Source of the DNA: Campylobacteraceae bacterium | Lineage (GTDB): Bacteria; Campylobacterota; Campylobacteria; Campylobacterales; Sulfurovaceae | Length of the DNA stretch: 64,000 bases | Assembly: GCA_027065385.1 (NCBI GenBank) | Contig: JAMOOP010000067.1 | Location: forward strand, 1 to 64,000 | Reading direction: 5' to 3' | Shown here: positions 1 through 64,000 of the stretch, one piece after another | How positions within the stretch are numbered: position 1 is the first letter of the stretch | How the letters are laid out: the number at the start of each line of letters is the position of its first letter | Notes under the pieces: model-generated | What the model saw: the letters and a program-made list of their open reading frames with translations, nothing else | Databases searched by the model: none | Told to the model about the DNA's origin: nothing | Made by a program: the position numbers and the translations under genes

Positions 1-2
1 AT

Positions 3-107
3 ATTGGGCTGTTTTTTCCTAAAGTTGATAAAATGATTGATGGGGATTTTGAGAATAATAAGTTTTTGGGGGTTTTGGAGTATGATTGTTATGAAGAGAG
101 TGGGTGA
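3..107 (+). CDS. C-terminal fragment of an unidentified protein truncated by the window edge (...IGLFFPKVDKMIDGDFENNKFLGVLEYDCYEESG*)
   Basis: Open frame from base 3 to TGA at 105-107, read by eye; convergent with the next gene. Confidence 0.4.
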   Translation: MGLFFPKVDKMIDGDFENNKFLGVLEYDCYEESG

Positions 108-113
108 TTTTGT

Positions 114-251
114 CTAAAGTGTAGTATTATTTAGTAGTAGAAGTAGAAAGGCTATAGCAATTATAAGTTGAACTGCTCCTGTTAACCAATTTTGAGCTAT
201 TAAATTTTGCACAGCAAAACCAAAAGATATTATCATAATAATTGCACACAT
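114..251 (-). CDS. Small membrane protein, 45 aa (MCAIIMIISFGFAVQNLIAQNWLTGAVQLIIAIAFLLLLLNNTTL)
   Basis: Translated by eye; complete ATG-TAG frame just downstream of the Cu ATPase, hydrophobic C-terminal half. Confidence 0.5.
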   Translation of the reverse strand: MCAIIMIISFGFAVQNLIAQNWLTGAVQLIIAIAFLLLLLNNTTL

Positions 252-261
252 TTTAAATCTC

Positions 262-2667
262 CTATATATTTTTTAGTTTTATTCTCATAGAGTTTCCAAC
301 AACCAATAGTGAACTTAGACTCATAGATAACGCGGCTATTAATGGTATAACATATCCTGCCATTGCTATAGGGATAGTTATTATATTATATACTAAAGAT
401 ATAGCTAAATTCTGTTTAATAAATTTAAATGTCCTTCTTGATATAATAAAACTATCTTTTATAGATTGAAGAGAGTTATTTAAAAGTACAATATCACTAA
501 CAGCTAAAGAGACATCAGCTCCAGCTCCCATAGATATGGCAATATTGGCTTTAGATAGGGCTAGGGCATCATTAATTCCATCTCCTACCATTACTACTAT
601 TTTTCCACTCTCTTTTAGTTTATCTATATAATTAGCTTTATCTATTGGTGATAGTTCTGCTCTGAATTTCTCTATACCAACCTCTTTAGCCACTCTTAAT
701 GCTACCTTTTTATGGTCTCCTGTTGCCATAATTACATCTACACCTATACTTTTTAGATACTCTACAAGCTCTTTTGCTCCCTCTTTAACTCTATCTTCTA
801 ACTCAAATGAGATAACTCTTTTCTTATCTATTGCAAAGTGGTATATTGTGTGATTTGTATCTAAATCTACGGCTATATTATGATTTTTTAGTAGATTATC
901 ATTTCCACCTAAAAGAGTTTTACCTCTATATTTAGCCTTTAACCCCTCCCCTTGAAGCTCTTTTATCTCTTCTAGCTCTACACCTTTTATATCTTTAAAA
1001 TCATCTTCTAAATAGCTCTTAATTGCTAAACTTACAGGGTGGGTTGAGCTATCAACTAATGAGTAGAGAAGAGGATAATTATCTTTTTCTAAATCTCCAA
1101 TAGATTTAATAACTTTTAATTTCCCCTCTGTAATTGTTCCTGTTTTATCTAAAACAACACTATTGGCTTTTGAAAATGTTTCTATAAATTTTGCCTCTTT
1201 AAATAGAATTCCCCTCTCAGCCCCCCAAGAGATACCAATAAGTGATGCAATAGGAGTAGCAAGTGCCAATGCACAAGGACAAGCAATAACAATAACCGAT
1301 ATAGCTACTACTAAAGATTGTTCAAAATTATCCCCATAGATATACCACCCTGCAAAGGTTAAAAGAGATAGTATTAAAATAGTTAAAGAGAAATATTTAG
1401 ATATTTCATTTGTTGTATCTTCTATTTTTGGTTTTGAAGACAAAGCATCTTCAAGAAGTGTTACTATACTATTTAGTGTTGAAGAGGCATAATTTTTTGT
1501 AGCACTATATCTAACTACTGAACCTATATTTATTGTCCCACTATATATACTATCTCCTGCCTTTTTTTGAACAGGCATAGACTCACCAGTTAAACTACTC
1601 TCATCAAATGTTCCACTACTACCAATTAAAACACCATCAACTACAGCTTTTTCTCCTCTTTTAACCTCTAATATATTACCAACCTCTATACTATCAATAG
1701 ATACTACCTTTTTAACACCATCTTCTATAATAGTAGCTTCAAGTGGAACTTGTGAACGGATTTTATCCATAGTGTCAACTGCATTTTTTTTACCAATAAC
1801 CTCTAAATATTTACCAACTAAAACAAAAGTTATAATCATAGCAACAGAGTCAAAATAACTATGTCCCTCTCCTCCAAAAAGTATATATAGTGAGTAGATA
1901 TATGTTAGAGTTGCCCCAGAACTTACAAGTAAATCCATATTTACTATTTTATTTTTTAAGCCATAATATGCCCCACGGAAAAAAATCCAACCACTATAAA
2001 AAAGGACAGGAGTAGAAAATATAAACTCTGCAATATGCACCAAATGCAGAGTTTCAGGCTTCATTCCCATAAAAAAACCTGCATATTTTGCAATATCTAT
2101 CATCATAATATTCATACTAGCAAAAATAGCAATAGCCATTCTCATAAAATAGTCTTTTTTATTTTTAGTAGCCTTAATATCCTCTGCACTTCTATCATAA
2201 GGGTATGCATTATATCCGATACTTCTAATTGTATCTATTATTTTAGAGAGTGGTATTGTATCTTCGTCCCAAATAATTTTTCCCTTATTATTGGTAAAAT
2301 TAATAGTAGCCTCAACCACTCCATTTGTACTAGCTAATACCTTTTCATTTAACCAAATACAAGCAGAGCAGTGAATTCCCTCTATTACTAAATCTATAGA
2401 GCTAAATCCATCTTTGGTAGTTTTAATATATCTTTGTTTAAAGCTATCCATATCAAAATTGCTACTATCGCTACCATCTGCGATTGGAGGAGAGAGTTTA
2501 TTTTTACCAACCTTATCATAAAAACTATCCAATCCATCATCTTTTAAAATGTGATAAACACCTTGACAACCATTACAACAGAAATATAAATCTGGATTTT
2601 CCTCTTCTCTAATCATTACAGACTCATCAAACTCCAATTGACAATGGGTACATTTAACTTTAGGCAA
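262..2667 (-). CDS. ccoI: Copper-translocating P-type ATPase, CcoI/FixI type (cbb3 oxidase maturation)
   Basis: N-terminal CxxC...CCNGC cluster, HMA motif GIHCSACIW, CPC (VIACPCALALATP), DKTGTITEGK, MVGDGINDALAL. Confidence 0.9.
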   Translation of the reverse strand: MPKVKCTHCQLEFDESVMIREEENPDLYFCCNGCQGVYHILKDDGLDSFYDKVGKNKLSPPIADGSDSSNFDMDSFKQRYIKTTKDGFSSIDLVIEGIHCSACIWLNEKVLASTNGVVEATINFTNNKGKIIWDEDTIPLSKIIDTIRSIGYNAYPYDRSAEDIKATKNKKDYFMRMAIAIFASMNIMMIDIAKYAGFFMGMKPETLHLVHIAEFIFSTPVLFYSGWIFFRGAYYGLKNKIVNMDLLVSSGATLTYIYSLYILFGGEGHSYFDSVAMIITFVLVGKYLEVIGKKNAVDTMDKIRSQVPLEATIIEDGVKKVVSIDSIEVGNILEVKRGEKAVVDGVLIGSSGTFDESSLTGESMPVQKKAGDSIYSGTINIGSVVRYSATKNYASSTLNSIVTLLEDALSSKPKIEDTTNEISKYFSLTILILSLLTFAGWYIYGDNFEQSLVVAISVIVIACPCALALATPIASLIGISWGAERGILFKEAKFIETFSKANSVVLDKTGTITEGKLKVIKSIGDLEKDNYPLLYSLVDSSTHPVSLAIKSYLEDDFKDIKGVELEEIKELQGEGLKAKYRGKTLLGGNDNLLKNHNIAVDLDTNHTIYHFAIDKKRVISFELEDRVKEGAKELVEYLKSIGVDVIMATGDHKKVALRVAKEVGIEKFRAELSPIDKANYIDKLKESGKIVVMVGDGINDALALSKANIAISMGAGADVSLAVSDIVLLNNSLQSIKDSFIISRRTFKFIKQNLAISLVYNIITIPIAMAGYVIPLIAALSMSLSSLLVVGNSMRIKLKNI

Positions 2668-2713
2668 AATTTTCCTTTTTTAGTAAAGTAAGTGGTAGTA
2701 TTATATCGAATAA

Positions 2714-3061
2714 TTAATAATTCAATAAAACCTCACCTAAAAGCTCTTTTATCTCTATCATCTCATTTTTATTTAAAGAGGCTATTTTTTCAATTAACCT
2801 AATATTATCAATAGAACGAATATGAGCAATTAAAATATCAGAATTTTTTTTCAAATTTTCTCTCTTTTCTACTCTAAATCTCAATGGTTTAGCATTATCA
2901 ATTAAAGAAGTAGTAAGTGGTAAAATAATAGTGGTAGGATAAGAGCTTCTATTAATTTCATCATTTTGAAATATTAATACAGGTCTAATTTTACCAATCT
3001 CATTTGCCTTTTTTGATGGATTTAAATTGGCTAACCAAATTTCACTTCGTAATGGTATCAT
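2714..3061 (-). CDS. Type II toxin, PemK/MazF family endoribonuclease
   Basis: MIPLRSEIWLANLNPSKKANEIGKIRPVLIFQND...TTIILPLTTS; overlaps the 3' end of the RHH gene. Confidence 0.85.
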   Translation of the reverse strand: MIPLRSEIWLANLNPSKKANEIGKIRPVLIFQNDEINRSSYPTTIILPLTTSLIDNAKPLRFRVEKRENLKKNSDILIAHIRSIDNIRLIEKIASLNKNEMIEIKELLGEVLLNY

Positions 3062-3275
3062 TTAAAATCTCATCTAAAATTTTATATTCATAATAATCAC
3101 TACTAACTGTTTTTTCTATTGATTGCTGTAATCTATGTTTTTTTCGACCATCTATCACTTTAGCATAAAAACTTATCGCTTCTCTTATAATTTCACTTCT
3201 TTTTTTATCTAACTGTTTAACTAACCCATTTAAAATCGTCTCTAATTCACTATCTAATCTAACTGTTGCAACCAT
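3042..3275 (-). CDS. Ribbon-helix-helix (CopG-like) antitoxin
   Basis: MVATVRLDSELETILNGLVKQLDKKRSEIIREAISFYAK; 20-nt overlap with the toxin gene. Confidence 0.8.
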   Translation of the reverse strand: MVATVRLDSELETILNGLVKQLDKKRSEIIREAISFYAKVIDGRKKHRLQQSIEKTVSSDYYEYKILDEILNDTITK

Positions 3276-3284
3276 AATTTTACC

Positions 3285-3306
3285 TTATTGTATTTTTGTA
3301 TTACAA
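3285..3306. promoter_or_regulatory. Candidate antitoxin operator (dyad TTGTA-T-TACAA plus upstream TTATTGTA half-site)
   Basis: Inverted repeat 3296-3306, 20 nt upstream of the antitoxin start; RHH antitoxins usually autoregulate through such dyads. Confidence 0.4.
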
Positions 3307-3356
3307 TTATAAGATATATAGCTTAAACAACAAGTTATTCAAAAACAACTTTTAGC

Positions 3357-3362
3357 TATAAT
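3357..3362 (+). promoter_or_regulatory. Candidate -10 element for ileS
   Basis: TATAAT about 31 nt upstream of the ileS ATG. Confidence 0.4.
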
Positions 3363-3393
3363 CACGCCAATTATTAAACTAAGGTTATTTTAA

Positions 3394-6141
3394 ATGGATT
3401 ACAAAGATACACTATTACTTCCAAAAACCAAATTTCCAATGCGTGGAAACTTACCAAACAATGAACCAAAAAGATATAAACAATGGTATAGCAAAAACTA
3501 CTATGAGAAGATGAAAACCAATCGTGAGGGTGCTGAGATGTTTACTCTTCATGATGGACCTCCTTATGCTAATGGAAATATTCATATAGGTCATGCACTA
3601 AATAAAACTTTAAAAGATATTATCTTAAAACATAACTATTTTCAGGGAAAAGCTGTAAGAATGACTGTTGGTTGGGATTGTCATGGACTTCCTATTGAAC
3701 AAAAAGTTGAAGATAAAATGGGAAGAGCTAAAAAAGAGACTCTATCTACATCTAAATTTAGAGAGATTTGTCGAATTACAGCAGATAAAGCTTGGAAAGC
3801 CCAAAGAGAACAGTTTAAAACTCTTGGAATTATGGCTGATTGGGAAAATCCTTATATTACAATGGATTATAAATTCGAGGCTAATATATATAGAACTCTT
3901 TGTGAAGTGGCAAAAAGAGGGCTTTTAGTTGAAAGACATAAACCTATATTTTGGTCATGGGCTGCTAGAACTGCTTTAGCTGATGCAGAAGTTGAGTATG
4001 AGGATAAAGAGGATTACTCTATCTATGTAAAATTTGAACTTAGTGATAAAGCAAAAGAGAAATTAGGAATTGAGGGTAGTGTTGGAGTTGTAATATGGAC
4101 AACAACACCTTGGACTCTTCCTGCAAATACAGGTATATCTCTAAATCCTGATGAGATATATGTAATGGGAGATGCTGGAAATATTGTAGCTCAAAGTAGA
4201 TATGAAGCACTTATTGAAGAAGGAGTAATTAAATCTCACTCAAATAGAAAAATATCGGCTAAAGAGTTAGATGGACTATTGACTATTAATCCAGTAAATG
4301 GAAGAAGTTCTAAAATTGTTTTAGGTGAACATGTACTTCTTGATGGTGGAACGGGAGCTGTTCACACAGCACCAGGTCACGGTGAAGATGATTATAGAGT
4401 AGGTTTAGCTAATAACTTAGAGGTTTTAATGCCTGTTGATGAGAGAGGTTGTTATGATGAGTCTATTATAGGTTTAAATCTTCTTCCTAAAGAGTTTTTA
4501 GGAATGCATATCTTTAAAGCAAATGAGCCAATTTTAGAGATATTAGGAGATAATCTATTAAAAGTTAGTAAGTTCACACACTCATATCCACACTGCTGGA
4601 GAACTAAAAAACCTCTAATCTATAGAGCCACAAATCAGTGGTTTATATCCATTGATGATAAACCAAATGATAGTGATTTATCTTTAAGAGATAGTGCATT
4701 GGAAGCAATTAATAGTGTTGAATTTTTCCCAAAAAGTGCTAAAAATAGACTAAAACCTATGATAGAGGGGAGACCTGATTGGTGTATCTCTCGTCAGAGA
4801 AGTTGGGGTGTTCCTATTGCATTCTTTAGAGTTAAAGCTACTAAAAAAGTGATTTTAGATGAGGATATTTTAGAAAATGTGGCATCTGTTTTTGATGAAA
4901 AAGGGGCTGATGCTTGGTATGATATGAGTATAGCAGAGCTTTTACCTAAAAATTCGCCTTATAATCCTGAAGAGTTAGAGAAGATAGAGGATATTTTAGA
5001 TGTTTGGTTTGATAGTGGTTCAACTTGGAACTCTGTAATAAGAAGTGGGGAGTATGACGCAGGAGAGTATCCAGCATCTTTATATATAGAGGGTAGCGAC
5101 CAACATAGAGGTTGGTTTCAATCTTCACTACTCTTAAGTTCAGCTATTAATAAAATATCACCTTACAAAACTCTTATAACTCACGGCTTTACAGTTGATG
5201 CTAAAGGTGAAAAGATGAGTAAATCTAAAGGTAATGTTGTAGCTCCTGATAAAGTTGTAAAACAGTACGGCTCTGAAATTTTAAGATTGTGGGTAGCACT
5301 TAGTGATTATCAAACAGACCTAAAAATCTCTGATGGTATCTTAAAACAGACAGCAGAGCAGTATAGAAAAATTAGAAATACATTTAGATTTTTAATGGCA
5401 AATATTGATGGATTAGAGAGTTTAGTAGAGTTAGATGAGTATGGAGAGTTAGATAGATGGATTTTAATTAGAGCTAGAGAGGTATTTTCATCTGTAACAG
5501 ATAGCTTTAATGAGTATGATTTTTTAAGAGGATTTGCTACTTTAAATAACTTTATAACAAATGAGCTAAGTGGTATCTATATGGATATTACAAAAGATAG
5601 ACTCTATTGTGATAGTAAAGATAGTACATCGAGAAGAGCAACACAGTCTGCTATGGCTCTAATATCTAAAGCTATGCTTGGGTTAGTAGCTCCTGTTTTA
5701 ACCTATACTGTTGATGAGATTTTAGATTATGCTCCTAATATTATTAAAGGTGATATGGAGAGTGTATTTGATTTAACATATCAAGAGATACCAGAGGTTG
5801 AGAGTAGCTTTAATGATAAAATACTAATTGAAGCTCGTGAAAAGTTTGCAGAGGCTATTGATAAACTAAAAAAAGAGAAACTTATCAAATCGACTCTTGA
5901 AGTAGAGATTGCAGGTGATATATCAATTTTCCCAATAATATATAGCAAAGATTTAGAGGATTGGTTTATAGTTTCGGCTTTAAATGGTAGCTGTGAGGGT
6001 GAAGAGATTAGCTCATTTAAAGTAGAAGATAAAACCTTTACTATCCATAAAGCATCAAAAGCAAAATGTCCTAGATGTTGGAGATATGTAAGTGAGAGTG
6101 AAGATACTGCTTGTGAGAGATGTCAAGAGGTGGTATCATAA
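3394..6141 (+). CDS. ileS: Isoleucyl-tRNA synthetase
   Basis: HDGPPYANGNIHIGHALNK, KMSKSKGNVV, WDCHGLPIE, C-terminal Cys cluster CPRCWRY...CERC. Confidence 0.98.
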   Translation: MDYKDTLLLPKTKFPMRGNLPNNEPKRYKQWYSKNYYEKMKTNREGAEMFTLHDGPPYANGNIHIGHALNKTLKDIILKHNYFQGKAVRMTVGWDCHGLPIEQKVEDKMGRAKKETLSTSKFREICRITADKAWKAQREQFKTLGIMADWENPYITMDYKFEANIYRTLCEVAKRGLLVERHKPIFWSWAARTALADAEVEYEDKEDYSIYVKFELSDKAKEKLGIEGSVGVVIWTTTPWTLPANTGISLNPDEIYVMGDAGNIVAQSRYEALIEEGVIKSHSNRKISAKELDGLLTINPVNGRSSKIVLGEHVLLDGGTGAVHTAPGHGEDDYRVGLANNLEVLMPVDERGCYDESIIGLNLLPKEFLGMHIFKANEPILEILGDNLLKVSKFTHSYPHCWRTKKPLIYRATNQWFISIDDKPNDSDLSLRDSALEAINSVEFFPKSAKNRLKPMIEGRPDWCISRQRSWGVPIAFFRVKATKKVILDEDILENVASVFDEKGADAWYDMSIAELLPKNSPYNPEELEKIEDILDVWFDSGSTWNSVIRSGEYDAGEYPASLYIEGSDQHRGWFQSSLLLSSAINKISPYKTLITHGFTVDAKGEKMSKSKGNVVAPDKVVKQYGSEILRLWVALSDYQTDLKISDGILKQTAEQYRKIRNTFRFLMANIDGLESLVELDEYGELDRWILIRAREVFSSVTDSFNEYDFLRGFATLNNFITNELSGIYMDITKDRLYCDSKDSTSRRATQSAMALISKAMLGLVAPVLTYTVDEILDYAPNIIKGDMESVFDLTYQEIPEVESSFNDKILIEAREKFAEAIDKLKKEKLIKSTLEVEIAGDISIFPIIYSKDLEDWFIVSALNGSCEGEEISSFKVEDKTFTIHKASKAKCPRCWRYVSESEDTACERCQEVVS

Positions 6142-6257
6142 TGTTTGACCTAAGCCAACCAATTCCTAATGAGGTTATTATTGGGTCAATTATATTTATT
6201 TTTGCTTTGGTTGGGCTTGGACTTTTGGTTGTAGAGTATTATAAGAAAAAGAGATAA
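6141..6257 (+). CDS. Small single-TM protein, 38 aa (MFDLSQPIPNEVIIGSIIFIFALVGLGLLVVEYYKKKR)
   Basis: ATG overlaps the ileS stop (TAATG), suggesting translational coupling; one TM segment plus basic tail. Confidence 0.55.
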   Translation: MFDLSQPIPNEVIIGSIIFIFALVGLGLLVVEYYKKKR

Positions 6258-6273
6258 ATTTTTAATTTATCTC
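6251..6273. terminator. Bidirectional hairpin between convergent genes
   Basis: Perfect 10-bp inverted repeat GAGATAAATT-TTT-AATTTATCTC spanning the stop codons of both flanking genes. Confidence 0.55.
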
Positions 6274-7038
6274 TATTATAGCTATCTCACTAGGTGCAAA
6301 AAGTCTTATTGGAAATCTTGAGTAACCTACTCCTGAAGTTATATAGATAAATTTATCTTCTCCTAAAGATATTTTTCCATTTAAATATCTCCACTCATTT
6401 CTTATAATAGAGGTTAAGAGTCCAAGTTTTGTAATCTGTCCTCCATGATTATGTCCTGATAATGCTAAAATAAAATTATAATCTTTTAGATATTTAACTG
6501 TATTTGGTCTATGAACTAAAACTATAGTCTCTAAACTCTTATCTATTTTACTAAAAGATTTCTCTATATCTACAGGAGAGTTATAATATTTTCCTATCTT
6601 TTCACCAATTCCAACTAAATTAAATTTATAATTTCCACTTTTAACTACTACTGATTGATTATGGAGTGTATATATTCCTAAATCTCTAAGCTTACTTAAA
6701 AAATTTTCTACCCTAAATTTATATAGTCCCATTTCATGATTACCTAGAACAAAATAGGTATCTATCTCTTTAGTTAATCTTTTAAGTGGAGCTAATATAT
6801 CTGTAGAAAAACTTTTTATACAAGCTATTAAATCACCTGTTATTACACATATATTTGGTTTAATATCTATTATATTAGTAACTAACTCATCTAAAAAGCT
6901 CTCTCCTAAATAGTAACCTAGATGAATATCACTAATATGAGCTATTTTGTACCCTTTTAGCTTGAATTTAGAGATAGAAAATCTTACTATTTTCTTTTTA
7001 ATTTTATGATTAAAAGGAGATATAAAGTTATGTTCCAT
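6262..7038 (-). CDS. Metallophosphoesterase (YkuE-like)
   Basis: HISDIHLGY, ITGDLIA, VLGNHEMG, ALSGHNHGGQ motifs. Confidence 0.88.
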   Translation of the reverse strand: MEHNFISPFNHKIKKKIVRFSISKFKLKGYKIAHISDIHLGYYLGESFLDELVTNIIDIKPNICVITGDLIACIKSFSTDILAPLKRLTKEIDTYFVLGNHEMGLYKFRVENFLSKLRDLGIYTLHNQSVVVKSGNYKFNLVGIGEKIGKYYNSPVDIEKSFSKIDKSLETIVLVHRPNTVKYLKDYNFILALSGHNHGGQITKLGLLTSIIRNEWRYLNGKISLGEDKFIYITSGVGYSRFPIRLFAPSEIAIIEIN

Positions 7039-7085
7039 TATATTATCTTTTTGTGAAATAATAACATTCTTATAAGGAATTTTAG

Positions 7086-7865
7086 ATGAAATTAGGTGTA
7101 AATATAGACCATATCGCAGTTCTAAGAGAGGCTAGAAAAATAGCAGACCCAAATCCATTAGATGCTTTAGGTATTGTAAAAAGAGCAGGAGCAGAGCAGA
7201 TAACAATCCACTTACGAGAGGATAGAAGACATATAAATGATATTGATGCAAAAAATATAGTAAAACTATCATCTCTCCCTATTAATTTAGAGTGTGCTTT
7301 ATCTAATGAGATAATAGATATAGTATGTAAACTAAAACCTCATCGTGCAACTCTTGTACCTGAAAAGAGAGAAGAGGTAACAACAGAAGGTGGACTATAT
7401 ATTTTAGGAGAGCATAAAAAGTTAAGAAAAACTATAAAAAGACTTCATAAACATGAGATAGAGGTGTCTCTTTTTATTGACCCAACTGTAGAAAATGTAA
7501 ATAGAGCAAAAGAGTTAGGTGTAGAGTGGGTTGAGTTTCACACAGGGCAATATGCAAATATCTATGCTATGTTGTTTGGTAACTTAGGAAATACTCCCCA
7601 CACAATTTCTAAACTTGAAGTTCCTAGAAAAGAGCTATCTATCATATTACAGGAGGAGTTGGATACATTAACTCTATTAAGCTCTATGGCTAAAGATTTA
7701 AAACTAAATGTGGCTAGTGGACATGGATTAAATTATGAAAATGTGCAAGATATAGCTAAGATTAAAACTATAGATGAGCTAAATATAGGACAAAGCATTA
7801 TAGCCCGTTCTGTTTGGGTTGGGTTAGAAAGAGCCATTTTAGAGATGAGAGAGTTACTAAAATAA
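7086..7865 (+). CDS. pdxJ: Pyridoxine 5'-phosphate synthase
   Basis: MKLGVNIDHIAVLREAR...LREDRRHI...VEFHTGQYA...SGHGLNYENV. Confidence 0.95.
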   Translation: MKLGVNIDHIAVLREARKIADPNPLDALGIVKRAGAEQITIHLREDRRHINDIDAKNIVKLSSLPINLECALSNEIIDIVCKLKPHRATLVPEKREEVTTEGGLYILGEHKKLRKTIKRLHKHEIEVSLFIDPTVENVNRAKELGVEWVEFHTGQYANIYAMLFGNLGNTPHTISKLEVPRKELSIILQEELDTLTLLSSMAKDLKLNVASGHGLNYENVQDIAKIKTIDELNIGQSIIARSVWVGLERAILEMRELLK

Positions 7866-7982
7866 CTCTTTCAATATTACACAATTACTATACATCTTTT
7901 ATATACCATTCCACTCATACTTACTTATGGCTTTCGTAAGGGGGAGTTTTGAGTAGTATCTTTTATTTTAAGGATATATATT

Positions 7983-8162
7983 ATGTGTAAAGTATTAATC
8001 ATAATAGGAATGGGACTATTTTTTTGTGGCTGTAGTGAGCCAAAACCTTCAACTGAAAATTTAACTACTATAAATAAAGAGAGACGACCATTAGTTACAA
8101 AAAAATATGAAGGTTGTAAATTACTTGCTAGTGGGTATCTTGTTTGTCCTAAAGCTAGATAA
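7983..8162 (+). CDS. Small putative lipoprotein, 59 aa (MCKVLIIIGMGLFFCGCSEPKPSTENL...)
   Basis: Translated by eye; lipobox-like GLFFCGC, upstream AAGGA RBS; 3' end overlaps the convergent dus gene by 8 nt. Confidence 0.55.
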   Translation: MCKVLIIIGMGLFFCGCSEPKPSTENLTTINKERRPLVTKKYEGCKLLASGYLVCPKAR

Positions 8163-9102
8163 GAAAAAACTCTTTAGTTATATCTCTCATCTCTTTAACA
8201 TTATCTATTCGATTCACTAAATCTCTAAATTTAGATGAACCACTATATCCTTTAGAATATGTGTGTAGATGTTTTCTAAAGATAATAGCTCCGTAATCTC
8301 CAAAATGTGCTATCATTTGGTCAAAGTGTTCTAATACCACTTTTGCTATTAACTCTTTAGTTGGCTCTGTCTCTCTATTTCCATTTATATAGTTTGTCAT
8401 AAGTTGAAATATCCAAGGTTTTCCAATAGCTCCACGACCAACCATAATGCCATCTGCTTTTGTATATTCCAATACCCATTTAGCCTTTTGTGGAGTTGTT
8501 ATATCTCCATTTGCAATAACAGGGATAGATATAGCTCTCTTTATCTCTCCTATAGCTTCATAATCAACCTCTGCTTTATATTTTCCTGCTTTTGTTCGAC
8601 CATGAACTGCTATAAAATCTGCTCCACTATCTTCGCAGATTTTTGCTATTTCTATATGGTTTTTACTATTAAACCCTAAACGCATTTTAACCGAAGTAAA
8701 CTCTTTATTTGAGTACTTTTTTATACTCTTTATGGTTTTTGCCATAGTTGGTAGGTCTGTTAAAAGAGAACTTCCTTGAAGATTATTAACCACTTTTGGA
8801 GCAGGACAGCCACAGTTTAAATCTATAATATCAATTCCATCTTTACTATTTATAAACTCAACTGCTTTTTTTATTACATCTTGGTCTGAACCTGCTATCT
8901 GAACACTATAAGGAGTCTCTAATGGAGACTTTTCTAACATTTTAATAGTTCTTCTGTTTTGAAAGGCTAGTGCATTGGAGCTTATCATCTCACTCACTGT
9001 AAGGTCAGCTCCAAATTTTTTTACTACACTTCTAAAAGGTAGGTCTGTAAACCCAGCCAAAGGGGCTAAGGCAAAGATAGGTTTAGAGAAATTAAGAGTC
9101 AT
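8155..9102 (-). CDS. dus: tRNA-dihydrouridine synthase (DusB-like)
   Basis: LAPLAGFTDLPFR, DLNCGCPAPKVV, KMRLGF, VHGRTK, ANGDI, GRGAIGKPWIF. Confidence 0.92.
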   Translation of the reverse strand: MTLNFSKPIFALAPLAGFTDLPFRSVVKKFGADLTVSEMISSNALAFQNRRTIKMLEKSPLETPYSVQIAGSDQDVIKKAVEFINSKDGIDIIDLNCGCPAPKVVNNLQGSSLLTDLPTMAKTIKSIKKYSNKEFTSVKMRLGFNSKNHIEIAKICEDSGADFIAVHGRTKAGKYKAEVDYEAIGEIKRAISIPVIANGDITTPQKAKWVLEYTKADGIMVGRGAIGKPWIFQLMTNYINGNRETEPTKELIAKVVLEHFDQMIAHFGDYGAIIFRKHLHTYSKGYSGSSKFRDLVNRIDNVKEMRDITKEFFLI

Positions 9103-10135
9103 TACATATATGTTTAATATTTATAAGGTCTGTAATTTTATATTTTGTATGTGTCTTTTTTAAATCATATAAAGCTCTAAATCTCATAAAATCATCAGGG
9201 TCATGTTCATCAAGATACTCTCCTGCTTTATCAATCATCTCATAATCAAATAGAAGATATAAATAAGCAGTTTCAGCTTTTACATATTGAGTTTGATAAT
9301 CTTTAAATAATTTTAAATTCTCATCAGGTGATAGCTGTTTTTTTGTAACATTTGCAATAAATAGAAAATCACTACATTTTAAATCTTTATTTAAATCTGT
9401 AATAAACTCATTTAAAATAGTTGTATCAAGACCTAAATCATTATTTCTACTTACTCTGCTTATTAGTTTTATAAAACTATCTCTAGTAAATATTTTACTA
9501 TATTTTTTAGCTTTTGGGAAAGTCGTCTTTTTACTAAAAATTTTTAGTGCTTTTTCAAAAACAGTATTATCATACTTATCTCTATTTTGAAGTACCTCTT
9601 CTGCAAAATTTTCATCTTTTGCTAAACAGTTTAATTGATTTTTTATAACTATTTTATTTGATGATGAGAGTGCATTTGCTAACTTTTTCTCTCTAAAGTC
9701 AACACACTCACCCTTATCTATCTCTGAAATTATATTTAATGCACTTTGAAGCTTTTCAGAAACTCCATCTACTGTACCTACTGTTTCTATATTTGAAACT
9801 TGTAAAATAGATGCTGTCTCTCTTAATTTTGGTAAGTTGAATTTATGAGGTTTTGGCTCATGTAAAATTGACCAATAGAGTGCATTATTTAGGTTATCAC
9901 TATCATTTTCCCACTTTTTAAATCTGAAAAAATTTTTAGCTCCATAAAACATCATGTGAACTAAAGATGCTAACATCAATATAAACATAGGTATAATAAC
10001 CCAAATTGCTATTGGCAGTACTATATGTATTCCACCTATATCATAACCGAAATCATTTGGATTGATAGTATGAATATATCCCCCAACTATTGCCATTAAA
10101 ACTATTGACGCGAGTATATACAAACCTAAACGCAT
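9092..10135 (-). CDS. Conserved hypothetical membrane-anchored protein
   Basis: Two N-terminal TM segments followed by a soluble helical region. Confidence 0.6.
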   Translation of the reverse strand: MRLGLYILASIVLMAIVGGYIHTINPNDFGYDIGGIHIVLPIAIWVIIPMFILMLASLVHMMFYGAKNFFRFKKWENDSDNLNNALYWSILHEPKPHKFNLPKLRETASILQVSNIETVGTVDGVSEKLQSALNIISEIDKGECVDFREKKLANALSSSNKIVIKNQLNCLAKDENFAEEVLQNRDKYDNTVFEKALKIFSKKTTFPKAKKYSKIFTRDSFIKLISRVSRNNDLGLDTTILNEFITDLNKDLKCSDFLFIANVTKKQLSPDENLKLFKDYQTQYVKAETAYLYLLFDYEMIDKAGEYLDEHDPDDFMRFRALYDLKKTHTKYKITDLINIKHICNDS

Positions 10136-10147
10136 AAATTCTCCTTT

Positions 10148-10504
10148 TTATTTATGTTCTTTTTCTATAACCTCTCTACAAGTAATGCAGTATCGAGCAA
10201 ATATTTTAACTTTAAGTCTCTCTATATTTATCTCCTCTTCACACATCTCACATATACCGTAAAGATTATTTTTTATTTTATCTAAAGCTAGTTCAATTTC
10301 TGCTAATTCTTCAGCTTGTTGAGTTAAAATTGCATTATCTACTGCACGACCTAGTGAAGTTGAAGCAAAATCAGCCTCATCTTTTAAATCATTATGACTC
10401 ATACTATCCATCTCTTTAGTCGTAATATGTAGATTACTCCTTATCTTATCTTTTCTTGCCTCTAAAGCTGTCTTAAAAAATTTAATTTTTTCTGCATCTA
10501 ACAT
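10148..10504 (-). CDS. dksA: DksA/TraR-family zinc-finger protein
   Basis: LDKIKNNLYGICEMCEEEINIERLKVKIFARYCITCREVIE. Confidence 0.85.
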   Translation of the reverse strand: MLDAEKIKFFKTALEARKDKIRSNLHITTKEMDSMSHNDLKDEADFASTSLGRAVDNAILTQQAEELAEIELALDKIKNNLYGICEMCEEEINIERLKVKIFARYCITCREVIEKEHK

Positions 10505-10518
10505 TATATATCTCCTAA

Positions 10519-10989
10519 TTATTTATGATAAGGGTGGTTATTTAAAATAGTTAAACCTCTAAATATTTGTTCCATTAAAACCACCTTTGCCAACTTATGT
10601 GACATCGTAATTTTACCAAAAGATATGGCTTGATTACATTTAGTCAAAAAAGCCCTCTCAAAGCCGAAAGCTCCACCAATAAAGAGGTTTACAACCCCTC
10701 TATCCTTAAACAAGTCTGAAAACTCATAACTATCTACCTCTTTGCTCTTTGGGTCTAATGCAATATTATAACCTGTTGATAGATATTTATTAAATGCGAT
10801 AGTATAAGAATTTTGTGAAGCTTGTGTGGAAATCTCATGAGCTTTAGTTATATCTTTTGTAAAAATTTCAAAAACTTCAACTTTAGCAAAAGGTTTAGAT
10901 ATTTTTTTATAATGTTCTATAAGAGGAAGATATAGTCTATCTTTTGACTTTTTATCTATGATATAGATATTAATTTTCATATAGGTCAC
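10519..10989 (-). CDS. rlmH: 23S rRNA (pseudouridine1915-N3)-methyltransferase
   Basis: [43 protein letters not shown]. Confidence 0.92.
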   Translation of the reverse strand: [156 protein letters not shown]

Positions 10990-11530
10990 TTCCTATAACT
11001 TTATAAGTTATTTTATTTCCAAAGATATCATCTAATCTAACTCCTCCAATTAGACCAACAGGGTGTTTTGAATATTTTGCTAACTCTAAAGCCTCTTTTC
11101 CTAAAACTTTAGCATCTTCTTTTGTTGTAGTTCCTCTATATGCACCTAAACCAATATAATCTAAATCTAAACTATTTGCCTCTATAATCTCTTTATAATT
11201 ATGAGTAGAAAGACCTAATAGTTTATTACCTATTTTATCTCTTATTATCTCTATAGCTTTATTTAAATCACTACTGAACTCTCTTATATCCTCTTGACCA
11301 ATATGTAATCCATTAGCAAAATCTATAAGCTCTATAGTATCATTTATAATTAGTTTTCCACTAAAATATTTTTTTATAAGAAGTAAATCTTCTCTTTTCT
11401 CTTCTATAGAGCCAAACTTATTACGATATTGTGCTATGGGAATATTTAGTAGTTCAATTTTTTTAGTAATATCTTTTAAAGATAGACCTCTTTTTAAAAG
11501 GCTATCTTTATCTAAAAGAGCATATATCAT
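10970..11530 (-). CDS. thiE: Thiamine phosphate synthase family protein
   Basis: IAQYRNK, LIINDTIELIDFANGLHIGQED, LGLSTHNYKE, YIGLGAYRGT. Confidence 0.75.
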   Translation of the reverse strand: MIYALLDKDSLLKRGLSLKDITKKIELLNIPIAQYRNKFGSIEEKREDLLLIKKYFSGKLIINDTIELIDFANGLHIGQEDIREFSSDLNKAIEIIRDKIGNKLLGLSTHNYKEIIEANSLDLDYIGLGAYRGTTTKEDAKVLGKEALELAKYSKHPVGLIGGVRLDDIFGNKITYKVIGSDLYEN

Positions 11531-11537
11531 CTCTGTT

Positions 11538-12479
11538 TTAACTATCCTGCTCTTCTTTTTTTATCTCTTTAGCTTCTATTACTTCTTCTTTAGCCTCAAC
11601 CTTCTCTTTCTCTTTAATAGGTTTAATAACCTTAGGATTATCTTCTAAAAAGAGTTTTAAAAGTCCTGCTATAGTATCTTTCATATCATTTCTATCTACA
11701 ATCATATCAATTAGACCATGTTCAAGAAGAAACTCTGAGCGTTGAAAACCTTCTGGCAAGTCAACACCAACGGTCTGTTTAATAACTCTCTGTCCTGCAA
11801 ACCCAATTAAAGCACCTGGTTCTGCTATAATAATATCTCCAAGCATTGCAAAAGATGCACTAACTCCACCCATAGTTGGGTCTGTTAATATAGATATAAA
11901 AGGTAATCCTTCAAGATGTAATCTATTTAATGCAGCAGAAGTTTTACTCATTTGAAGCAGTGAGAATGTACTCTCTTGCATTCTTGCCCCACCACTAGCT
12001 GATACTATAATAAAACCACACTTTTTCTTAATAGCACGATTTACACCTCTTACTATCTTTTCACCCTCAACTGAACCTAAACTTCCACCCATAAATGAGA
12101 AATCAAATATTACTAATTCAACCTCAACACCATTAATAGTACAACTTCCACTAACTACTGATGAAGTTTTACCAGTCTTTGCTTTTGCCTCTTCTAATCT
12201 TTTTTTATAACTTTTTTTATCAATAAATTTTAAAGGGTCAATAGGGGCAAGAGTTGTATCATATTCAATAAAACTATCTTTATCACATAGATACTCTTCT
12301 CTTTTACTAGCGTTAATTCTAAAGTGATGATTACACTTAGGACAAACATTACATTTAGAGTCAACCTCTTTATAATACATCAGGGCTAAACATTTAGGAC
12401 ATTTTATCCAGTTGCTCTGTTCATTTTCTGCTGTCTTGCTATTACCTATCATACTTGAAAAAAGGTTTGCAAAATTCAT
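11538..12479 (-). CDS. accD: Acetyl-CoA carboxylase carboxyltransferase subunit beta
   Basis: WIKCPKCLALMYYKEV...CPKCNHHFRI; SASGGARMQEST; TDPTMGGVSASFAMLGDI. Confidence 0.96.
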   Translation of the reverse strand: MNFANLFSSMIGNSKTAENEQSNWIKCPKCLALMYYKEVDSKCNVCPKCNHHFRINASKREEYLCDKDSFIEYDTTLAPIDPLKFIDKKSYKKRLEEAKAKTGKTSSVVSGSCTINGVEVELVIFDFSFMGGSLGSVEGEKIVRGVNRAIKKKCGFIIVSASGGARMQESTFSLLQMSKTSAALNRLHLEGLPFISILTDPTMGGVSASFAMLGDIIIAEPGALIGFAGQRVIKQTVGVDLPEGFQRSEFLLEHGLIDMIVDRNDMKDTIAGLLKLFLEDNPKVIKPIKEKEKVEAKEEVIEAKEIKKEEQDS

Positions 12480-12555
12480 TTATATGCTCCATTTCTTTTA
12501 CTTGATGCAATAATACCATATTCGTTATCAATAGTGACTAATTAATATCTTAAAT

Positions 12556-13608
12556 TTATGATAAATTATTCTGTTTTATTTTTTCATCAATATAGTTTTG
12601 AACAAACTTTTTAATATCACTATATATAAAAGAGTCCTTATAATCTTTTATTTTTCCCCCACTAGCATTAGGGTGTCCACCACCATTTCCTATTTTTTCA
12701 GCCATTTTAGAAACATCTAATCTATTATTACTTCTTAAAGAGAAGTTCCCTCTATAGTTTATATCCATATAAAAATCATAATCGGGATTTTCTAAAAGAA
12801 AAGTGTTTCCTAAAATAGAAGTGTTTCCTAAATTATAACCCAATAGTCCCTTATAACCATTATAATCTATAGTAAGTCTCTGCTTATCATTAGATAGAAG
12901 TTTAGTTACAAATAGAGCTACTAAATTATCTTTTGTATTATCATCTATCTGTTTAAAAAACTCTTTTTTTAGTTGATGCAGACTATTATCAAGCTCTATA
13001 TGGGCATTATCATTCTCTAAATACTCTCTAGCTTTATCTATTAAAAATAGTTTTAATGCTCTATCTTCATCAGGAAAAAGTGTACGATTTATCTCCCTTG
13101 CTCCACTTATCATTCCTAAACCAACTTTACCAAACTCAAAAAACTCATCATCACTTATCCAAATATCTATGGCATTAATAGCTTTTACTATTTTAGTATA
13201 TCTATTCTCTTTATCAAAATCGTAATGTTTCTGTAGCCAATTATATGTTATTAGAGTTGCTGATTTTGTAGTATCTAAAACATACCATATAAATTGATTT
13301 GCCGTCTTTTCTCCTGATATATGGTGGTCTAGTAGTTGAATTTTAGCTCCAACACTCTTAGCCTCTTTCTCTAACCAATTTGCCTCTTTTGTTGTTATAT
13401 TTAAATCTGTTATTAATATAAGATGCTCATTTTCACTACTATTTATAAACTTTTCTCTTTTAATAGATGAAATTATCTCTTCTAATCTAGCTTTTACTTC
13501 TGGTCCATAGTTTGCATTATAACACTCAATTTTATTAAAGCACTCTGTTGTTAAATATTGACAGCCGTAGCCATCAAGGTCAATATGTGATAGGTGGTAA
13601 ATATACAT
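12556..13608 (-). CDS. DHH-family phosphoesterase
   Basis: HIDLDGYGCQ, LITDLNIT, LLDHHISGEK, GNGGGHPNASGGK (DHHA1). Confidence 0.85.
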   Translation of the reverse strand: MYIYHLSHIDLDGYGCQYLTTECFNKIECYNANYGPEVKARLEEIISSIKREKFINSSENEHLILITDLNITTKEANWLEKEAKSVGAKIQLLDHHISGEKTANQFIWYVLDTTKSATLITYNWLQKHYDFDKENRYTKIVKAINAIDIWISDDEFFEFGKVGLGMISGAREINRTLFPDEDRALKLFLIDKAREYLENDNAHIELDNSLHQLKKEFFKQIDDNTKDNLVALFVTKLLSNDKQRLTIDYNGYKGLLGYNLGNTSILGNTFLLENPDYDFYMDINYRGNFSLRSNNRLDVSKMAEKIGNGGGHPNASGGKIKDYKDSFIYSDIKKFVQNYIDEKIKQNNLS

Positions 13609-14009
13609 TATTTTAAAATATCCTCAAGGGTAAGTTCTCGTAGGAATGTATCTATTTTATATTGAAAGTTAGCTAAAAAAGGGGAGATATTGCATGTTCC
13701 TATAGCCCCATTTGGACAAGTTGCCGAGTATTGAGAACAATCAAATATAGCAGGAGCTTTACCTTCAGCTGCTAAAATTATCTCTGCAACAGTTACTTCA
13801 TTTGCCCTCCTTGCCATTATAAATCCACCATGAGCGCCCTTTTTTGACTCTAAAATCCCTTTTTTAGCTAAAGTTTGTAAAATTTTTGCTAAAAAGCTTT
13901 TTGGAATATTAAGTTGAGTGGCGAGTTGTTCTGCACCTTGTGGTTTTGAAGAGGCTTGGATTATATCAAGTGATAAGAGGGCGTATTCACTAGCTCGTGT
14001 TAATAACAT
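13608..14009 (-). CDS. Rrf2-family transcriptional regulator, three-Cys type
   Basis: MLLTRASEYALLSLDII...GGFIMARRANEVTVAEI...FDCSQYSATCPNGAIGTC. Confidence 0.9.
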   Translation of the reverse strand: MLLTRASEYALLSLDIIQASSKPQGAEQLATQLNIPKSFLAKILQTLAKKGILESKKGAHGGFIMARRANEVTVAEIILAAEGKAPAIFDCSQYSATCPNGAIGTCNISPFLANFQYKIDTFLRELTLEDILK

Positions 14010-14048
14010 CTGCGTGTTTCCTTATATAAATATTTAATTTTGTAATTA

Positions 14049-14063
14049 AGAGTATTTTACTCT
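14049..14063. promoter_or_regulatory. Candidate dyad operator AGAGTA-TTT-TACTCT between rrf2 and rpsO
   Basis: Perfect 6+6 inverted repeat ~40 nt upstream of the Rrf2 gene start. Confidence 0.35.
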
Positions 14064-14167
14064 AATTTATATTAAGTTTAGGTTTTATCTATCTTTAAAC
14101 AAATAGTGTTAAAATATCGCTTCTATTTCACAATAGTGAAAAATAAAATACCAATCAGGAGGTCATC

Positions 14168-14437
14168 ATGGCTTTAGATAAGGCGAAAAAAGAAGAGATT
14201 ATCGCTAAATATTCAAGAGGTGAGAACGATACAGGTTCTACAGAAATTCAAGTTGCACTAATTACAGAGAGAATTAAATACTTAACAGAGCATCTTAAAA
14301 CAAATAAAAAAGACCACTCATCAAGACTAGGACTACTTAAACTTGTTGGTCAAAGAAGAAGACTTATGAGATACTTAAGAAAAGTTGACCTTTCAAGATT
14401 TAATAAAATTAAGTCTGACCTTGGAATTAGAAACTAA
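14168..14437 (+). CDS. rpsO: 30S ribosomal protein S15
   Basis: [44 protein letters not shown]...[22 protein letters not shown]. Confidence 0.98.
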
Positions 14438-14450
14438 TTTCTCTACAACT

Positions 14451-14481
14451 ATTAATACAAGAAAAGAGTTCTTGTATTAAT
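14451..14481 (+). terminator. Hairpin downstream of rpsO
   Basis: Perfect 13-bp stem ATTAATACAAGAA / TTCTTGTATTAAT with 5-nt loop; no immediate U-tract. Confidence 0.6.
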
Positions 14482-14548
14482 CACTTTTATCAATTAACTT
14501 TTTTTAATAAATATTTTTAATAAAAATCATAGTTTTGTCTAGTTAATA

Positions 14549-14573
14549 AAGTTTAGTGTGTATGACTAAACTT
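14549..14573. promoter_or_regulatory. HAIR-like inverted repeat upstream of grpE-dnaK
   Basis: AAGTTTAGT-N7-ACTAAACTT; same 7-N7-7 geometry as the HspR HAIR consensus CTTGAGT-N7-ACTCAAG, 5/7 identity per half-site. Confidence 0.4.
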
Positions 14574-14600
14574 ATTTTCATAAAAAAACTAAGATAAATC

Positions 14601-14629
14601 TTGACATAGATAACTCAATGTTGTATAAT
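14601..14629 (+). promoter_or_regulatory. Consensus sigma70-type promoter for grpE-dnaK
   Basis: TTGACA - 17 nt - TATAAT, 36 nt upstream of the grpE ATG. Confidence 0.75.
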
Positions 14630-14664
14630 TTGCACTGATATTTTAAATAGGAGCAATATCTATA

Positions 14665-15213
14665 ATGAATAATGAGAAGAAAGAAACTTCTATAGATGCT
14701 GAAATTGAAATTGCAGAAATCGAAGAACCTTCTACAACAGAAGATAATGAATTATCAGAAGTTGAAAGGTTAAAAGCAGAAGTTGCATCTTGGGAAGATA
14801 AATTTTTAAGAACACATGCAAGTTTTGAAAATAGTAAAAGGTTATTAGCTAAAGATAAGGCTACTGCTGTAGCTTATGCTAATGAGAGTTTTGCAAGTGA
14901 TATTTTAAGTGTTATTGACTCTTTGGATAGTGCATTAAATATGATTAATGTTGACGAATCAGAGAATAATGAGTTTATGAAAAAAATGAAAGAGGGTTTA
15001 ACACTTGTAGATGAACAGCTACATAAAGTGTTAGAAAAACATCATATTAAACCTGTTGAGTGTGATAAAGGGTATGACCCAAATGTGCATCAAGCAATTA
15101 TGCAAGTAGAGAGTGATAAACATAATAGTGGTGATATAGTACAGATTTTACAAAAAGGTTATACTATAAAAGATAGAGTATTAAGACCTGCAATGGTAAG
15201 TACGGCAAAATAA
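14665..15213 (+). CDS. grpE: Nucleotide exchange factor GrpE
   Basis: Typical helix and C-terminal VECDKGYDPNVHQAIMQVES...IVQILQKGYTIKDRVLRPAMV. Confidence 0.95.
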   Translation: MNNEKKETSIDAEIEIAEIEEPSTTEDNELSEVERLKAEVASWEDKFLRTHASFENSKRLLAKDKATAVAYANESFASDILSVIDSLDSALNMINVDESENNEFMKKMKEGLTLVDEQLHKVLEKHHIKPVECDKGYDPNVHQAIMQVESDKHNSGDIVQILQKGYTIKDRVLRPAMVSTAK

Positions 15214-15318
15214 TTTTAGAAATGCTACTTTAGTTGCATTTTTAAAACAAAAAAAAGTATATACTGTCAAAAATAAAATGAAAAATATAGATAAAAATAA
15301 AATTTAAGGAGAATATAA

Positions 15319-17196
15319 ATGAGTAAAGTATTAGGAATTGACTTAGGAACAACAAACTCAGCAATGAGTGTTTATGAAAATGGTGAAGCAAAAATTATTG
15401 CTAATAAAGAGGGTAAAAACACTACTCCATCAGTTGTAGCTTTTACAGATAAGGGTGAGATTATCGTTGGAGACTCTGCAAAAAGACAAGCTGTTACAAA
15501 CCCAGAAAAAACTATCTACTCTATTAAAAGAATTATGGGTTTAATGTTTGATGAGGAACATGCACAAGAGGCGAAAGCTAGACTTCCTTACCACATTATT
15601 AATAGAAATGGTGCTTGTGCTATTGAAATTGCAGATAAAACATATACACCTCAAGAGATTTCAGCAAAAATTCTTATTAAACTAAAAGAGGATGCAGAGG
15701 CATATCTTGGTGAAGAGGTAACTGATGCTGTTATTACAGTTCCTGCTTACTTTAATGATGCACAAAGAAAAGCTACAAAAGAGGCTGGAACTATTGCAGG
15801 ACTTAATGTATTAAGAATTATTAATGAACCAACTTCAGCAGCTTTAGCTTATGGATTAGATAAAAAAGAGTCTGAACAGATTGTAGTTTATGACCTAGGT
15901 GGAGGTACATTTGATGCAACTGTACTAGAGACTGGTGATAATGTAGTTGAAGTTATGGCAACAGGTGGAGATGCTTTCTTAGGTGGTGATGACTTTGATA
16001 ATAGAGTTATTGATTTCGTAGCTGAAGAGTTTAAATCTCAAACAGGTATTGATATTAAAGCTGATGTAATGGCTCTTCAAAGAGTTAAAGATGCAGCAGA
16101 AGCTGCTAAAAAAGAGTTATCAAGCTCAACAGAGACTGAAATTAACTTACCATTTATTACAGCTGACGCATCAGGGCCTAAACACCTTGTTCAAAAAATT
16201 ACAAGAGCGAAATTTGAGTCTTTAATTGATGATTTAGTAGCGTCAACAATTACAACTTTACAAAATGTTCTAAAAGATGCTGATGTTACAAAAAATGATA
16301 TTAGCGAAGTTGTAATGGTTGGTGGTAGTACAAGAATTCCATTAGTACAAGAAGAGGTTAAAAAATTCTTTGGAAAAGATCTTAATAAATCTGTAAACCC
16401 TGATGAGGTTGTGGCACTTGGTGCAGCTATTCAAGGTGGTGTATTAAGAGGAGATGTTAAAGATGTTCTTTTACTAGATGTTACACCTCTAAGTCTTGGA
16501 ATTGAGACACTTGGTGGAGTTACAACTAAAGTAATTGAAAAAGGAACAACAATTCCAGCTAAAAAGTCACAAGTGTTCTCAACAGCAGAAGATAACCAAC
16601 CAGCTGTTAGCATTCATGTACTTCAAGGTGAGAGAGAGTTTGCAAAAGATAATAAATCTTTAGGTATGTTTGAACTAAGAGATATTCCAGCAGCACCAAG
16701 AGGTGTACCACAAATTGAGGTTACATTTGATATTGATGCAAACGGAATTTTAACAGTATCAGCTCAAGATAAAGGAACTGGAAAATCTCAAGAGATTAAA
16801 ATTACAGGTTCGTCAGGACTTAGTGATGAAGAGATTGAAAAAATGGTTCAAGATGCAGAAGCAAATAGAGCAGAAGACGAAAAGAGAAAAGCTTTAGTGG
16901 AAGCTAGAAACCAAGCTGATGCTTTAGTTCACCAAACTAAAAAATCATTAACTGATTTAGGTGATAGTTTTGATGCAACTGAAAAAGCAGGGATTGAAGT
17001 AGCTATTAAAGAGTTAGAGACTCTACTTAAAAATGACTCTGCAACAAAAGAGCAAATTGAAGAAAAAGTTAAAACTCTAACTGAAAAATCTCATAAACTA
17101 GCTGAAGCAGTTTACGCTAAAGAGAAAGGTGGCAAACAAGAAAAAGCTGCTAAAAAAGCTGAAGATGATGATATTATCGACGCAGAAGTAGAGTAA
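15319..17196 (+). CDS. dnaK: Molecular chaperone DnaK
   Basis: [22 protein letters not shown]...[15 protein letters not shown]...[15 protein letters not shown]. Confidence 0.99.
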
Positions 17197-17270
17197 TATA
17201 TTAAGATAAAAAATAGATATATAATTCTCCAAAATTTTGATATAATAATTTTAAAAACTTGGAGAATATT

Positions 17271-17570
17271 ATGAATATAAAAAAGTGTAAAACGCTAGAT
17301 GAAGCTAGAGTCGAGATAGATAAGGTTGATAATGATATTGTTAAACTTATTGCTCTTAGAAATGAGTATATTAAACAGATTGCTCACTTTAAAAACTCAG
17401 TAGAAGAGGTTAAGTCAGAAGAGAGAATAGCAGATGTTGTAAGTCGTGCAAGAGCTAAAGCTATTGAACTTGACCTCTCACCAAATCTTATTAATGATAT
17501 ATTTGTAAGATTAATAGATGATATGGTAGAGAGTGAAATAGCTGAATTTAAAAATGCTAAAAACTTTTAA
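17271..17570 (+). CDS. Chorismate mutase (AroQ type, PchB-like)
   Basis: TLDEARVEIDKVDNDIVKLIALRNEYIKQIAHFK; likely start is the internal ATG at 17271. Confidence 0.85.
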   Translation: MNIKKCKTLDEARVEIDKVDNDIVKLIALRNEYIKQIAHFKNSVEEVKSEERIADVVSRARAKAIELDLSPNLINDIFVRLIDDMVESEIAEFKNAKNF

Positions 17571-17660
17571 TTACACTAAAAAATAAAAAAATTCTTCTAT
17601 ATTGTATCTTTTTTAACATAAAAATTATATAATGTTAAAAAGATATAAAAAAGGATATAA

Positions 17661-17798
17661 ATGAAGAAAAAACAGTCAGGAAAATTTTTAATTGTTGCAA
17701 TTGTAATGTTTGTTATTGTACTAATAGTAACAAGAGCAGTAAATGTAACTGGTGGAGATAGTAATAACTCGCAAGTTACTACAACAACTCATCAATAA
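17661..17798 (+). CDS. Small single-TM protein, 45 aa (MKKKQSGKFLIVAIVMFVIVLIVTRAVNVTGGDSNNSQVTTTTHQ)
   Basis: Translated by eye; AAGGA RBS, one TM helix. Confidence 0.5.
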   Translation: MKKKQSGKFLIVAIVMFVIVLIVTRAVNVTGGDSNNSQVTTTTHQ

Positions 17799-17840
17799 AG
17801 TATCATTAATATGTATTTGATATTATAGAGTAGTTAAAAA

Positions 17841-19433
17841 CTACTCATACTCTGCAACAAAAGCTTCATAATCACCTTCAAAATCAATTATTGTTCCATC
17901 TTCATTAAGCTTTATAATTCTATTAGCAAAGGCATCAATTAACTCTCTATCGTGAGATACACATATAACTCCACCTTGATAGTTATGTAGTGCTTCACCT
18001 AATGCTATAATAGCCTCTAGGTCAAGGTGATTATTTGGTTCATCTAAAACTAAAAAGTTTGCACTATCCATCATCATTTTACTAAGCATTACACGGTGTT
18101 TCTCTCCACCTGAACAGCTATCAACTGCCTTACTCTGCTCTTCACCTGAAAATAGCATTCTTCCTAAACATTTTCTTATCTCATCAATATGCCATTTTGG
18201 GTCATGTCCCTGTATCCACTCATATAGCTTTTCACTTCCTACTACAATATCGGTTGCATTTTGAGGAAAATAGGTTGTTGTAATAGTTTGACCCCAATTA
18301 TAAGCTCCACTATCTGCTTCTAATTCACCCATTAAAATACTAAGAAGTGTAGATTTACCAACTCCATTTCCACCAATTAAGGCTATTTTATCACCCTTTT
18401 CTACTTTAAAAGATATATCTGAAAATACCTTATTATCTCCATAAGATTTAGCTAAATTTGAAATCTCTAAAACCTCATTTCCAATATCACGATGTGGCTT
18501 AAACATAATAGATGGGTCTCTTCTTGATGATAATTTAATCTCTCCTACATCTAATTTATCTAACTGTTTTTGACGACTTGTTGCCTGTTTTGCTTTTGAA
18601 GCATTAGCTGAAAATCTAGCAATAAATTTCTCTAACTCCTCTTTCTCTTTCATAGCTTTACTATGACTAGTTTGTGCCTGTTTTGCTATTAAATTAGCTG
18701 AAATATACCAATCATCATAGTTTCCTGTAAATTCACGAATATTTTGGAAATCTAAATCTAAAATATGAGTTACAACATTATTTAAAAAGTGTCTATCATG
18801 AGAAATAACAATCATAGTACCCTCATGTCTTTTAAGTTCATGCTCTAACCAAGAAATAGTATTAATATCTAAATTATTAGTAGGCTCATCAAGTAATAAA
18901 ATATCAGGCTTTAAAAATAGAACTTGTGCTAAAAGAATTTTAAATTTATCTCCACCAGTTAATGAACTCATTAAATCATTATGTTGAGATGCAGGAAAAC
19001 CTAAAGCCTCAAGAAGTTTCTCTATCTTAACCTCTGACTCATAAATTGGGTCTTCATCTGCACAAATCATCTCCAACTCACCCAAACGAGCATTAACAGC
19101 ATCATCTTCAAAATCTCCCGTCATATATAGCTCTTCTTTCTCTTTTTGAGCATCATATAACTTTTTATTTCCATAAAGAACAGCATCTTTTAGTGTAAAA
19201 TCTTCAAAAGCGTACTGATTTTGCCCCAAAACACCCATTTTTAGATTAGGTTGAATTTGAACCTCTCCATCTGTTGGCTCTATCTCACCTGATAATATTT
19301 TTAAAAATGTTGATTTCCCAGCTCCATTTGCTCCAATTAAACCGTATCTTGTTCCACCATCTAGCGTTATACTTATCTTATCAAAAAGTACTCTTTTACC
19401 ATATCTTTGTACTATATTTACTGTGCTTAACAC
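17841..19433 (-). CDS. ABC-F family ATPase (YbiT/Ett-like)
   Basis: Two ABC cassettes, LIGANGAGKSTFLK and LIGGNGVGKSTLLS, with LLDEPTNNLD and LVLDEPNNHLD. Confidence 0.93.
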   Translation of the reverse strand: MLSTVNIVQRYGKRVLFDKISITLDGGTRYGLIGANGAGKSTFLKILSGEIEPTDGEVQIQPNLKMGVLGQNQYAFEDFTLKDAVLYGNKKLYDAQKEKEELYMTGDFEDDAVNARLGELEMICADEDPIYESEVKIEKLLEALGFPASQHNDLMSSLTGGDKFKILLAQVLFLKPDILLLDEPTNNLDINTISWLEHELKRHEGTMIVISHDRHFLNNVVTHILDLDFQNIREFTGNYDDWYISANLIAKQAQTSHSKAMKEKEELEKFIARFSANASKAKQATSRQKQLDKLDVGEIKLSSRRDPSIMFKPHRDIGNEVLEISNLAKSYGDNKVFSDISFKVEKGDKIALIGGNGVGKSTLLSILMGELEADSGAYNWGQTITTTYFPQNATDIVVGSEKLYEWIQGHDPKWHIDEIRKCLGRMLFSGEEQSKAVDSCSGGEKHRVMLSKMMMDSANFLVLDEPNNHLDLEAIIALGEALHNYQGGVICVSHDRELIDAFANRIIKLNEDGTIIDFEGDYEAFVAEYE

Positions 19434-19531
19434 CTATATTTCCGTTCATAAAAAATCTATGTAAACTTTTAAACAAGTTACATGAAATAAAATTATATAC
19501 TATTTGGCTTAGTTTTAACAAATTAGAAAAA

Positions 19532-20836
19532 TCACATATCAAACAAAGAAAATCCTCTATACTCTATATCATATTTTTTTAATTTAGCTGTTAACTTCAA
19601 AGCTTTTTGCTCTAATTTATATAAATCTATTTTTTTAGGATTTCTCTTAACTTCACCTATAACCATTCTTTTCTCTTCTTCATTAATAGCTACAATATCT
19701 ATTTCATTTAAGTTTCCCCTCTCCCAATAGTTACCAATAACTGAATATTTAAACTCTAGCCTAAGCTTTTCTTGAAAATATCGTTCTAAAAATAGTCCAC
19801 TATATGTCTCATAATCTCTTCTAACAATATTTTTAACATACTCATAGTTTTCTAATTCAATAGCACTTCTATATTTATAGATAAATCGAAACCAAAAGTT
19901 AAAAAAGTTATCTATAATCTCATATTTAATAGTTCTACTCCCCTCCTTAGCAAAAATAGGCTTAACTTTTTTTATAATTCTATACTCATTTTCCATTCTA
20001 TCAAGATAACCTCCAATATTTCTCTCTAAAATAGACTCCATTTCCATGCGTGATGTTTTAGAAGATGCAATAAGTGAAAGAATAGAAAAATAGGTAGTAT
20101 ATTCCTTTCCAAACTCTTCAATTAATAAATTTTTACCCTCATCTAAAAATAGAGAGTAATCATCAAATATTAAATCTAACTGCTCATTTAAAGTAAAAGC
20201 TTTAGCATCTACAAATATCTCAACATATTTCGCTACTCCACCTGTTAAAATATAGAAAGAAAGTAAATCATCACTACTATAATTAGGAGAGTAATCTTCT
20301 AAAATCTCTTTAAGAGTTATAACGGAAAAAGCTTTTAGCTCCATTTTACTATTAGCTCTTCCAAATAGAGGCTCTTTTCTATCTTCAAATATCAGTTTCA
20401 TAAGAGAATAGATAGAACCACTTAAAATTAAATTCATTTGACTTCTATCTTTATAACTATCCCAAATATTTTGCATATCAGAATATAGAGATTTATTAAT
20501 ACTTAAAAACTCTTGAAACTCATCTATTATAAGCGTAAAATCTTTTTTAGTAGAGAGTTCCATTAAAAACTCAAATAGCTCTTTAAATCTCCTTATCTCT
20601 CCAAATATCTTAATATCTAATTGTTGTTGGATTATCTTAATAAACTCCTCACAAAGCAAAGCCTCATTTTTCTTTGAAACAAAAAAATAAAGTTTTTTAG
20701 AGTAGGCTTCTTTTATAAGTGTTGTTTTTCCTATTCTCCTACGACCTATAATTATGGTCATTTTAGCTCTCTCTTTTGATAACTCTTTTATATTTTTTAG
20801 TTTTTTTAGCTCTTTTTCTCGGTTATAAAATTTCAA
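19532..20836 (-). CDS. AAA-type ATPase with C-terminal DUF234-like nuclease-fold domain
   Basis: IIGRRRIGKTTLIKE Walker A, FTLIIDEFQEF Walker B, C-terminal EIDIVAINEEEKRMVIGEVKRNPKK. Confidence 0.82.
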   Translation of the reverse strand: MKFYNREKELKKLKNIKELSKERAKMTIIIGRRRIGKTTLIKEAYSKKLYFFVSKKNEALLCEEFIKIIQQQLDIKIFGEIRRFKELFEFLMELSTKKDFTLIIDEFQEFLSINKSLYSDMQNIWDSYKDRSQMNLILSGSIYSLMKLIFEDRKEPLFGRANSKMELKAFSVITLKEILEDYSPNYSSDDLLSFYILTGGVAKYVEIFVDAKAFTLNEQLDLIFDDYSLFLDEGKNLLIEEFGKEYTTYFSILSLIASSKTSRMEMESILERNIGGYLDRMENEYRIIKKVKPIFAKEGSRTIKYEIIDNFFNFWFRFIYKYRSAIELENYEYVKNIVRRDYETYSGLFLERYFQEKLRLEFKYSVIGNYWERGNLNEIDIVAINEEEKRMVIGEVKRNPKKIDLYKLEQKALKLTAKLKKYDIEYRGFSLFDM

Positions 20837-20856
20837 TTGCTTACCTTTTTATTTAT

Positions 20857-20872
20857 TGTAACTGTAGTTACA
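20857..20872. promoter_or_regulatory. Inverted repeat TGTAACT-GT-AGTTACA upstream of the AAA ATPase
   Basis: 7-bp perfect arms, 21 nt upstream of the start codon; another GTTACA follows at 20882-20887. Confidence 0.4.
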
Positions 20873-20929
20873 GTAATATAGGTTACAATAAAAGAACTTT
20901 ATTTTTTCTATTTTAACCTATCTAGTTTT

Positions 20930-21928
20930 TTAAAACTCACCATATCTCCTTTTATAAGCTCTCTTTATCTTTTGGGCTAATTGATGCACACTCATAGCAT
21001 AATATGAACTCTGATTATATCTAGTAATTACATAAAAGTTTTTTCCTCCATACCAAAGTTCATCATAACCTCTTTTTTCTAATTTAATAAGACTCACTTT
21101 CCCATGATAGTTAAAATCTTCTCTTGGTTCAATTCCCTCTAAATTTTTTCTATAGTATGTATGTCTATATCCTGTAGGAAGTTTATCAAATCTTAAACCC
21201 TCATATTTAACTCTAACAGCTATATCTTGACCTTTTCTCCAACCATGTCTTTTAAAGTAGTAGGCAATACTTCCAATAGCATCAACAACATTATTCATCT
21301 GTTTTTTACCATCTTTATTAAAATCAACAGCAAAAGCTTTATATGTACTTGGAATAAATTGAGCCAATCCAATAGCACCAGAAGATGAACCTCTTATATC
21401 TTTTGGATTTATATCTTCTCTAGCAGAGAGTCTTAAAAGTGCTTTTAACTGTTTTCTATAAAACCTAGCTCTTCTATCATTTTTATCAAAAGATAGGTGA
21501 ACTAAACGGTCAAATACAAAATAGTCTCCTCTCATTACACCATATTCACTCTCTATTCCTATAGTAGCTACTATATATTCAGGCTCAACTCCATATTTTT
21601 TATAGGCACGAGATAGAGTATCATGAAATTTGTGCATAAAGTAAACTCCTCCACCTGCTCTTCTTAAATATCTATAAGAGTATCTACCCCAACTACCTAA
21701 AGAGCCACAAGGAACAGCACCACAATATAATCCCTGCCTAAGTCTTCTTATATAACTTCGTTTTCGTACATTTTTAAACCATTTCTCTAGTATCTTCTTT
21801 TTAAAACCATATCTATATTGCATTGTGTGCATAAACTCTCTAACTTTTGGTTTTTTTGTATAATCTACTGCATTTAAAGAAGATATAAATAGAATGGATA
21901 TAAAAATATATAGTTTCAGTATATTCAT
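20930..21928 (-). CDS. mltB: Lytic murein transglycosylase, MltB family
   Basis: YIVATIGIESEYGVMRGDYFVFDRLVHLSF, GSSSGAIGLAQFIPSTYKAFAVDFNKDGK. Confidence 0.9.
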   Translation of the reverse strand: MNILKLYIFISILFISSLNAVDYTKKPKVREFMHTMQYRYGFKKKILEKWFKNVRKRSYIRRLRQGLYCGAVPCGSLGSWGRYSYRYLRRAGGGVYFMHKFHDTLSRAYKKYGVEPEYIVATIGIESEYGVMRGDYFVFDRLVHLSFDKNDRRARFYRKQLKALLRLSAREDINPKDIRGSSSGAIGLAQFIPSTYKAFAVDFNKDGKKQMNNVVDAIGSIAYYFKRHGWRKGQDIAVRVKYEGLRFDKLPTGYRHTYYRKNLEGIEPREDFNYHGKVSLIKLEKRGYDELWYGGKNFYVITRYNQSSYYAMSVHQLAQKIKRAYKRRYGEF

Positions 21929-22073
21929 AAATTTTAGCCTTTTTAAAAAATTTTAAAGATTATATCAAATTAATTGTGTAGAGTTTATTTCTATAGCTAA
22001 AGAATTCTTGATACGCCTCAACCTCAAATATATATATATTTAGTTAAAATAGATAAAAAATTAAAGGATTTAT

Positions 22074-22523
22074 TTGGGTTGGGAGATACATATACACCTA
22101 ATAGCTGCTGTATCATGGATAGGTGGTTCTGTTTTTATGTTTATTTTAGGGGTTTCATTAAGAGATAAAGATGACCAAAAAGCTGTCTATCCTAGAATTG
22201 GTCCTATATTTGGTTATTTTGAAATAGCATCTTTAGTTCTTTTACTAATTACTGGTACACTAATGATTATAAATAATGGTCTTATAACTATTCTTTTTGA
22301 TAGCAATATTCATGCTGTAGCTATAGATGCCCTGCGTCAAAAATTGGTTTTAGTAGCTATTATGACAATAATTACTATTATTCATACTATTATCGCTTTT
22401 AGAACCAATAATAAAGAGAGAACAAAACTAGAAACTATTATATCAAGAGGTTCATCTATGGGAATTTTTATTTTAAATTTTATAGTACTTCATCATGCTA
22501 TTGTTATAAGAGATACTCTATAA
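22074..22523 (+). CDS. Four-TM membrane protein (CopD/DUF2269-like)
   Basis: MGWEIHIHLIAAVSWIGGSVFM with conserved His; TTG start. Confidence 0.6.
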   Translation: MGWEIHIHLIAAVSWIGGSVFMFILGVSLRDKDDQKAVYPRIGPIFGYFEIASLVLLLITGTLMIINNGLITILFDSNIHAVAIDALRQKLVLVAIMTIITIIHTIIAFRTNNKERTKLETIISRGSSMGIFILNFIVLHHAIVIRDTL

Positions 22524-22529
22524 AATAAA

Positions 22530-23102
22530 ATGAGATGTTTAAGTTGTCATAAATTAAGCATTTCAACCTTTTGTAAAAAGTGTCAAAATAGACTTTTAAA
22601 ACCCTCTATCTCTAAACGAAAATTTAATGATTTTGAAATTTATAGCTTTTATAAATATCAAAATATTGAAGATTTACTTTTAACAAAACATACTCCACAA
22701 GGTTTTATTATCTATAAAGCTTTAGCTAAAATTGTATTTAAACCATTTATAAAAGAGTTTATAAAAAATAGTAATAGTTTAATATATATTATTGGAGTTG
22801 ATGAGGTAGTAGAGAGTGGATATAGTCATGTTTCACTTCTTACTCATGAAATGAAAGGAGACAAAGTAAAAATATTACATAGCAAACTAATAGCCAAAAG
22901 TAGAAAAAAGTATTCAGGGAAATCTTTAAAATTTAGAGTAGAAAATCCAAGAGAGTTTGTATATAGTGGTAAGAAAAATATTGATGCAATTTTAGTAGAT
23001 GATATTATAACAACAGGAACTACTCTTAAAGAGGCTAAAAGAGTTTTAGAAAAAAATCATATTAATGTTTTATTTGGGTTAACTTTGGCTTCTGTTGTTT
23101 AA
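22530..23102 (+). CDS. ComF-like phosphoribosyltransferase
   Basis: N-terminal MRCLSCHKLSISTFCKKCQ and PRPP loop DAILVDDIITTGTTLKEA. Confidence 0.85.
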   Translation: MRCLSCHKLSISTFCKKCQNRLLKPSISKRKFNDFEIYSFYKYQNIEDLLLTKHTPQGFIIYKALAKIVFKPFIKEFIKNSNSLIYIIGVDEVVESGYSHVSLLTHEMKGDKVKILHSKLIAKSRKKYSGKSLKFRVENPREFVYSGKKNIDAILVDDIITTGTTLKEAKRVLEKNHINVLFGLTLASVV

Positions 23103-23169
23103 TCTTATTAAACTTCTTAACACTTAAGTTATAGTAAACTTTTGTCAATTAATTAGAAATGGAAATAAG

Positions 23170-26100
23170 TTGAAAAGAAGTGATACAGATACTACTACAA
23201 AGATAAAAGAGAGACTCTTTAGTTCAAAAAGGGTTTTTTTACTGCTGTTTTTTATATTTATAGTTTTGGTTATTGTTAGATTTCGTGCTATAAATGGACT
23301 AGATACCTCATCAAAAGATACCTATCTATATAAATTTAATGGTGATGTTTATGCAGATTTTTATATTGAAGATAATAGTACTATATATAAAACAAAAGAG
23401 GAGACAAAAGTTCTACACCCTTATAATTTTGTGGAACTAGATTTAGAGGATAAAAAAGCTGTATATCAACTACTACCTGATAAAAAAGAGAATACTCTTT
23501 CACTATTTACTCGCCCTAAATGGTTTGAGATTATTGGAGGGAATTATAAAAGCAGTGATGGAGACTCTATTATTCGTTTAAGTAAAAATGATACTCCATC
23601 TTTGCTTATATTTAATGCCAATAAAAAAAGAAGTCTTTTAGGAGCTAAAAGTCTAAAAGTTATTGCACTTAAAGAGGGATATTTTTACCACTCATTAGAT
23701 AATAAAAAAGTTCCAATTCCAGTTTTCGATGGCTCTTTAAAAAAGATTAGAAGTAGTAGAGTTTGGAATGTACTATCTGAAAACGGTATTTTACTAGATA
23801 GTGGATATATTACAAATGGAGATAATATTATAAAAATCTATATAGGCAATAGAAATAAGAGTGTTTTAGTAAGTAAAAAGCCTAAAAAATATAATCTAAT
23901 AAAAGGTAAAACTATTAATATCTCTATAGTAGATAAAAAAACTCCCTCTTCTAAGTTCAATTTGGTCTATGCAGATAAAGAGTTATATATTACTAGATTA
24001 TCTTACGATTTTATAAGAATTGCACATCTTCTTATAAAATATGGTGTGCCTAATGCTAAAGATACTATATTAAAAGAGGTAGATAAGAGTAACTTTTTAC
24101 AAAAAGAGTTACTTGATTTAGTTGTTGATAGCTCATCTTTGAAAGATGAAAAGTTTTATCAAGATTATTTAAAAAGAAAAAGTGAACTATCTACTAAAGA
24201 GAAAAAAAAATTAAATCTTGAACTTTTAAAATATGTAAGTGATGGAGACTATTATAGAACAAAAATTGCTCTTTTGCTTGGTGCTAGTATTAATATATTA
24301 AATCAACAGAAAAAAAATCTACTCTCTATAGTACTCTCTAATCAAAAAGAGTATCTCTCTATTCCTCAAGAGATGGATTTTAAAGATAATAAGTTAACTA
24401 TTAGAGGTAGTAAAAATATATTTAAAAATAAAACTTATACAAAAGATGCTTATTTCCCTGCAAAAGTACCAATATTTGATAAACCTAGAATTCCTAAAAA
24501 AGAGTATTTGAATGTTGATGAGTTAAATGAGTTTGTTGATGTAACACATTTAAATGGACTCTATATTAGTGATAAGAGTGCTAAAGTTTACTATAGTAAA
24601 ACTCCTACTAACTTTTTACAAGAGGCTAAAATTAACTATAGAAAATCCCCACCACTCTTTTTATATAATAGCCAAGTAGAGGGTAAATTTGTATCTCCTG
24701 TTGGAAATATTAAAGGTAAATTTTACTACAAAATAAAAACCAATAAAAGTAAAGTAAAGGTAGCTTTTAATGGTGTAATTAGACAAAATGGTAGAGTTAT
24801 TACTAAAAACTATAATAAGATTATACCTTTCTTTCAAACTTATGATATAAGGGTAAAGGGTGGAAGTACTATTTTAGAGGTATCATTAGATAGTGATTTT
24901 TTACCTTGTGGAGTTGTATTTAAATCATCTAAAAAGATAAAAAATTTTAGATATAGCTACAATCAAAGATATTATAAAAAATTTGAGGTTATAAATAGAG
25001 GAGACGCTTTTTACTATAGAATTAAAAAAGACTCATCTAAACCATTTAAACTATATCATCTAAATATAAAAGCCGATGAAAGTGGAATAGTTACATATTT
25101 AGGAAATAGCAAAAAATATAGTGTAGGGAGACGCTCAAAAATGGTAGGATACTCCCCATCACTTACATGTCTAGCAAAAGATTATGGAAAAGAAGGACTA
25201 TCTCTTTATGATAAAGATAATATGATGGAACTAGTTCCAAAATCATATAAAGAGAAAGGAATGATACCAAAAGATAGAGCCAAAATTATTACAGGAGAAG
25301 ATAGTAAAAAGAGAGAATTAACAGCTGATATTTTATATAAAAAACTACTTCCTATATATGGTGATGGTATCCATTTTGGATTAACTTCAAAAGGTGTTAA
25401 GGCTAAAGAGTTAACTTTAGATGCTAGTTTCTCTAAAGAGGTGGCTGATATATTTGAGAGTGTTATAAAACCTCTAAAATCTGATAAAGAGAGAAAAAAG
25501 AGAGAAAATTATAATACTATTTTAGAGGGTGCTGTAGTAGTCTTAGCAGATAAAGGAAAAGATAATTTAGAAGTAGTCTCTATGTTCTCATACCCCTACC
25601 CTACAAAACTAGATATGAGTAAAAAAGAGGAGTATAAAAGAGAGATTTTTAGATATATGCTATTAGATGAGTTTAATAATCCTAAAAGTAGCTTAAGAAA
25701 TAGAGCTATAGATATGAGAATTCGCCCAGGTTCTACATTTAAAATAGTAACATCAATAGCAGGATTTAAATATAATCTTATTCCTAAATTAGATAGAGAT
25801 TATAGAAAATATATAGAGGGAAAACCAGATATTGATGGAACTATCTTTAGAGGAAACTCCATAATTGATATTAGATTAAAAAACTTCTCTTTCTCAAATG
25901 GATTTACAGAGAGAACTGATGATGCAACATTTAGAAGCTCATTTAAAAAATCATATAATGTCTATTTTGGATATTTAGCACTTTTACTTAATCATAAGTT
26001 AGATAGAGGATTTAAAAAAGTACTATACCCAATAAGTAATAGTATAAAAGATAGAGAAAAAGAGTTCTCTTTACTAAAAGTAGCTGATAGTTTAGGGTTT

Positions 26101-26769
26101 AATAAAAAGATAGAACTATCTAAAGAGAAAAAAATATTTGCTTCACCTTCAGTTTTTCCTCAACAGTTTGTACTATCTAAAGAGGTAGCAGATAGTGGAA
26201 TTGGGCAGTTTGAGGTAGCTGCGACACCAATGCAGATGGCAATAGTAGCAAATACCATAAGAAGTAGAGATGTAGTTATTCCTAAAATTATAAAAAATGA
26301 AAAGAGCAAAACTCTATATAAAGATTTTATTAGTAAATCTACACAAAAGGCTATAGAGAAGGCTATGAGAGATGTTGTAATAGATAGAGATGGAACAGCA
26401 AAGTGTGCATTTTACTACAATAGTTTTATAAATCAAGCAAGAGCCTATAATAGAAAAGTTCCAAAAGATAGAGCTATAGGAGTTCCATGTTGGGGATATA
26501 AATCTAAATTCCAAAAAATAAACCCTAAAGATTTTGCCTTTTCAGATGTAACAGTATATGGAAAAACAGGAACAGCAGAAAAGGGAAAAGGTGGACTGTA
26601 TGATGGTTGGTTTGTATCTTTTACTAAAAGTAAAAAAAGAGGTGATATAGTAGTAGTTACAGTAGTTAGAAACTCTGGAACTGGTGGGACTTATAGTGCT
26701 ACTATTAATAAAAAAGTTATTGAGGCTTGGTATAAGAGAGAAAAGAAAAATATAAAACATTTAAAATAA
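23170..26769 (+). CDS. Very large penicillin-binding protein (transpeptidase domain at C-terminus)
   Basis: SxxK (RPGSTFKIV), SxN (KKSYNVYFG), KTG (YGKTGTAEKGKGG); N-terminal TM; long uncharacterised N-terminal region; TTG start. Confidence 0.85.
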   Translation: MKRSDTDTTTKIKERLFSSKRVFLLLFFIFIVLVIVRFRAINGLDTSSKDTYLYKFNGDVYADFYIEDNSTIYKTKEETKVLHPYNFVELDLEDKKAVYQLLPDKKENTLSLFTRPKWFEIIGGNYKSSDGDSIIRLSKNDTPSLLIFNANKKRSLLGAKSLKVIALKEGYFYHSLDNKKVPIPVFDGSLKKIRSSRVWNVLSENGILLDSGYITNGDNIIKIYIGNRNKSVLVSKKPKKYNLIKGKTINISIVDKKTPSSKFNLVYADKELYITRLSYDFIRIAHLLIKYGVPNAKDTILKEVDKSNFLQKELLDLVVDSSSLKDEKFYQDYLKRKSELSTKEKKKLNLELLKYVSDGDYYRTKIALLLGASINILNQQKKNLLSIVLSNQKEYLSIPQEMDFKDNKLTIRGSKNIFKNKTYTKDAYFPAKVPIFDKPRIPKKEYLNVDELNEFVDVTHLNGLYISDKSAKVYYSKTPTNFLQEAKINYRKSPPLFLYNSQVEGKFVSPVGNIKGKFYYKIKTNKSKVKVAFNGVIRQNGRVITKNYNKIIPFFQTYDIRVKGGSTILEVSLDSDFLPCGVVFKSSKKIKNFRYSYNQRYYKKFEVINRGDAFYYRIKKDSSKPFKLYHLNIKADESGIVTYLGNSKKYSVGRRSKMVGYSPSLTCLAKDYGKEGLSLYDKDNMMELVPKSYKEKGMIPKDRAKIITGEDSKKRELTADILYKKLLPIYGDGIHFGLTSKGVKAKELTLDASFSKEVADIFESVIKPLKSDKERKKRENYNTILEGAVVVLADKGKDNLEVVSMFSYPYPTKLDMSKKEEYKREIFRYMLLDEFNNPKSSLRNRAIDMRIRPGSTFKIVTSIAGFKYNLIPKLDRDYRKYIEGKPDIDGTIFRGNSIIDIRLKNFSFSNGFTERTDDATFRSSFKKSYNVYFGYLALLLNHKLDRGFKKVLYPISNSIKDREKEFSLLKVADSLGFNKKIELSKEKKIFASPSVFPQQFVLSKEVADSGIGQFEVAATPMQMAIVANTIRSRDVVIPKIIKNEKSKTLYKDFISKSTQKAIEKAMRDVVIDRDGTAKCAFYYNSFINQARAYNRKVPKDRAIGVPCWGYKSKFQKINPKDFAFSDVTVYGKTGTAEKGKGGLYDGWFVSFTKSKKRGDIVVVTVVRNSGTGGTYSATINKKVIEAWYKREKKNIKHLK

Positions 26770-26799
26770 TATTAAATATTTCTATGTTAAAATTCTTTT

Positions 26800-27024
26800 A
26801 TGAAGAAATATATTAAATTATGTGATTATGCAAAGAGCCATTCAGTTACTTATCGGACAGCATGGAATAGATTTAATGCAGGGAAAATTCCAAATAGCTT
26901 TAAAAATGCTGATGGTCAAATTTTAATCGAAGTTATAAATGAAAAAAATATTGATTTGACAAAAGTTGCTATTTATGCAAGAGTTTCAAGTAATAAAAAT
27001 AGAACAAATCTAAAAATATTCTAG
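26800..27024 (+). pseudogene. Truncated IS607-type transposase (MerR-like HTH plus start of serine recombinase domain)
   Basis: MKKYIKLCDYAKSHSVTYRTAWNRFNAGKIPNSF...KVAIYARVSSNKNRTNLKIF*: stops right after the YARVSS catalytic motif. Confidence 0.75.
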
Positions 27025-27375
27025 CTAGAAGTTCTAGCCAACTTAAAGATATTTTTGCTAAGAAATCGTTTATTCTTGATAAAATTGTTTTAAATTTTAT
27101 TGAGCGACATTTGGTTGTGTTACTTTATATTTTAGATAAAAAGAGTTATTCTTTATCTAAAATTAAAAAAGATACTTCATCAAAGATGAAGTATAATAAT
27201 AACTTACGCTACAATAGTTTAGCTAACATTTTAACCTCAAATTCCTATATGTCAAATTATCTAAATGGTAATTTTCTAAAAAATAGTATAGTTAGGATTT
27301 TTAGGTGAGGTGAAACTTGGGATATGGAAAAATCATAAATAGGGCTAAAAATCCTATTTTCTATGATTTTCCATT
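26800..27375 (+). mobile_element. Degraded IS607-family remnant; right limit uncertain
   Basis: Truncated transposase followed by ~350 bp with no recognisable intact gene and interlaced inverted repeats at 27293-27373. Confidence 0.5.
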
Positions 27376-27450
27376 GAAAAAGATCCTATTATAAAAGTTA
27401 AACTTCCTCCAAAAATAGAGAAAAAGAAATATTTTAAAATAGAGTAATAT

Positions 27451-27996
27451 TTATCTAATCTCTCTATAAACAAAGAAAGATACAACAGCTATTACAAAAA
27501 TAGCTCCACCTCCTACAATATATATAGTATGTGAAGAGGCATCTTTTCCATAGATATAGCCTAAAAGTAACATCGCTGTGTTCCATATAGAGTTGGATAT
27601 AAAGATAATTGGAATAAAATATTTTAGCTCAACCTTTGCAATTCCAGCTGGAATTGAGATATATTGTCCTAATCCAAATGTAAGTGGAGCTAAAAATAGG
27701 GATAGTTTCCCATACTTTTTAAAAAATTTCTCCAATTTTATAATTTTTGATTTATCTAAAACCTTTTTTGATAGAAATTTAGCTAAATGATAATTAATTA
27801 AAGCCCCAACTGTTATACCTAAAGCTGTTACAGTTAAAACTATAAAAAAGTCTAATCTTCCTTGCGATACTAAATATCCTGCAGGAAGTAGTATTAGTTG
27901 TGTTGGAAGTGGTACAAAAGTTCCTACTATTATCATATAGAAAAAAAAGCCTATATATCCTATACTAAATACAATATCTACTATAAAATATAACAC
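27451..27996 (-). CDS. DedA-family membrane protein
   Basis: GTFVPLPTQLILLPAGYLVSQGRLDF...FGLGQYISIPAGIAKVELKYF. Confidence 0.8.
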   Translation of the reverse strand: MLYFIVDIVFSIGYIGFFFYMIIVGTFVPLPTQLILLPAGYLVSQGRLDFFIVLTVTALGITVGALINYHLAKFLSKKVLDKSKIIKLEKFFKKYGKLSLFLAPLTFGLGQYISIPAGIAKVELKYFIPIIFISNSIWNTAMLLLGYIYGKDASSHTIYIVGGGAIFVIAVVSFFVYREIR

Positions 27997-29162
27997 TACA
28001 ATCTTATTAGCTTTAATGGATTTAAGTGTTTATTGTTTTTTGTAACTTCAAACATTAAACTACTATTTACTTTACCTATTACAGAACCTTTTGATACTCT
28101 TTTTCCAACATGAATACCAGGGGCTAATCTTGATAGTTTTGCATATATTGTATGTATATTATTTGCGTGTGAGACAATAACAACTTTACCTAACATTCCT
28201 CCACTATTTTCTGCAAAAACAACTTTTCCACTTAATACACTTTTTACTTTTGAACCCTTATATGGAGCTTTTAGTGTAATTGATTTATTAAATATTTTAA
28301 ATTTATATATAGGGTCAATATAAGTTCCAAATTTTTTAATAAGTTTTGAACCCTCTAGTGGAGATATGGTTTTACCACCACTATAACTAGCTCTTCTTAC
28401 CCTTTTTATACGAGAGTGTTTTTTTCTCTTTTTACTACTCTCATTATCTAAATTTTCATCTCTTTTAACTATCTCTAATCTATTTAATCTTCTCTGTAAA
28501 GCTCTTCTACTTGCACGAATAGCGTTAAATCTCTTTTTATAAATAGCTCTGTCTTCTGCTAACCTTTTTATTATTTTCTCTTTTTTAGATTTTTTAGAAA
28601 AATATTCATCTCTATCTTTTTTATAAATATCAATCTCTTTTTGAAGTTTTGCCTGTTTAATTCTAAAGAAATCCTCTTTATTATTTAAATCTTCAATATC
28701 TTTTTTAAGTTTATCTATCTCCTTATTATTCTCTTTAGCATATACTTTATAAGCCTCTTGTAACATTACAGATTTTGGTGTTGGTTGTTTTAACTCCTCT
28801 AAAACTAAAGCCATACTAAACTTATCGGCAACTAAAGAGATAAACTTATCTTGCTTATCTTCAATAATATCACTCAATTTTCCAAGTTCTATATCGACTG
28901 CTATTTTTTTACGATTTAATTCATTGTAGATAGATTGACTACTTTTTATCTTTTTCTCTAAAATTTTAAGTTTTTTATCTAATCTCTCTTTTTCTGCTTT
29001 TGCATCTATTATCTTTTTAGCAATAGTAGATAATTTTTTATCCATTCTATTGTACTGATTTTGTTTAGATTGAAGCTCTTTTTTTTTCTGTTTAATTTTT
29101 CTATCTATAGAACTACTACAAAGAAGAGATATTAAAAGAGTAAAGATAAGAATTCTCTTCAT
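27996..29162 (-). CDS. EnvC-like murein hydrolase activator (coiled coil plus degenerate M23/LytM domain)
   Basis: Signal peptide, long coiled coil, C-terminal LytM fold; immediately downstream of ftsEX. Confidence 0.82.
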   Translation of the reverse strand: MKRILIFTLLISLLCSSSIDRKIKQKKKELQSKQNQYNRMDKKLSTIAKKIIDAKAEKERLDKKLKILEKKIKSSQSIYNELNRKKIAVDIELGKLSDIIEDKQDKFISLVADKFSMALVLEELKQPTPKSVMLQEAYKVYAKENNKEIDKLKKDIEDLNNKEDFFRIKQAKLQKEIDIYKKDRDEYFSKKSKKEKIIKRLAEDRAIYKKRFNAIRASRRALQRRLNRLEIVKRDENLDNESSKKRKKHSRIKRVRRASYSGGKTISPLEGSKLIKKFGTYIDPIYKFKIFNKSITLKAPYKGSKVKSVLSGKVVFAENSGGMLGKVVIVSHANNIHTIYAKLSRLAPGIHVGKRVSKGSVIGKVNSSLMFEVTKNNKHLNPLKLIRL

Positions 29163-29990
29163 CTACTCCTCCTTTACATTAATAACCACTAACAAAACTG
29201 CTACTAAAACAATTACAATAGAAGCAAATGAGAGTGTTAATAAATCATCAATAGAGAATAAACCCTCAATATTATCTTCTAAAATAGCAATATGGTTTCC
29301 TTTAACCCACGAGTTTTGAATAATATAAAAGACTATACTAGCAATTATAGCAGATATAATAGCATCAACTATTGCCATAACAATTAAAGCTTTACTTCTT
29401 AAAAACAGAGAAGCACCAAAAATATCCATAACTTTCATTCTCTCAGAGTGTAAAAAGTTCCAAACCTCCATCTGTTTAATAATTAAAAAAAATCCTATAA
29501 CAGTCATAAAAAAGATAAATGTTTGAAAAGCTAGTTTTATAGATGAAAAGAGTCCATAGTTTGAATTATGAAGTGTATCAAATGTCTCAACTCTTGTAAC
29601 TTTATCACTTTTTAGAAAATTCTGTTTAACTTTTTCTAACTCTTTATTATCTAAATATTTATCTAGTTTTATAGAGTAAAAATTTGGCATTTTTTGATGT
29701 ATATGTTCACTATTTGTAGCTTTAAATGAGCTATCAACTCTTTGGATTATTTTAGATTTTTCAATTTCTGAAACCTTATATACATGTTTATCCCAAGATT
29801 TAAAATCATCTATACTCATCTCATCTTTGGCTACAACTAACATTGCATAGCTATTTTTTAAACTCTCCTCATACCCTTTTGTTGTACGGTCAAAAGCTAT
29901 AAAAAACTCTAAACCAAGCAGTATTGCTACCATTGGAAATATAAGTGATATATGTCTTTTAATGAACCTCATAAATCTCTCCATGTTCAT
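29163..29990 (-). CDS. ftsX: Cell division protein FtsX
   Basis: Four-TM FtsX topology, pairs with ftsE; likely start is internal MRFIKRH. Confidence 0.85.
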   Translation of the reverse strand: MNMERFMRFIKRHISLIFPMVAILLGLEFFIAFDRTTKGYEESLKNSYAMLVVAKDEMSIDDFKSWDKHVYKVSEIEKSKIIQRVDSSFKATNSEHIHQKMPNFYSIKLDKYLDNKELEKVKQNFLKSDKVTRVETFDTLHNSNYGLFSSIKLAFQTFIFFMTVIGFFLIIKQMEVWNFLHSERMKVMDIFGASLFLRSKALIVMAIVDAIISAIIASIVFYIIQNSWVKGNHIAILEDNIEGLFSIDDLLTLSFASIVIVLVAVLLVVINVKEE

Positions 29991-30633
29991 CTATAGTAAA
30001 ATGCCTATATGAAATATTAAAAACAGAAGGTATTTTATGGGTTACAACTACTACTGTAGTCTCTAACTGCTGACAAGCATTTTCCAATAAGTCCCAAATT
30101 ACATTAGATGAGTAATCATCTAAGTTTCCCGTTGGTTCATCTGCTAAAATTAAAAATGGATTTTTAGCTAAAGCTCTAGCTACGCCTACTCTTTGTTGCT
30201 CTCCACCAGAAAGTTCTAATGGATATTTATGCTCTTTTCCACTTAGTTTTACATGATGAAGAAGTCTTTTTGCTTGTGTCTTTTGAACCTCGCTAGAGTA
30301 TCCTGCTATCCAAAGAGGCAAAACTACATTTCTCTCTACATTCCACTCATTAATAAGCTTATAGTCTTGAAAAATAATTCCTAAATGGCTTCTTAACTCT
30401 TGAAGTTTAGACTTTTTTATACTACTCATATCTAATCCGCCCATTAGAAGAGTTCCCGATTGAGGTTTTATATTACCGTAGAAAGATTTTAAAAGAGTGG
30501 ATTTTCCACTACCACTAGGGCCTGTAATAAATACAAAATCACCCTTTTTTACATAAAACGAAGTATTTTTAATAATCTCTTCATCTCTTTCATAAGATAG
30601 AGTTAGATTTTGAGCTGATATAATATTAGACAT
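29959..30633 (-). CDS. ftsE: Cell division ATP-binding protein FtsE
   Basis: FITGPSGSGKSTLLKSFYG, ELSGGEQQRVGVARAL, ILADEPTGNLD. Confidence 0.93.
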   Translation of the reverse strand: MSNIISAQNLTLSYERDEEIIKNTSFYVKKGDFVFITGPSGSGKSTLLKSFYGNIKPQSGTLLMGGLDMSSIKKSKLQELRSHLGIIFQDYKLINEWNVERNVVLPLWIAGYSSEVQKTQAKRLLHHVKLSGKEHKYPLELSGGEQQRVGVARALAKNPFLILADEPTGNLDDYSSNVIWDLLENACQQLETTVVVVTHKIPSVFNISYRHFTIDEHGEIYEVH

Positions 30634-31804
30634 TTAGATACTCCTCAATTTTTAAATGAGTCTTATAGTTAGTTAGAGTCTTTACAGGATTTTGACCAAA
30701 ATAGTAGCTTTTTTTATTATCTATTATAATATATTTATGTTCAGATCTATTAAAACTTCCAAATGCTAACTTTAACAGAATAGTACTCTTATCTACTCTA
30801 TAAAATCTCTCAAAATGTATAAAAAAACTATCAAAAACCATAGGCTTTTTAGATATTTTATCTAATAGAGTATCTTTATATTTTATACTATTAAAAGTAA
30901 AATCAAAATCGAAGACTCTCTCTTTAGACTCCTCTAAAGAGGTAACAAAAACATCATAAATATCTTTATCCTGCCTTAGCCATCTAGCCTCATACTTACT
31001 TGTAATATCTAAAGACTCATTTTTTCTAACCTCTAAAGATGTTTTTAAAACATTTTCACCTAAAAAGGTCTCTAATGAATACCAAAAATATTTATAGCTA
31101 TCTGTTCTAAGTTCTAATCTTCCACCCTGCTCTAAAACTCTTATAGACTCATTTAAAAAAGAGGGTGATATAACTCTTCTTTGTGGCTTTTTATCCCAAG
31201 GAACTGGAAAATGAACAAAAATTTTATGGATACTATTTGATGGTATTATCTCTAAAAGAAGTCTTGCATCGTAGTTTATAACCCAAATATTTTTTAAACT
31301 CTTTAACTCTATTTGTCTTAGAACCTGTTGTGCTGATGGAGTGTGTATCTCTATACCTATAAAAAGCTCATTTGGATTTTTTTCTGCTTGATATAATAAG
31401 TGTTTTCCTGAACCAAATCCAACCTCTATTGAGACTCTACTAAATGGAAATTTAATATCTGAAAAATCTTCTATTCTCTTCTCAAAACTATTTGCTAATT
31501 TTGTTTTAGTTTGGTTTATTGCAATATTTGAATTTATTATCTCTAAATTTAATTTGCTAGATATATTATCTATTGCCTCTTTTACTAGATTTACATCTAA
31601 AGGTCTTGTAACTTTATCATATTTGAAAAGCCAATTTTTTTCACTCTTTTTTATATATAGTAAAAATTTACTACCCTTAACCTCTACACCTATAAGTTCA
31701 TCTTGACTTAATAAATCTTTAGATTTAAAAATTACTTTAGTATTAATATAACTCTTTTTCTCTATAATGGAAGTATCAAATGGTTTAACAGTAATATGTG
31801 GCAT
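30626..31804 (-). CDS. trmB: tRNA (guanine-N7-)-methyltransferase, long form
   Basis: VSIEVGFGSGKHLLYQAEKNPNELFIGIEIH, IFVHFPVPWDKKPQRRV. Confidence 0.92.
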   Translation of the reverse strand: MPHITVKPFDTSIIEKKSYINTKVIFKSKDLLSQDELIGVEVKGSKFLLYIKKSEKNWLFKYDKVTRPLDVNLVKEAIDNISSKLNLEIINSNIAINQTKTKLANSFEKRIEDFSDIKFPFSRVSIEVGFGSGKHLLYQAEKNPNELFIGIEIHTPSAQQVLRQIELKSLKNIWVINYDARLLLEIIPSNSIHKIFVHFPVPWDKKPQRRVISPSFLNESIRVLEQGGRLELRTDSYKYFWYSLETFLGENVLKTSLEVRKNESLDITSKYEARWLRQDKDIYDVFVTSLEESKERVFDFDFTFNSIKYKDTLLDKISKKPMVFDSFFIHFERFYRVDKSTILLKLAFGSFNRSEHKYIIIDNKKSYYFGQNPVKTLTNYKTHLKIEEYLNV

Positions 31805-31812
31805 ATAAAACC

Positions 31813-32496
31813 TTATCTTGCTGTTATAGTAAGAATATTACTAGGCAGGGAGTAGCTATCATCAAAACCTACGGCTGTAACTCTATATTGGTATTTATTT
31901 CCAGATTGAACATATTTATCTAAATACTCAACCATCATACGATTTTTTAAAGTACCAATCCATGTCCATTTACCACCATTAACACTTCTATCTATCTTAT
32001 ACATCTTAACTCTTATATCAGGGTGTGGTCTCCATATTAGCTTAATAATATTTGTAGCCTTTTGAGCCCCTTGAAAAAATGTTACTTTAGGAAGAGGAGG
32101 GAGAGTTTTTATCTCAATAATTTTTCCATGAGCTGACTCATATTCACCTCTAATTGTTGTAAAGGTGTAGGTGTAGTTACTATTTTGCATTAAACCAGTA
32201 TCAACAAAGTGTGAAGCAAAAGGGCTATTAATGGTGGCAATCTTTACAAGCTGTTTAGTTGTACTATTAGCATAAGCATTTGGTGCTGTTCTATAGATAT
32301 TAACACCATCTAATCCTCTTCTTGATAGAGGCTTCCACTCAAATGCAACAGAGGTATTTGAAGCAATAGCTTTTACATTATTTAATTTTGGTAACCTACC
32401 ATCTAGCTTATAACTAAGCATTGTATTAGGGTTACATCCTGTTAGTAACAGTGCTGAAATAGCTATCAATGATATTAGGGTTAATCTTCTCATCAA
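31813..32496 (-). CDS. Lipoprotein with fibronectin type III domains
   Basis: Lipobox SALLLTGCNP; two Fn3-like units (VAFEWKPLSRRGLDGVNIYR; IKLIWRPHPDIRVKMYKIDRS). Confidence 0.8.
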   Translation of the reverse strand: MMRRLTLISLIAISALLLTGCNPNTMLSYKLDGRLPKLNNVKAIASNTSVAFEWKPLSRRGLDGVNIYRTAPNAYANSTTKQLVKIATINSPFASHFVDTGLMQNSNYTYTFTTIRGEYESAHGKIIEIKTLPPLPKVTFFQGAQKATNIIKLIWRPHPDIRVKMYKIDRSVNGGKWTWIGTLKNRMMVEYLDKYVQSGNKYQYRVTAVGFDDSYSLPSNILTITAR

Positions 32497-33403
32497 TCTC
32501 TCCTTGATTAAATTTCCGATATATAAAATCTTCCATATCGGGAAAAAGTGGTGCTACAAACTCCATTTTCTCTTTTTTAGTTGGGTGAATTAGATAGAGT
32601 TTATAAGCGTGTAATAGAACTCTTTTGATTGTATCTTTTTTGCTCTTAAACCCATATAAAACATCTCCTAATATGTGCCGTCCTAAACTATTTAGATGTA
32701 CTCTAATCTGATGAGTCCGTCCTGTAAAGAGTTTTACAGCAATTAACTCCACATTTGCGTCACTTTTGGCTAATTTATAAAAAGCTGATTTTGCCTCTTT
32801 TCCACCCTCGATTATATCCATCTTCATACGATTTTTACGATTTCTAGCTATTGGTCTATCTACAACTCCACTCTGCTTTAATGGATAATCAATAAGAGCT
32901 AAATAGTATCTTCCCATACTTTTATCTTGTAGTTGAGAGCTTAGGTTTTGGTGAGCTTCATTAGTTTTAGCTATAACTAAAGCACCTGTTGTATCTTTAT
33001 CTATTCTGTGAACTATACCGTGTCTCTCTTCACCTGAAATAGTCGATAGAGATACACCCTTTTTGATTAACCAATCTACCACAGTAGCCTCTTTAACTGA
33101 AGGTGCTGGGTGAACTACTACGCCTGATGGTTTATTTATAACCATAATATCATTATCTTCATAGATTATATCAATATCAAAATCTACACTAATTTTCTCT
33201 TTTTTAGTAGCCTCTTTAAATGAATAGTTTACCTCATCACCAACTGAAAGTTTAAATCCTCTTTTAGTAACTATTTTACTATTAACAGCTACTAAACCCT
33301 CTTTAATAAGTCTCTCTACTTGATTTCTACTCTGATTAATCTCTTTAGTTAAGATTTTATCTAATCGTCCTATCTCTTTTGCTATAAAGCTTTTTTTACT
33401 CAT
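32432..33403 (-). CDS. rluD: RluA/RluD-family rRNA pseudouridine synthase
   Basis: S4-like N-terminus; HGIVHRIDKDTTGALVIAKT; FTGRTHQIRVHLNSLGRHILGD. Confidence 0.93.
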   Translation of the reverse strand: MSKKSFIAKEIGRLDKILTKEINQSRNQVERLIKEGLVAVNSKIVTKRGFKLSVGDEVNYSFKEATKKEKISVDFDIDIIYEDNDIMVINKPSGVVVHPAPSVKEATVVDWLIKKGVSLSTISGEERHGIVHRIDKDTTGALVIAKTNEAHQNLSSQLQDKSMGRYYLALIDYPLKQSGVVDRPIARNRKNRMKMDIIEGGKEAKSAFYKLAKSDANVELIAVKLFTGRTHQIRVHLNSLGRHILGDVLYGFKSKKDTIKRVLLHAYKLYLIHPTKKEKMEFVAPLFPDMEDFIYRKFNQGEIDEKINPNIIDSYFSTVTNRM

Positions 33404-34235
33404 TACTATTTTTTAGATTATAAAAGTAGTTAGTAGCCTCTACAAACCCATCAATAGAGCCACAATCAAATCTTTTTCCCTTAAATTTAAATGCCACTAC
33501 TCTATCATGTTTTGCTTGTTCCATTAGTGCATCAGTTATTTGTATCTCTCCACCTTTTCCCTCTTTAGTATTTTTTAAAATATCAAAAATATCAGGGGTT
33601 AAAATATATCTTCCAATAATTGCCATATTGGTTGGTGCATCTTTTGAGTCGGGTTTTTCTATCATATTATGAACTCGATATACATCATCTCTTCCATATA
33701 CTAAATCACCATCTATAATACCATACTTATGAGTCTCCTCTTTTGGTACTTCTTCAATGGCTACAACTGAACATTGGTATCTATTAAAAATCTCTATCAT
33801 CTGCTTTAAGACACCATCTTCTTCTCCATTATTACATAAATCATCAGCTAAAACAACAGCAAAAGGCTCATTTCCAATTAGTGTCTCACCTGTTAATATA
33901 GCATGACCTAAACCTTTCATCTCTATCTGTCTAGTGTATGAAAAGGTACATTTAGAAATAAGTGAACGAATTTCAGTTAAAAGAGACTCTTTAGAGCCAC
34001 CCTTTATCTGATTTTCCAACTCATAAGATATATCAAAATGGTCTTCAATAGCTCTTTTTCCTCTTCCTGTTACTATTGCCATAGTTGTTATTCCAGCCTC
34101 AACTGCCTCTTCAACACCATGTTGAATAAGAGGTTTAGTTAAAATTGGCAACATCTCTTTAGGCGTAGCTTTTGTAGCTGGTAAAAACCTTGTACCATAT
34201 CCTGCTGCAGGAAATAGACACTTTTTTATCTTCAT
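33396..34235 (-). CDS. galU: UTP-glucose-1-phosphate uridylyltransferase
   Basis: KCLFPAAGYGTRFLPATKATPKEMLPI...VEKPDSKDAPTNMAIIGRYIL. Confidence 0.96.
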   Translation of the reverse strand: MKIKKCLFPAAGYGTRFLPATKATPKEMLPILTKPLIQHGVEEAVEAGITTMAIVTGRGKRAIEDHFDISYELENQIKGGSKESLLTEIRSLISKCTFSYTRQIEMKGLGHAILTGETLIGNEPFAVVLADDLCNNGEEDGVLKQMIEIFNRYQCSVVAIEEVPKEETHKYGIIDGDLVYGRDDVYRVHNMIEKPDSKDAPTNMAIIGRYILTPDIFDILKNTKEGKGGEIQITDALMEQAKHDRVVAFKFKGKRFDCGSIDGFVEATNYFYNLKNSNE

Positions 34236-34769
34236 TTACAACTTCTTTAAAAACTTACTTAAAAGTACAATTCGAGTACCATTTACCCGACCTTCAATAG
34301 AGTCTGGTGAGGCTATATGAATATTTTTAACAGTAGTTCCCTGCTTTGCTGTAAACCCTGCACCTTTTACTACTAAATCTTTTATAATAGTAACACTATC
34401 GCCCTCATTTAAAATAGTACCATTACTGTCTCTTGTAAACTCAATATCTTCAGTTACTAAACCATTATTTGCCCACTCTAAAACATCTTCTTCAAGATAC
34501 ATCATATCTAGTAAATCTTGAGAACCAAGTTTAGTTAAAACTCTATAGGCTACAACTTGAACAGCAGGAACTTGACTCCACATACTATCATTTAAACAGT
34601 GCCAATGGTTAGGATTAGATGTTGGTTCATCAATAGATGATGCACAATTAACACAAATAACAATAGACTCATCTTTTGGCTCTACTCTATATTCACTTAA
34701 ACCACTCTCATCTCCACACAACTCACACTTAGAGCCACTTCTTTCCAATAGAGCCTTATCTATACTCAT
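34236..34769 (-). CDS. PhnA-family zinc-ribbon protein
   Basis: CELCGDESGLSEYRV; C-terminal GDSVTIIKDLVVKGAGFTAKQGTTVKNIHIA. Confidence 0.88.
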   Translation of the reverse strand: MSIDKALLERSGSKCELCGDESGLSEYRVEPKDESIVICVNCASSIDEPTSNPNHWHCLNDSMWSQVPAVQVVAYRVLTKLGSQDLLDMMYLEEDVLEWANNGLVTEDIEFTRDSNGTILNEGDSVTIIKDLVVKGAGFTAKQGTTVKNIHIASPDSIEGRVNGTRIVLLSKFLKKL

Positions 34770-34842
34770 AACTATCCTTTAATAAAAATTCTAAGCGTAT
34801 TTTACTATCTTTGGCTTATGATTTTATAGAATTTACAAAAAA

Positions 34843-36010
34843 TTAATTCCCCTCTTCCACATTATCACTGTCTCCAATATACACCTTTTCATTCACAAAC
34901 TCACCCAAAAATCTATTATTTCTAATAGTCGAGCCACTATTACCCTCCCAGTTATGGTTAATAGCTACTCCCCACTGTGTAAAATCACCTCTACTATTGA
35001 CTATATTATTTTCGATTATCGAGTCAGTTATATGTTGTTCGAGATAAATCCCTGAATCCCATGCTGTATTCCAATCTTCATATAGGGTCTCTCGCTCTCC
35101 TCCTGCTACCATATTGGCATCTATAATATTATTGTTGGCTATATGCAATCTATCAGAGTAGTAGAGATAGATACCACTAAAATCACTGTTTTCAATATAG
35201 TTTCCAGAGATATTGGAATCTGCTAGATTATTAATCTCTATACCATGCAGTCGTGAGTCTGTGATATTGTTATCTTTTATATAAATATTTGTACTTCTGT
35301 GAGAGAGTGGTGTTCGTAAGTTTCCATCTTCGTCATTATGGTCAACCTGTCTTGCTACTTTTATACCTGCTGATTTAGGATTTTTTATAGTGTTATTCTT
35401 GATAGTCACATTATACGATGGCAGTGACAAAAAGATACCTTGTGAGACAGAGTTATTCATAATATTATCAAAACAGCTAACATTTCTATCTAAATAGAGT
35501 GCAATAAGTCCACTATGCAAAATATTACCACTAACCACACCATCTTTTTGCAGACTAAAAGAGAGAACATCATTTCCATTATTATTGGTAAAAATCTCAT
35601 TGTTTATTACCTGATTATGGTGGTCGAGATTGCCATTTTCTATCATCTCTAGTGGGTCACTATCCCCTCCTGCGAAATAGACAGTAAACATATTGTTTGA
35701 GCCATAGAGTATAGAGTCTCTTAGTGTAATATGATGATGTTTTGCTGTTACAAATGTTGTATTGTTGCAGTTTGGATTCTGTTTGAGTGTAATATTTGAT
35801 ACAGTTACATAGTTAGCACCTACATAAAATAGGTCTATACAATCTTTGGAGGTATCAGCTTGGATAATCGTACCCTCTTTTGACTCTCCCCTAAAGGTCA
35901 TGCCATCGGTTTTGAGGTCTAGCTCTTTTGATACGGTGTATGTTCCATTTTTAACAACTATATTACTCTCTCCTGAACTAAGTGCTGATATAATCTCCTC
36001 TACGCTATTG
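34843..36010 (-). other. Segment encoding the C-terminal right-handed parallel beta-helix (PbH1-type) domain
   Basis: Repeated N-N-x-I/F rungs: IYIKDNNITDSRLHGIEINNLADSNISGNYIENSDFSGIYLYYSDRLHIANNNIID. Confidence 0.75.
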
Positions 36011-39000
36011 ATAGTATCAGTACATAGACTTTCCATATTATCAGAGATATTACTACTACCTTGATAGATATTCCACCCTGTCTCACAGAAGCTTTTATAT
36101 CCATCTGCTTTGGTTGTATATTGGGTAGCATCATCTATAGTCAATCTCTTGTCTGCTATCCCCTCTATATTGGATAGACCATAAATATCTATTAGCTCCG
36201 AGTTGTTTTGAATACTAAGTGAACCTGTAATCTTTTTGAGACGAATGATACCATCAAGTTTGGTTATACTACTATCTTCTATAGCAAAATCTCCATCAAC
36301 TTCAAGCAGTGCCTCAAAATCATTTATATCCTTATCACTAACCAAACTACAAGCAATATCTCCACTATATTTACCTAACTCTTCATCATAATTACTATAA
36401 AAAGTCAAAGAGTCAATAGAGCATCTTCTTCCTAATATATCTCTTAGTCTGTTATGGGTTGTTGCTTGATAAATAGTTCCATCACAAACTAGAGAGATAT
36501 TATCATCTATATTTCCACCTACTCCGTAAATATCCCATCTAGCAGAACAGAAGTCACTACTATCTGTTGCTTTTGTGGTGTAACTATGAGTTGTATCAAT
36601 ATATATTTTGTCTCCATCTACTGCAAAGATATTCGAGATACCACTAATATCAGCTAGTGAACTGTTGTGATAGATTTTTAATCTACCTCGTATATTAATG
36701 AGACTGGAGAGAGCATCCAAGTTAGTTATGCTATTACCTGATATATCAAAATCTCCCAATACTTTAGTCAAACTACTCAATCCATCTATATTTTCAATAT
36801 TGCTATTTTGTAGATATAAATATCCCTCAACCTCTACAAGATTAGAAAGACCATCTATATTTGTAAAATCATTATTGTTAAGTGAAAAACTCCCTTTGAC
36901 CTTTTTTATTCGACTAAATAGACTCAACTCATCACTACTCATCCCACTATATGAGCAGTCTAAACTACCATCAAAGACACCTGTAGTTGCATCAAATTTT
37001 TCATCAAATTGTGAGTAAGAGACTGAACACTTCTCTTCCATTAGATTTTTGAATTTTTGGTCATCAGATATATCCTCTCCTGCTCCACACACTAGAGACA
37101 TGTTATCATCTATATCTCCATTGTAAGTTCTTAGATTCCAAGTAGTGCTACAAAATTTTAAATTTTCATTGGCTTTTGTAGTATATTGGTCTAAATCAAT
37201 ATAGAGTGTTTGTCCCTCTGTTCCATTAATATTACTTAATCCTGCTATATTCGTTAGAGTGCTATTTATATAGATATTTATAGACCCATTTACTATTGAT
37301 AGATTTGTTAATCCATTAAGATTTTGTAGTTTATTTCTTGAAAAATCTATACTTCCTGATGAGGTTAAAGAGCTTAATCCATCTATATTTTCTAATTTAT
37401 TAGAATAAAAATAGAGATTCCTCGCTGTTTTTAAACTACTTAATCCATTCAGATTAGTCAGTAAATTATTATTAAGATGAAAACTACTTCCTATTGATTC
37501 AAGAGAATTTAACCCATCTACATTTTCTAATTTATTATTTTGAAGATAAAAAGTATTTGTTACCTTTTTTAGATTGATTAATCCATCTACATTAGTTAAT
37601 TGATTTTGATACAAATAAAAATAACCTTTAACCTCTTTAAGTGCTTTAAAATTTAATAAATTCTCACTTGTTAATCCTCTATTGTAACAATTTAGATTAG
37701 TATTATAAACCCCCGTCTCTTCATCAAAATTGTTATAAAAACTAGATGATGGTACACCACATTTAGTACCCAAAATATCCCTAAACTTATCAACATCAGT
37801 AGGAGTATAGGCTGTATCACTTACACATATTTGTGTCATATCATCAGCTATATTTCCATCTTTGTCTCTTAAATCCCATGTTTGACTACAAAAATTTGAA
37901 TCTTTATCTGCTTTGGTAGTATATTGATTAGCATCTATATATAGATATTTTCCTTTTTTAGCTTTTAGATTTTTGATACCTGATATATCTGTTAATGTAG
38001 GGTTCTTTTGAATATAGAGATAATATCTTGAAATTGTTGTAAGATTACTCAATCCATTTAAATTTGTAAGCTGATTATCTTGTAGATTCAAGCTATATCC
38101 TACAGTTGTAAGACTACTTAGTCCATCTACATTAGTTAATTTATTGATTTGTAGTTCAAGATTACCTTTAATAGTCGTTATATTACGAAGTCCATCAATA
38201 TTTGTAAGTTGATTATGATATAGAGATAGTGAATTATTGATTTGAACCAAAGAGCTTAATCCATCTACATTTTCAAGCTGATTATAGTAGAGATAGAGTC
38301 CACCAACAGTGGTTAATTTACTTAAACCATTAACATTGGTTAGTTTATTATTTTGCAAATATAGACTTGAACCAACAAACTCTAAATTACTAAGTCCATC
38401 TATATTTTCCAATTGATTTTGATAAAGATAAAAATATTTTGTCACTTTTTTAAGATTACTCAATCCATCCACATTAGTTAATTGATTATGATAAAGGTCA
38501 AGGTATCCTCGTACCTCTTTAAGCCCTTTAAAATTGAGCAAATCCTCACTTGTTAGAGCTTTTTCTCGACAAGATATATCTGTATTATATACCCCTGTCT
38601 CTGCATCATAATGGTCATAAAAAGTAGAAGATGAGATACCACACTTATCACCCAATACATTACGCAGTTTATCAGCATCAGAGAGTTCCACTCCCTCCAT
38701 ATCACAAACCTGTGTCATATCATCAGGAATATTTCCATCTTTGTCTCTTAAATCCCAAGTAACCGAACAAAAATCAGAATCTTTTGGTGCTTTTGTTGTG
38801 TATTGGTCTTTATCTATAAAAATAAGTTTACCATTTGTTCCTACTATATTTTGAATACCTGATATATTTTTTAGATTTTCATTATTGTAGATTTTTAAAT
38901 ATCTAAGAGATGTCAAGTTGCTTAATCCATTTAGATTTATTAGTTTATTGTTATAGAGTCTTAAATCATACTTTATAGTTGTTAAGTTGCTAAGACCATT

Positions 39001-42000
39001 AACATTAGTTAAATTGTTATCATAAAGGTCTAAATATCCATTTACTGTTTTAAGATTTGCCAAACCATCAATATTAAGCAGTTGATTTTTATATAAAGAG
39101 AGCGTTCCAACAGATGTCAATGAATTTAAACCATCAATATTTGTTAACTTATTGTATGAGAGATTTAAAGTACCATCTACTGTTGTTAAATTGGACAGAC
39201 CATCAATATTTACAAGTATATTATTAGATAATCCTAAAACCCATCCAATACTTTTTAGATTATATAACCCATCAAGATTTATTAATAGATTATGATGTAA
39301 AGTAAAAGTTGAAGTGACATTACTTAATTTAGATAATCCATTAGTACTATTAATTTCATTATATTCAAGATAAAAATTTCTACCTACTTTTTCTAAATTA
39401 CTTAGTCCATCAAGATTTACAATTTTGTTATATCTTAAATTCAAATCTCCTGTAATCTCTTTTAATACAATAAAACTTTTTAATTTTTCACTATCAAAGT
39501 TACCTTTACTCCAATAAGCATACCCTGAACAATCTATATTACCATTATAAATCCCTGTATCTTCATCAAATCGATTATAAAAAACAGAAGATAATATATT
39601 ACACTTTTCACCCAAAGTATCCCTAAAGTTATCCACATCACTAAGCTTATAATCTTCTCCCATATCACAAATCTGATTCATGTCATCAGCTATATTGGTT
39701 GTAGCATCTCTTAAATCCCATTTAACACTACAAAATTTAGAATCTTTTGGGGCTTTTGTTGTGTATTGATTCCCTCCGTCTATATATAAAAGTTTACCAT
39801 CTATTCCCTCTAAGTTTTGAATTTCTGATATGTCTGTTAAGTTTTCATTATTATAAATTTTTAAATACCTAAGAGAGGTTAGATTACTTAATCCATTGAG
39901 ATTTATTAGTTTATTGTTATAGAGTCTTAAATCATACTTTACAGTTGTTAAGTTGCTAAGACCATTAACATTAGTTAAATTGTTATCATAAAGGTCTAAA
40001 TATCCATTTATTGTTTTAAGATTTGCCAAACCATCAATATTAAGCAGTTGATTTTTATATAAAGAGAGCGTTCCAACAGATGTCAATGAATTTAAACCAT
40101 CAATATTTGTTAACTTATTGTATGAGAGATTTAAAGTACCATCTACTGTTGTTAAATTAGATAACCCATCAATATTTACAAGTTTATTACTAGATAACCC
40201 AAAACCCCCACCAATACTTTTTAAATTATGTAACCCATCAAGATTTATTAATAGATTATGATGTAAAGTAAAAGTTGAAGTGACATTACTTAATTTAGAT
40301 AATCCATTACTACTATTAATTTCATTATATTCAAGATAAAAATTTCTACCTACTTTTTCTAAATTACTTAGTCCATCAAGATTTACAATTTTGTTATATC
40401 TTAAATTCAAATCTCCTGTAATCTCCTTTAATACAATAAAACTTTTTAATTTTTCACTATCAAAGTTACCTTTACTCCAATAAGCATACCCTGAACAATC
40501 TATATTACCACTATATATCCCTGTCTCTTCATTAAAAGCATTATAAAAAGTATTAGATGATATATTACACTTTTCACCCAAAGTATCCCTAAACTTATCC
40601 ACATCACTAAGCTTATAATCTTCATCTACATCACAAATCTGACTCATATCATCAGCTATATTAGTAGTAGCATCTCTTAAATCCCATTTAACACTACAAA
40701 ATTTAGAATCTTTTGGTGCTTTTGTGGTGTACTGATTCCCTCCATCTATATATATAGCTTTCCCATCTGTCCCCTCTACATTTTGAATACCTGATATATC
40801 TATTAGCCTCTCATTTTTAGTAATATTAATATAACTTCCTACATGCGTCAAATTATAAAGTCCATTTAGATGTGTCAACTTATTATTATGCAAATACAGA
40901 TAATTTCCTACACTTGTTAAAGAGCTTAATCCATTAATATTTGTTAAATTATTATTATATAGACTTAAATAACTACCAACTGTTTTTAAATTAATCAACC
41001 CATCCACATTTGTTAATTTATTACTTTGAAGATACAGATAACTGGTTACTTTTTTAAGATTACTTAAACCATTTAGATTAGTAAACTGATTAGAATCAAG
41101 TCTTAAATACCCTTTTACCTCCTTTAAAGCCTTAAAATTCTCCAAGTCACTATCAGTTAATCCCTTATTATAACAAAAGATATTTGTACTATAAACCCCT
41201 GTATCTTTATCAAAATATCTATCGAAATTACTCTCACTAACCCCACACTTATTTTTTAGAACACTTTTTAGATACTCCGAACGGTCTATATCGGTAATCC
41301 CCTCTATACTAATACCACTACTCTCACCTCTATCATTAAATGCTTTTAGTGTAATAGCATACGAGGTCTCTTCTGCTAGATTTAGTATCTCATAGCTTGT
41401 AGCATTTATATCTAAAACAGCTTGTTTGACACCATCTATATAGAGATTAAACCCTCTCTCATTATCAGAGTTATCACTCCAACCTATGGTTAGACGGTTA
41501 TGTCCTATATCTAGTAGTTTTAAACCACTTGGTTTAGCAGGTTTTGTTTTGTCATAGGTAAGTGTGATAGAGAGAGTCACACTATCACTCTCTCCTGCTT
41601 GATTAGTGGCACTCAATGCTAGAGTATAATATTTTCTAGTTGCTTCATCAAATTGTGCAGTTGATGATACTTTTATAATACCATCACTACCTATCTCGAA
41701 GTTTTCAGCCCCATCACCTGTTAGATTGAAACTAACAATCTCACTATCCCCTTTGGTTGCAAATCCAACTGTTCCTATAACTCTACCTGCTGTTGCATTC
41801 TCTTCTATGTACCCTTTGAACTCATAGAGTATAGGCTTTATCTCTGCAATATTTTTAATAGTAATATTGACATCTACTGCTTCACTCTGTGCTTTGTCAT
41901 TGGTTGCTATAGCTTTTAATAGATATTTTTTAGTCGCCTCATAATCAATTACTTTTGTTGTTGTGATATTCCCCTCTATATCTACTCCAAAACTTTCAGC

Positions 42001-45000
42001 TCCTGTTCCTGATAGATTTATGGCTTTAATAGGTGAACTACCTATGCTTTTTATCTCTATCTTGCCAATAGTTGTACCAATAACTACATTTTCAGATATA
42101 GTTAAATTGGTATCTGTAAGTATAGGCTCATCATCTATAATGTTACCAACTGTAATATGCAATGAAGCAGGTAGTGACTGCCCTAAACCATTTCTAGCAT
42201 AAATCTTTAAATTATACTCTTGTTGAGTCTCAAAATCCAATGCCTTTTTGACTTTTATAACTCCATTTTTATCAATCTCAAAATCATCACTCCCCACACC
42301 CTCTATCCATACCTGTTCTACTACTCGTTTTTTACTAACGATTTTGACACTACCAACCAAATCTCCAACAGCCACACTCTCCTCAACACGAAAAGTTTTC
42401 TCCTCAATCTGTGGCACACTGTCAAGACTCTTAACAACAGATATATTCAAATAGACCATATTGCTTTTATTACCACTTTCATCTATAGCAACCAAAGAGA
42501 GGTGATATTTTGCTGTTTGGGTACTATTAAATTGTGCATTGGATGCTACTCTAAGCTCTCCATTGCTTCCAAGTACAAAATTACTATTTCCATCTCCTGT
42601 GAGTTCAAATCCATTAAGAGTATGACCACCAAGAGAGACTATATGAACTATACCAACTAAAGAGTTAGCTTCACTATCATCATAAACTGTACCACTAAAC
42701 CCTTTTATCTTGATACTATCATCCATATCATAGATACGGATATGCACAAGCGAACTACGGCTCTCTCCTGCACTATTGGTAGCATAGGCTCTCAAATCAT
42801 AGGCTGTTCTTTTTTCAAAATCTATATCTGCCCCTGCTTTGACTTTGATTGTTCCATCATTTTCTATAACAAAATTCTCACTACCACTCCCCTCTAGTCT
42901 CATAGATATAATTGGTGTGGCAGTGGAGATAATCGGTATAGCATTTAGTGAAGTCCCCTCTAGTGCATTCTCATCTACATAGGTGTTGAGTTGACCAAGT
43001 AGTGGGCGATTGCTTTTTACATATATAGAGACCCTTTGAGGTTGGCTTGTTCCATGCTCATTGGTGGCAGTGACTACCATATTGAGAGTGCTAAATTGAT
43101 AATCAACTAGATGTTGGGTAGCTGATATAGTTATAATACCTGAACTATCAATCTCAAAATTATCACTACCTACTCCTGTAAGTTGATAGCTCTTTATAGC
43201 ACTCAAGCCTTGATTGGTTACACCCACTTGCACAACAGCATGACCTACACTCGCTTCAAAATCAACCTCTGCTGATGTTGCACTAAGCACAGGAACATCA
43301 AGCTTATTATCCACTACTACATGAATAGATGCTGGTCTGCTTGTACCATTTGCATTGGTAGCAACTACAGAGAATATATAATCTCTCTTGGTCTCATAAT
43401 CCAAAGTAGCATTAGTAGCCAAACTCAATTTACCATCTGTAGTAATATCAAAAATATCATGATACTCTCCAACTACAGTAACACTATCAACAGCTATAGG
43501 AGAAGCTATATCTAGTTGAGTAATCAAACTTCCACCTACCACATCCTCTGCTATGTGAACCTCTTTTGGTGTAATAGACGGTACATCTAACACATCATCT
43601 ATAAATATTGTTATCCGTTGAGGTCTGCTATTGCCACTATCTGATAGTGCTGTAACCTCTATATGTTTGACTCTATACTTCTCAAAATCCAAATCAGCCC
43701 CAGAGGCTACAAATATCTTGCCACTCTCATCAATAGTGAACTCATCTTTGTTAGTACCACCTATAGTATAGCCCGTAATTGCCCCTTTGTTTGAAGCAAA
43801 AACCACTTGCCCCACATACGCACCCACAGTTGCATCTTCGGCTATATGTCCATCTTTGAACTCTGTAAATATCGGACTATCAACAATATCAGAGACAATC
43901 ACCCTAAACTTGACAGGGCGACTCTCTCCACTACTATTTGAAGCTTTGAGCAAAATATCATACTGATTTTGAACCTCATAGTCCAAACTCTCTCCTGCTT
44001 TGAGAGAGACCACACCACTGTTGTCTATCTCAAATATACTATCTTGGGAGACAATCTCATAAGAGCTAATCGCACTACTACCCTCACTAAGTACTTTGAC
44101 CTTACCAAGCTCATAAGCCCCTACGGTATCTTCTGATACCTGAACCCAAGTAGCTCCAAGAATCGGTTTTGGATTGGATGTTGTGCTAGGTTTGGCATAG
44201 ATAAACGACTCTGCATCAGCACTCAAATCCTCTCCTCTATAGGCTTTTTGGATAATAGGTAGTAGTTGGGAAGTGTAATCTTTGACCAACCAATTTCGGT
44301 TGGCACTTGCTAACCAATAGAGTATATCATCTCTACCAAGAGGGTTAGCAGATTTGGGATAGAGTTTCTCTATTAGAACGCTTTTGGCAATCCCATTTAA
44401 TCTATCATCAACTCCATAACGGTCATAGTTCGCTCCCAATAAATCTTTTGAGACCTCAAAAGAGAGTTCGGTCAAGATATTGACCTTGTACTCATCTCTA
44501 AGTAACTCCTCTTTGCTCACAATAGCGTGAATCGTTCCTTTTAGAGGTGTATAGTCACTATCCATCTCAAAATCACTATTGGCATCAATATCAACACCAC
44601 CCATTACCTCCATAATAAAATCACCATCATACCCTGCAATCTTCTGCATAAAAGTTATCTCATCAGCTGTTTGAGCTACTCGCCCCTCTAGCACCACAGG
44701 CAGATAGATAATCCCTGAACTATCTATATCTGTACCTATAGTTGTCTCACCCTCATAGAGATACTCTATCTCTTTTTTACCAAAATCAGAAGCTTTATAG
44801 ATACGATATTTTGCCCCTGCAATAGCTCCACCTAATTGAGCTTGATTTAAAAATGTGAGAACCCTATACTCACAAGGGATACAGCCACAACTTTTAGCAT
44901 TCTCTACACACATCTCTTTTTCGATATTGCGAATCTCATTAATAGTAGTCACACTAGAACCCAAAGAGTTAGGATGATAACTAGACCAACTAGCCCCACC

Positions 45001-48000
45001 ACCACTTACAAACTGATACTCACCACCATATCCACCACTACCCCCTGCTGTTGGCAAAGAGGTTTGAGTAGGCACAGTCTCAACAGTAGCAGGTTTAGTT
45101 GGGTCAGCACGAGAGATAAAAATATCAGCAATATGCCCCAAATTATAATCCTCTTTTGTTTTTATCTCTTTTTTATAGACTCTTGTTCCTGTTGGGGTAT
45201 TGATGGTTACGGTGACTATATCAGGTAGATTACTACTATCTATAGATGCTAGATTGGTTGGGTTTACCTCTATGGCGTAGTGTCCTTGATAGACCTCATC
45301 TAGGGTTAACTCTCCTGAACCGATATTATAAGAGGTACAGCTTTTGCTCTGCTCTTGCATTAGTGGATTGGTTGTTAGAAGTGAAGCTTTTTGGTTTTGC
45401 CATATTGTGGTGATGGTAAAAAGTCCGTTTGGTGGGATTGCACTATTTTGGCACTCTTTTTTATCTATGACATTAACTGTTCTAGTTACATTTGCCTCAT
45501 TACCATCACTATCTTTTACAGAATATTTAACAATGTATGAACCTATTTTTGAAGTATTTAATTCACTGCTATCTATTACAATTTCATTTGTAAGATTTCC
45601 ATCTTCTATATCTAATGCAGTTGCATTTAATTCTTGATATTTACTATTTTTCAATATGGATATATTATTGTCACCAATAAGTGTGATTGTAGGTATTGTT
45701 CCTATACCACTATTGAAATCTATCTTTGTACTATATCCTTTTACTATAGTATCAAAATGAATTATATTATCAGAGTTCAAATTTGATACATAACTATAAG
45801 CTTTTTGTATAGCTTTTGGATTATTTGTATTACTATTTTTTAATTGAGTATGTAAATCTTCAATTATCGTTTCTTCCTCTATTCCTGTATATCTACTAAA
45901 TTCCTCCAAAATAGCATCATACCATGCAATAACTATCGAATTATTATTTTCATCTTTATCGATAAGTTTTCCATCTTTGAAATATCTATTATCTATTGGT
46001 ATCTTATAAATATCTTTTTTTTCTTCTTTTTCCAATGTATAAATAGTTGTATTTAAGTTTATATTTTTTTGGGTATCTCGATAATAGATTACAATATGTA
46101 TATCTCTTTTTCTCTCTGATAATAGTCCTTTTTGTTCCTCATTCAGTTGAAAACATAGATGATATATTCCACTTTTTTTATCAAATTCAAACCATCTTGA
46201 ACCCTCTTTATATTGTTGATTTTCTGTTAAGCCCAAATATGGTATATATTCAGCAGAATCATATATTTTAGTTTTATACCCTTGTGAAACAGGAGATATT
46301 ACAAAAAGTTTATGAGACTCTTTAAAAACTATATCTTGTTTAATCTTACTAGATTCAGGTTGTTTTATATCTATTTCTGATTCAACTTCAAAAATACCTG
46401 CTGATAGATGTGTAATTCCTGTATTATTTTTATAATTCTTCCAATATTGATTTCCATAATCTTGTTTAAATAGTTCACTTAAATTATCCATATAACTAAT
46501 ATAATAATAGCTATCTTCATTTTTATGTTCCCAAAATTCATAAGGGTCAGAAACTATACCTAAATCATCATCAATTCCTAAAGAGGCATCATATTCTTTT
46601 CTTATTGCTTGATTTTTATTTTTATCATATTCTAAATATCTTGAAAAAGTATTATTTGTTTTAAGCGTAGATTCATAAGAGTTTTTTACATGTGTAATAG
46701 GTGATGTAAAAATAGATTTTGTTTTCATTTCATTATCATACTTATACACATGAAATTTAAAATTTGCAAAATCTTCAAATGTTGTACCTAATAAATTAGT
46801 ATGTTTATAAGAAGCATAAATTTCTTTTGTTATATTTTCACCTATCTTGCCATAATTACCTATTTGCATCTCATAACTATAAGTCACACCACTGATTGCT
46901 AGAGTTGCATCACGATTATTGACATTATATGGTATAAATTTACCTTTTGGTGCATTTCCATATAAAAAATAACTCTCATAACTATATCTATTATCAGAAT
47001 AATTGTCATAAATATTTAAACCATCAGGATAAAGTAAGAAAGAGTATTTTAAATAATCGGCTGAAAATGGGAAATTAATTTCATTATATTTTTCAATTGT
47101 AAAAGGAACAACTCTAGGTGCTGTTATAAAATCATAAGCAAATTTACCACCTGTATTTGCTATTTTGGAGAGGTCAATAATGACTCTTGCCAAACCATTA
47201 GCAGGTATTGCATAAGAGGCAATTCTCGCAGAAAACTCTGATAATATATTTGATAAATCATCTGCTGATTCTTTTACTACTTCCAAAATCATATTTTTTG
47301 TATAAGCCATAATCATTTTATTATCAATCTTTTGTACTTGAGTATAAAGTTTATCTATAGAGCTAGAAAGAGATACCATATCTTTAATTTCACTCATATC
47401 TTTTTTGATAATTGAGTAAATTTTCGCACTAGAATTTAAAAATATAATTTTAGATGCATATTTGGCAATTTGTCTATTTTCTTGACTTATTCCATCATGT
47501 TTTAACATAATTCTTGCAAAAATTCTAGCCAATTGAGCTGTTGATTTTTTATGATATTTATCACTATTTCCTACCTCTGCATTAGCGATTATAGAAATTG
47601 CAGATAAAGAGTTTAAATCTTTAGGATAATAAAAATATCCATCTGAAACAATTTTACCTAACAACTGTTTTAACATTATTTCCGTAGCTATTGTTTTAGC
47701 ATACTCTTTACCTTTTCCTTGATTAATTAAATCAGAAAAATCACTTAATGATAGTTTATCTATCTTATAGACCCTAGCAAAAAATGCAGGAAGTGCTTTA
47801 TTTTCTCCTTGTATAATTTTAGAAGGAGCAACTGTAATTGTGTTTAAAAAATCATCTATATCATCAGAGTGTGATAACAACTTTTTTGATATATCTTTTA
47901 CTTTTTTATTGTCAGCTAATGTAGCAAAGATATTAATAACTTCTAATTTATCTCTAGCAATATTATTCCACTCTTTAATACTTTCTTTGGCTTTCTTTAC

Positions 48001-51000
48001 ATTTTCAATTATTTTATCTATTTTTTTACTAAGTTTACCAAAAAGTTTTTTTCCTTTACCACTACTCATAGTATCTAAAACTATACTAAATAATGTTCCT
48101 CCATTCATTAATGCAGGTTTAGAAAACCTATCAAATTCAGTATATAAAACATACTCTTTTTTAGCAGTATCTGTATAATCCAAATCAGCATAAGAAAATT
48201 CTGTTCTACTTTTCATTCCATCTTTAAAAGGATTAATTGCATTTTTTATATCAAAAAAAGCCTCTTGTCTTTGTAACATTTTTGTTTTTTTCAAAAGAAC
48301 TTCTATAGATGCAGTATTAAAATCTTCTCTACTTAGAAGCCCATAGTTAAGACTTCTACTTGTATCTATAATTATTTTAGAATCATCAGAACTAATCTCA
48401 AATCCACCTTTTTTTACTGGTTCTGTTGAGTCTATATCTTTTGGAGTTACTACAATGTTTACTATATCAGTGGCTTTATTTCCCATATTATCAGTTATTT
48501 CTAAAGTAATAATATGTTTACCTATTGAAAAATTATCTTTGGTAAAAGTAGCATTATTACTTAAAACAGTATCCCCCTCTTTCCATATATAAGAGACAAT
48601 GAACAGAGCATTTTTAGCTATGCTATTTGAAGCATCTAATCTAATGGTTTCCCCCTCTTTAACAGTTTGGTCTTCTCCTGCATTAGCTATAAATTTTGTA
48701 ATTTTTTCTAACTCAACATCTTGATTCTGTTCAAATCTATTATCTAAAATAATACCTGTAATATTTTTTTCAAAATAATTTTCTGCTTTAATATTTAATG
48801 TGTATTCTTTTATCTCTTCTGATTTCTTATTGAGTAATGGTATATTAATGATTTGATAATTTCCATAAATATCTGTAGTTGTTGAAGCTAGTATTTTATC
48901 TGTATTGGTTTCAAATATTTTAAGAGTAACATTTGGTATAGCTTCTTTAGATAAAGTATCATTAATTTGTCCTATTAAGCCACCTACTTTAGTTGAAGTT
49001 AACGGAATTAAGTTAACATCTATATTTTTTTTATCAGCTCTAAATAAAACTGTCTTTTCCTGATAACCATTAGACTTTATGTGGAGTTTATAAGAGCTAT
49101 TTTTATTTGTAAAATATAACCGAATTGTACCATCATCTGCAATTGGTGTATATGGATATTTACTTACTTCTTCTTTACTACCTATTTTTTCCAAAGTAAC
49201 CTCTGTATGGTGGTCTAAATGGTCATTTGTATCTTTATCTTTAATTGTTACTAAGACTTCATATACAGGAAATGAAGTATTTTCTATTTTAGCGTTTACT
49301 TCATAATCTGTTTTTTTGTTTTTTAATTTGCAAGTTCCTGATATTTTATAACTTTTATAATTTTGATTATGAAAAAAACTGTATTCAGTAGAACTAGTTT
49401 TTTCATCTTTTGACTCCCATGTTTTTCCATCAATTGTGTGTTCTATTTTAAAATGGCTTGATTGCAATTTGAAACTACTGGATACCATAAAATCCAATTT
49501 AATATTTGATAAAAATGGATTTGGTAAAGTATGATTAATATAAATAAGATTCCCATCAATAATATCTTGTGCTAATTTCAAAGCATTACCTGCATTTAAT
49601 ATAGGAATTGGATGTTTTAATTTAACTAAAGTTTTTTTCCCATATATTACAACATATCTCTCTTTTACATACTCTGTTGCACTATTAATTAATATTGATT
49701 TAACTTCTTTAGCTGTAAAATTTGGATTTAATGAAAATATTAAAGAGGCAACTCCTGTAACCACTGGTGCTGATGCTGAAGTTCCATCAAATCCTTTTCT
49801 ATCTCCTAAACCATATTCTCGAAAATTAGTTGAGTAATAAGTATTTTCACCTTTTGTACTTTTGAACTCTGTAGGAGCAACAATATCTACAGTTTCACCA
49901 TAATCACTATAATCGGTAAGTTTTTTTAAAGTAAATTTTTCATTAAGTGTTATTGCTCCTACAATTATTACATTATCTAATTTATTAAGATTTTTATTTT
50001 CATCTAAATGTAAAGAACCATTTTGAGTTTTAGCATCTCTTCCATCATTACCAGTTGCCCAAATATGAAGAATATTATTATATACTTCTGCTGTCTTTCT
50101 ATATGTTCTAGTTTGTTCAAATCCTACTTCTTCACTCCCTAAAGTATCTCCATTCCAAATATAATGATTATCCATACATCCCCACGAATTATTTACTAAT
50201 TTTATAGATGAATCACTTTCTAATAGTTGTGTATATTTAATTGGTGTATCTATAGAACAATCACTAGTTCTTGAATTATCAAATTTGATACTTTCTGGCT
50301 CAAATTGGGAAATAACATTAACTATTAATTTAGAATTCCAATTTATACCTAATACTCCATCTTTTTTCTTTGGATTTCCAACTAATGTACCACAAACCCC
50401 TGTACCATGTGTTGATTTTTTTTCAGAAAAAAGGTTTTTTTTGAATTTATTTTCCAAATCTTGATGTTGATAAAAACCCTCATCAATTACACCAATAGTT
50501 ATATCTTTATTCCCCGTGGTATATTCCCAAGCTTTTTTTATATCTATCGATTCTAAATGCCAATTATCTCCACCATCATTAAATTTAGAAGTATAATTAG
50601 GTGGTATGGTATATGAAAAAATCTTTTTTATTTTGTTTCCAGCATAAGCTCTTTTATCTACAGAAGCAATACCTTTTATAAATTTTAATAATTCAATAGA
50701 TTTTTTATCATCTGTTTCAATTAATAAGCCATTAATAGTATTCCACCCTTTAATACTAAAACTTGAATATTTTGAAACTATATTTCTTATCTCATTTTCA
50801 GACAAAGAACGAGAATATACCCAATATTGATTTTTAATTACTCCTTGTAAAGTTTCAATATCTTTGCTTCCATCATTCCCTTCAATCTGTTTTTCATCAA
50901 ATGTAAAAATTTCATATATAGTAAATTTTTCTACTCTTTTTTTATTCTTTTCATTTATAACTTGAAGAGTATATTTTCCTTTAATAGTTGGAGTTAAATT

Positions 51001-52050
51001 AATTGTTTTATTATTATTGATTGAATTTAATATTAAATTGCTACCATGAGGTTGAGAGATTATAGACCAAGTTAACTTAGAAGAGTAATCTGTAGATAAG
51101 CCCTCTATTGAAATATTAAACTCCTGATTTAAAGTTGGAGAGTTAGAATAAACAATTGTAGCATCTGATAAACTAAAAGAATTATTTGTTGGTGGATTAT
51201 TTCCACTCCCTCCACCATTTCCACCAAAACCACTACTACTCCCACTATTATTTTCACCCACAAAAATTGAATTATTAATCCTCTCAATAGGATTTTTATC
51301 ATTTTTAATACTATCCAAAAAATCAATAGCTATTGATACACTATTTGAACTATCTGTAATATTAGTTAGGATTTTAATGGAAGCCAAATAAGCGGGGTCA
51401 TTTTCAGGAAAATCATTATTAACTACATTAGTTTTAGTACCCAAAAGTGTTATAAACTTTAATGCAACCTCTACTTTATTACTAATATAATCTTGTCGTT
51501 TTTGTGCAATAGATAACTCTTGGGTTGTAAGATTGGGAAAATTTTCTGACGATAGTTCAATAGTTAGAGAAGTTTCCATAAAATCTGATACCATATCTGA
51601 ACGACTATTACCACTATCTAAATATTTTGTCCAATGCTTGATTCCATCCGTGTCTCCTGCTTTACCTAAAGAATTTTTATAGATAGCCTCTACAAACTCT
51701 TTGTTGGTCATATTACTATATGTCGATATAAAAGTTGGGTGTTTTACAAAATTAGATGAAATTTCTTTTAAAACTATAGAGAGACTCTTACTACCATGTA
51801 AAGCTCTATTTTTCCAAAAATTTAGACCATCTATATCTGGAGCTCTATTAAAATAAGCAATATAAAGTCCTGATATTTTTTCTTCTAATTTAAGATTTCT
51901 TTTGTTATATTCACAAATAGCTATATTTTGCTTTTCTAAATTTAAATTTGAAGAAATATTTTTTTCTACAGAAAAAGCATAAGAATTTAAACTAAAAATA
52001 TAAAACCCAACTAAAATAATAAAGCGTAAAATTGATAGATTTAATTTTAT
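34843..52050 (-). CDS. Giant secreted/surface multidomain protein (~5735 aa with extended N-terminus): signal peptide - DUF4214 - S8 subtilase - CarboxypepD_reg/PKD - helical region - Ig/HYR - 9 cadherin-like - Fn3 - 7 capped LRR cassettes - right-handed beta-helix
   Basis: ORF track gives 34843..51711; the same frame is open to 52059. Subtilase: IGVIDEGFYQ (Asp), HGTGVCGTLVG (His), ATGND (Asn), GTSASAPVVTGVASL (Ser). Other domains recognised by repeat pattern. Confidence 0.85.
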   Translation of the reverse strand: MKLNLSILRFIILVGFYIFSLNSYAFSVEKNISSNLNLEKQNIAICEYNKRNLKLEEKISGLYIAYFNRAPDIDGLNFWKNRALHGSKSLSIVLKEISSNFVKHPTFISTYSNMTNKEFVEAIYKNSLGKAGDTDGIKHWTKYLDSGNSRSDMVSDFMETSLTIELSSENFPNLTTQELSIAQKRQDYISNKVEVALKFITLLGTKTNVVNNDFPENDPAYLASIKILTNITDSSNSVSIAIDFLDSIKNDKNPIERINNSIFVGENNSGSSSGFGGNGGGSGNNPPTNNSFSLSDATIVYSNSPTLNQEFNISIEGLSTDYSSKLTWSIISQPHGSNLILNSINNNKTINLTPTIKGKYTLQVINEKNKKRVEKFTIYEIFTFDEKQIEGNDGSKDIETLQGVIKNQYWVYSRSLSENEIRNIVSKYSSFSIKGWNTINGLLIETDDKKSIELLKFIKGIASVDKRAYAGNKIKKIFSYTIPPNYTSKFNDGGDNWHLESIDIKKAWEYTTGNKDITIGVIDEGFYQHQDLENKFKKNLFSEKKSTHGTGVCGTLVGNPKKKDGVLGINWNSKLIVNVISQFEPESIKFDNSRTSDCSIDTPIKYTQLLESDSSIKLVNNSWGCMDNHYIWNGDTLGSEEVGFEQTRTYRKTAEVYNNILHIWATGNDGRDAKTQNGSLHLDENKNLNKLDNVIIVGAITLNEKFTLKKLTDYSDYGETVDIVAPTEFKSTKGENTYYSTNFREYGLGDRKGFDGTSASAPVVTGVASLIFSLNPNFTAKEVKSILINSATEYVKERYVVIYGKKTLVKLKHPIPILNAGNALKLAQDIIDGNLIYINHTLPNPFLSNIKLDFMVSSSFKLQSSHFKIEHTIDGKTWESKDEKTSSTEYSFFHNQNYKSYKISGTCKLKNKKTDYEVNAKIENTSFPVYEVLVTIKDKDTNDHLDHHTEVTLEKIGSKEEVSKYPYTPIADDGTIRLYFTNKNSSYKLHIKSNGYQEKTVLFRADKKNIDVNLIPLTSTKVGGLIGQINDTLSKEAIPNVTLKIFETNTDKILASTTTDIYGNYQIINIPLLNKKSEEIKEYTLNIKAENYFEKNITGIILDNRFEQNQDVELEKITKFIANAGEDQTVKEGETIRLDASNSIAKNALFIVSYIWKEGDTVLSNNATFTKDNFSIGKHIITLEITDNMGNKATDIVNIVVTPKDIDSTEPVKKGGFEISSDDSKIIIDTSRSLNYGLLSREDFNTASIEVLLKKTKMLQRQEAFFDIKNAINPFKDGMKSRTEFSYADLDYTDTAKKEYVLYTEFDRFSKPALMNGGTLFSIVLDTMSSGKGKKLFGKLSKKIDKIIENVKKAKESIKEWNNIARDKLEVINIFATLADNKKVKDISKKLLSHSDDIDDFLNTITVAPSKIIQGENKALPAFFARVYKIDKLSLSDFSDLINQGKGKEYAKTIATEIMLKQLLGKIVSDGYFYYPKDLNSLSAISIIANAEVGNSDKYHKKSTAQLARIFARIMLKHDGISQENRQIAKYASKIIFLNSSAKIYSIIKKDMSEIKDMVSLSSSIDKLYTQVQKIDNKMIMAYTKNMILEVVKESADDLSNILSEFSARIASYAIPANGLARVIIDLSKIANTGGKFAYDFITAPRVVPFTIEKYNEINFPFSADYLKYSFLLYPDGLNIYDNYSDNRYSYESYFLYGNAPKGKFIPYNVNNRDATLAISGVTYSYEMQIGNYGKIGENITKEIYASYKHTNLLGTTFEDFANFKFHVYKYDNEMKTKSIFTSPITHVKNSYESTLKTNNTFSRYLEYDKNKNQAIRKEYDASLGIDDDLGIVSDPYEFWEHKNEDSYYYISYMDNLSELFKQDYGNQYWKNYKNNTGITHLSAGIFEVESEIDIKQPESSKIKQDIVFKESHKLFVISPVSQGYKTKIYDSAEYIPYLGLTENQQYKEGSRWFEFDKKSGIYHLCFQLNEEQKGLLSERKRDIHIVIYYRDTQKNINLNTTIYTLEKEEKKDIYKIPIDNRYFKDGKLIDKDENNNSIVIAWYDAILEEFSRYTGIEEETIIEDLHTQLKNSNTNNPKAIQKAYSYVSNLNSDNIIHFDTIVKGYSTKIDFNSGIGTIPTITLIGDNNISILKNSKYQELNATALDIEDGNLTNEIVIDSSELNTSKIGSYIVKYSVKDSDGNEANVTRTVNVIDKKECQNSAIPPNGLFTITTIWQNQKASLLTTNPLMQEQSKSCTSYNIGSGELTLDEVYQGHYAIEVNPTNLASIDSSNLPDIVTVTINTPTGTRVYKKEIKTKEDYNLGHIADIFISRADPTKPATVETVPTQTSLPTAGGSGGYGGEYQFVSGGGASWSSYHPNSLGSSVTTINEIRNIEKEMCVENAKSCGCIPCEYRVLTFLNQAQLGGAIAGAKYRIYKASDFGKKEIEYLYEGETTIGTDIDSSGIIYLPVVLEGRVAQTADEITFMQKIAGYDGDFIMEVMGGVDIDANSDFEMDSDYTPLKGTIHAIVSKEELLRDEYKVNILTELSFEVSKDLLGANYDRYGVDDRLNGIAKSVLIEKLYPKSANPLGRDDILYWLASANRNWLVKDYTSQLLPIIQKAYRGEDLSADAESFIYAKPSTTSNPKPILGATWVQVSEDTVGAYELGKVKVLSEGSSAISSYEIVSQDSIFEIDNSGVVSLKAGESLDYEVQNQYDILLKASNSSGESRPVKFRVIVSDIVDSPIFTEFKDGHIAEDATVGAYVGQVVFASNKGAITGYTIGGTNKDEFTIDESGKIFVASGADLDFEKYRVKHIEVTALSDSGNSRPQRITIFIDDVLDVPSITPKEVHIAEDVVGGSLITQLDIASPIAVDSVTVVGEYHDIFDITTDGKLSLATNATLDYETKRDYIFSVVATNANGTSRPASIHVVVDNKLDVPVLSATSAEVDFEASVGHAVVQVGVTNQGLSAIKSYQLTGVGSDNFEIDSSGIITISATQHLVDYQFSTLNMVVTATNEHGTSQPQRVSIYVKSNRPLLGQLNTYVDENALEGTSLNAIPIISTATPIISMRLEGSGSENFVIENDGTIKVKAGADIDFEKRTAYDLRAYATNSAGESRSSLVHIRIYDMDDSIKIKGFSGTVYDDSEANSLVGIVHIVSLGGHTLNGFELTGDGNSNFVLGSNGELRVASNAQFNSTQTAKYHLSLVAIDESGNKSNMVYLNISVVKSLDSVPQIEEKTFRVEESVAVGDLVGSVKIVSKKRVVEQVWIEGVGSDDFEIDKNGVIKVKKALDFETQQEYNLKIYARNGLGQSLPASLHITVGNIIDDEPILTDTNLTISENVVIGTTIGKIEIKSIGSSPIKAINLSGTGAESFGVDIEGNITTTKVIDYEATKKYLLKAIATNDKAQSEAVDVNITIKNIAEIKPILYEFKGYIEENATAGRVIGTVGFATKGDSEIVSFNLTGDGAENFEIGSDGIIKVSSTAQFDEATRKYYTLALSATNQAGESDSVTLSITLTYDKTKPAKPSGLKLLDIGHNRLTIGWSDNSDNERGFNLYIDGVKQAVLDINATSYEILNLAEETSYAITLKAFNDRGESSGISIEGITDIDRSEYLKSVLKNKCGVSESNFDRYFDKDTGVYSTNIFCYNKGLTDSDLENFKALKEVKGYLRLDSNQFTNLNGLSNLKKVTSYLYLQSNKLTNVDGLINLKTVGSYLSLYNNNLTNINGLSSLTSVGNYLYLHNNKLTHLNGLYNLTHVGSYINITKNERLIDISGIQNVEGTDGKAIYIDGGNQYTTKAPKDSKFCSVKWDLRDATTNIADDMSQICDVDEDYKLSDVDKFRDTLGEKCNISSNTFYNAFNEETGIYSGNIDCSGYAYWSKGNFDSEKLKSFIVLKEITGDLNLRYNKIVNLDGLSNLEKVGRNFYLEYNEINSSNGLSKLSNVTSTFTLHHNLLINLDGLHNLKSIGGGFGLSSNKLVNIDGLSNLTTVDGTLNLSYNKLTNIDGLNSLTSVGTLSLYKNQLLNIDGLANLKTINGYLDLYDNNLTNVNGLSNLTTVKYDLRLYNNKLINLNGLSNLTSLRYLKIYNNENLTDISEIQNLEGIDGKLLYIDGGNQYTTKAPKDSKFCSVKWDLRDATTNIADDMNQICDMGEDYKLSDVDNFRDTLGEKCNILSSVFYNRFDEDTGIYNGNIDCSGYAYWSKGNFDSEKLKSFIVLKEITGDLNLRYNKIVNLDGLSNLEKVGRNFYLEYNEINSTNGLSKLSNVTSTFTLHHNLLINLDGLYNLKSIGWVLGLSNNILVNIDGLSNLTTVDGTLNLSYNKLTNIDGLNSLTSVGTLSLYKNQLLNIDGLANLKTVNGYLDLYDNNLTNVNGLSNLTTIKYDLRLYNNKLINLNGLSNLTSLRYLKIYNNENLKNISGIQNIVGTNGKLIFIDKDQYTTKAPKDSDFCSVTWDLRDKDGNIPDDMTQVCDMEGVELSDADKLRNVLGDKCGISSSTFYDHYDAETGVYNTDISCREKALTSEDLLNFKGLKEVRGYLDLYHNQLTNVDGLSNLKKVTKYFYLYQNQLENIDGLSNLEFVGSSLYLQNNKLTNVNGLSKLTTVGGLYLYYNQLENVDGLSSLVQINNSLSLYHNQLTNIDGLRNITTIKGNLELQINKLTNVDGLSSLTTVGYSLNLQDNQLTNLNGLSNLTTISRYYLYIQKNPTLTDISGIKNLKAKKGKYLYIDANQYTTKADKDSNFCSQTWDLRDKDGNIADDMTQICVSDTAYTPTDVDKFRDILGTKCGVPSSSFYNNFDEETGVYNTNLNCYNRGLTSENLLNFKALKEVKGYFYLYQNQLTNVDGLINLKKVTNTFYLQNNKLENVDGLNSLESIGSSFHLNNNLLTNLNGLSSLKTARNLYFYSNKLENIDGLSSLTSSGSIDFSRNKLQNLNGLTNLSIVNGSINIYINSTLTNIAGLSNINGTEGQTLYIDLDQYTTKANENLKFCSTTWNLRTYNGDIDDNMSLVCGAGEDISDDQKFKNLMEEKCSVSYSQFDEKFDATTGVFDGSLDCSYSGMSSDELSLFSRIKKVKGSFSLNNNDFTNIDGLSNLVEVEGYLYLQNSNIENIDGLSSLTKVLGDFDISGNSITNLDALSSLINIRGRLKIYHNSSLADISGISNIFAVDGDKIYIDTTHSYTTKATDSSDFCSARWDIYGVGGNIDDNISLVCDGTIYQATTHNRLRDILGRRCSIDSLTFYSNYDEELGKYSGDIACSLVSDKDINDFEALLEVDGDFAIEDSSITKLDGIIRLKKITGSLSIQNNSELIDIYGLSNIEGIADKRLTIDDATQYTTKADGYKSFCETGWNIYQGSSNISDNMESLCTDTINSVEEIISALSSGESNIVVKNGTYTVSKELDLKTDGMTFRGESKEGTIIQADTSKDCIDLFYVGANYVTVSNITLKQNPNCNNTTFVTAKHHHITLRDSILYGSNNMFTVYFAGGDSDPLEMIENGNLDHHNQVINNEIFTNNNGNDVLSFSLQKDGVVSGNILHSGLIALYLDRNVSCFDNIMNNSVSQGIFLSLPSYNVTIKNNTIKNPKSAGIKVARQVDHNDEDGNLRTPLSHRSTNIYIKDNNITDSRLHGIEINNLADSNISGNYIENSDFSGIYLYYSDRLHIANNNIIDANMVAGGERETLYEDWNTAWDSGIYLEQHITDSIIENNIVNSRGDFTQWGVAINHNWEGNSGSTIRNNRFLGEFVNEKVYIGDSDNVEEGN
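36015..41290 (-). repeat. Segment encoding seven tandem LRR cassettes with Cys-containing caps at both ends
   Basis: Each cassette: N-cap (e.g. KCGVSESNFDRYFDKDTGVYSTNIFC), n x ~22-aa LRR (LxLxxNxLxNxxGLsnLt), C-cap (e.g. YTTKAPKDSKFCSVKWDLRDATTNIADDMSQIC). Confidence 0.85.
38690..40620 (-). repeat. Recent in-frame tandem duplication, period 966 bp (322 codons)
   Basis: Anchors 39481/40447 and 39061/40027 are offset by exactly 966; at least 131 bp identical (39061-39191 vs 40027-40157). Confidence 0.85.
41560..44165 (-). repeat. Segment encoding nine ~95-aa cadherin-like repeats
   Basis: Recurrent pattern V/I-x-E-D/N-x-x-x-G...FxID-x-xGxI-x-V...LDFE...Y-L-x-x-x-A-T-N-x-x-G-x-S-R-P...D-x-x-D-x-P. 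Confidence 0.75.
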
Positions 52051-52055
52051 ATTAT

Positions 52056-52081
52056 CCCCCTAATATAAATATATTATATCA
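52056..52081 (-). promoter_or_regulatory. Extended -10 promoter (TGATATAAT) and RBS (AGGGGG) for the giant gene
   Basis: Minus strand ...TGATATAATATATTTATATTAGGGGGATAATATAAAATTA; -10 at 52073-52081, G-run 5 nt before codon 52050-52048. Confidence 0.55.
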
Positions 52082-52149
52082 AAACATAACTATATTTTAA
52101 GTTACTATTACAAATTACTTATATTTTTTAAGGGATATTAAAAAAATTA

Positions 52150-53475
52150 TTATTGCACACCTATCTGATAATACTTAAATCCAATTTTTTCTAAACTATC
52201 TCTATTGTACTGATTTCTTCCATCAAAAATTATAGAATTTTTAAGTCTTTTTGCCATCTCTTCAAAATCGGGAGAGCGAAACTCTTTCCACTCTGTAAGT
52301 AAGATTAAAGCATCAGCTCCATTTAGAGCTGTATATTTACTATCTACATACTCTACACTGCTATTACCCTTTAGATAGAAATTTTCAGCCTCATCTCTTG
52401 CCTTTGGGTCGTAGGCTTTAACTTTAGCTCCTCTTTTAGTTAACTCATTGATTACTACTATAGAACTAGCCTCTCTCATATCATCTGTTTCAGGTTTAAA
52501 TGCTAATCCCCAAATTCCAAAAACTTTACCCTCTAAATTCTCACCAAACTCTTTAATTACTTTATCCGAAATAACTCTTTTTTGTGCAAAGTTTACCTCT
52601 TCTACTGCATCTAATAGTTTTGGAATATATCCATAATCTTTAGAGGTTTTAGCTAATGCTTGAACATCTTTTGGGAAACATGAACCACCATATCCACACC
52701 CAGGGTAGATAAATGAGTAACCAATTCTACTATCACTTCCAATTCCATGACGCACTTGATTTACATCAGCTCCAACTCTTTCACAGATATTTGCTATCTC
52801 ATTCATAAATGATATTTTAGTGGCTAACATTGCATTGGCTGTATATTTTGTCATTTCAGCCGAACGAACATCCATAGCTATAAATCTATCATGACTTCTT
52901 GTAAATGGAGCATATAACTCTCTCATAATATCAACTGCCTCACTACTATTAGCACCAATTACAACTCTATCAGGCTTCATAAAGTCATTTATAGCATCAC
53001 CCTCTTTTAAAAATTCAGGGTTTGATATAACATCAAAAGTTAAATCACTTCCTCTTTTATCTAGTTCATTTTGAATAGTCTCTCTTACTTTATCGGCAGT
53101 TCCAACGGGTACTGTACTCTTATCAACTACAAAAGTGTGATGCTTCATATTCTCTCCAATAGATTTAGCTACTGCTAAAACATACTGTAAATCTGCACTC
53201 CCATCTTCTCCCATTGGAGTACCGACTGCTATAAAACAGATATTAGAGTTATCTAGTGCCTCTATTATATTGGTGGTAAAATTAAGAGTTCCTTTTTTAT
53301 AATTTTCTAATACCATCTTTTCTAATCTTGGCTCATATATTGGAACAACTCCCTTTTTTAAAGAGTCAACTTTTTTTTCATCTATATCAACACATATAAC
53401 ACTATTTCCCATCTCTGCAAAACATGTTCCACTCACTAATCCTACATAACCTGTACCTATTACGCTTATTTTCAC
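52150..53475 (-). CDS. ugd: UDP-glucose 6-dehydrogenase
   Basis: [30 protein letters not shown]...[18 protein letters not shown]. Confidence 0.95.
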
Positions 53476-54671
53476 CTATATACTCCACAAAAATCAATTA
53501 CTTTCTTACTATTATCTATTTTAATATCTTCAAACTCTCTATGAGCTACTAAAAAAATAATAATATCAGCCTCTTTAATAGCTTTATCGTATTTTACTAT
53601 ATTAAACTCATTAAATGATTTAATATTAGGTTCAACTGCTAAAATATTTAAACCACTTTCAATAAGCTCTCGTGTTACATATAGTGCTGGAGACTCTCTT
53701 AAATCATCAATATTAGGCTTAAAAGCTAAACCCATACATGCAATTTTTACTTCTTTTCCACTCTCTTTTTCAAAAACTAAAGCCTTATTTTTAATTTTTT
53801 CTATAACCCATTGTGTCTTATATAGGTTTACCTCTCTAGCTCTTTTTATAATCTTAGCATCACCCTCTCCTGCATGGACAATAAACCAAGGGTCAACAGC
53901 AATACAGTGTCCCCCCACCCCTGCACTAGGTTTTAATATATTAACTCTTGGGTGTCTATTAGTTAGTGATATAAGTTCCCAAACATCAATATTAAATTTG
54001 TCACATAAAATAGATAATTCATTAGCAAAAGCAATATTTACATCTCTAAAAGAGTTCTCTGTAAGTTTTGCCATTTCAGCAGTTTTAGCATTAGTTGATA
54101 GAACTTCACCTTTTACAAATGTTTTATAAAACTCTACTGTTTTTTCTGTAGCTTTAGGAGTTAAACCACCAACTATTCTATCATTTTCAACTAACTCTCT
54201 CATAATTTGACCAGGTAATACTCTCTCTGGACAGTGGGCAATATATATTTTAGTTGTATCAACTCCCTCTTCTTTTAAGATATTTTCTATTTTATTAGTT
54301 GTTCCAACTGGTGAAGTTGACTCTAATATTACAATATTTCCATTTTTTAAATATGGAGCTATAGCCCTTGTAGCATCTAAAACAAAATCTATATTGGGAA
54401 TAAATCCTTTATAAAAAGGTGTTGGAACTGCTATAATAAATATATCAGCCTCAATAGGCTTAATATCTGCTACTAAATACCCACTATTAACTGCTGACCT
54501 AACAAAAGTGTCTAAAACAGGTTCAACAATATGTATCTCTCCACGATTAATTGTATCTACTGTAGATTTAACTACATCTACTCCATGAATTTGATAACCT
54601 CTATTGGCAAGTAGTGATGCTGTAGGTAGTCCAATATATCCCAATCCCATTACACATATTTTTTTTTTCAT
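53472..54671 (-). CDS. wecC: Nucleotide-sugar dehydrogenase (UDP-N-acetyl-D-mannosamine dehydrogenase type)
   Basis: [29 protein letters not shown]...[15 protein letters not shown]...RESPALYV. Confidence 0.85.
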
Positions 54672-54711
54672 TATTAAAACTTCTTATTTATTTTTATTTT
54701 ATTATGTGAAA

Positions 54712-55962
54712 TTATACGGCTTTTTTCTTTAATGAAACTAAACCCTCTTTTTTACTAACTACATCTTTAAATATGTCTAACATATTATGAGCCAATATCT
54801 TTCTATCAAAATTTTTAGCTAATTTTAAACAACCTTTTTTACAAAGACTATATAACTTTTTATTATTTTTCAATTTATAAACCTTATCAATAAAATCAGT
54901 CTCATTTTCAGGTTCATAACAAACCCCTGCACCATATTTTTCTATAATCTTTTTAGCTTGACCCTCTACACCTAAAAGTGTGGGTTTTTGCATAGCTGAT
55001 GCTTCAAAAATTTTAGATGGTATAACACTTTTAAAAGTATCTGATTTCTTTAAAGGGGCTAAAGATACATCGATAATAGATAGATATTGTGGAACTTTCT
55101 CTTTTGGGATAGAGTCTAAAAATGTAATATTTTTTAAATTTAACTCTTTTGATAATTTAACAACAATATCTTTCATAGCCCCATTACCTATAAATAGAAA
55201 ATGAATACTCCTATCATCTATTTTTGATATACTCTTTACAATAAAATCTAAACTGTGTGCCATACCATGAGTACCTATATAGCCTATAATAAATTTATTT
55301 TCTAAATTTAACTCTTTTATTAGAGTTTTATCTTTATCTTTTATATTAAATAGTTTAAGATTAGAACCATTTGTGACTACTGATATTTTATTAGAATTTA
55401 TCCCTCTTGATATTAAATTATCTCTAAATGCATCAGTAACAACTACTACTCTACTACTATCTCTATATAATCCAAGTTCAATCTTTTCTAAAAATTCAAG
55501 TGTCTTTTTATGTTTAATAGCACCGACACTCTGTATAGACTCTGGCCATATATCTCTAAGTTCAAATATCCAAGGTTTATGTTTTATTTTACTTAAAGCG
55601 TAAGCACTCCATGTTGTAAAAAATTGTGGAGAGGTTGCAATAATTATATCTGCATTTTGAGATAATCCAGCCCAAAATGAGCTAAAGGCAAAAGAGAAAT
55701 AATCAAGTACTCTTCTTGTAAAACCTATATTAGAACTTATATAACTCCAAACTCTAATAACCTCTATACCATCTATATTCTCTTTTTGATATAATCTATT
55801 TTTATATCCACTATAAACCTTTCCATCTGGAAAATTTGGAACACAAGTAATTATAGTAATCTCAACACCTTTTTTTATCCACTCTTGACAATGTTCATAA
55901 GTCCGTGTAGCTGGTGCATTAACCTCTGGGGGAAAATTGTCTGTTATAAATAGTATTTTCAT
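54712..55962 (-). CDS. Glycosyltransferase family 4 (WbuB-like)
   Basis: NFPPEVNAPATRTYEHCQEW; FIIGYIGTHGMAHSLDFIV; C-terminal E-rich donor site PSKIFEASAMQKP. Confidence 0.87.
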   Translation of the reverse strand: MKILFITDNFPPEVNAPATRTYEHCQEWIKKGVEITIITCVPNFPDGKVYSGYKNRLYQKENIDGIEVIRVWSYISSNIGFTRRVLDYFSFAFSSFWAGLSQNADIIIATSPQFFTTWSAYALSKIKHKPWIFELRDIWPESIQSVGAIKHKKTLEFLEKIELGLYRDSSRVVVVTDAFRDNLISRGINSNKISVVTNGSNLKLFNIKDKDKTLIKELNLENKFIIGYIGTHGMAHSLDFIVKSISKIDDRSIHFLFIGNGAMKDIVVKLSKELNLKNITFLDSIPKEKVPQYLSIIDVSLAPLKKSDTFKSVIPSKIFEASAMQKPTLLGVEGQAKKIIEKYGAGVCYEPENETDFIDKVYKLKNNKKLYSLCKKGCLKLAKNFDRKILAHNMLDIFKDVVSKKEGLVSLKKKAV

Positions 55963-55965
55963 CTT

Positions 55966-57021
55966 TTATTCTTTTATTTTAAATTTTTCAAGCTCTTTTT
56001 CAAAACTTTTTAAATATCTATCGATATTATTTTTGGTTAATACTATTCCAAAATCATTTGGAATATTGATATTTTTTCTATTAGAAATTTTATTAGCAAG
56101 GAGTTTTCCAATATATGGATAGAAGTGGTCATCATCAGGATAATTTTGTAGATTTTTAGTAATACTATTAATTGTCATAAAGTGATAAACCTCTCCAAAT
56201 ATATTAACCATATCTTTTAACCAACTCTTAAAATCCTCTAATCTATCTCCTTTTTTTATCATAGAGACTAATAGATTGGCACTAATGGGTGAAGTAAAAA
56301 TTATAAATTTTGTATTTGGGTTACTCTTTTTTAATCGTTTTAATATTCCTATATAATCTGGATTTTTCTGATAGTTCTCTAATAAAAAACTATCAATATG
56401 TATCTTTAGATGTTTTTTATAAGCTCTTATTCTCTCATTTTCTGATACTCTAGGTCTAAATTTAATATTATTTCTACTGTAGTATATAGGAGATTTTTTA
56501 GATATATTAGCCTCTATATTTTCAATAGATTTTTTTAAAGTATCTAATGAGAATAACATTATATATCTATATAAAAATCTCTTTGTATTAGATATATAGT
56601 GGTCTGGATTTTTAAATTTAATATCTTTTGGCTTTTTTGTATTATAAAAATCTGCTCCAATAATAATGTATTTAAAGTCTCCTCCATGTGACTCTTTAGC
56701 AAACTCTATATATCTCTCATACTCAAATGGATATATACTATCTAAGGCATAGTTATAAATATTCATATTATAAAAATCATTTTGATTAATAAAGGTTGTT
56801 CTACTACTTCCAATAAGAAGCCCATCATATCTTCTTAATCCACTAAAATAGACCATATTACTCTTCTGCTGTCTCTCATTAAAAGGGAATTGGAACTGAT
56901 TTAAACTATTTTTATGGGAAAAGCTCCAATGTGGGTCTATAATATAATTTATAACTCCTATAATAGATACAAATAGAAATAAAAAAGCTATATATACTAC
57001 AATCCATTTTTTAGCACTCAT
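55966..57021 (-). CDS. Membrane-anchored SGNH-like protein (AlgJ/AlgX-type partner of MBOAT)
   Basis: N-terminal TM; GLLIGSSRTTFINQ (GxS block) and YPDDDHFYPYIGKLLA (DxxH block). Confidence 0.65.
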   Translation of the reverse strand: MSAKKWIVVYIAFLFLFVSIIGVINYIIDPHWSFSHKNSLNQFQFPFNERQQKSNMVYFSGLRRYDGLLIGSSRTTFINQNDFYNMNIYNYALDSIYPFEYERYIEFAKESHGGDFKYIIIGADFYNTKKPKDIKFKNPDHYISNTKRFLYRYIMLFSLDTLKKSIENIEANISKKSPIYYSRNNIKFRPRVSENERIRAYKKHLKIHIDSFLLENYQKNPDYIGILKRLKKSNPNTKFIIFTSPISANLLVSMIKKGDRLEDFKSWLKDMVNIFGEVYHFMTINSITKNLQNYPDDDHFYPYIGKLLANKISNRKNINIPNDFGIVLTKNNIDRYLKSFEKELEKFKIKE

Positions 57022-57030
57022 AAATATCTC

Positions 57031-58473
57031 CTAAAAATTAAAATATAAAAACTCAGATACTCGGTTAAGAGATAAAAGAGCCGTACTAAAGATAGTAGCT
57101 GTAAATATGGCTGTATAGTAGTTTAGTTTAAAACTACTCAATTTTTCAATAGAATTTTTAAATAGTAGAGTAGTAATAAATCCACCAAATAACCAAAACA
57201 TAATATCAAAGTTGGCTTCTATATTTTGGGTAAAACGACCAAAGACTACTCCATAATTGGATAAAAAGGATAAAGCCCTTTCTAACATAGTAGGTAAAAT
57301 AATATTATCTAAACTAAACATACTATCTATTACTTTAATAGCATCACTCCAACTATTGGCTCTAAAAAATACCCAAGCTATATTTAAAAAATTAAAAGTA
57401 ATAAACCAACCAAACCAACTATATAATTTAATATTAAATTTACTCCAAACTCTAAAAATAAGAAGGGCCATACCATGAAGAAATCCCCAAAAGAGAAAAG
57501 TCCAACCTGCTCCATGCCATATACCACCAATTAAAAAGGTAATTATTAAATTAGCATAAATTCGAAACTCCCCTACTCTACTTCCACCAAGTGGTATATA
57601 GATATAATCTTTTAAAAATCTACTAAGTGTTATGTGCCATCTTCTCCAAAAATCTTGAATATTAATTGCTTTATATGGACTATAAAAATTAATTGGTAAC
57701 TTTATATTAAATAGAAGAGCCAAACCTATAGCCATATCTGTATAACCACTAAAATCAAAATATATTTGAAAAGTATAAGATAGACTAGTTGCCCAAGCCT
57801 CAAAAAGATTTAACTCTACTGCTTTATCAAACCCATTAGTTGCCCAAACTGAAAAGGTATCAGCAATAATTACCTTTTTAAAAAGACCTATAGAGAATAT
57901 AAAAACACCTTTTGATATATTTCTATAATCAATTAATCTACCTCTTGCTCTAGCAAATTGAGGCATCATCTCTTTATGGTGAACTATAGGCCCTGCTATT
58001 AATTGAGGAAAAAATAGAACAAAAAGTGTATATTCTAAAAAATCATACTCTTTAGTCTCTTTTTTATAACTATCAACAAGATAGGAAATTTGCTGAAAAG
58101 TAAAAAATGATATTGCTAAAGGTAATACCAAATCTAATAGAGCAATATTTTTATCAAAAGCATAATTAATATTTGATATAAAAAAATCACTATATTTAAA
58201 ATATGCCAAAAGAGAAATATTAATAACTATTCCAAAAGACAATATCTTTTTACTTCTATATTTAAAAAGTAAATTCCCTAAAAAAAAGTTAAAAAGAATT
58301 GAAGATATAATAATTGGTAAATTTAAAATACTCCACCAACTATAAAAAAATAGACTACTAAAAACTAAAAATACTCTAGCCAATGTAGATAGCCTTTTAT
58401 GATTTAGATAAAAGTATATAAGTAGTGTTATAGGTAAAAAAAGTAGTATAAACTCATAACTATTAAATAGCAT
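57031..58473 (-). CDS. MBOAT-family O-acyltransferase (AlgI-like)
   Basis: YFDFSGYTDMAIGLALLF, INIQDFWRRWHITLSRFLKDYIYIPLGGSR, FLIGGIWHGAGWTFLFWGFLHG. Confidence 0.93.
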   Translation of the reverse strand: MLFNSYEFILLFLPITLLIYFYLNHKRLSTLARVFLVFSSLFFYSWWSILNLPIIISSILFNFFLGNLLFKYRSKKILSFGIVINISLLAYFKYSDFFISNINYAFDKNIALLDLVLPLAISFFTFQQISYLVDSYKKETKEYDFLEYTLFVLFFPQLIAGPIVHHKEMMPQFARARGRLIDYRNISKGVFIFSIGLFKKVIIADTFSVWATNGFDKAVELNLFEAWATSLSYTFQIYFDFSGYTDMAIGLALLFNIKLPINFYSPYKAINIQDFWRRWHITLSRFLKDYIYIPLGGSRVGEFRIYANLIITFLIGGIWHGAGWTFLFWGFLHGMALLIFRVWSKFNIKLYSWFGWFITFNFLNIAWVFFRANSWSDAIKVIDSMFSLDNIILPTMLERALSFLSNYGVVFGRFTQNIEANFDIMFWLFGGFITTLLFKNSIEKLSSFKLNYYTAIFTATIFSTALLSLNRVSEFLYFNF

Positions 58474-61002
58474 CTATTTTTTACTCCTCTTTTTATATTC
58501 TAAGATTTTATTAATAATCTCTTCACGCAAAATATCCAAATCTAAACTACAATCAATATTCTCTATCCAACGATTTAAATCATAAATATCTATACCCTCA
58601 ATCTCTAATTTATCTCTTAAATTTTCTAGTGTTGAGATATATCTAACATCTGTAATAGCCTCTCTAAACCCTTCCCACTCAATAGTCCCAACTACTCCAT
58701 CTGTAGTAGGATAGGTAAATGCCTCATCTCTATATTTTGTTAATCTTGAATTTCCTGTATCAAAATCATTCCAAAAAGCACCTCTATTTGCCTGATATGC
58801 CCAATTCATAGCACCATCAAAGTTTAATTTCCATAGTCTGCAACCAAAATTTCTTCTATAAACCTCTGGATTTTCAACCCCAGCTTGTGGAGAGGCGTAA
58901 ACAAATATCTCTCTATCTATCCCATGCCATCTACTAACTTGAAATTTAGCATCTCTCTTAAAAATAGCATTAGCATAATTAAATAGGTCAAGATAACTAC
59001 CTAAATAGTTGTATGTATATTCATATCCTGCTGTAAAAACTTTTGCTCCATAGCTATGTATCTCATCTATTTTTGGCTTTTCGGCCTTTAATCTACTCTC
59101 TGATGCTTCATCAATACCATAAACATATAAAGAGTTATACTCATACCCATACTTATCTAAAATAGCTCTATAGGCTCTTACTCTATTGGATAAATTGCCA
59201 CTCATAACATTAAAACCTATTGTGTAAAATCTATCTAATGGAAAACCAATCTCTGCTCGTATTTTTAATGTATCTTCTAAATTATCAATAGTTTCGTAAC
59301 TTGTAGGGTATAAAACCCCATGCTCTTTTATATCTTTTAACTCAATAAGTTGCTGTTTTTTACTCTTATTATAAGCATCTATTAAACGAAGTGGTTTATT
59401 GGTTAATTTACCTGTATAGTAGAGTCCATAAGATAGTTTGGAACTATCTAGTTCAAAAGGTAAAACCTCTATATTTATGGGAACTTCTTTTAAAACTTTT
59501 CCCAATTTATCCTCTATTTTAAGTAGTGTTGAGTAGTTGCCATCTGCTATACTATTTGGAATATGAATAATTCCCCAAAGTAGTTTTGCCCTAATAGGGT
59601 CTAATTTAAATGGTTTAAACTCTTTAGAATCATTAAAAGTTATACTATTAGTATCTGGAAATATCTCTAATGGATTTGAAATATTAATATATTTAATTAC
59701 ACTGTTTGAGTTATACTTTACCCTAAGATAGTTTGTTTTAGTTTTATAATTAACTTTTACCAAACTATCATCTTTTAGTAGTAGCTCTTGAGTTAAATAT
59801 TTACCACTCTTTAATGTATTCTCTAATCCACTCTGATACCATATTTTTGCTATATATATATCTAAATTATCTTTTGAAAAACTATATCTATCTCCAATAA
59901 AATCATCTACCTTAATATCTAAAATCTCTGATGAACAGATTGGCTCAATTAAAAGTGAAATAGATTTATACTCCCCTCTTGTCATTCTAATATTAAATGA
60001 TTTTGCAATATCTAATGGAGGGGTATTTATTCCTGTTAAACGATAGTATTTCATAGATGGCATCTTATATAGATTTATTCTTGATTTACTATTACTAAGA
60101 GATTTTAATTTTCTTAAATAGGCATCTAAATCTTTAATAGTAGAGGGCTTTAAAGTTTTAGCTCTTTTAAATGAAATATTAATATCATTAAAAATTCTCT
60201 CTATTTTACTACTGTAATATTCTACACTTGGACAATTTTTATTTTTATATTTAGATATTAATTTTCTATATAAATCTCTTCTTTTATCTATATTTTTATG
60301 AACTCTATTTATATATTTAGACCATGATTTATGATAATTTTCCATAAAAATATTGTTCTTTTCTATAGTACCATACAGTTTTAAGTTATCTAAATTTATT
60401 CTATATTTTTTAGAACCTCTTCCTTTTATTAAAATTACTATTTTAGAGATTGCTCTTCCAAAATCACTTAAATTTGCATCATATATTTTAGATATAAAAT
60501 TTCTAGCATGATTTAGTGTAAAAGAGTTTAAATTATCAATAGAAAAACTACTCCATCTATTAGCCTCTACCCTCTTTTGAATAGGCTCAATACCACTTAT
60601 ATAAGGAAGATACTCTAAATTAAACCCAATCTGTATATCTTTTGTAGCTCTTTTATCCATTTTAATATCAAAAGATAGAGATAAATCTCCATTTAAATTT
60701 GGAACTGGATTTAATGGAAGTTGAAGATAATAGTACCACTTTTTGTTTGATTTATTATATATATCTATATCTATTGCTAAGGAGCTATCACCCTCTGTAT
60801 AAGAAAATCTATCTAAACTAAAACTCACATTAATATCATTTTTATCTACAATATCACTTACCCAATACTTAATGGGATTTAATTTTATATCTTCAAAACC
60901 CTCTTGATAACTATATTTTATAAAATTTGGATTATCCCCTTTAGCATAAAAACTAAAAAATAACACTATTGACATTAATATAAGTTTTAATAGACTCTTC
61001 AT
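58474..61002 (-). CDS. Secreted glycoside-hydrolase-like protein (DUF4091 type)
   Basis: Signal peptide; VYGIDEASESRLKAEKPKIDEIHSYGAKVFTAGYEY; RLWKLNFDGAMNWAYQANRGAFWNDFDTGNSR...DGVVGTIEWEGFREAITDVRYISTLE. Confidence 0.7.
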   Translation of the reverse strand: MKSLLKLILMSIVLFFSFYAKGDNPNFIKYSYQEGFEDIKLNPIKYWVSDIVDKNDINVSFSLDRFSYTEGDSSLAIDIDIYNKSNKKWYYYLQLPLNPVPNLNGDLSLSFDIKMDKRATKDIQIGFNLEYLPYISGIEPIQKRVEANRWSSFSIDNLNSFTLNHARNFISKIYDANLSDFGRAISKIVILIKGRGSKKYRINLDNLKLYGTIEKNNIFMENYHKSWSKYINRVHKNIDKRRDLYRKLISKYKNKNCPSVEYYSSKIERIFNDINISFKRAKTLKPSTIKDLDAYLRKLKSLSNSKSRINLYKMPSMKYYRLTGINTPPLDIAKSFNIRMTRGEYKSISLLIEPICSSEILDIKVDDFIGDRYSFSKDNLDIYIAKIWYQSGLENTLKSGKYLTQELLLKDDSLVKVNYKTKTNYLRVKYNSNSVIKYINISNPLEIFPDTNSITFNDSKEFKPFKLDPIRAKLLWGIIHIPNSIADGNYSTLLKIEDKLGKVLKEVPINIEVLPFELDSSKLSYGLYYTGKLTNKPLRLIDAYNKSKKQQLIELKDIKEHGVLYPTSYETIDNLEDTLKIRAEIGFPLDRFYTIGFNVMSGNLSNRVRAYRAILDKYGYEYNSLYVYGIDEASESRLKAEKPKIDEIHSYGAKVFTAGYEYTYNYLGSYLDLFNYANAIFKRDAKFQVSRWHGIDREIFVYASPQAGVENPEVYRRNFGCRLWKLNFDGAMNWAYQANRGAFWNDFDTGNSRLTKYRDEAFTYPTTDGVVGTIEWEGFREAITDVRYISTLENLRDKLEIEGIDIYDLNRWIENIDCSLDLDILREEIINKILEYKKRSKK

Positions 61003-61016
61003 AATCTTTCCAATAC

Positions 61017-61715
61017 CTATAATCTCTCACTACGAAAGTGGTCATATACTGTATATTCGCCATTAGTATGAATATGATGAACCCCTTTTATATCTGATAG
61101 AAAGTTTGGATAGATTTGAGAAATCTCCTCCTCCTTAAATTCTAATGGAGTTAAATTTACAACTTTAGATAGAGTTAGCGATTTACCATATATATTAAAT
61201 CCCTGTCTCTGTCTAGCTCTAATAACTATATTCTCTTTTAATATAATTCCACCATTTCGACTAACACTACTACTATTTACTATTGGATTACTACTATGAG
61301 CTATCCATTTACCACTAATTGGATTTGAGTCTGTATAGTATGCTACCAATTGAGAGTTATAATTTTTACCTGTAATAGAGTGGCTAAATAGTATCCACCA
61401 TAGATTATTATGATGAAAAATAACTGTATCTGTTGCATTAATATCTTTAAATAAATCCTTTTGATACTCCCATTTCATAGGAAAACCGATAGATTTATAT
61501 AATCTAATAGATTTAGCTTGTGAGGTCTCAGGAACCATATATAAATCATCTTTATACTCAAATATATAAGGGAAAGAGAGATGAAAAGACTCTTTAATAA
61601 CAGAACCTAGTATCTTATAGTTACTATTATCAAAAATCTCAATAGCAGTTATAGAGCCTAATTTAGTAATATATGAATAGTCCTTAGACTGAAGTAATAT
61701 ACCTACTCTTTTCAT
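61017..61715 (-). CDS. Beta-propeller protein similar to the N-terminal domain of glucosamine inositolphosphorylceramide transferase
   Basis: ESFHLSFPYIFEYKDDLYMVPETSQAKSIRLYKS...FHHNNLWWILFSHS. Confidence 0.65.
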   Translation of the reverse strand: MKRVGILLQSKDYSYITKLGSITAIEIFDNSNYKILGSVIKESFHLSFPYIFEYKDDLYMVPETSQAKSIRLYKSIGFPMKWEYQKDLFKDINATDTVIFHHNNLWWILFSHSITGKNYNSQLVAYYTDSNPISGKWIAHSSNPIVNSSSVSRNGGIILKENIVIRARQRQGFNIYGKSLTLSKVVNLTPLEFKEEEISQIYPNFLSDIKGVHHIHTNGEYTVYDHFRSERL

Positions 61716-61800
61716 TTTAATATTTCCTAATATTATAAATTATTTTACAATAATACACAAATAAATGTAAATAAACAATAAGTAATCTTAACTAATATTT

Positions 61801-63339
61801 TTATATTATAAATATATCTATTTTAGATGTTTTATTAAAATAAATTTCTATATAATAAGATATTTTAGTACTATTAAAACCAATAGATAAATCATATTTA
61901 AAAAGTTTCCAACTACTATTATATACTTTTATATGTTCTAAAATATATTGTTTAGATATACTATAGTGAAAATATAATCTAGCAGTAGCTATAGAATTCT
62001 TACCTAAACTATCTTTAATAGTTACTCTATCTTTATTAAAGGTCCATATTCTAGTATGTAGAGTATTTTTATATCCATTATGTGTAGCTTCTATAATATT
62101 TTTAGACTCTTTTATATCTATAACTCTACCTCTATCTCCAACCCTAAAACTACTCCAAACCTCACTCTGATTTTTTCCTTTTATCTCAACCGTATTATGA
62201 GCAGAAGTTGAGCGTTGGAACTCTCTTTTTTTAGAGTCATTATAAGTAATAATTCCCATATCTACAATAAAAGGTCTATTATTGATTTTTAATTCAAAAT
62301 TAAATATATCTGCATGTGTATGACCTGCAATATAGTTAGCCTTAATATCACCTATATCTACTATACATTCATAACTACTATTGGATATTTTTCTATAACC
62401 ACTATCTGATAGTTTTAAATATCTAATACCTAAATTCAACCTTTTTGAGTACTCTATTAACTCATTTGTAGTTGGGGCTATATCTTTAGCACTATCATTA
62501 AACATTGGAATAGAACCATCTCTATAACTAACAGCACTTAACCAACCTAACATAATCTCCGCTTTATAGATTAAAAATTCTAAAAACTTTTTGTTACTTT
62601 GCCAACTATTATGTTTAACCAAATTAATAGAGTCTAAAACTCTAAAAAGTACTATTTGATGATACATAGGACTTAGTTCAAAATGTCCACCATCATCTAA
62701 TATCTGCTCATCTAACTGCTTTAATAAAATCTCTTTAGCCTTCAAATAGAGTATATCATCTTGAAAATAGTATGCTCCAAATAGCAAAGAGAAACCATTT
62801 TCAAGTAGATGATTTCCTAATAGATGATACTCTAAATTATCAAGTAGTATATAGTATTGTGCATAGAGACTATTATCTATTTTCTCACTTTTAATACTAT
62901 TATATGATAGAAATTTAACCCAATTAAGAGTTCTTAAACTAATAGGATATGGCTCTAATCCATCTTTTATAGAGTCTATATTTTTAATAAAATCCTCTAT
63001 TAGATATATCTCTTCTCTTTTAGATAGAAAATCAAAGTAATTTAAGTTATATGTCCAAAGTTTACCATAGCCACTATAATTCCAATCTATACTTCCTTTA
63101 AACTCTTTTGAGAGATTTAAAAATTTAAACTCTCCTTGACTATAAGTCGATTTACTCTCTATAGATTTCTCTAGTTTTAATCTATTTGAGTTAGCTTTTT
63201 TCAAAAAGCTATATCTAAATCTTACTAATTTTCTAAATCTAGCTCTAATAAAGTAGAACCCTCTATAGTATATCTGTATAGGTTTTAAAAACTTAACTGT
63301 ATGAAATAATAAAATATATCTACTCATAATACTACTCAA
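61801..63339 (-). CDS. Heparinase II/III-family protein
   Basis: WTYNLNYFDFL; NHLLENGFSLLFGAYYF; FELSPMYHQIVLFRVLD; GHTHADIFNFELKINNRPFIVDMGIITYNDSKKREFQRSTSAHNTVEI. Confidence 0.85.
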   Translation of the reverse strand: MSSIMSRYILLFHTVKFLKPIQIYYRGFYFIRARFRKLVRFRYSFLKKANSNRLKLEKSIESKSTYSQGEFKFLNLSKEFKGSIDWNYSGYGKLWTYNLNYFDFLSKREEIYLIEDFIKNIDSIKDGLEPYPISLRTLNWVKFLSYNSIKSEKIDNSLYAQYYILLDNLEYHLLGNHLLENGFSLLFGAYYFQDDILYLKAKEILLKQLDEQILDDGGHFELSPMYHQIVLFRVLDSINLVKHNSWQSNKKFLEFLIYKAEIMLGWLSAVSYRDGSIPMFNDSAKDIAPTTNELIEYSKRLNLGIRYLKLSDSGYRKISNSSYECIVDIGDIKANYIAGHTHADIFNFELKINNRPFIVDMGIITYNDSKKREFQRSTSAHNTVEIKGKNQSEVWSSFRVGDRGRVIDIKESKNIIEATHNGYKNTLHTRIWTFNKDRVTIKDSLGKNSIATARLYFHYSISKQYILEHIKVYNSSWKLFKYDLSIGFNSTKISYYIEIYFNKTSKIDIFII

Positions 63340-63994
63340 TATTAAATAGTCTAAATAGTTTATTACAGTTTCTATTAATAGAGTGATTTTTAATTAAAAT
63401 CTTTTCACTATTTTTTGAAAAAAGCTCTCTTAGCTCTCTACTATCTCCCAATCTTCTAATACTTTTATAAAGTTGAAAACTATTTTTAGGCTCTATTAAA
63501 AAACCATTATAATTCTCTTTTACACTCTCCGATACTCCACCTACATTAGTAGATATAATTGGCATTCTATAGTTTAATGCTTCAGATATAACATTAGCAA
63601 ACCCCTCTGCATAAGATGGTAAGATTAGCACATCAGAACTCTTATAGAGTTCGGCTACCTTATCACTATCTAACCACCCTTTAAAGATAATATTATCTCT
63701 ACCTTTAGCTCTCTCTTTTAATTTATCTAATAGTGTGCCTCCTCCAACAAATATAAATCTATAACCATTTAAATCTTTATGTTTTAAGATAACATCTATT
63801 AAATCAACCACACCCTTTTTTTCAACAACTGCACCAACATATAAAAAAGTTGTAGTATCACTAAACTTTCTACTATACTCTTTTATATCTATCCAATTTA
63901 AAATCTTAACTAATCTATGATTATCTACTCTTACTCTATCATAAAATTTCTCCCACTTTCCACCCTGATGTCCTATATATGATATTTTATTCAT
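63332..63994 (-). CDS. Glycosyltransferase family 4, N-terminus beyond window edge
   Basis: TFLYVGAVVEKKGVVDLIDVI; LPSYAEGFANVISEALNYRMPIISTNVGGVSE; only the C-terminal part of a normal GT4. Confidence 0.85.
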   Translation of the reverse strand: MNKISYIGHQGGKWEKFYDRVRVDNHRLVKILNWIDIKEYSRKFSDTTTFLYVGAVVEKKGVVDLIDVILKHKDLNGYRFIFVGGGTLLDKLKERAKGRDNIIFKGWLDSDKVAELYKSSDVLILPSYAEGFANVISEALNYRMPIISTNVGGVSESVKENYNGFLIEPKNSFQLYKSIRRLGDSRELRELFSKNSEKILIKNHSINRNCNKLFRLFNIE

Positions 63995-64000
63995 TAAAAA

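Follow-up and report, generated by a model that had tools for sequence, protein, structure and literature searches.

A 5,735-codon Campylobacteraceae gene fuses a DUF4214-headed subtilase, a predicted cadherin–Fn3–capped-LRR adhesin and a beta-helix

We found that a single minus-strand gene of 17.2 kb, located in the 64,000-nucleotide stretch of a Campylobacteraceae contig analysed here (the window), is a fusion of three pieces that also exist separately: a DUF4214-headed subtilase, a cadherin–Fn3–capped-LRR adhesin and a beta-helix. Most of its parts are already known, their combination is new, and as a whole it is unique in the sampled genomes; the full domain combination recurred in none of them, no curated family scanned matched it, and a literature search returned no paper describing the architecture, in line with the preliminary description, which had not recognised the combination as a described adhesin family. 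The product is best read as an adhesin of the cell surface that carries its own, probably self-cleaving, protease. That such an adhesin, built from the three fused pieces, is exported, anchored and cleaved in the manner proposed below is, in our judgement, fairly probable. Domain calls were made by a Pfam scan, NCBIfam models were also scanned, and residues are numbered from the ATA at 52050. The features are as follows.

52150..63994, minus strand: polysaccharide gene cluster with two UDP-sugar dehydrogenases, glycosyltransferases, an MBOAT acyltransferase and a heparinase-like protein
52073..52100, minus strand: promoter-like site, TTAAAA-16-TATAAT with TG before the -10 (10 of 12 match)
52048..52061, minus strand: Shine-Dalgarno-like AGGGGG (52061-52056) and probable ATA start (52050-52048), from the sequence
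51970..52050, minus strand: Sec-type signal peptide of ~27 aa (MKLNLSILRFIILVGFYIFSLNSYAFS), read by inspection
51253..51918, minus strand: tandem DUF4214 head, aa 45-266 (Pfam 8e-17, alignments, AF2 model, fold matches)
50623..50868, minus strand: prodomain-like region, ~aa 395-476, directly before the protease domain (conserved in the S8 alignment; putative prodomain by position)
49666..50508, minus strand: Peptidase S8 domain, aa 515-795 (Pfam PF00082 2.1e-34, motifs, alignment)
48739..48975, minus strand: CarboxypepD_reg-like domain (under the Pfam cut-off here; found in S8 homologues)
48448..48690, minus strand: PKD domain, aa 1121-1201 (Pfam PKD_4 4e-8)
45688..48447, minus strand: ~920-aa stretch, aa 1202-2121, without domain match or relatives (Pfam, genome search)
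45469..45687, minus strand: Bact_surface_Ig-like domain, aa 2122-2194, ending at the GC3 step (Pfam 1.4e-19)
44158..45462, minus strand: conserved pre-cadherin domain, ~aa 2197-2631 (~430 aa), no Pfam name (homologue comparison)
41536..44157, minus strand: nine cadherin-like repeats, aa 2632-3505 (Pfam Cadherin 2.1e-51)
41320..41535, minus strand: Fn3 domain, aa 3506-3577 (Pfam fn3 3.2e-11)
36010..41268, minus strand: seven LRR cassettes (Pfam Recep_L/LRR_4 down to 2e-30, cap motifs, tandem DNA repeats)
34846..36009, minus strand: C-terminal right-handed beta-helix, aa 5348-5735 (Pfam Beta_helix 4.4e-10)

The preliminary description had given a single ~5.7-kaa gene at 34843-52050 with this domain order, and both the open frame and Pfam agree. 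Its PKD/Ig-type modules, Fn3 and C-terminal beta-helix were all matched by Pfam. It did not contain the strand, the signal peptide, the two DUF4214 units, the CarboxypepD_reg domain, the ~920-aa stretch, the pre-cadherin domain, the likely ATA start or the three-part fusion. Starting at the ATA, the frame runs for 5,735 codons with no internal stop; starting at the first ATG (51711), it would give 5,622 aa. A product begun at 51711 would lack a hydrophobic leader and the greater part of the first DUF4214 unit, both of which are encoded between that ATG and the stop upstream of it. Sequence inspection found no in-frame ATG, GTG or TTG in the interval from this stop to the signal peptide. ATA (AUA) is the likely, though unusual, start codon; the natural reading is either that AUA serves as a rare start or that a base error in the metagenome-assembled genome (MAG) has changed an ATG. 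A paralogue with the same DUF4214 head (L014) likewise begins with a hydrophobic leader. The promoter-like site is of a kind whose chance expectation is not low, with a mean of 2.8 sites per shuffle.

Nine cadherin-like repeats had been counted before; nine units are indeed seen by eye, of which Pfam scores seven stretches. Similarly, the seven LRR cassettes reported earlier are borne out by motifs for seven N-caps and as many C-caps, while the LRRs themselves number 33 with a strict pattern and 41 with a loose one, near the ~43 first given. Every cassette has exactly four cysteines, two in each cap (28 in total), and the protein's remaining 15 cysteines are scattered. DNA repeat analysis showed that two cassettes spaced 966 bp apart are 91% identical over 300 nt, from which we infer that the array is still evolving by tandem duplication. 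The cassettes get smaller toward the C-terminus. Homologues of the ~920-aa stretch were found in none of 397 genomes of the phylum; its first half looks helical by eye.

The S8 catalytic triad, described earlier as intact, is present as the Asp, His and Ser motifs at D523, H548 and S758, whose columns are invariant in an alignment of the giant protein with three other Campylobacterota S8 proteins. The same four proteins share a conserved region where a subtilase prodomain is expected. Because this prodomain-like region is present, autocatalytic self-processing by the subtilase, one of the two roles suggested earlier, is still a reasonable inference. Relatives of the module are separate proteins of ~1,200-1,320 aa without head, adhesin or helix. 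Among them, the secreted proteases L020, L021 and L023 resemble the giant protein in the prodomain-like region, the invariant triad and 33-38% identity, and L020 and L021 also share CarboxypepD_reg with it; they differ in having no DUF4214 head, no adhesin and C-terminal domains of their own (MAM-like, Lcl_C). Among the S8 matches listed in a census of 398 genomes from the order, no other frame exceeded 1,752 aa. The first 1,113 aa of the giant protein, used as a single-sequence query against the genome contigs, found no relative.

A near-complete tandem DUF4214 head was seen on 14 proteins: the giant protein and two others from its own genome, further Campylobacterota proteins, and some encoded by MAGs of Thiotrichaceae and Desulfobulbaceae. 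Besides the S8 domain of the giant protein, the passengers are M10/serralysin-like domains with RTX (n=2), trypsin-like domains (n=2), HExxH proteins without a Pfam name (n=3), CAP (n=2), TSP3-repeat (n=2) and unclassified proteins (n=2). Thus 8/14 are peptidase-like, by a peptidase domain or an HExxH motif; since several of the 14 are orthologues, independent events are fewer than this count. In the genome of the giant protein and in G125, the DUF4214–M10 version adjoins an O-antigen-type ABC exporter and a DUF4214-methyltransferase; the order exporter, DUF4214–M10/RTX protease, DUF4214-bearing methyltransferase is common to L015:7187-11938 (G000:C154) and L017:1205-6689. The full head occurs on peptidases and HExxH proteins of several unrelated types (S8, M10, S1, HExxH), a distribution expected of a display module. 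This favours a different use of the protease, namely that it trims surface partners or prey proteins, not itself, with the LRR–cadherin part as a targeting device. We take this possibility seriously while leaning away from it: the pattern is compatible with autocleavage as well.

The AF2 model of the head (pLDDT 90, pTM 0.87) points to a candidate anchor. VIA-align placed the LPS-bound domain of RsaA first, with a Z of 7.6-7.7 over 138 residues at 3.3-3.6 A and the next at 4.2, a range (Z <13) that can arise by chance for helical folds. Foldseek of the model against the PDB gave no significant match (6t72, E 0.88, prob 0.08), and its ranking was topped by phycobilisome linkers at a best, non-significant E of 0.05. 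PDB sequence searches with the head alone or with profiles A1/A4 returned chance-level matches, those of the profiles without RsaA. The DUF4214 Pfam model had no match in the Caulobacter control genome, and DUF4214 was named in only four papers of the literature searched. The resemblance of the head to the LPS-binding domain of RsaA is therefore best regarded as suggestive. The N-terminus of Campylobacter fetus SapA is reported to bind LPS (attributed to Dworkin, 1995) and may be DUF4214-like in appearance.

More speculatively, tandem DUF4214 may be a mobile surface-polysaccharide-binding module with the RsaA-anchor fold that several Gram-negative groups have put on unrelated exported proteases; here it would tether an adhesin whose own protease cuts the tether, making the adhesin self-releasing. 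We put this forward tentatively, as a rather doubtful proposal in its full form. The giant gene points to a testable role for DUF4214, a domain named for its 'unknown function', in displaying exported proteases at the surface; should the head bind LPS or EPS, a location and a purpose would follow for many Campylobacterota DUF4214 proteins. A chain that is both anchored and autocleaved is awkward when the head stands before the prodomain. This order also fits a protein with no anchor at all, a type II secreted protease-adhesin that is freely released and whose DUF4214 units are a folding or secretion aid lost with the prodomain, as do the headless S8 relatives and the lack of a lipobox, barrel, LPXTG or C-terminal sorting domain. 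However, in L078 and L079 the head sits C-terminal to the trypsin domains, a position unfit for a cleaved-leader-only role, and its fold resembles an LPS anchor; we consider free release without an anchor rather unlikely.

The fusion is visible in both homology and composition. Piece A (aa 1-2194) comprises the signal peptide, tandem DUF4214, the prodomain-like region with the subtilase, and the stretch without relatives. Piece B (aa 2194-5347) is a cadherin–Fn3–capped-LRR adhesin collinear with a stand-alone protein of a congener (G091:C76, L052), which aligned to aa 2167-3755 at 43.8% identity over 1,602 columns, beginning near the junction. In that protein, which is interrupted by a run of N in its assembly, PKD domains take the place of the head, protease and unmatched stretch, and the LRR array stops at the same final cap, beyond which the giant protein continues. 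With collinear pre-cadherin, cadherin, Fn3 and capped-LRR parts, the giant protein belongs among the G091-type adhesins. Relatives of the pre-cadherin domain occur in ~12 genomes of the family. Five of these relatives (L055, L056, L058, L059 and L060) have an N-terminal HSQG motif like the nucleophile elbow of serine hydrolases; judged by this motif, other giant adhesin-like proteins may have enzyme heads too (L055 had no Pfam match).

A change-point scan of third-position GC (GC3) located the dominant step at codon 2194, where GC3 rises from 0.12 to 0.27, with a log-likelihood gain of 61 against a maximum of 7.6 in 100 shuffles. This codon is the last residue of the Ig-like domain, that is, the Ig/pre-cadherin boundary. 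A second, weaker step near codon 5282 (log-likelihood gain 17) is close to the beta-helix junction. Because the same block in G091 is likewise GC3-richer than its front end, the step marks a block boundary and is not itself proof of recent transfer; it may be due to the block's own composition. Piece C (aa 5348-5735), the beta-helix, is known from other, non-adhesin-like proteins of congeners: in two of them (G097/G121), exported proteins that are otherwise unrelated and contain no adhesin have a domain with which it shares 55-56% identity. Single-sequence modelling gave a poor structure for it (pLDDT 46), and the Foldseek list for this model, headed by mannuronan C5-epimerase AlgE4 and also holding PL6 lyases and tailspikes, makes a polysaccharide-type beta-helix possible. 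One 1,864-aa exported congener protein (L147:2184-7775) joins the same beta-helix to an unclassified N-terminal part of ~1,000 aa; by eye this part seemed heparinase-like, an assignment unsupported by Pfam, the PDB or comparison with the heparinase-like protein of the window.

The source genome is a MAG of 175 contigs with 5.8% contamination. That the assembler joined two or three genes in frame, from different organisms or metagenome loci, is improbable: the contamination, the sharp composition change at aa 2194 and the near-identical cassettes (966-bp spacing, 91%), which are assembly hazards, would favour such an artefact, but 5,735 codons run through the two junctions without a stop, the alignment of the Ig-like/pre-cadherin part with G091 continues unbroken over the junction (query 915-1431), DNA repeat analysis lists no long repeat at the junctions, and the junctions coincide with domain boundaries. 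A single gene shows an existing adhesin that gained a protease at its front and a beta-helix at its tail, the junctions being readable in homology and composition.

Export and anchoring had been called unclear. The export route is not wholly so, because there are a Sec-type leader by inspection, a genome-encoded type II secretion system (T2SS) and paired cysteines in the LRR caps; the DUF4214 head is a candidate anchor. Contig C102 carries T2SS genes, with GspD at 381.6 bits (cut-off 351.4) and GspG at 147.7 (cut-off 88.9); the GspE and GspC models match under their cut-offs in the same genome. An exosortase/archaeosortase-family protein (L089:5149-5664, G000:C102; TIGR04178 over its cut-off) adjoins these genes. 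Export is probably via Sec and type II secretion, judging from the encoded components, and Cys-capped LRRs would fit periplasmic folding prior to type II export. The systems whose absence was noted earlier were not found here either: neither Pfam nor NCBIfam gave an autotransporter (type V) barrel or a type IX sorting domain at the C-terminus, which is a beta-helix, the Pfam scan gave no RTX/hemolysin-type calcium repeats, and LPXTG was absent from the giant protein. It has no lipobox. The exopolysaccharide locus said to lie alongside is confirmed by its sugar-nucleotide dehydrogenases, glycosyltransferases and MBOAT; on the contig this same-strand cluster extends past the window, and the giant gene comes after it.

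In the working that we propose, Sec would take the chain into the periplasm, where disulfides would staple the seven LRR cassettes before the type II system moved it outside. The DUF4214 head would then grip the cell's own surface glycan, either LPS O-antigen or the polysaccharide of the neighbouring locus, while the cadherin repeats would extend the chain, possibly with calcium by analogy, and the LRRs and beta-helix would bind a target. The subtilase would cut itself after the prodomain and subsequently act on proteins nearby. With the head lying ahead of the prodomain, maturation of the canonical kind would part the anchor from the adhesin; a cut at the usual place would detach the head, and activation would be a release step too. 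Release upon activation would be an attractive corollary of the domain order.

Comparison with known systems sets the protein apart in several respects. Internalins are alike in LRR profile, although the InlA model scored 155 bits, far under its curated cut-off of 1600, and they differ from the giant protein with its disulfide-capped cassettes and Gram-negative host. LapA/RTX adhesins are likewise giant, repetitive surface adhesins, but the giant protein carries a putative signal peptide and many cysteines and is devoid of RTX repeats, and with a leader present it falls outside their type I class. Phycobilisome linker domains (pfam00427), first for the head in Foldseek, are separated from it by low TM-scores and a cytoplasmic photosynthetic function. 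The N-terminal LPS-binding domain of Caulobacter RsaA (PDB 6T72/6Z7P; PMC6978808), which VIA-align ranks closest in fold to the head, uses calcium in binding O-antigen (PMC6978808, PMC8828063). RsaA leaves the cell by type I secretion (PMC8828063) and builds an S-layer, whereas the giant protein has a putative signal peptide, and the two domains have no detectable sequence similarity. The G091 adhesin (L052), while it has a PKD front end and is without DUF4214, protease and beta-helix, shares with the giant protein a signal-peptide-like leader and an identical order of parts, from the pre-cadherin domain through cadherins and Fn3 to the capped LRRs.

Follow-up and report, generated by a model that had tools for sequence, protein, structure and literature searches.

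The window, the whole 64,000-nucleotide stretch that was analysed (contig JAMOOP010000067.1 of assembly GCA_027065385.1, a Campylobacteraceae bacterium), was found to contain on its minus strand a giant frame of 5738 codons, open from a TAG at 52062-52060 to the stop at 34843. The first ATG/GTG/TTG of the frame was found only after 116 codons (51711) and none earlier, from the upstream in-frame stop to the conserved N-terminus. With the full NCBI start list of table 11, the ORF runs from an ATA (34843..52050, minus strand) and contains 5735 amino acids. A sequence-only reading had placed the true N-terminus above the called ATG, in a continuation without stop or ATG/GTG/TTG; the continuation was confirmed, the frame being open for 116 codons above 51711. 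The features of the start region and of the gene are given in Table 1. The neighbouring locus was found to be of exopolysaccharide type, with two UDP-sugar dehydrogenases and a glycosyltransferase.

Table 1. Features of the start region and of the giant gene (energies against the assumed canonical anti-SD)
Feature	Coordinates	Strand	Evidence or remark
Extended -10-like element TGATATAAT	52073..52081	(-)	consensus match alone, not above regional shuffle expectation
Shine-Dalgarno-like AGGGGG	52056..52061	(-)	5 nt ahead of ATA; -9.3 kcal/mol
ATA, inferred start codon	52048..52050	(-)	homologous position to the ATG start of relatives in alignments
Predicted signal peptide (I/M)KLNLSILRFIILVGFYIFSLNSYA↓FS	51970..52050	(-)	sequence, hydropathy, leaders of relatives at the same place
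First DUF4214 unit	51694..51885	(-)	Pfam 25.6 bits; AlphaFold helices; outside the called ORF save the last residues
Called ATG (MTNKEF)	51709..51711	(-)	internal Met; column mostly Leu in relatives; no SD
Second DUF4214 unit and helical tail of the N-terminal module	51271..51759	(-)	Pfam DUF4214 66.4 bits, alignments, AlphaFold
Whole gene from ATA	34843..52050	(-)	signal peptide, two DUF4214 units, passenger domains

By composition, about 11 stops and about 5 canonical starts were expected in the 116-codon extension and zero of either was observed, a stop-free run of this length having a chance of about 8e-6, and the remaining two frames of the minus strand contained 13-14 stops over the extension. 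Scored alone against Pfam DUF4214, the extension reached 25.6 bits (E 1.3e-5), above the Pfam cut-off of 23.2 bits, and its DUF4214 portion was found to be 54-60% identical to relatives. The pN was 0.27-0.33 in the extension versus 0.25-0.36 after 51711, and the pS 0.43-0.78 versus 0.51-0.71. The alignments A1 and A2 traverse the extension and contain invariant L62, Y63, R69, A70, D72, G75, W79, F101 and Y111. The AlphaFold model of the N-terminal module reaches high confidence at residue 51 and beyond (block pLDDT 80-98), with the extension belonging to the helical fold and helices present at residues 73-111. By these comparisons the extension is shown to be conserved coding sequence, with equal conservation on both sides of 51711. 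The two DUF4214 units were found to be too diverged for pairing by BLAST.

A start of translation at 51711, with the extension left untranslated, would use the first canonical start codon of the frame, but the stretch above it is conserved coding sequence across genera, no Shine-Dalgarno (SD) sequence was found at the called ATG, and such a start would cut the first DUF4214 unit and remove the leader; its probability is negligible. In relatives the column of this Met was found to be internal, in the middle of the DUF4214 pair.

The leader was found to contain a hydrophobic core (hydropathy maximum 2.58 over 11 residues) followed by an SYA↓FS site, and matching leaders, either signal peptide or lipobox, were found in relatives. 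The upstream N-terminus with its predicted signal peptide and DUF4214 unit is supported by the alignments of relatives. Behind the N-terminal module, the passenger domains were found to comprise subtilase (S8), PKD, Ig-like, cadherin, Fn3, leucine-rich repeats and beta-helix. The 5,735-residue multidomain product is, since it carries a predicted Sec leader, most likely exported to the surface or the medium. No sequence relative was found in the PDB. The AlphaFold fold resembled phycobilisome linker domains weakly (best E 0.07), and therefore no function is drawn from this likeness.

The N-terminal 260 residues have relatives within the genome itself (the paralogue C17 and further ones), in four more genomes of the family, of which three belong to the same genus and one to a different genus, and in records elsewhere under the titles Campylobacteraceae, Sulfurimonas, Thiotrichaceae and Desulfobulbaceae; no relative was found in viral contigs. 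The occurrence of ATG at this codon in orthologues had been named as a check, and in the alignments ATG was found at the position of the window's ATA in 9 of the 9 leader-bearing relatives (L013, L029/L008, L030, L031, L032/L014, L033/L009, L034, L035/L028 and L039/L010), directly before the signal peptide or lipobox, so that an ATA conserved at the start was found in 0 of 9. The C17 paralogue starts with ATG, and its alignment extends through the signal peptide (FRYILVFIFSLNF versus LRFIILVGFYIFSLNS). A second genome with this gene was not found, a 901-residue middle piece being without match in 175 genomes of the family. Because relatives carry ATG there, the Met at 51711 is internal and 51711 has no SD, the true N-terminus is placed upstream; ATG is, as judged from the alignments, the ancestral codon at 52050-52048, converted to ATA by a single G-to-A change.

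The AGGGGG ribosome binding site claimed at 5-nt spacing before this ATA was confirmed, and an AUA therefore stands at SD-compatible spacing. Computed against the canonical anti-SD, which was assumed and may not be the 16S tail of this genome, the pairing energy at 52050 was found to be stronger than in 26 of the 27 ATG-start genes of the window (one was stronger), and 20 of 5768 ATA triplets of the window (0.35%) had an equally good SD. The AUU seven codons in (52032), proposed earlier as an alternative start, was rejected as it has no SD. Since none of the other candidate start codons has an SD, the AUA at 52050 remains the sole credible start for the sequence as given, and initiation there is read from its context. 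The claimed extended -10, TGATATAAT, was indeed present; however, such sites were no commoner than in shuffled sequence, six promoter-like sites being found in the region versus 5.6 expected, without excess.

A sample of the genome (639 kb, 523 ORFs) was found to contain, among the outliers checked, only one long ORF (at least 300 codons) whose coding sequence, as homology shows, reaches far upstream of the first canonical start, namely the giant gene. Among the other long open runs ahead of a first start, many resemble antisense shadow frames or short ORFs arising by chance. A Crp/Fnr-type regulator ORF (L064:5187-5843, G000:C80) was found to contain no ATG/GTG/TTG before codon 57, with ATG near the N-terminus in relatives, and is a case of non-canonical start or start loss. 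A TPR-like ORF (L135:5587-6210, G000:C145) was found to have an open run of 96 codons upstream of the first canonical start and is possibly a truncated or frameshifted gene.

In rnpA (L053:16417-16764 in G000:C167, and L158-L217), no ATG/GTG/TTG start was found in 28 of 28 readable members of the genus, which were found to contain a conserved in-frame ATT. This ATT overlaps the end of rpmH (AGA-TTR) with AAAGG upstream in nearly all, and the first 20 codons are without ATG/GTG/TTG. In the sample of the order, the ATT pattern was found in 11 of 14 readable members, one being the window's own genome again, and one further member has both; two members with ATT changed to ACT contain TTG at codon 9. 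As the ATT overlapping rpmH is conserved without a canonical start, the essential gene rnpA probably uses AUU initiation in the genus and in much of the order. No paper naming an rnpA AUU start was found in a search of open full texts. Two further candidates, infC as a second rare start and rpsL as a non-canonical start, were rejected, both starting with TTG (infC in the genus).

The reading considered probable is that of a working but weak AUA start of an exported giant protein, in which both initiation and its strength are deduced from the start site. The N-terminal module, a signal peptide with two DUF4214 units common to other exoproteins of related bacteria, would have started at an ancestral ATG which a single G-to-A change turned into ATA; the strong SD with its 5-nt spacer would hold ribosomes at the AUA, and the initiator tRNA would start there with reduced efficiency, so that the exported protein would still be made. 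This reading is favoured because AUA starts are documented in Staphylococcus aureus, where they are already known for infC, ccpN and citZ (PMC13009471). The probable non-NUG initiation of rnpA in the lineage and the intact 17.2-kb frame also speak for it; the TTG of infC in the genus, not a rarer codon, and the GGGGG of relative L029 ahead of an ATG count against it. The S. aureus AUA starts of infC and ccpN were seen by ribosome profiling, and that of ccpN is conserved (PMC13009471). Those behind extended SDs work at about 10-30% of AUG, the non-canonical starts giving about 10% and ccpN up to 30% in rich medium (PMC13009471).

An unlikely explanation that still carries weight is that the organism has ATG and that the metagenome assembly shows ATA through a base error or through a base taken from a minority strain. 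The assembly consists of 175 contigs with 5.83% estimated contamination, ATG is present in every leader-bearing relative and the rest of the start site is intact; however, single-base errors striking a start codon are rare, and widespread damage of the genome found no support in the 639-kb sample, in which the Crp/Fnr-type ORF was the one other clear gene-specific case among the 523 ORFs.

Silencing of the gene, or of its export, in this strain by a recent ATG-to-ATA mutation is rather improbable. An ancestral ATG and the usual weakness of AUA as a start fit such a loss, and 51711, lacking an SD, would give a leaderless product with a broken first DUF4214 unit; yet the 17.2-kb frame was found intact, with no stop or frameshift, and with so strong an SD some initiation at the AUA is likely. 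In a simple mutation model of the author's choice, an unselected frame is expected to gain about 0.8 nonsense mutations for every 0.001 substitutions per site, and full silencing would therefore be younger than about 0.001-0.003 substitutions per site.

It had also been proposed that the start serves to hold down synthesis. A selected low-efficiency AUA limiting synthesis of a very costly protein agrees with the size of about 600 kDa, with the strong SD and with the conserved AUA/AUU starts that lower expression of ccpN and cvfC1 in S. aureus (PMC13009471), but the ATA is unconserved, ATG being the start of every leader-bearing relative, the strength of the SD is inherited, and the middle of the gene has no orthologue in the 175 family genomes. 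One relative, L029 (same gene as L008), contains GGGGG-ctgta-ATG (-8.4 kcal/mol on the same assumed anti-SD) where the window contains GGGGG-ataat-ATA, and this pairing of the same GGGGG and spacer length with ATG argues against the SD as compensation for ATA. Because the ATA is unconserved and a strong SD is already present with ATG, the regulatory purpose is unsupported, and selection for a weak start is highly improbable. The wider proposal, a stably kept AUA of low efficiency that would set the dosage of the exoprotein in a lineage with ordinary non-NUG initiation (AUU in rnpA), is very doubtful.

A gene caller that accepts only ATG, GTG and TTG would remove the export signal and half of a domain from a protein that is among the largest of the organism, and the protein would therefore be misplaced in the cell. 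If the AUA works, a giant exoprotein joins the few documented bacterial AUA starts and, together with the conserved AUU of rnpA, makes non-NUG initiation in the order directly testable.

Among known systems, the protein resembles the DUF4214 (Pfam PF13946) exoproteins of Campylobacterota and other bacteria, which contain a signal peptide or lipobox, then two DUF4214 units in tandem and a C-terminal passenger that varies; these relatives start with ATG, and the subtilase-cadherin-LRR-beta-helix passenger of the window protein was unmatched, going by its 901-residue middle piece in the 175 family genomes. The same N-terminal module was found in two leaderless proteins, L019 (G000:C154) and L020 (G006:C23), fused to a metallopeptidase-like region (HELGHALGLKHP) and RTX-like repeats. 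In contrast to the window protein, these start with MAT... directly before the first DUF4214 unit, without signal peptide, and have RTX-like ends, which suggests type I secretion; the DUF4214 module is, on this sequence evidence, probably common to two export routes. As regards the start codon, the gene is like infC, ccpN and citZ of S. aureus in containing an AUA behind a strong SD, and for citZ, too, the AUA is limited to one lineage, whereas the ATA described here is found in one assembly and is a predicted start.
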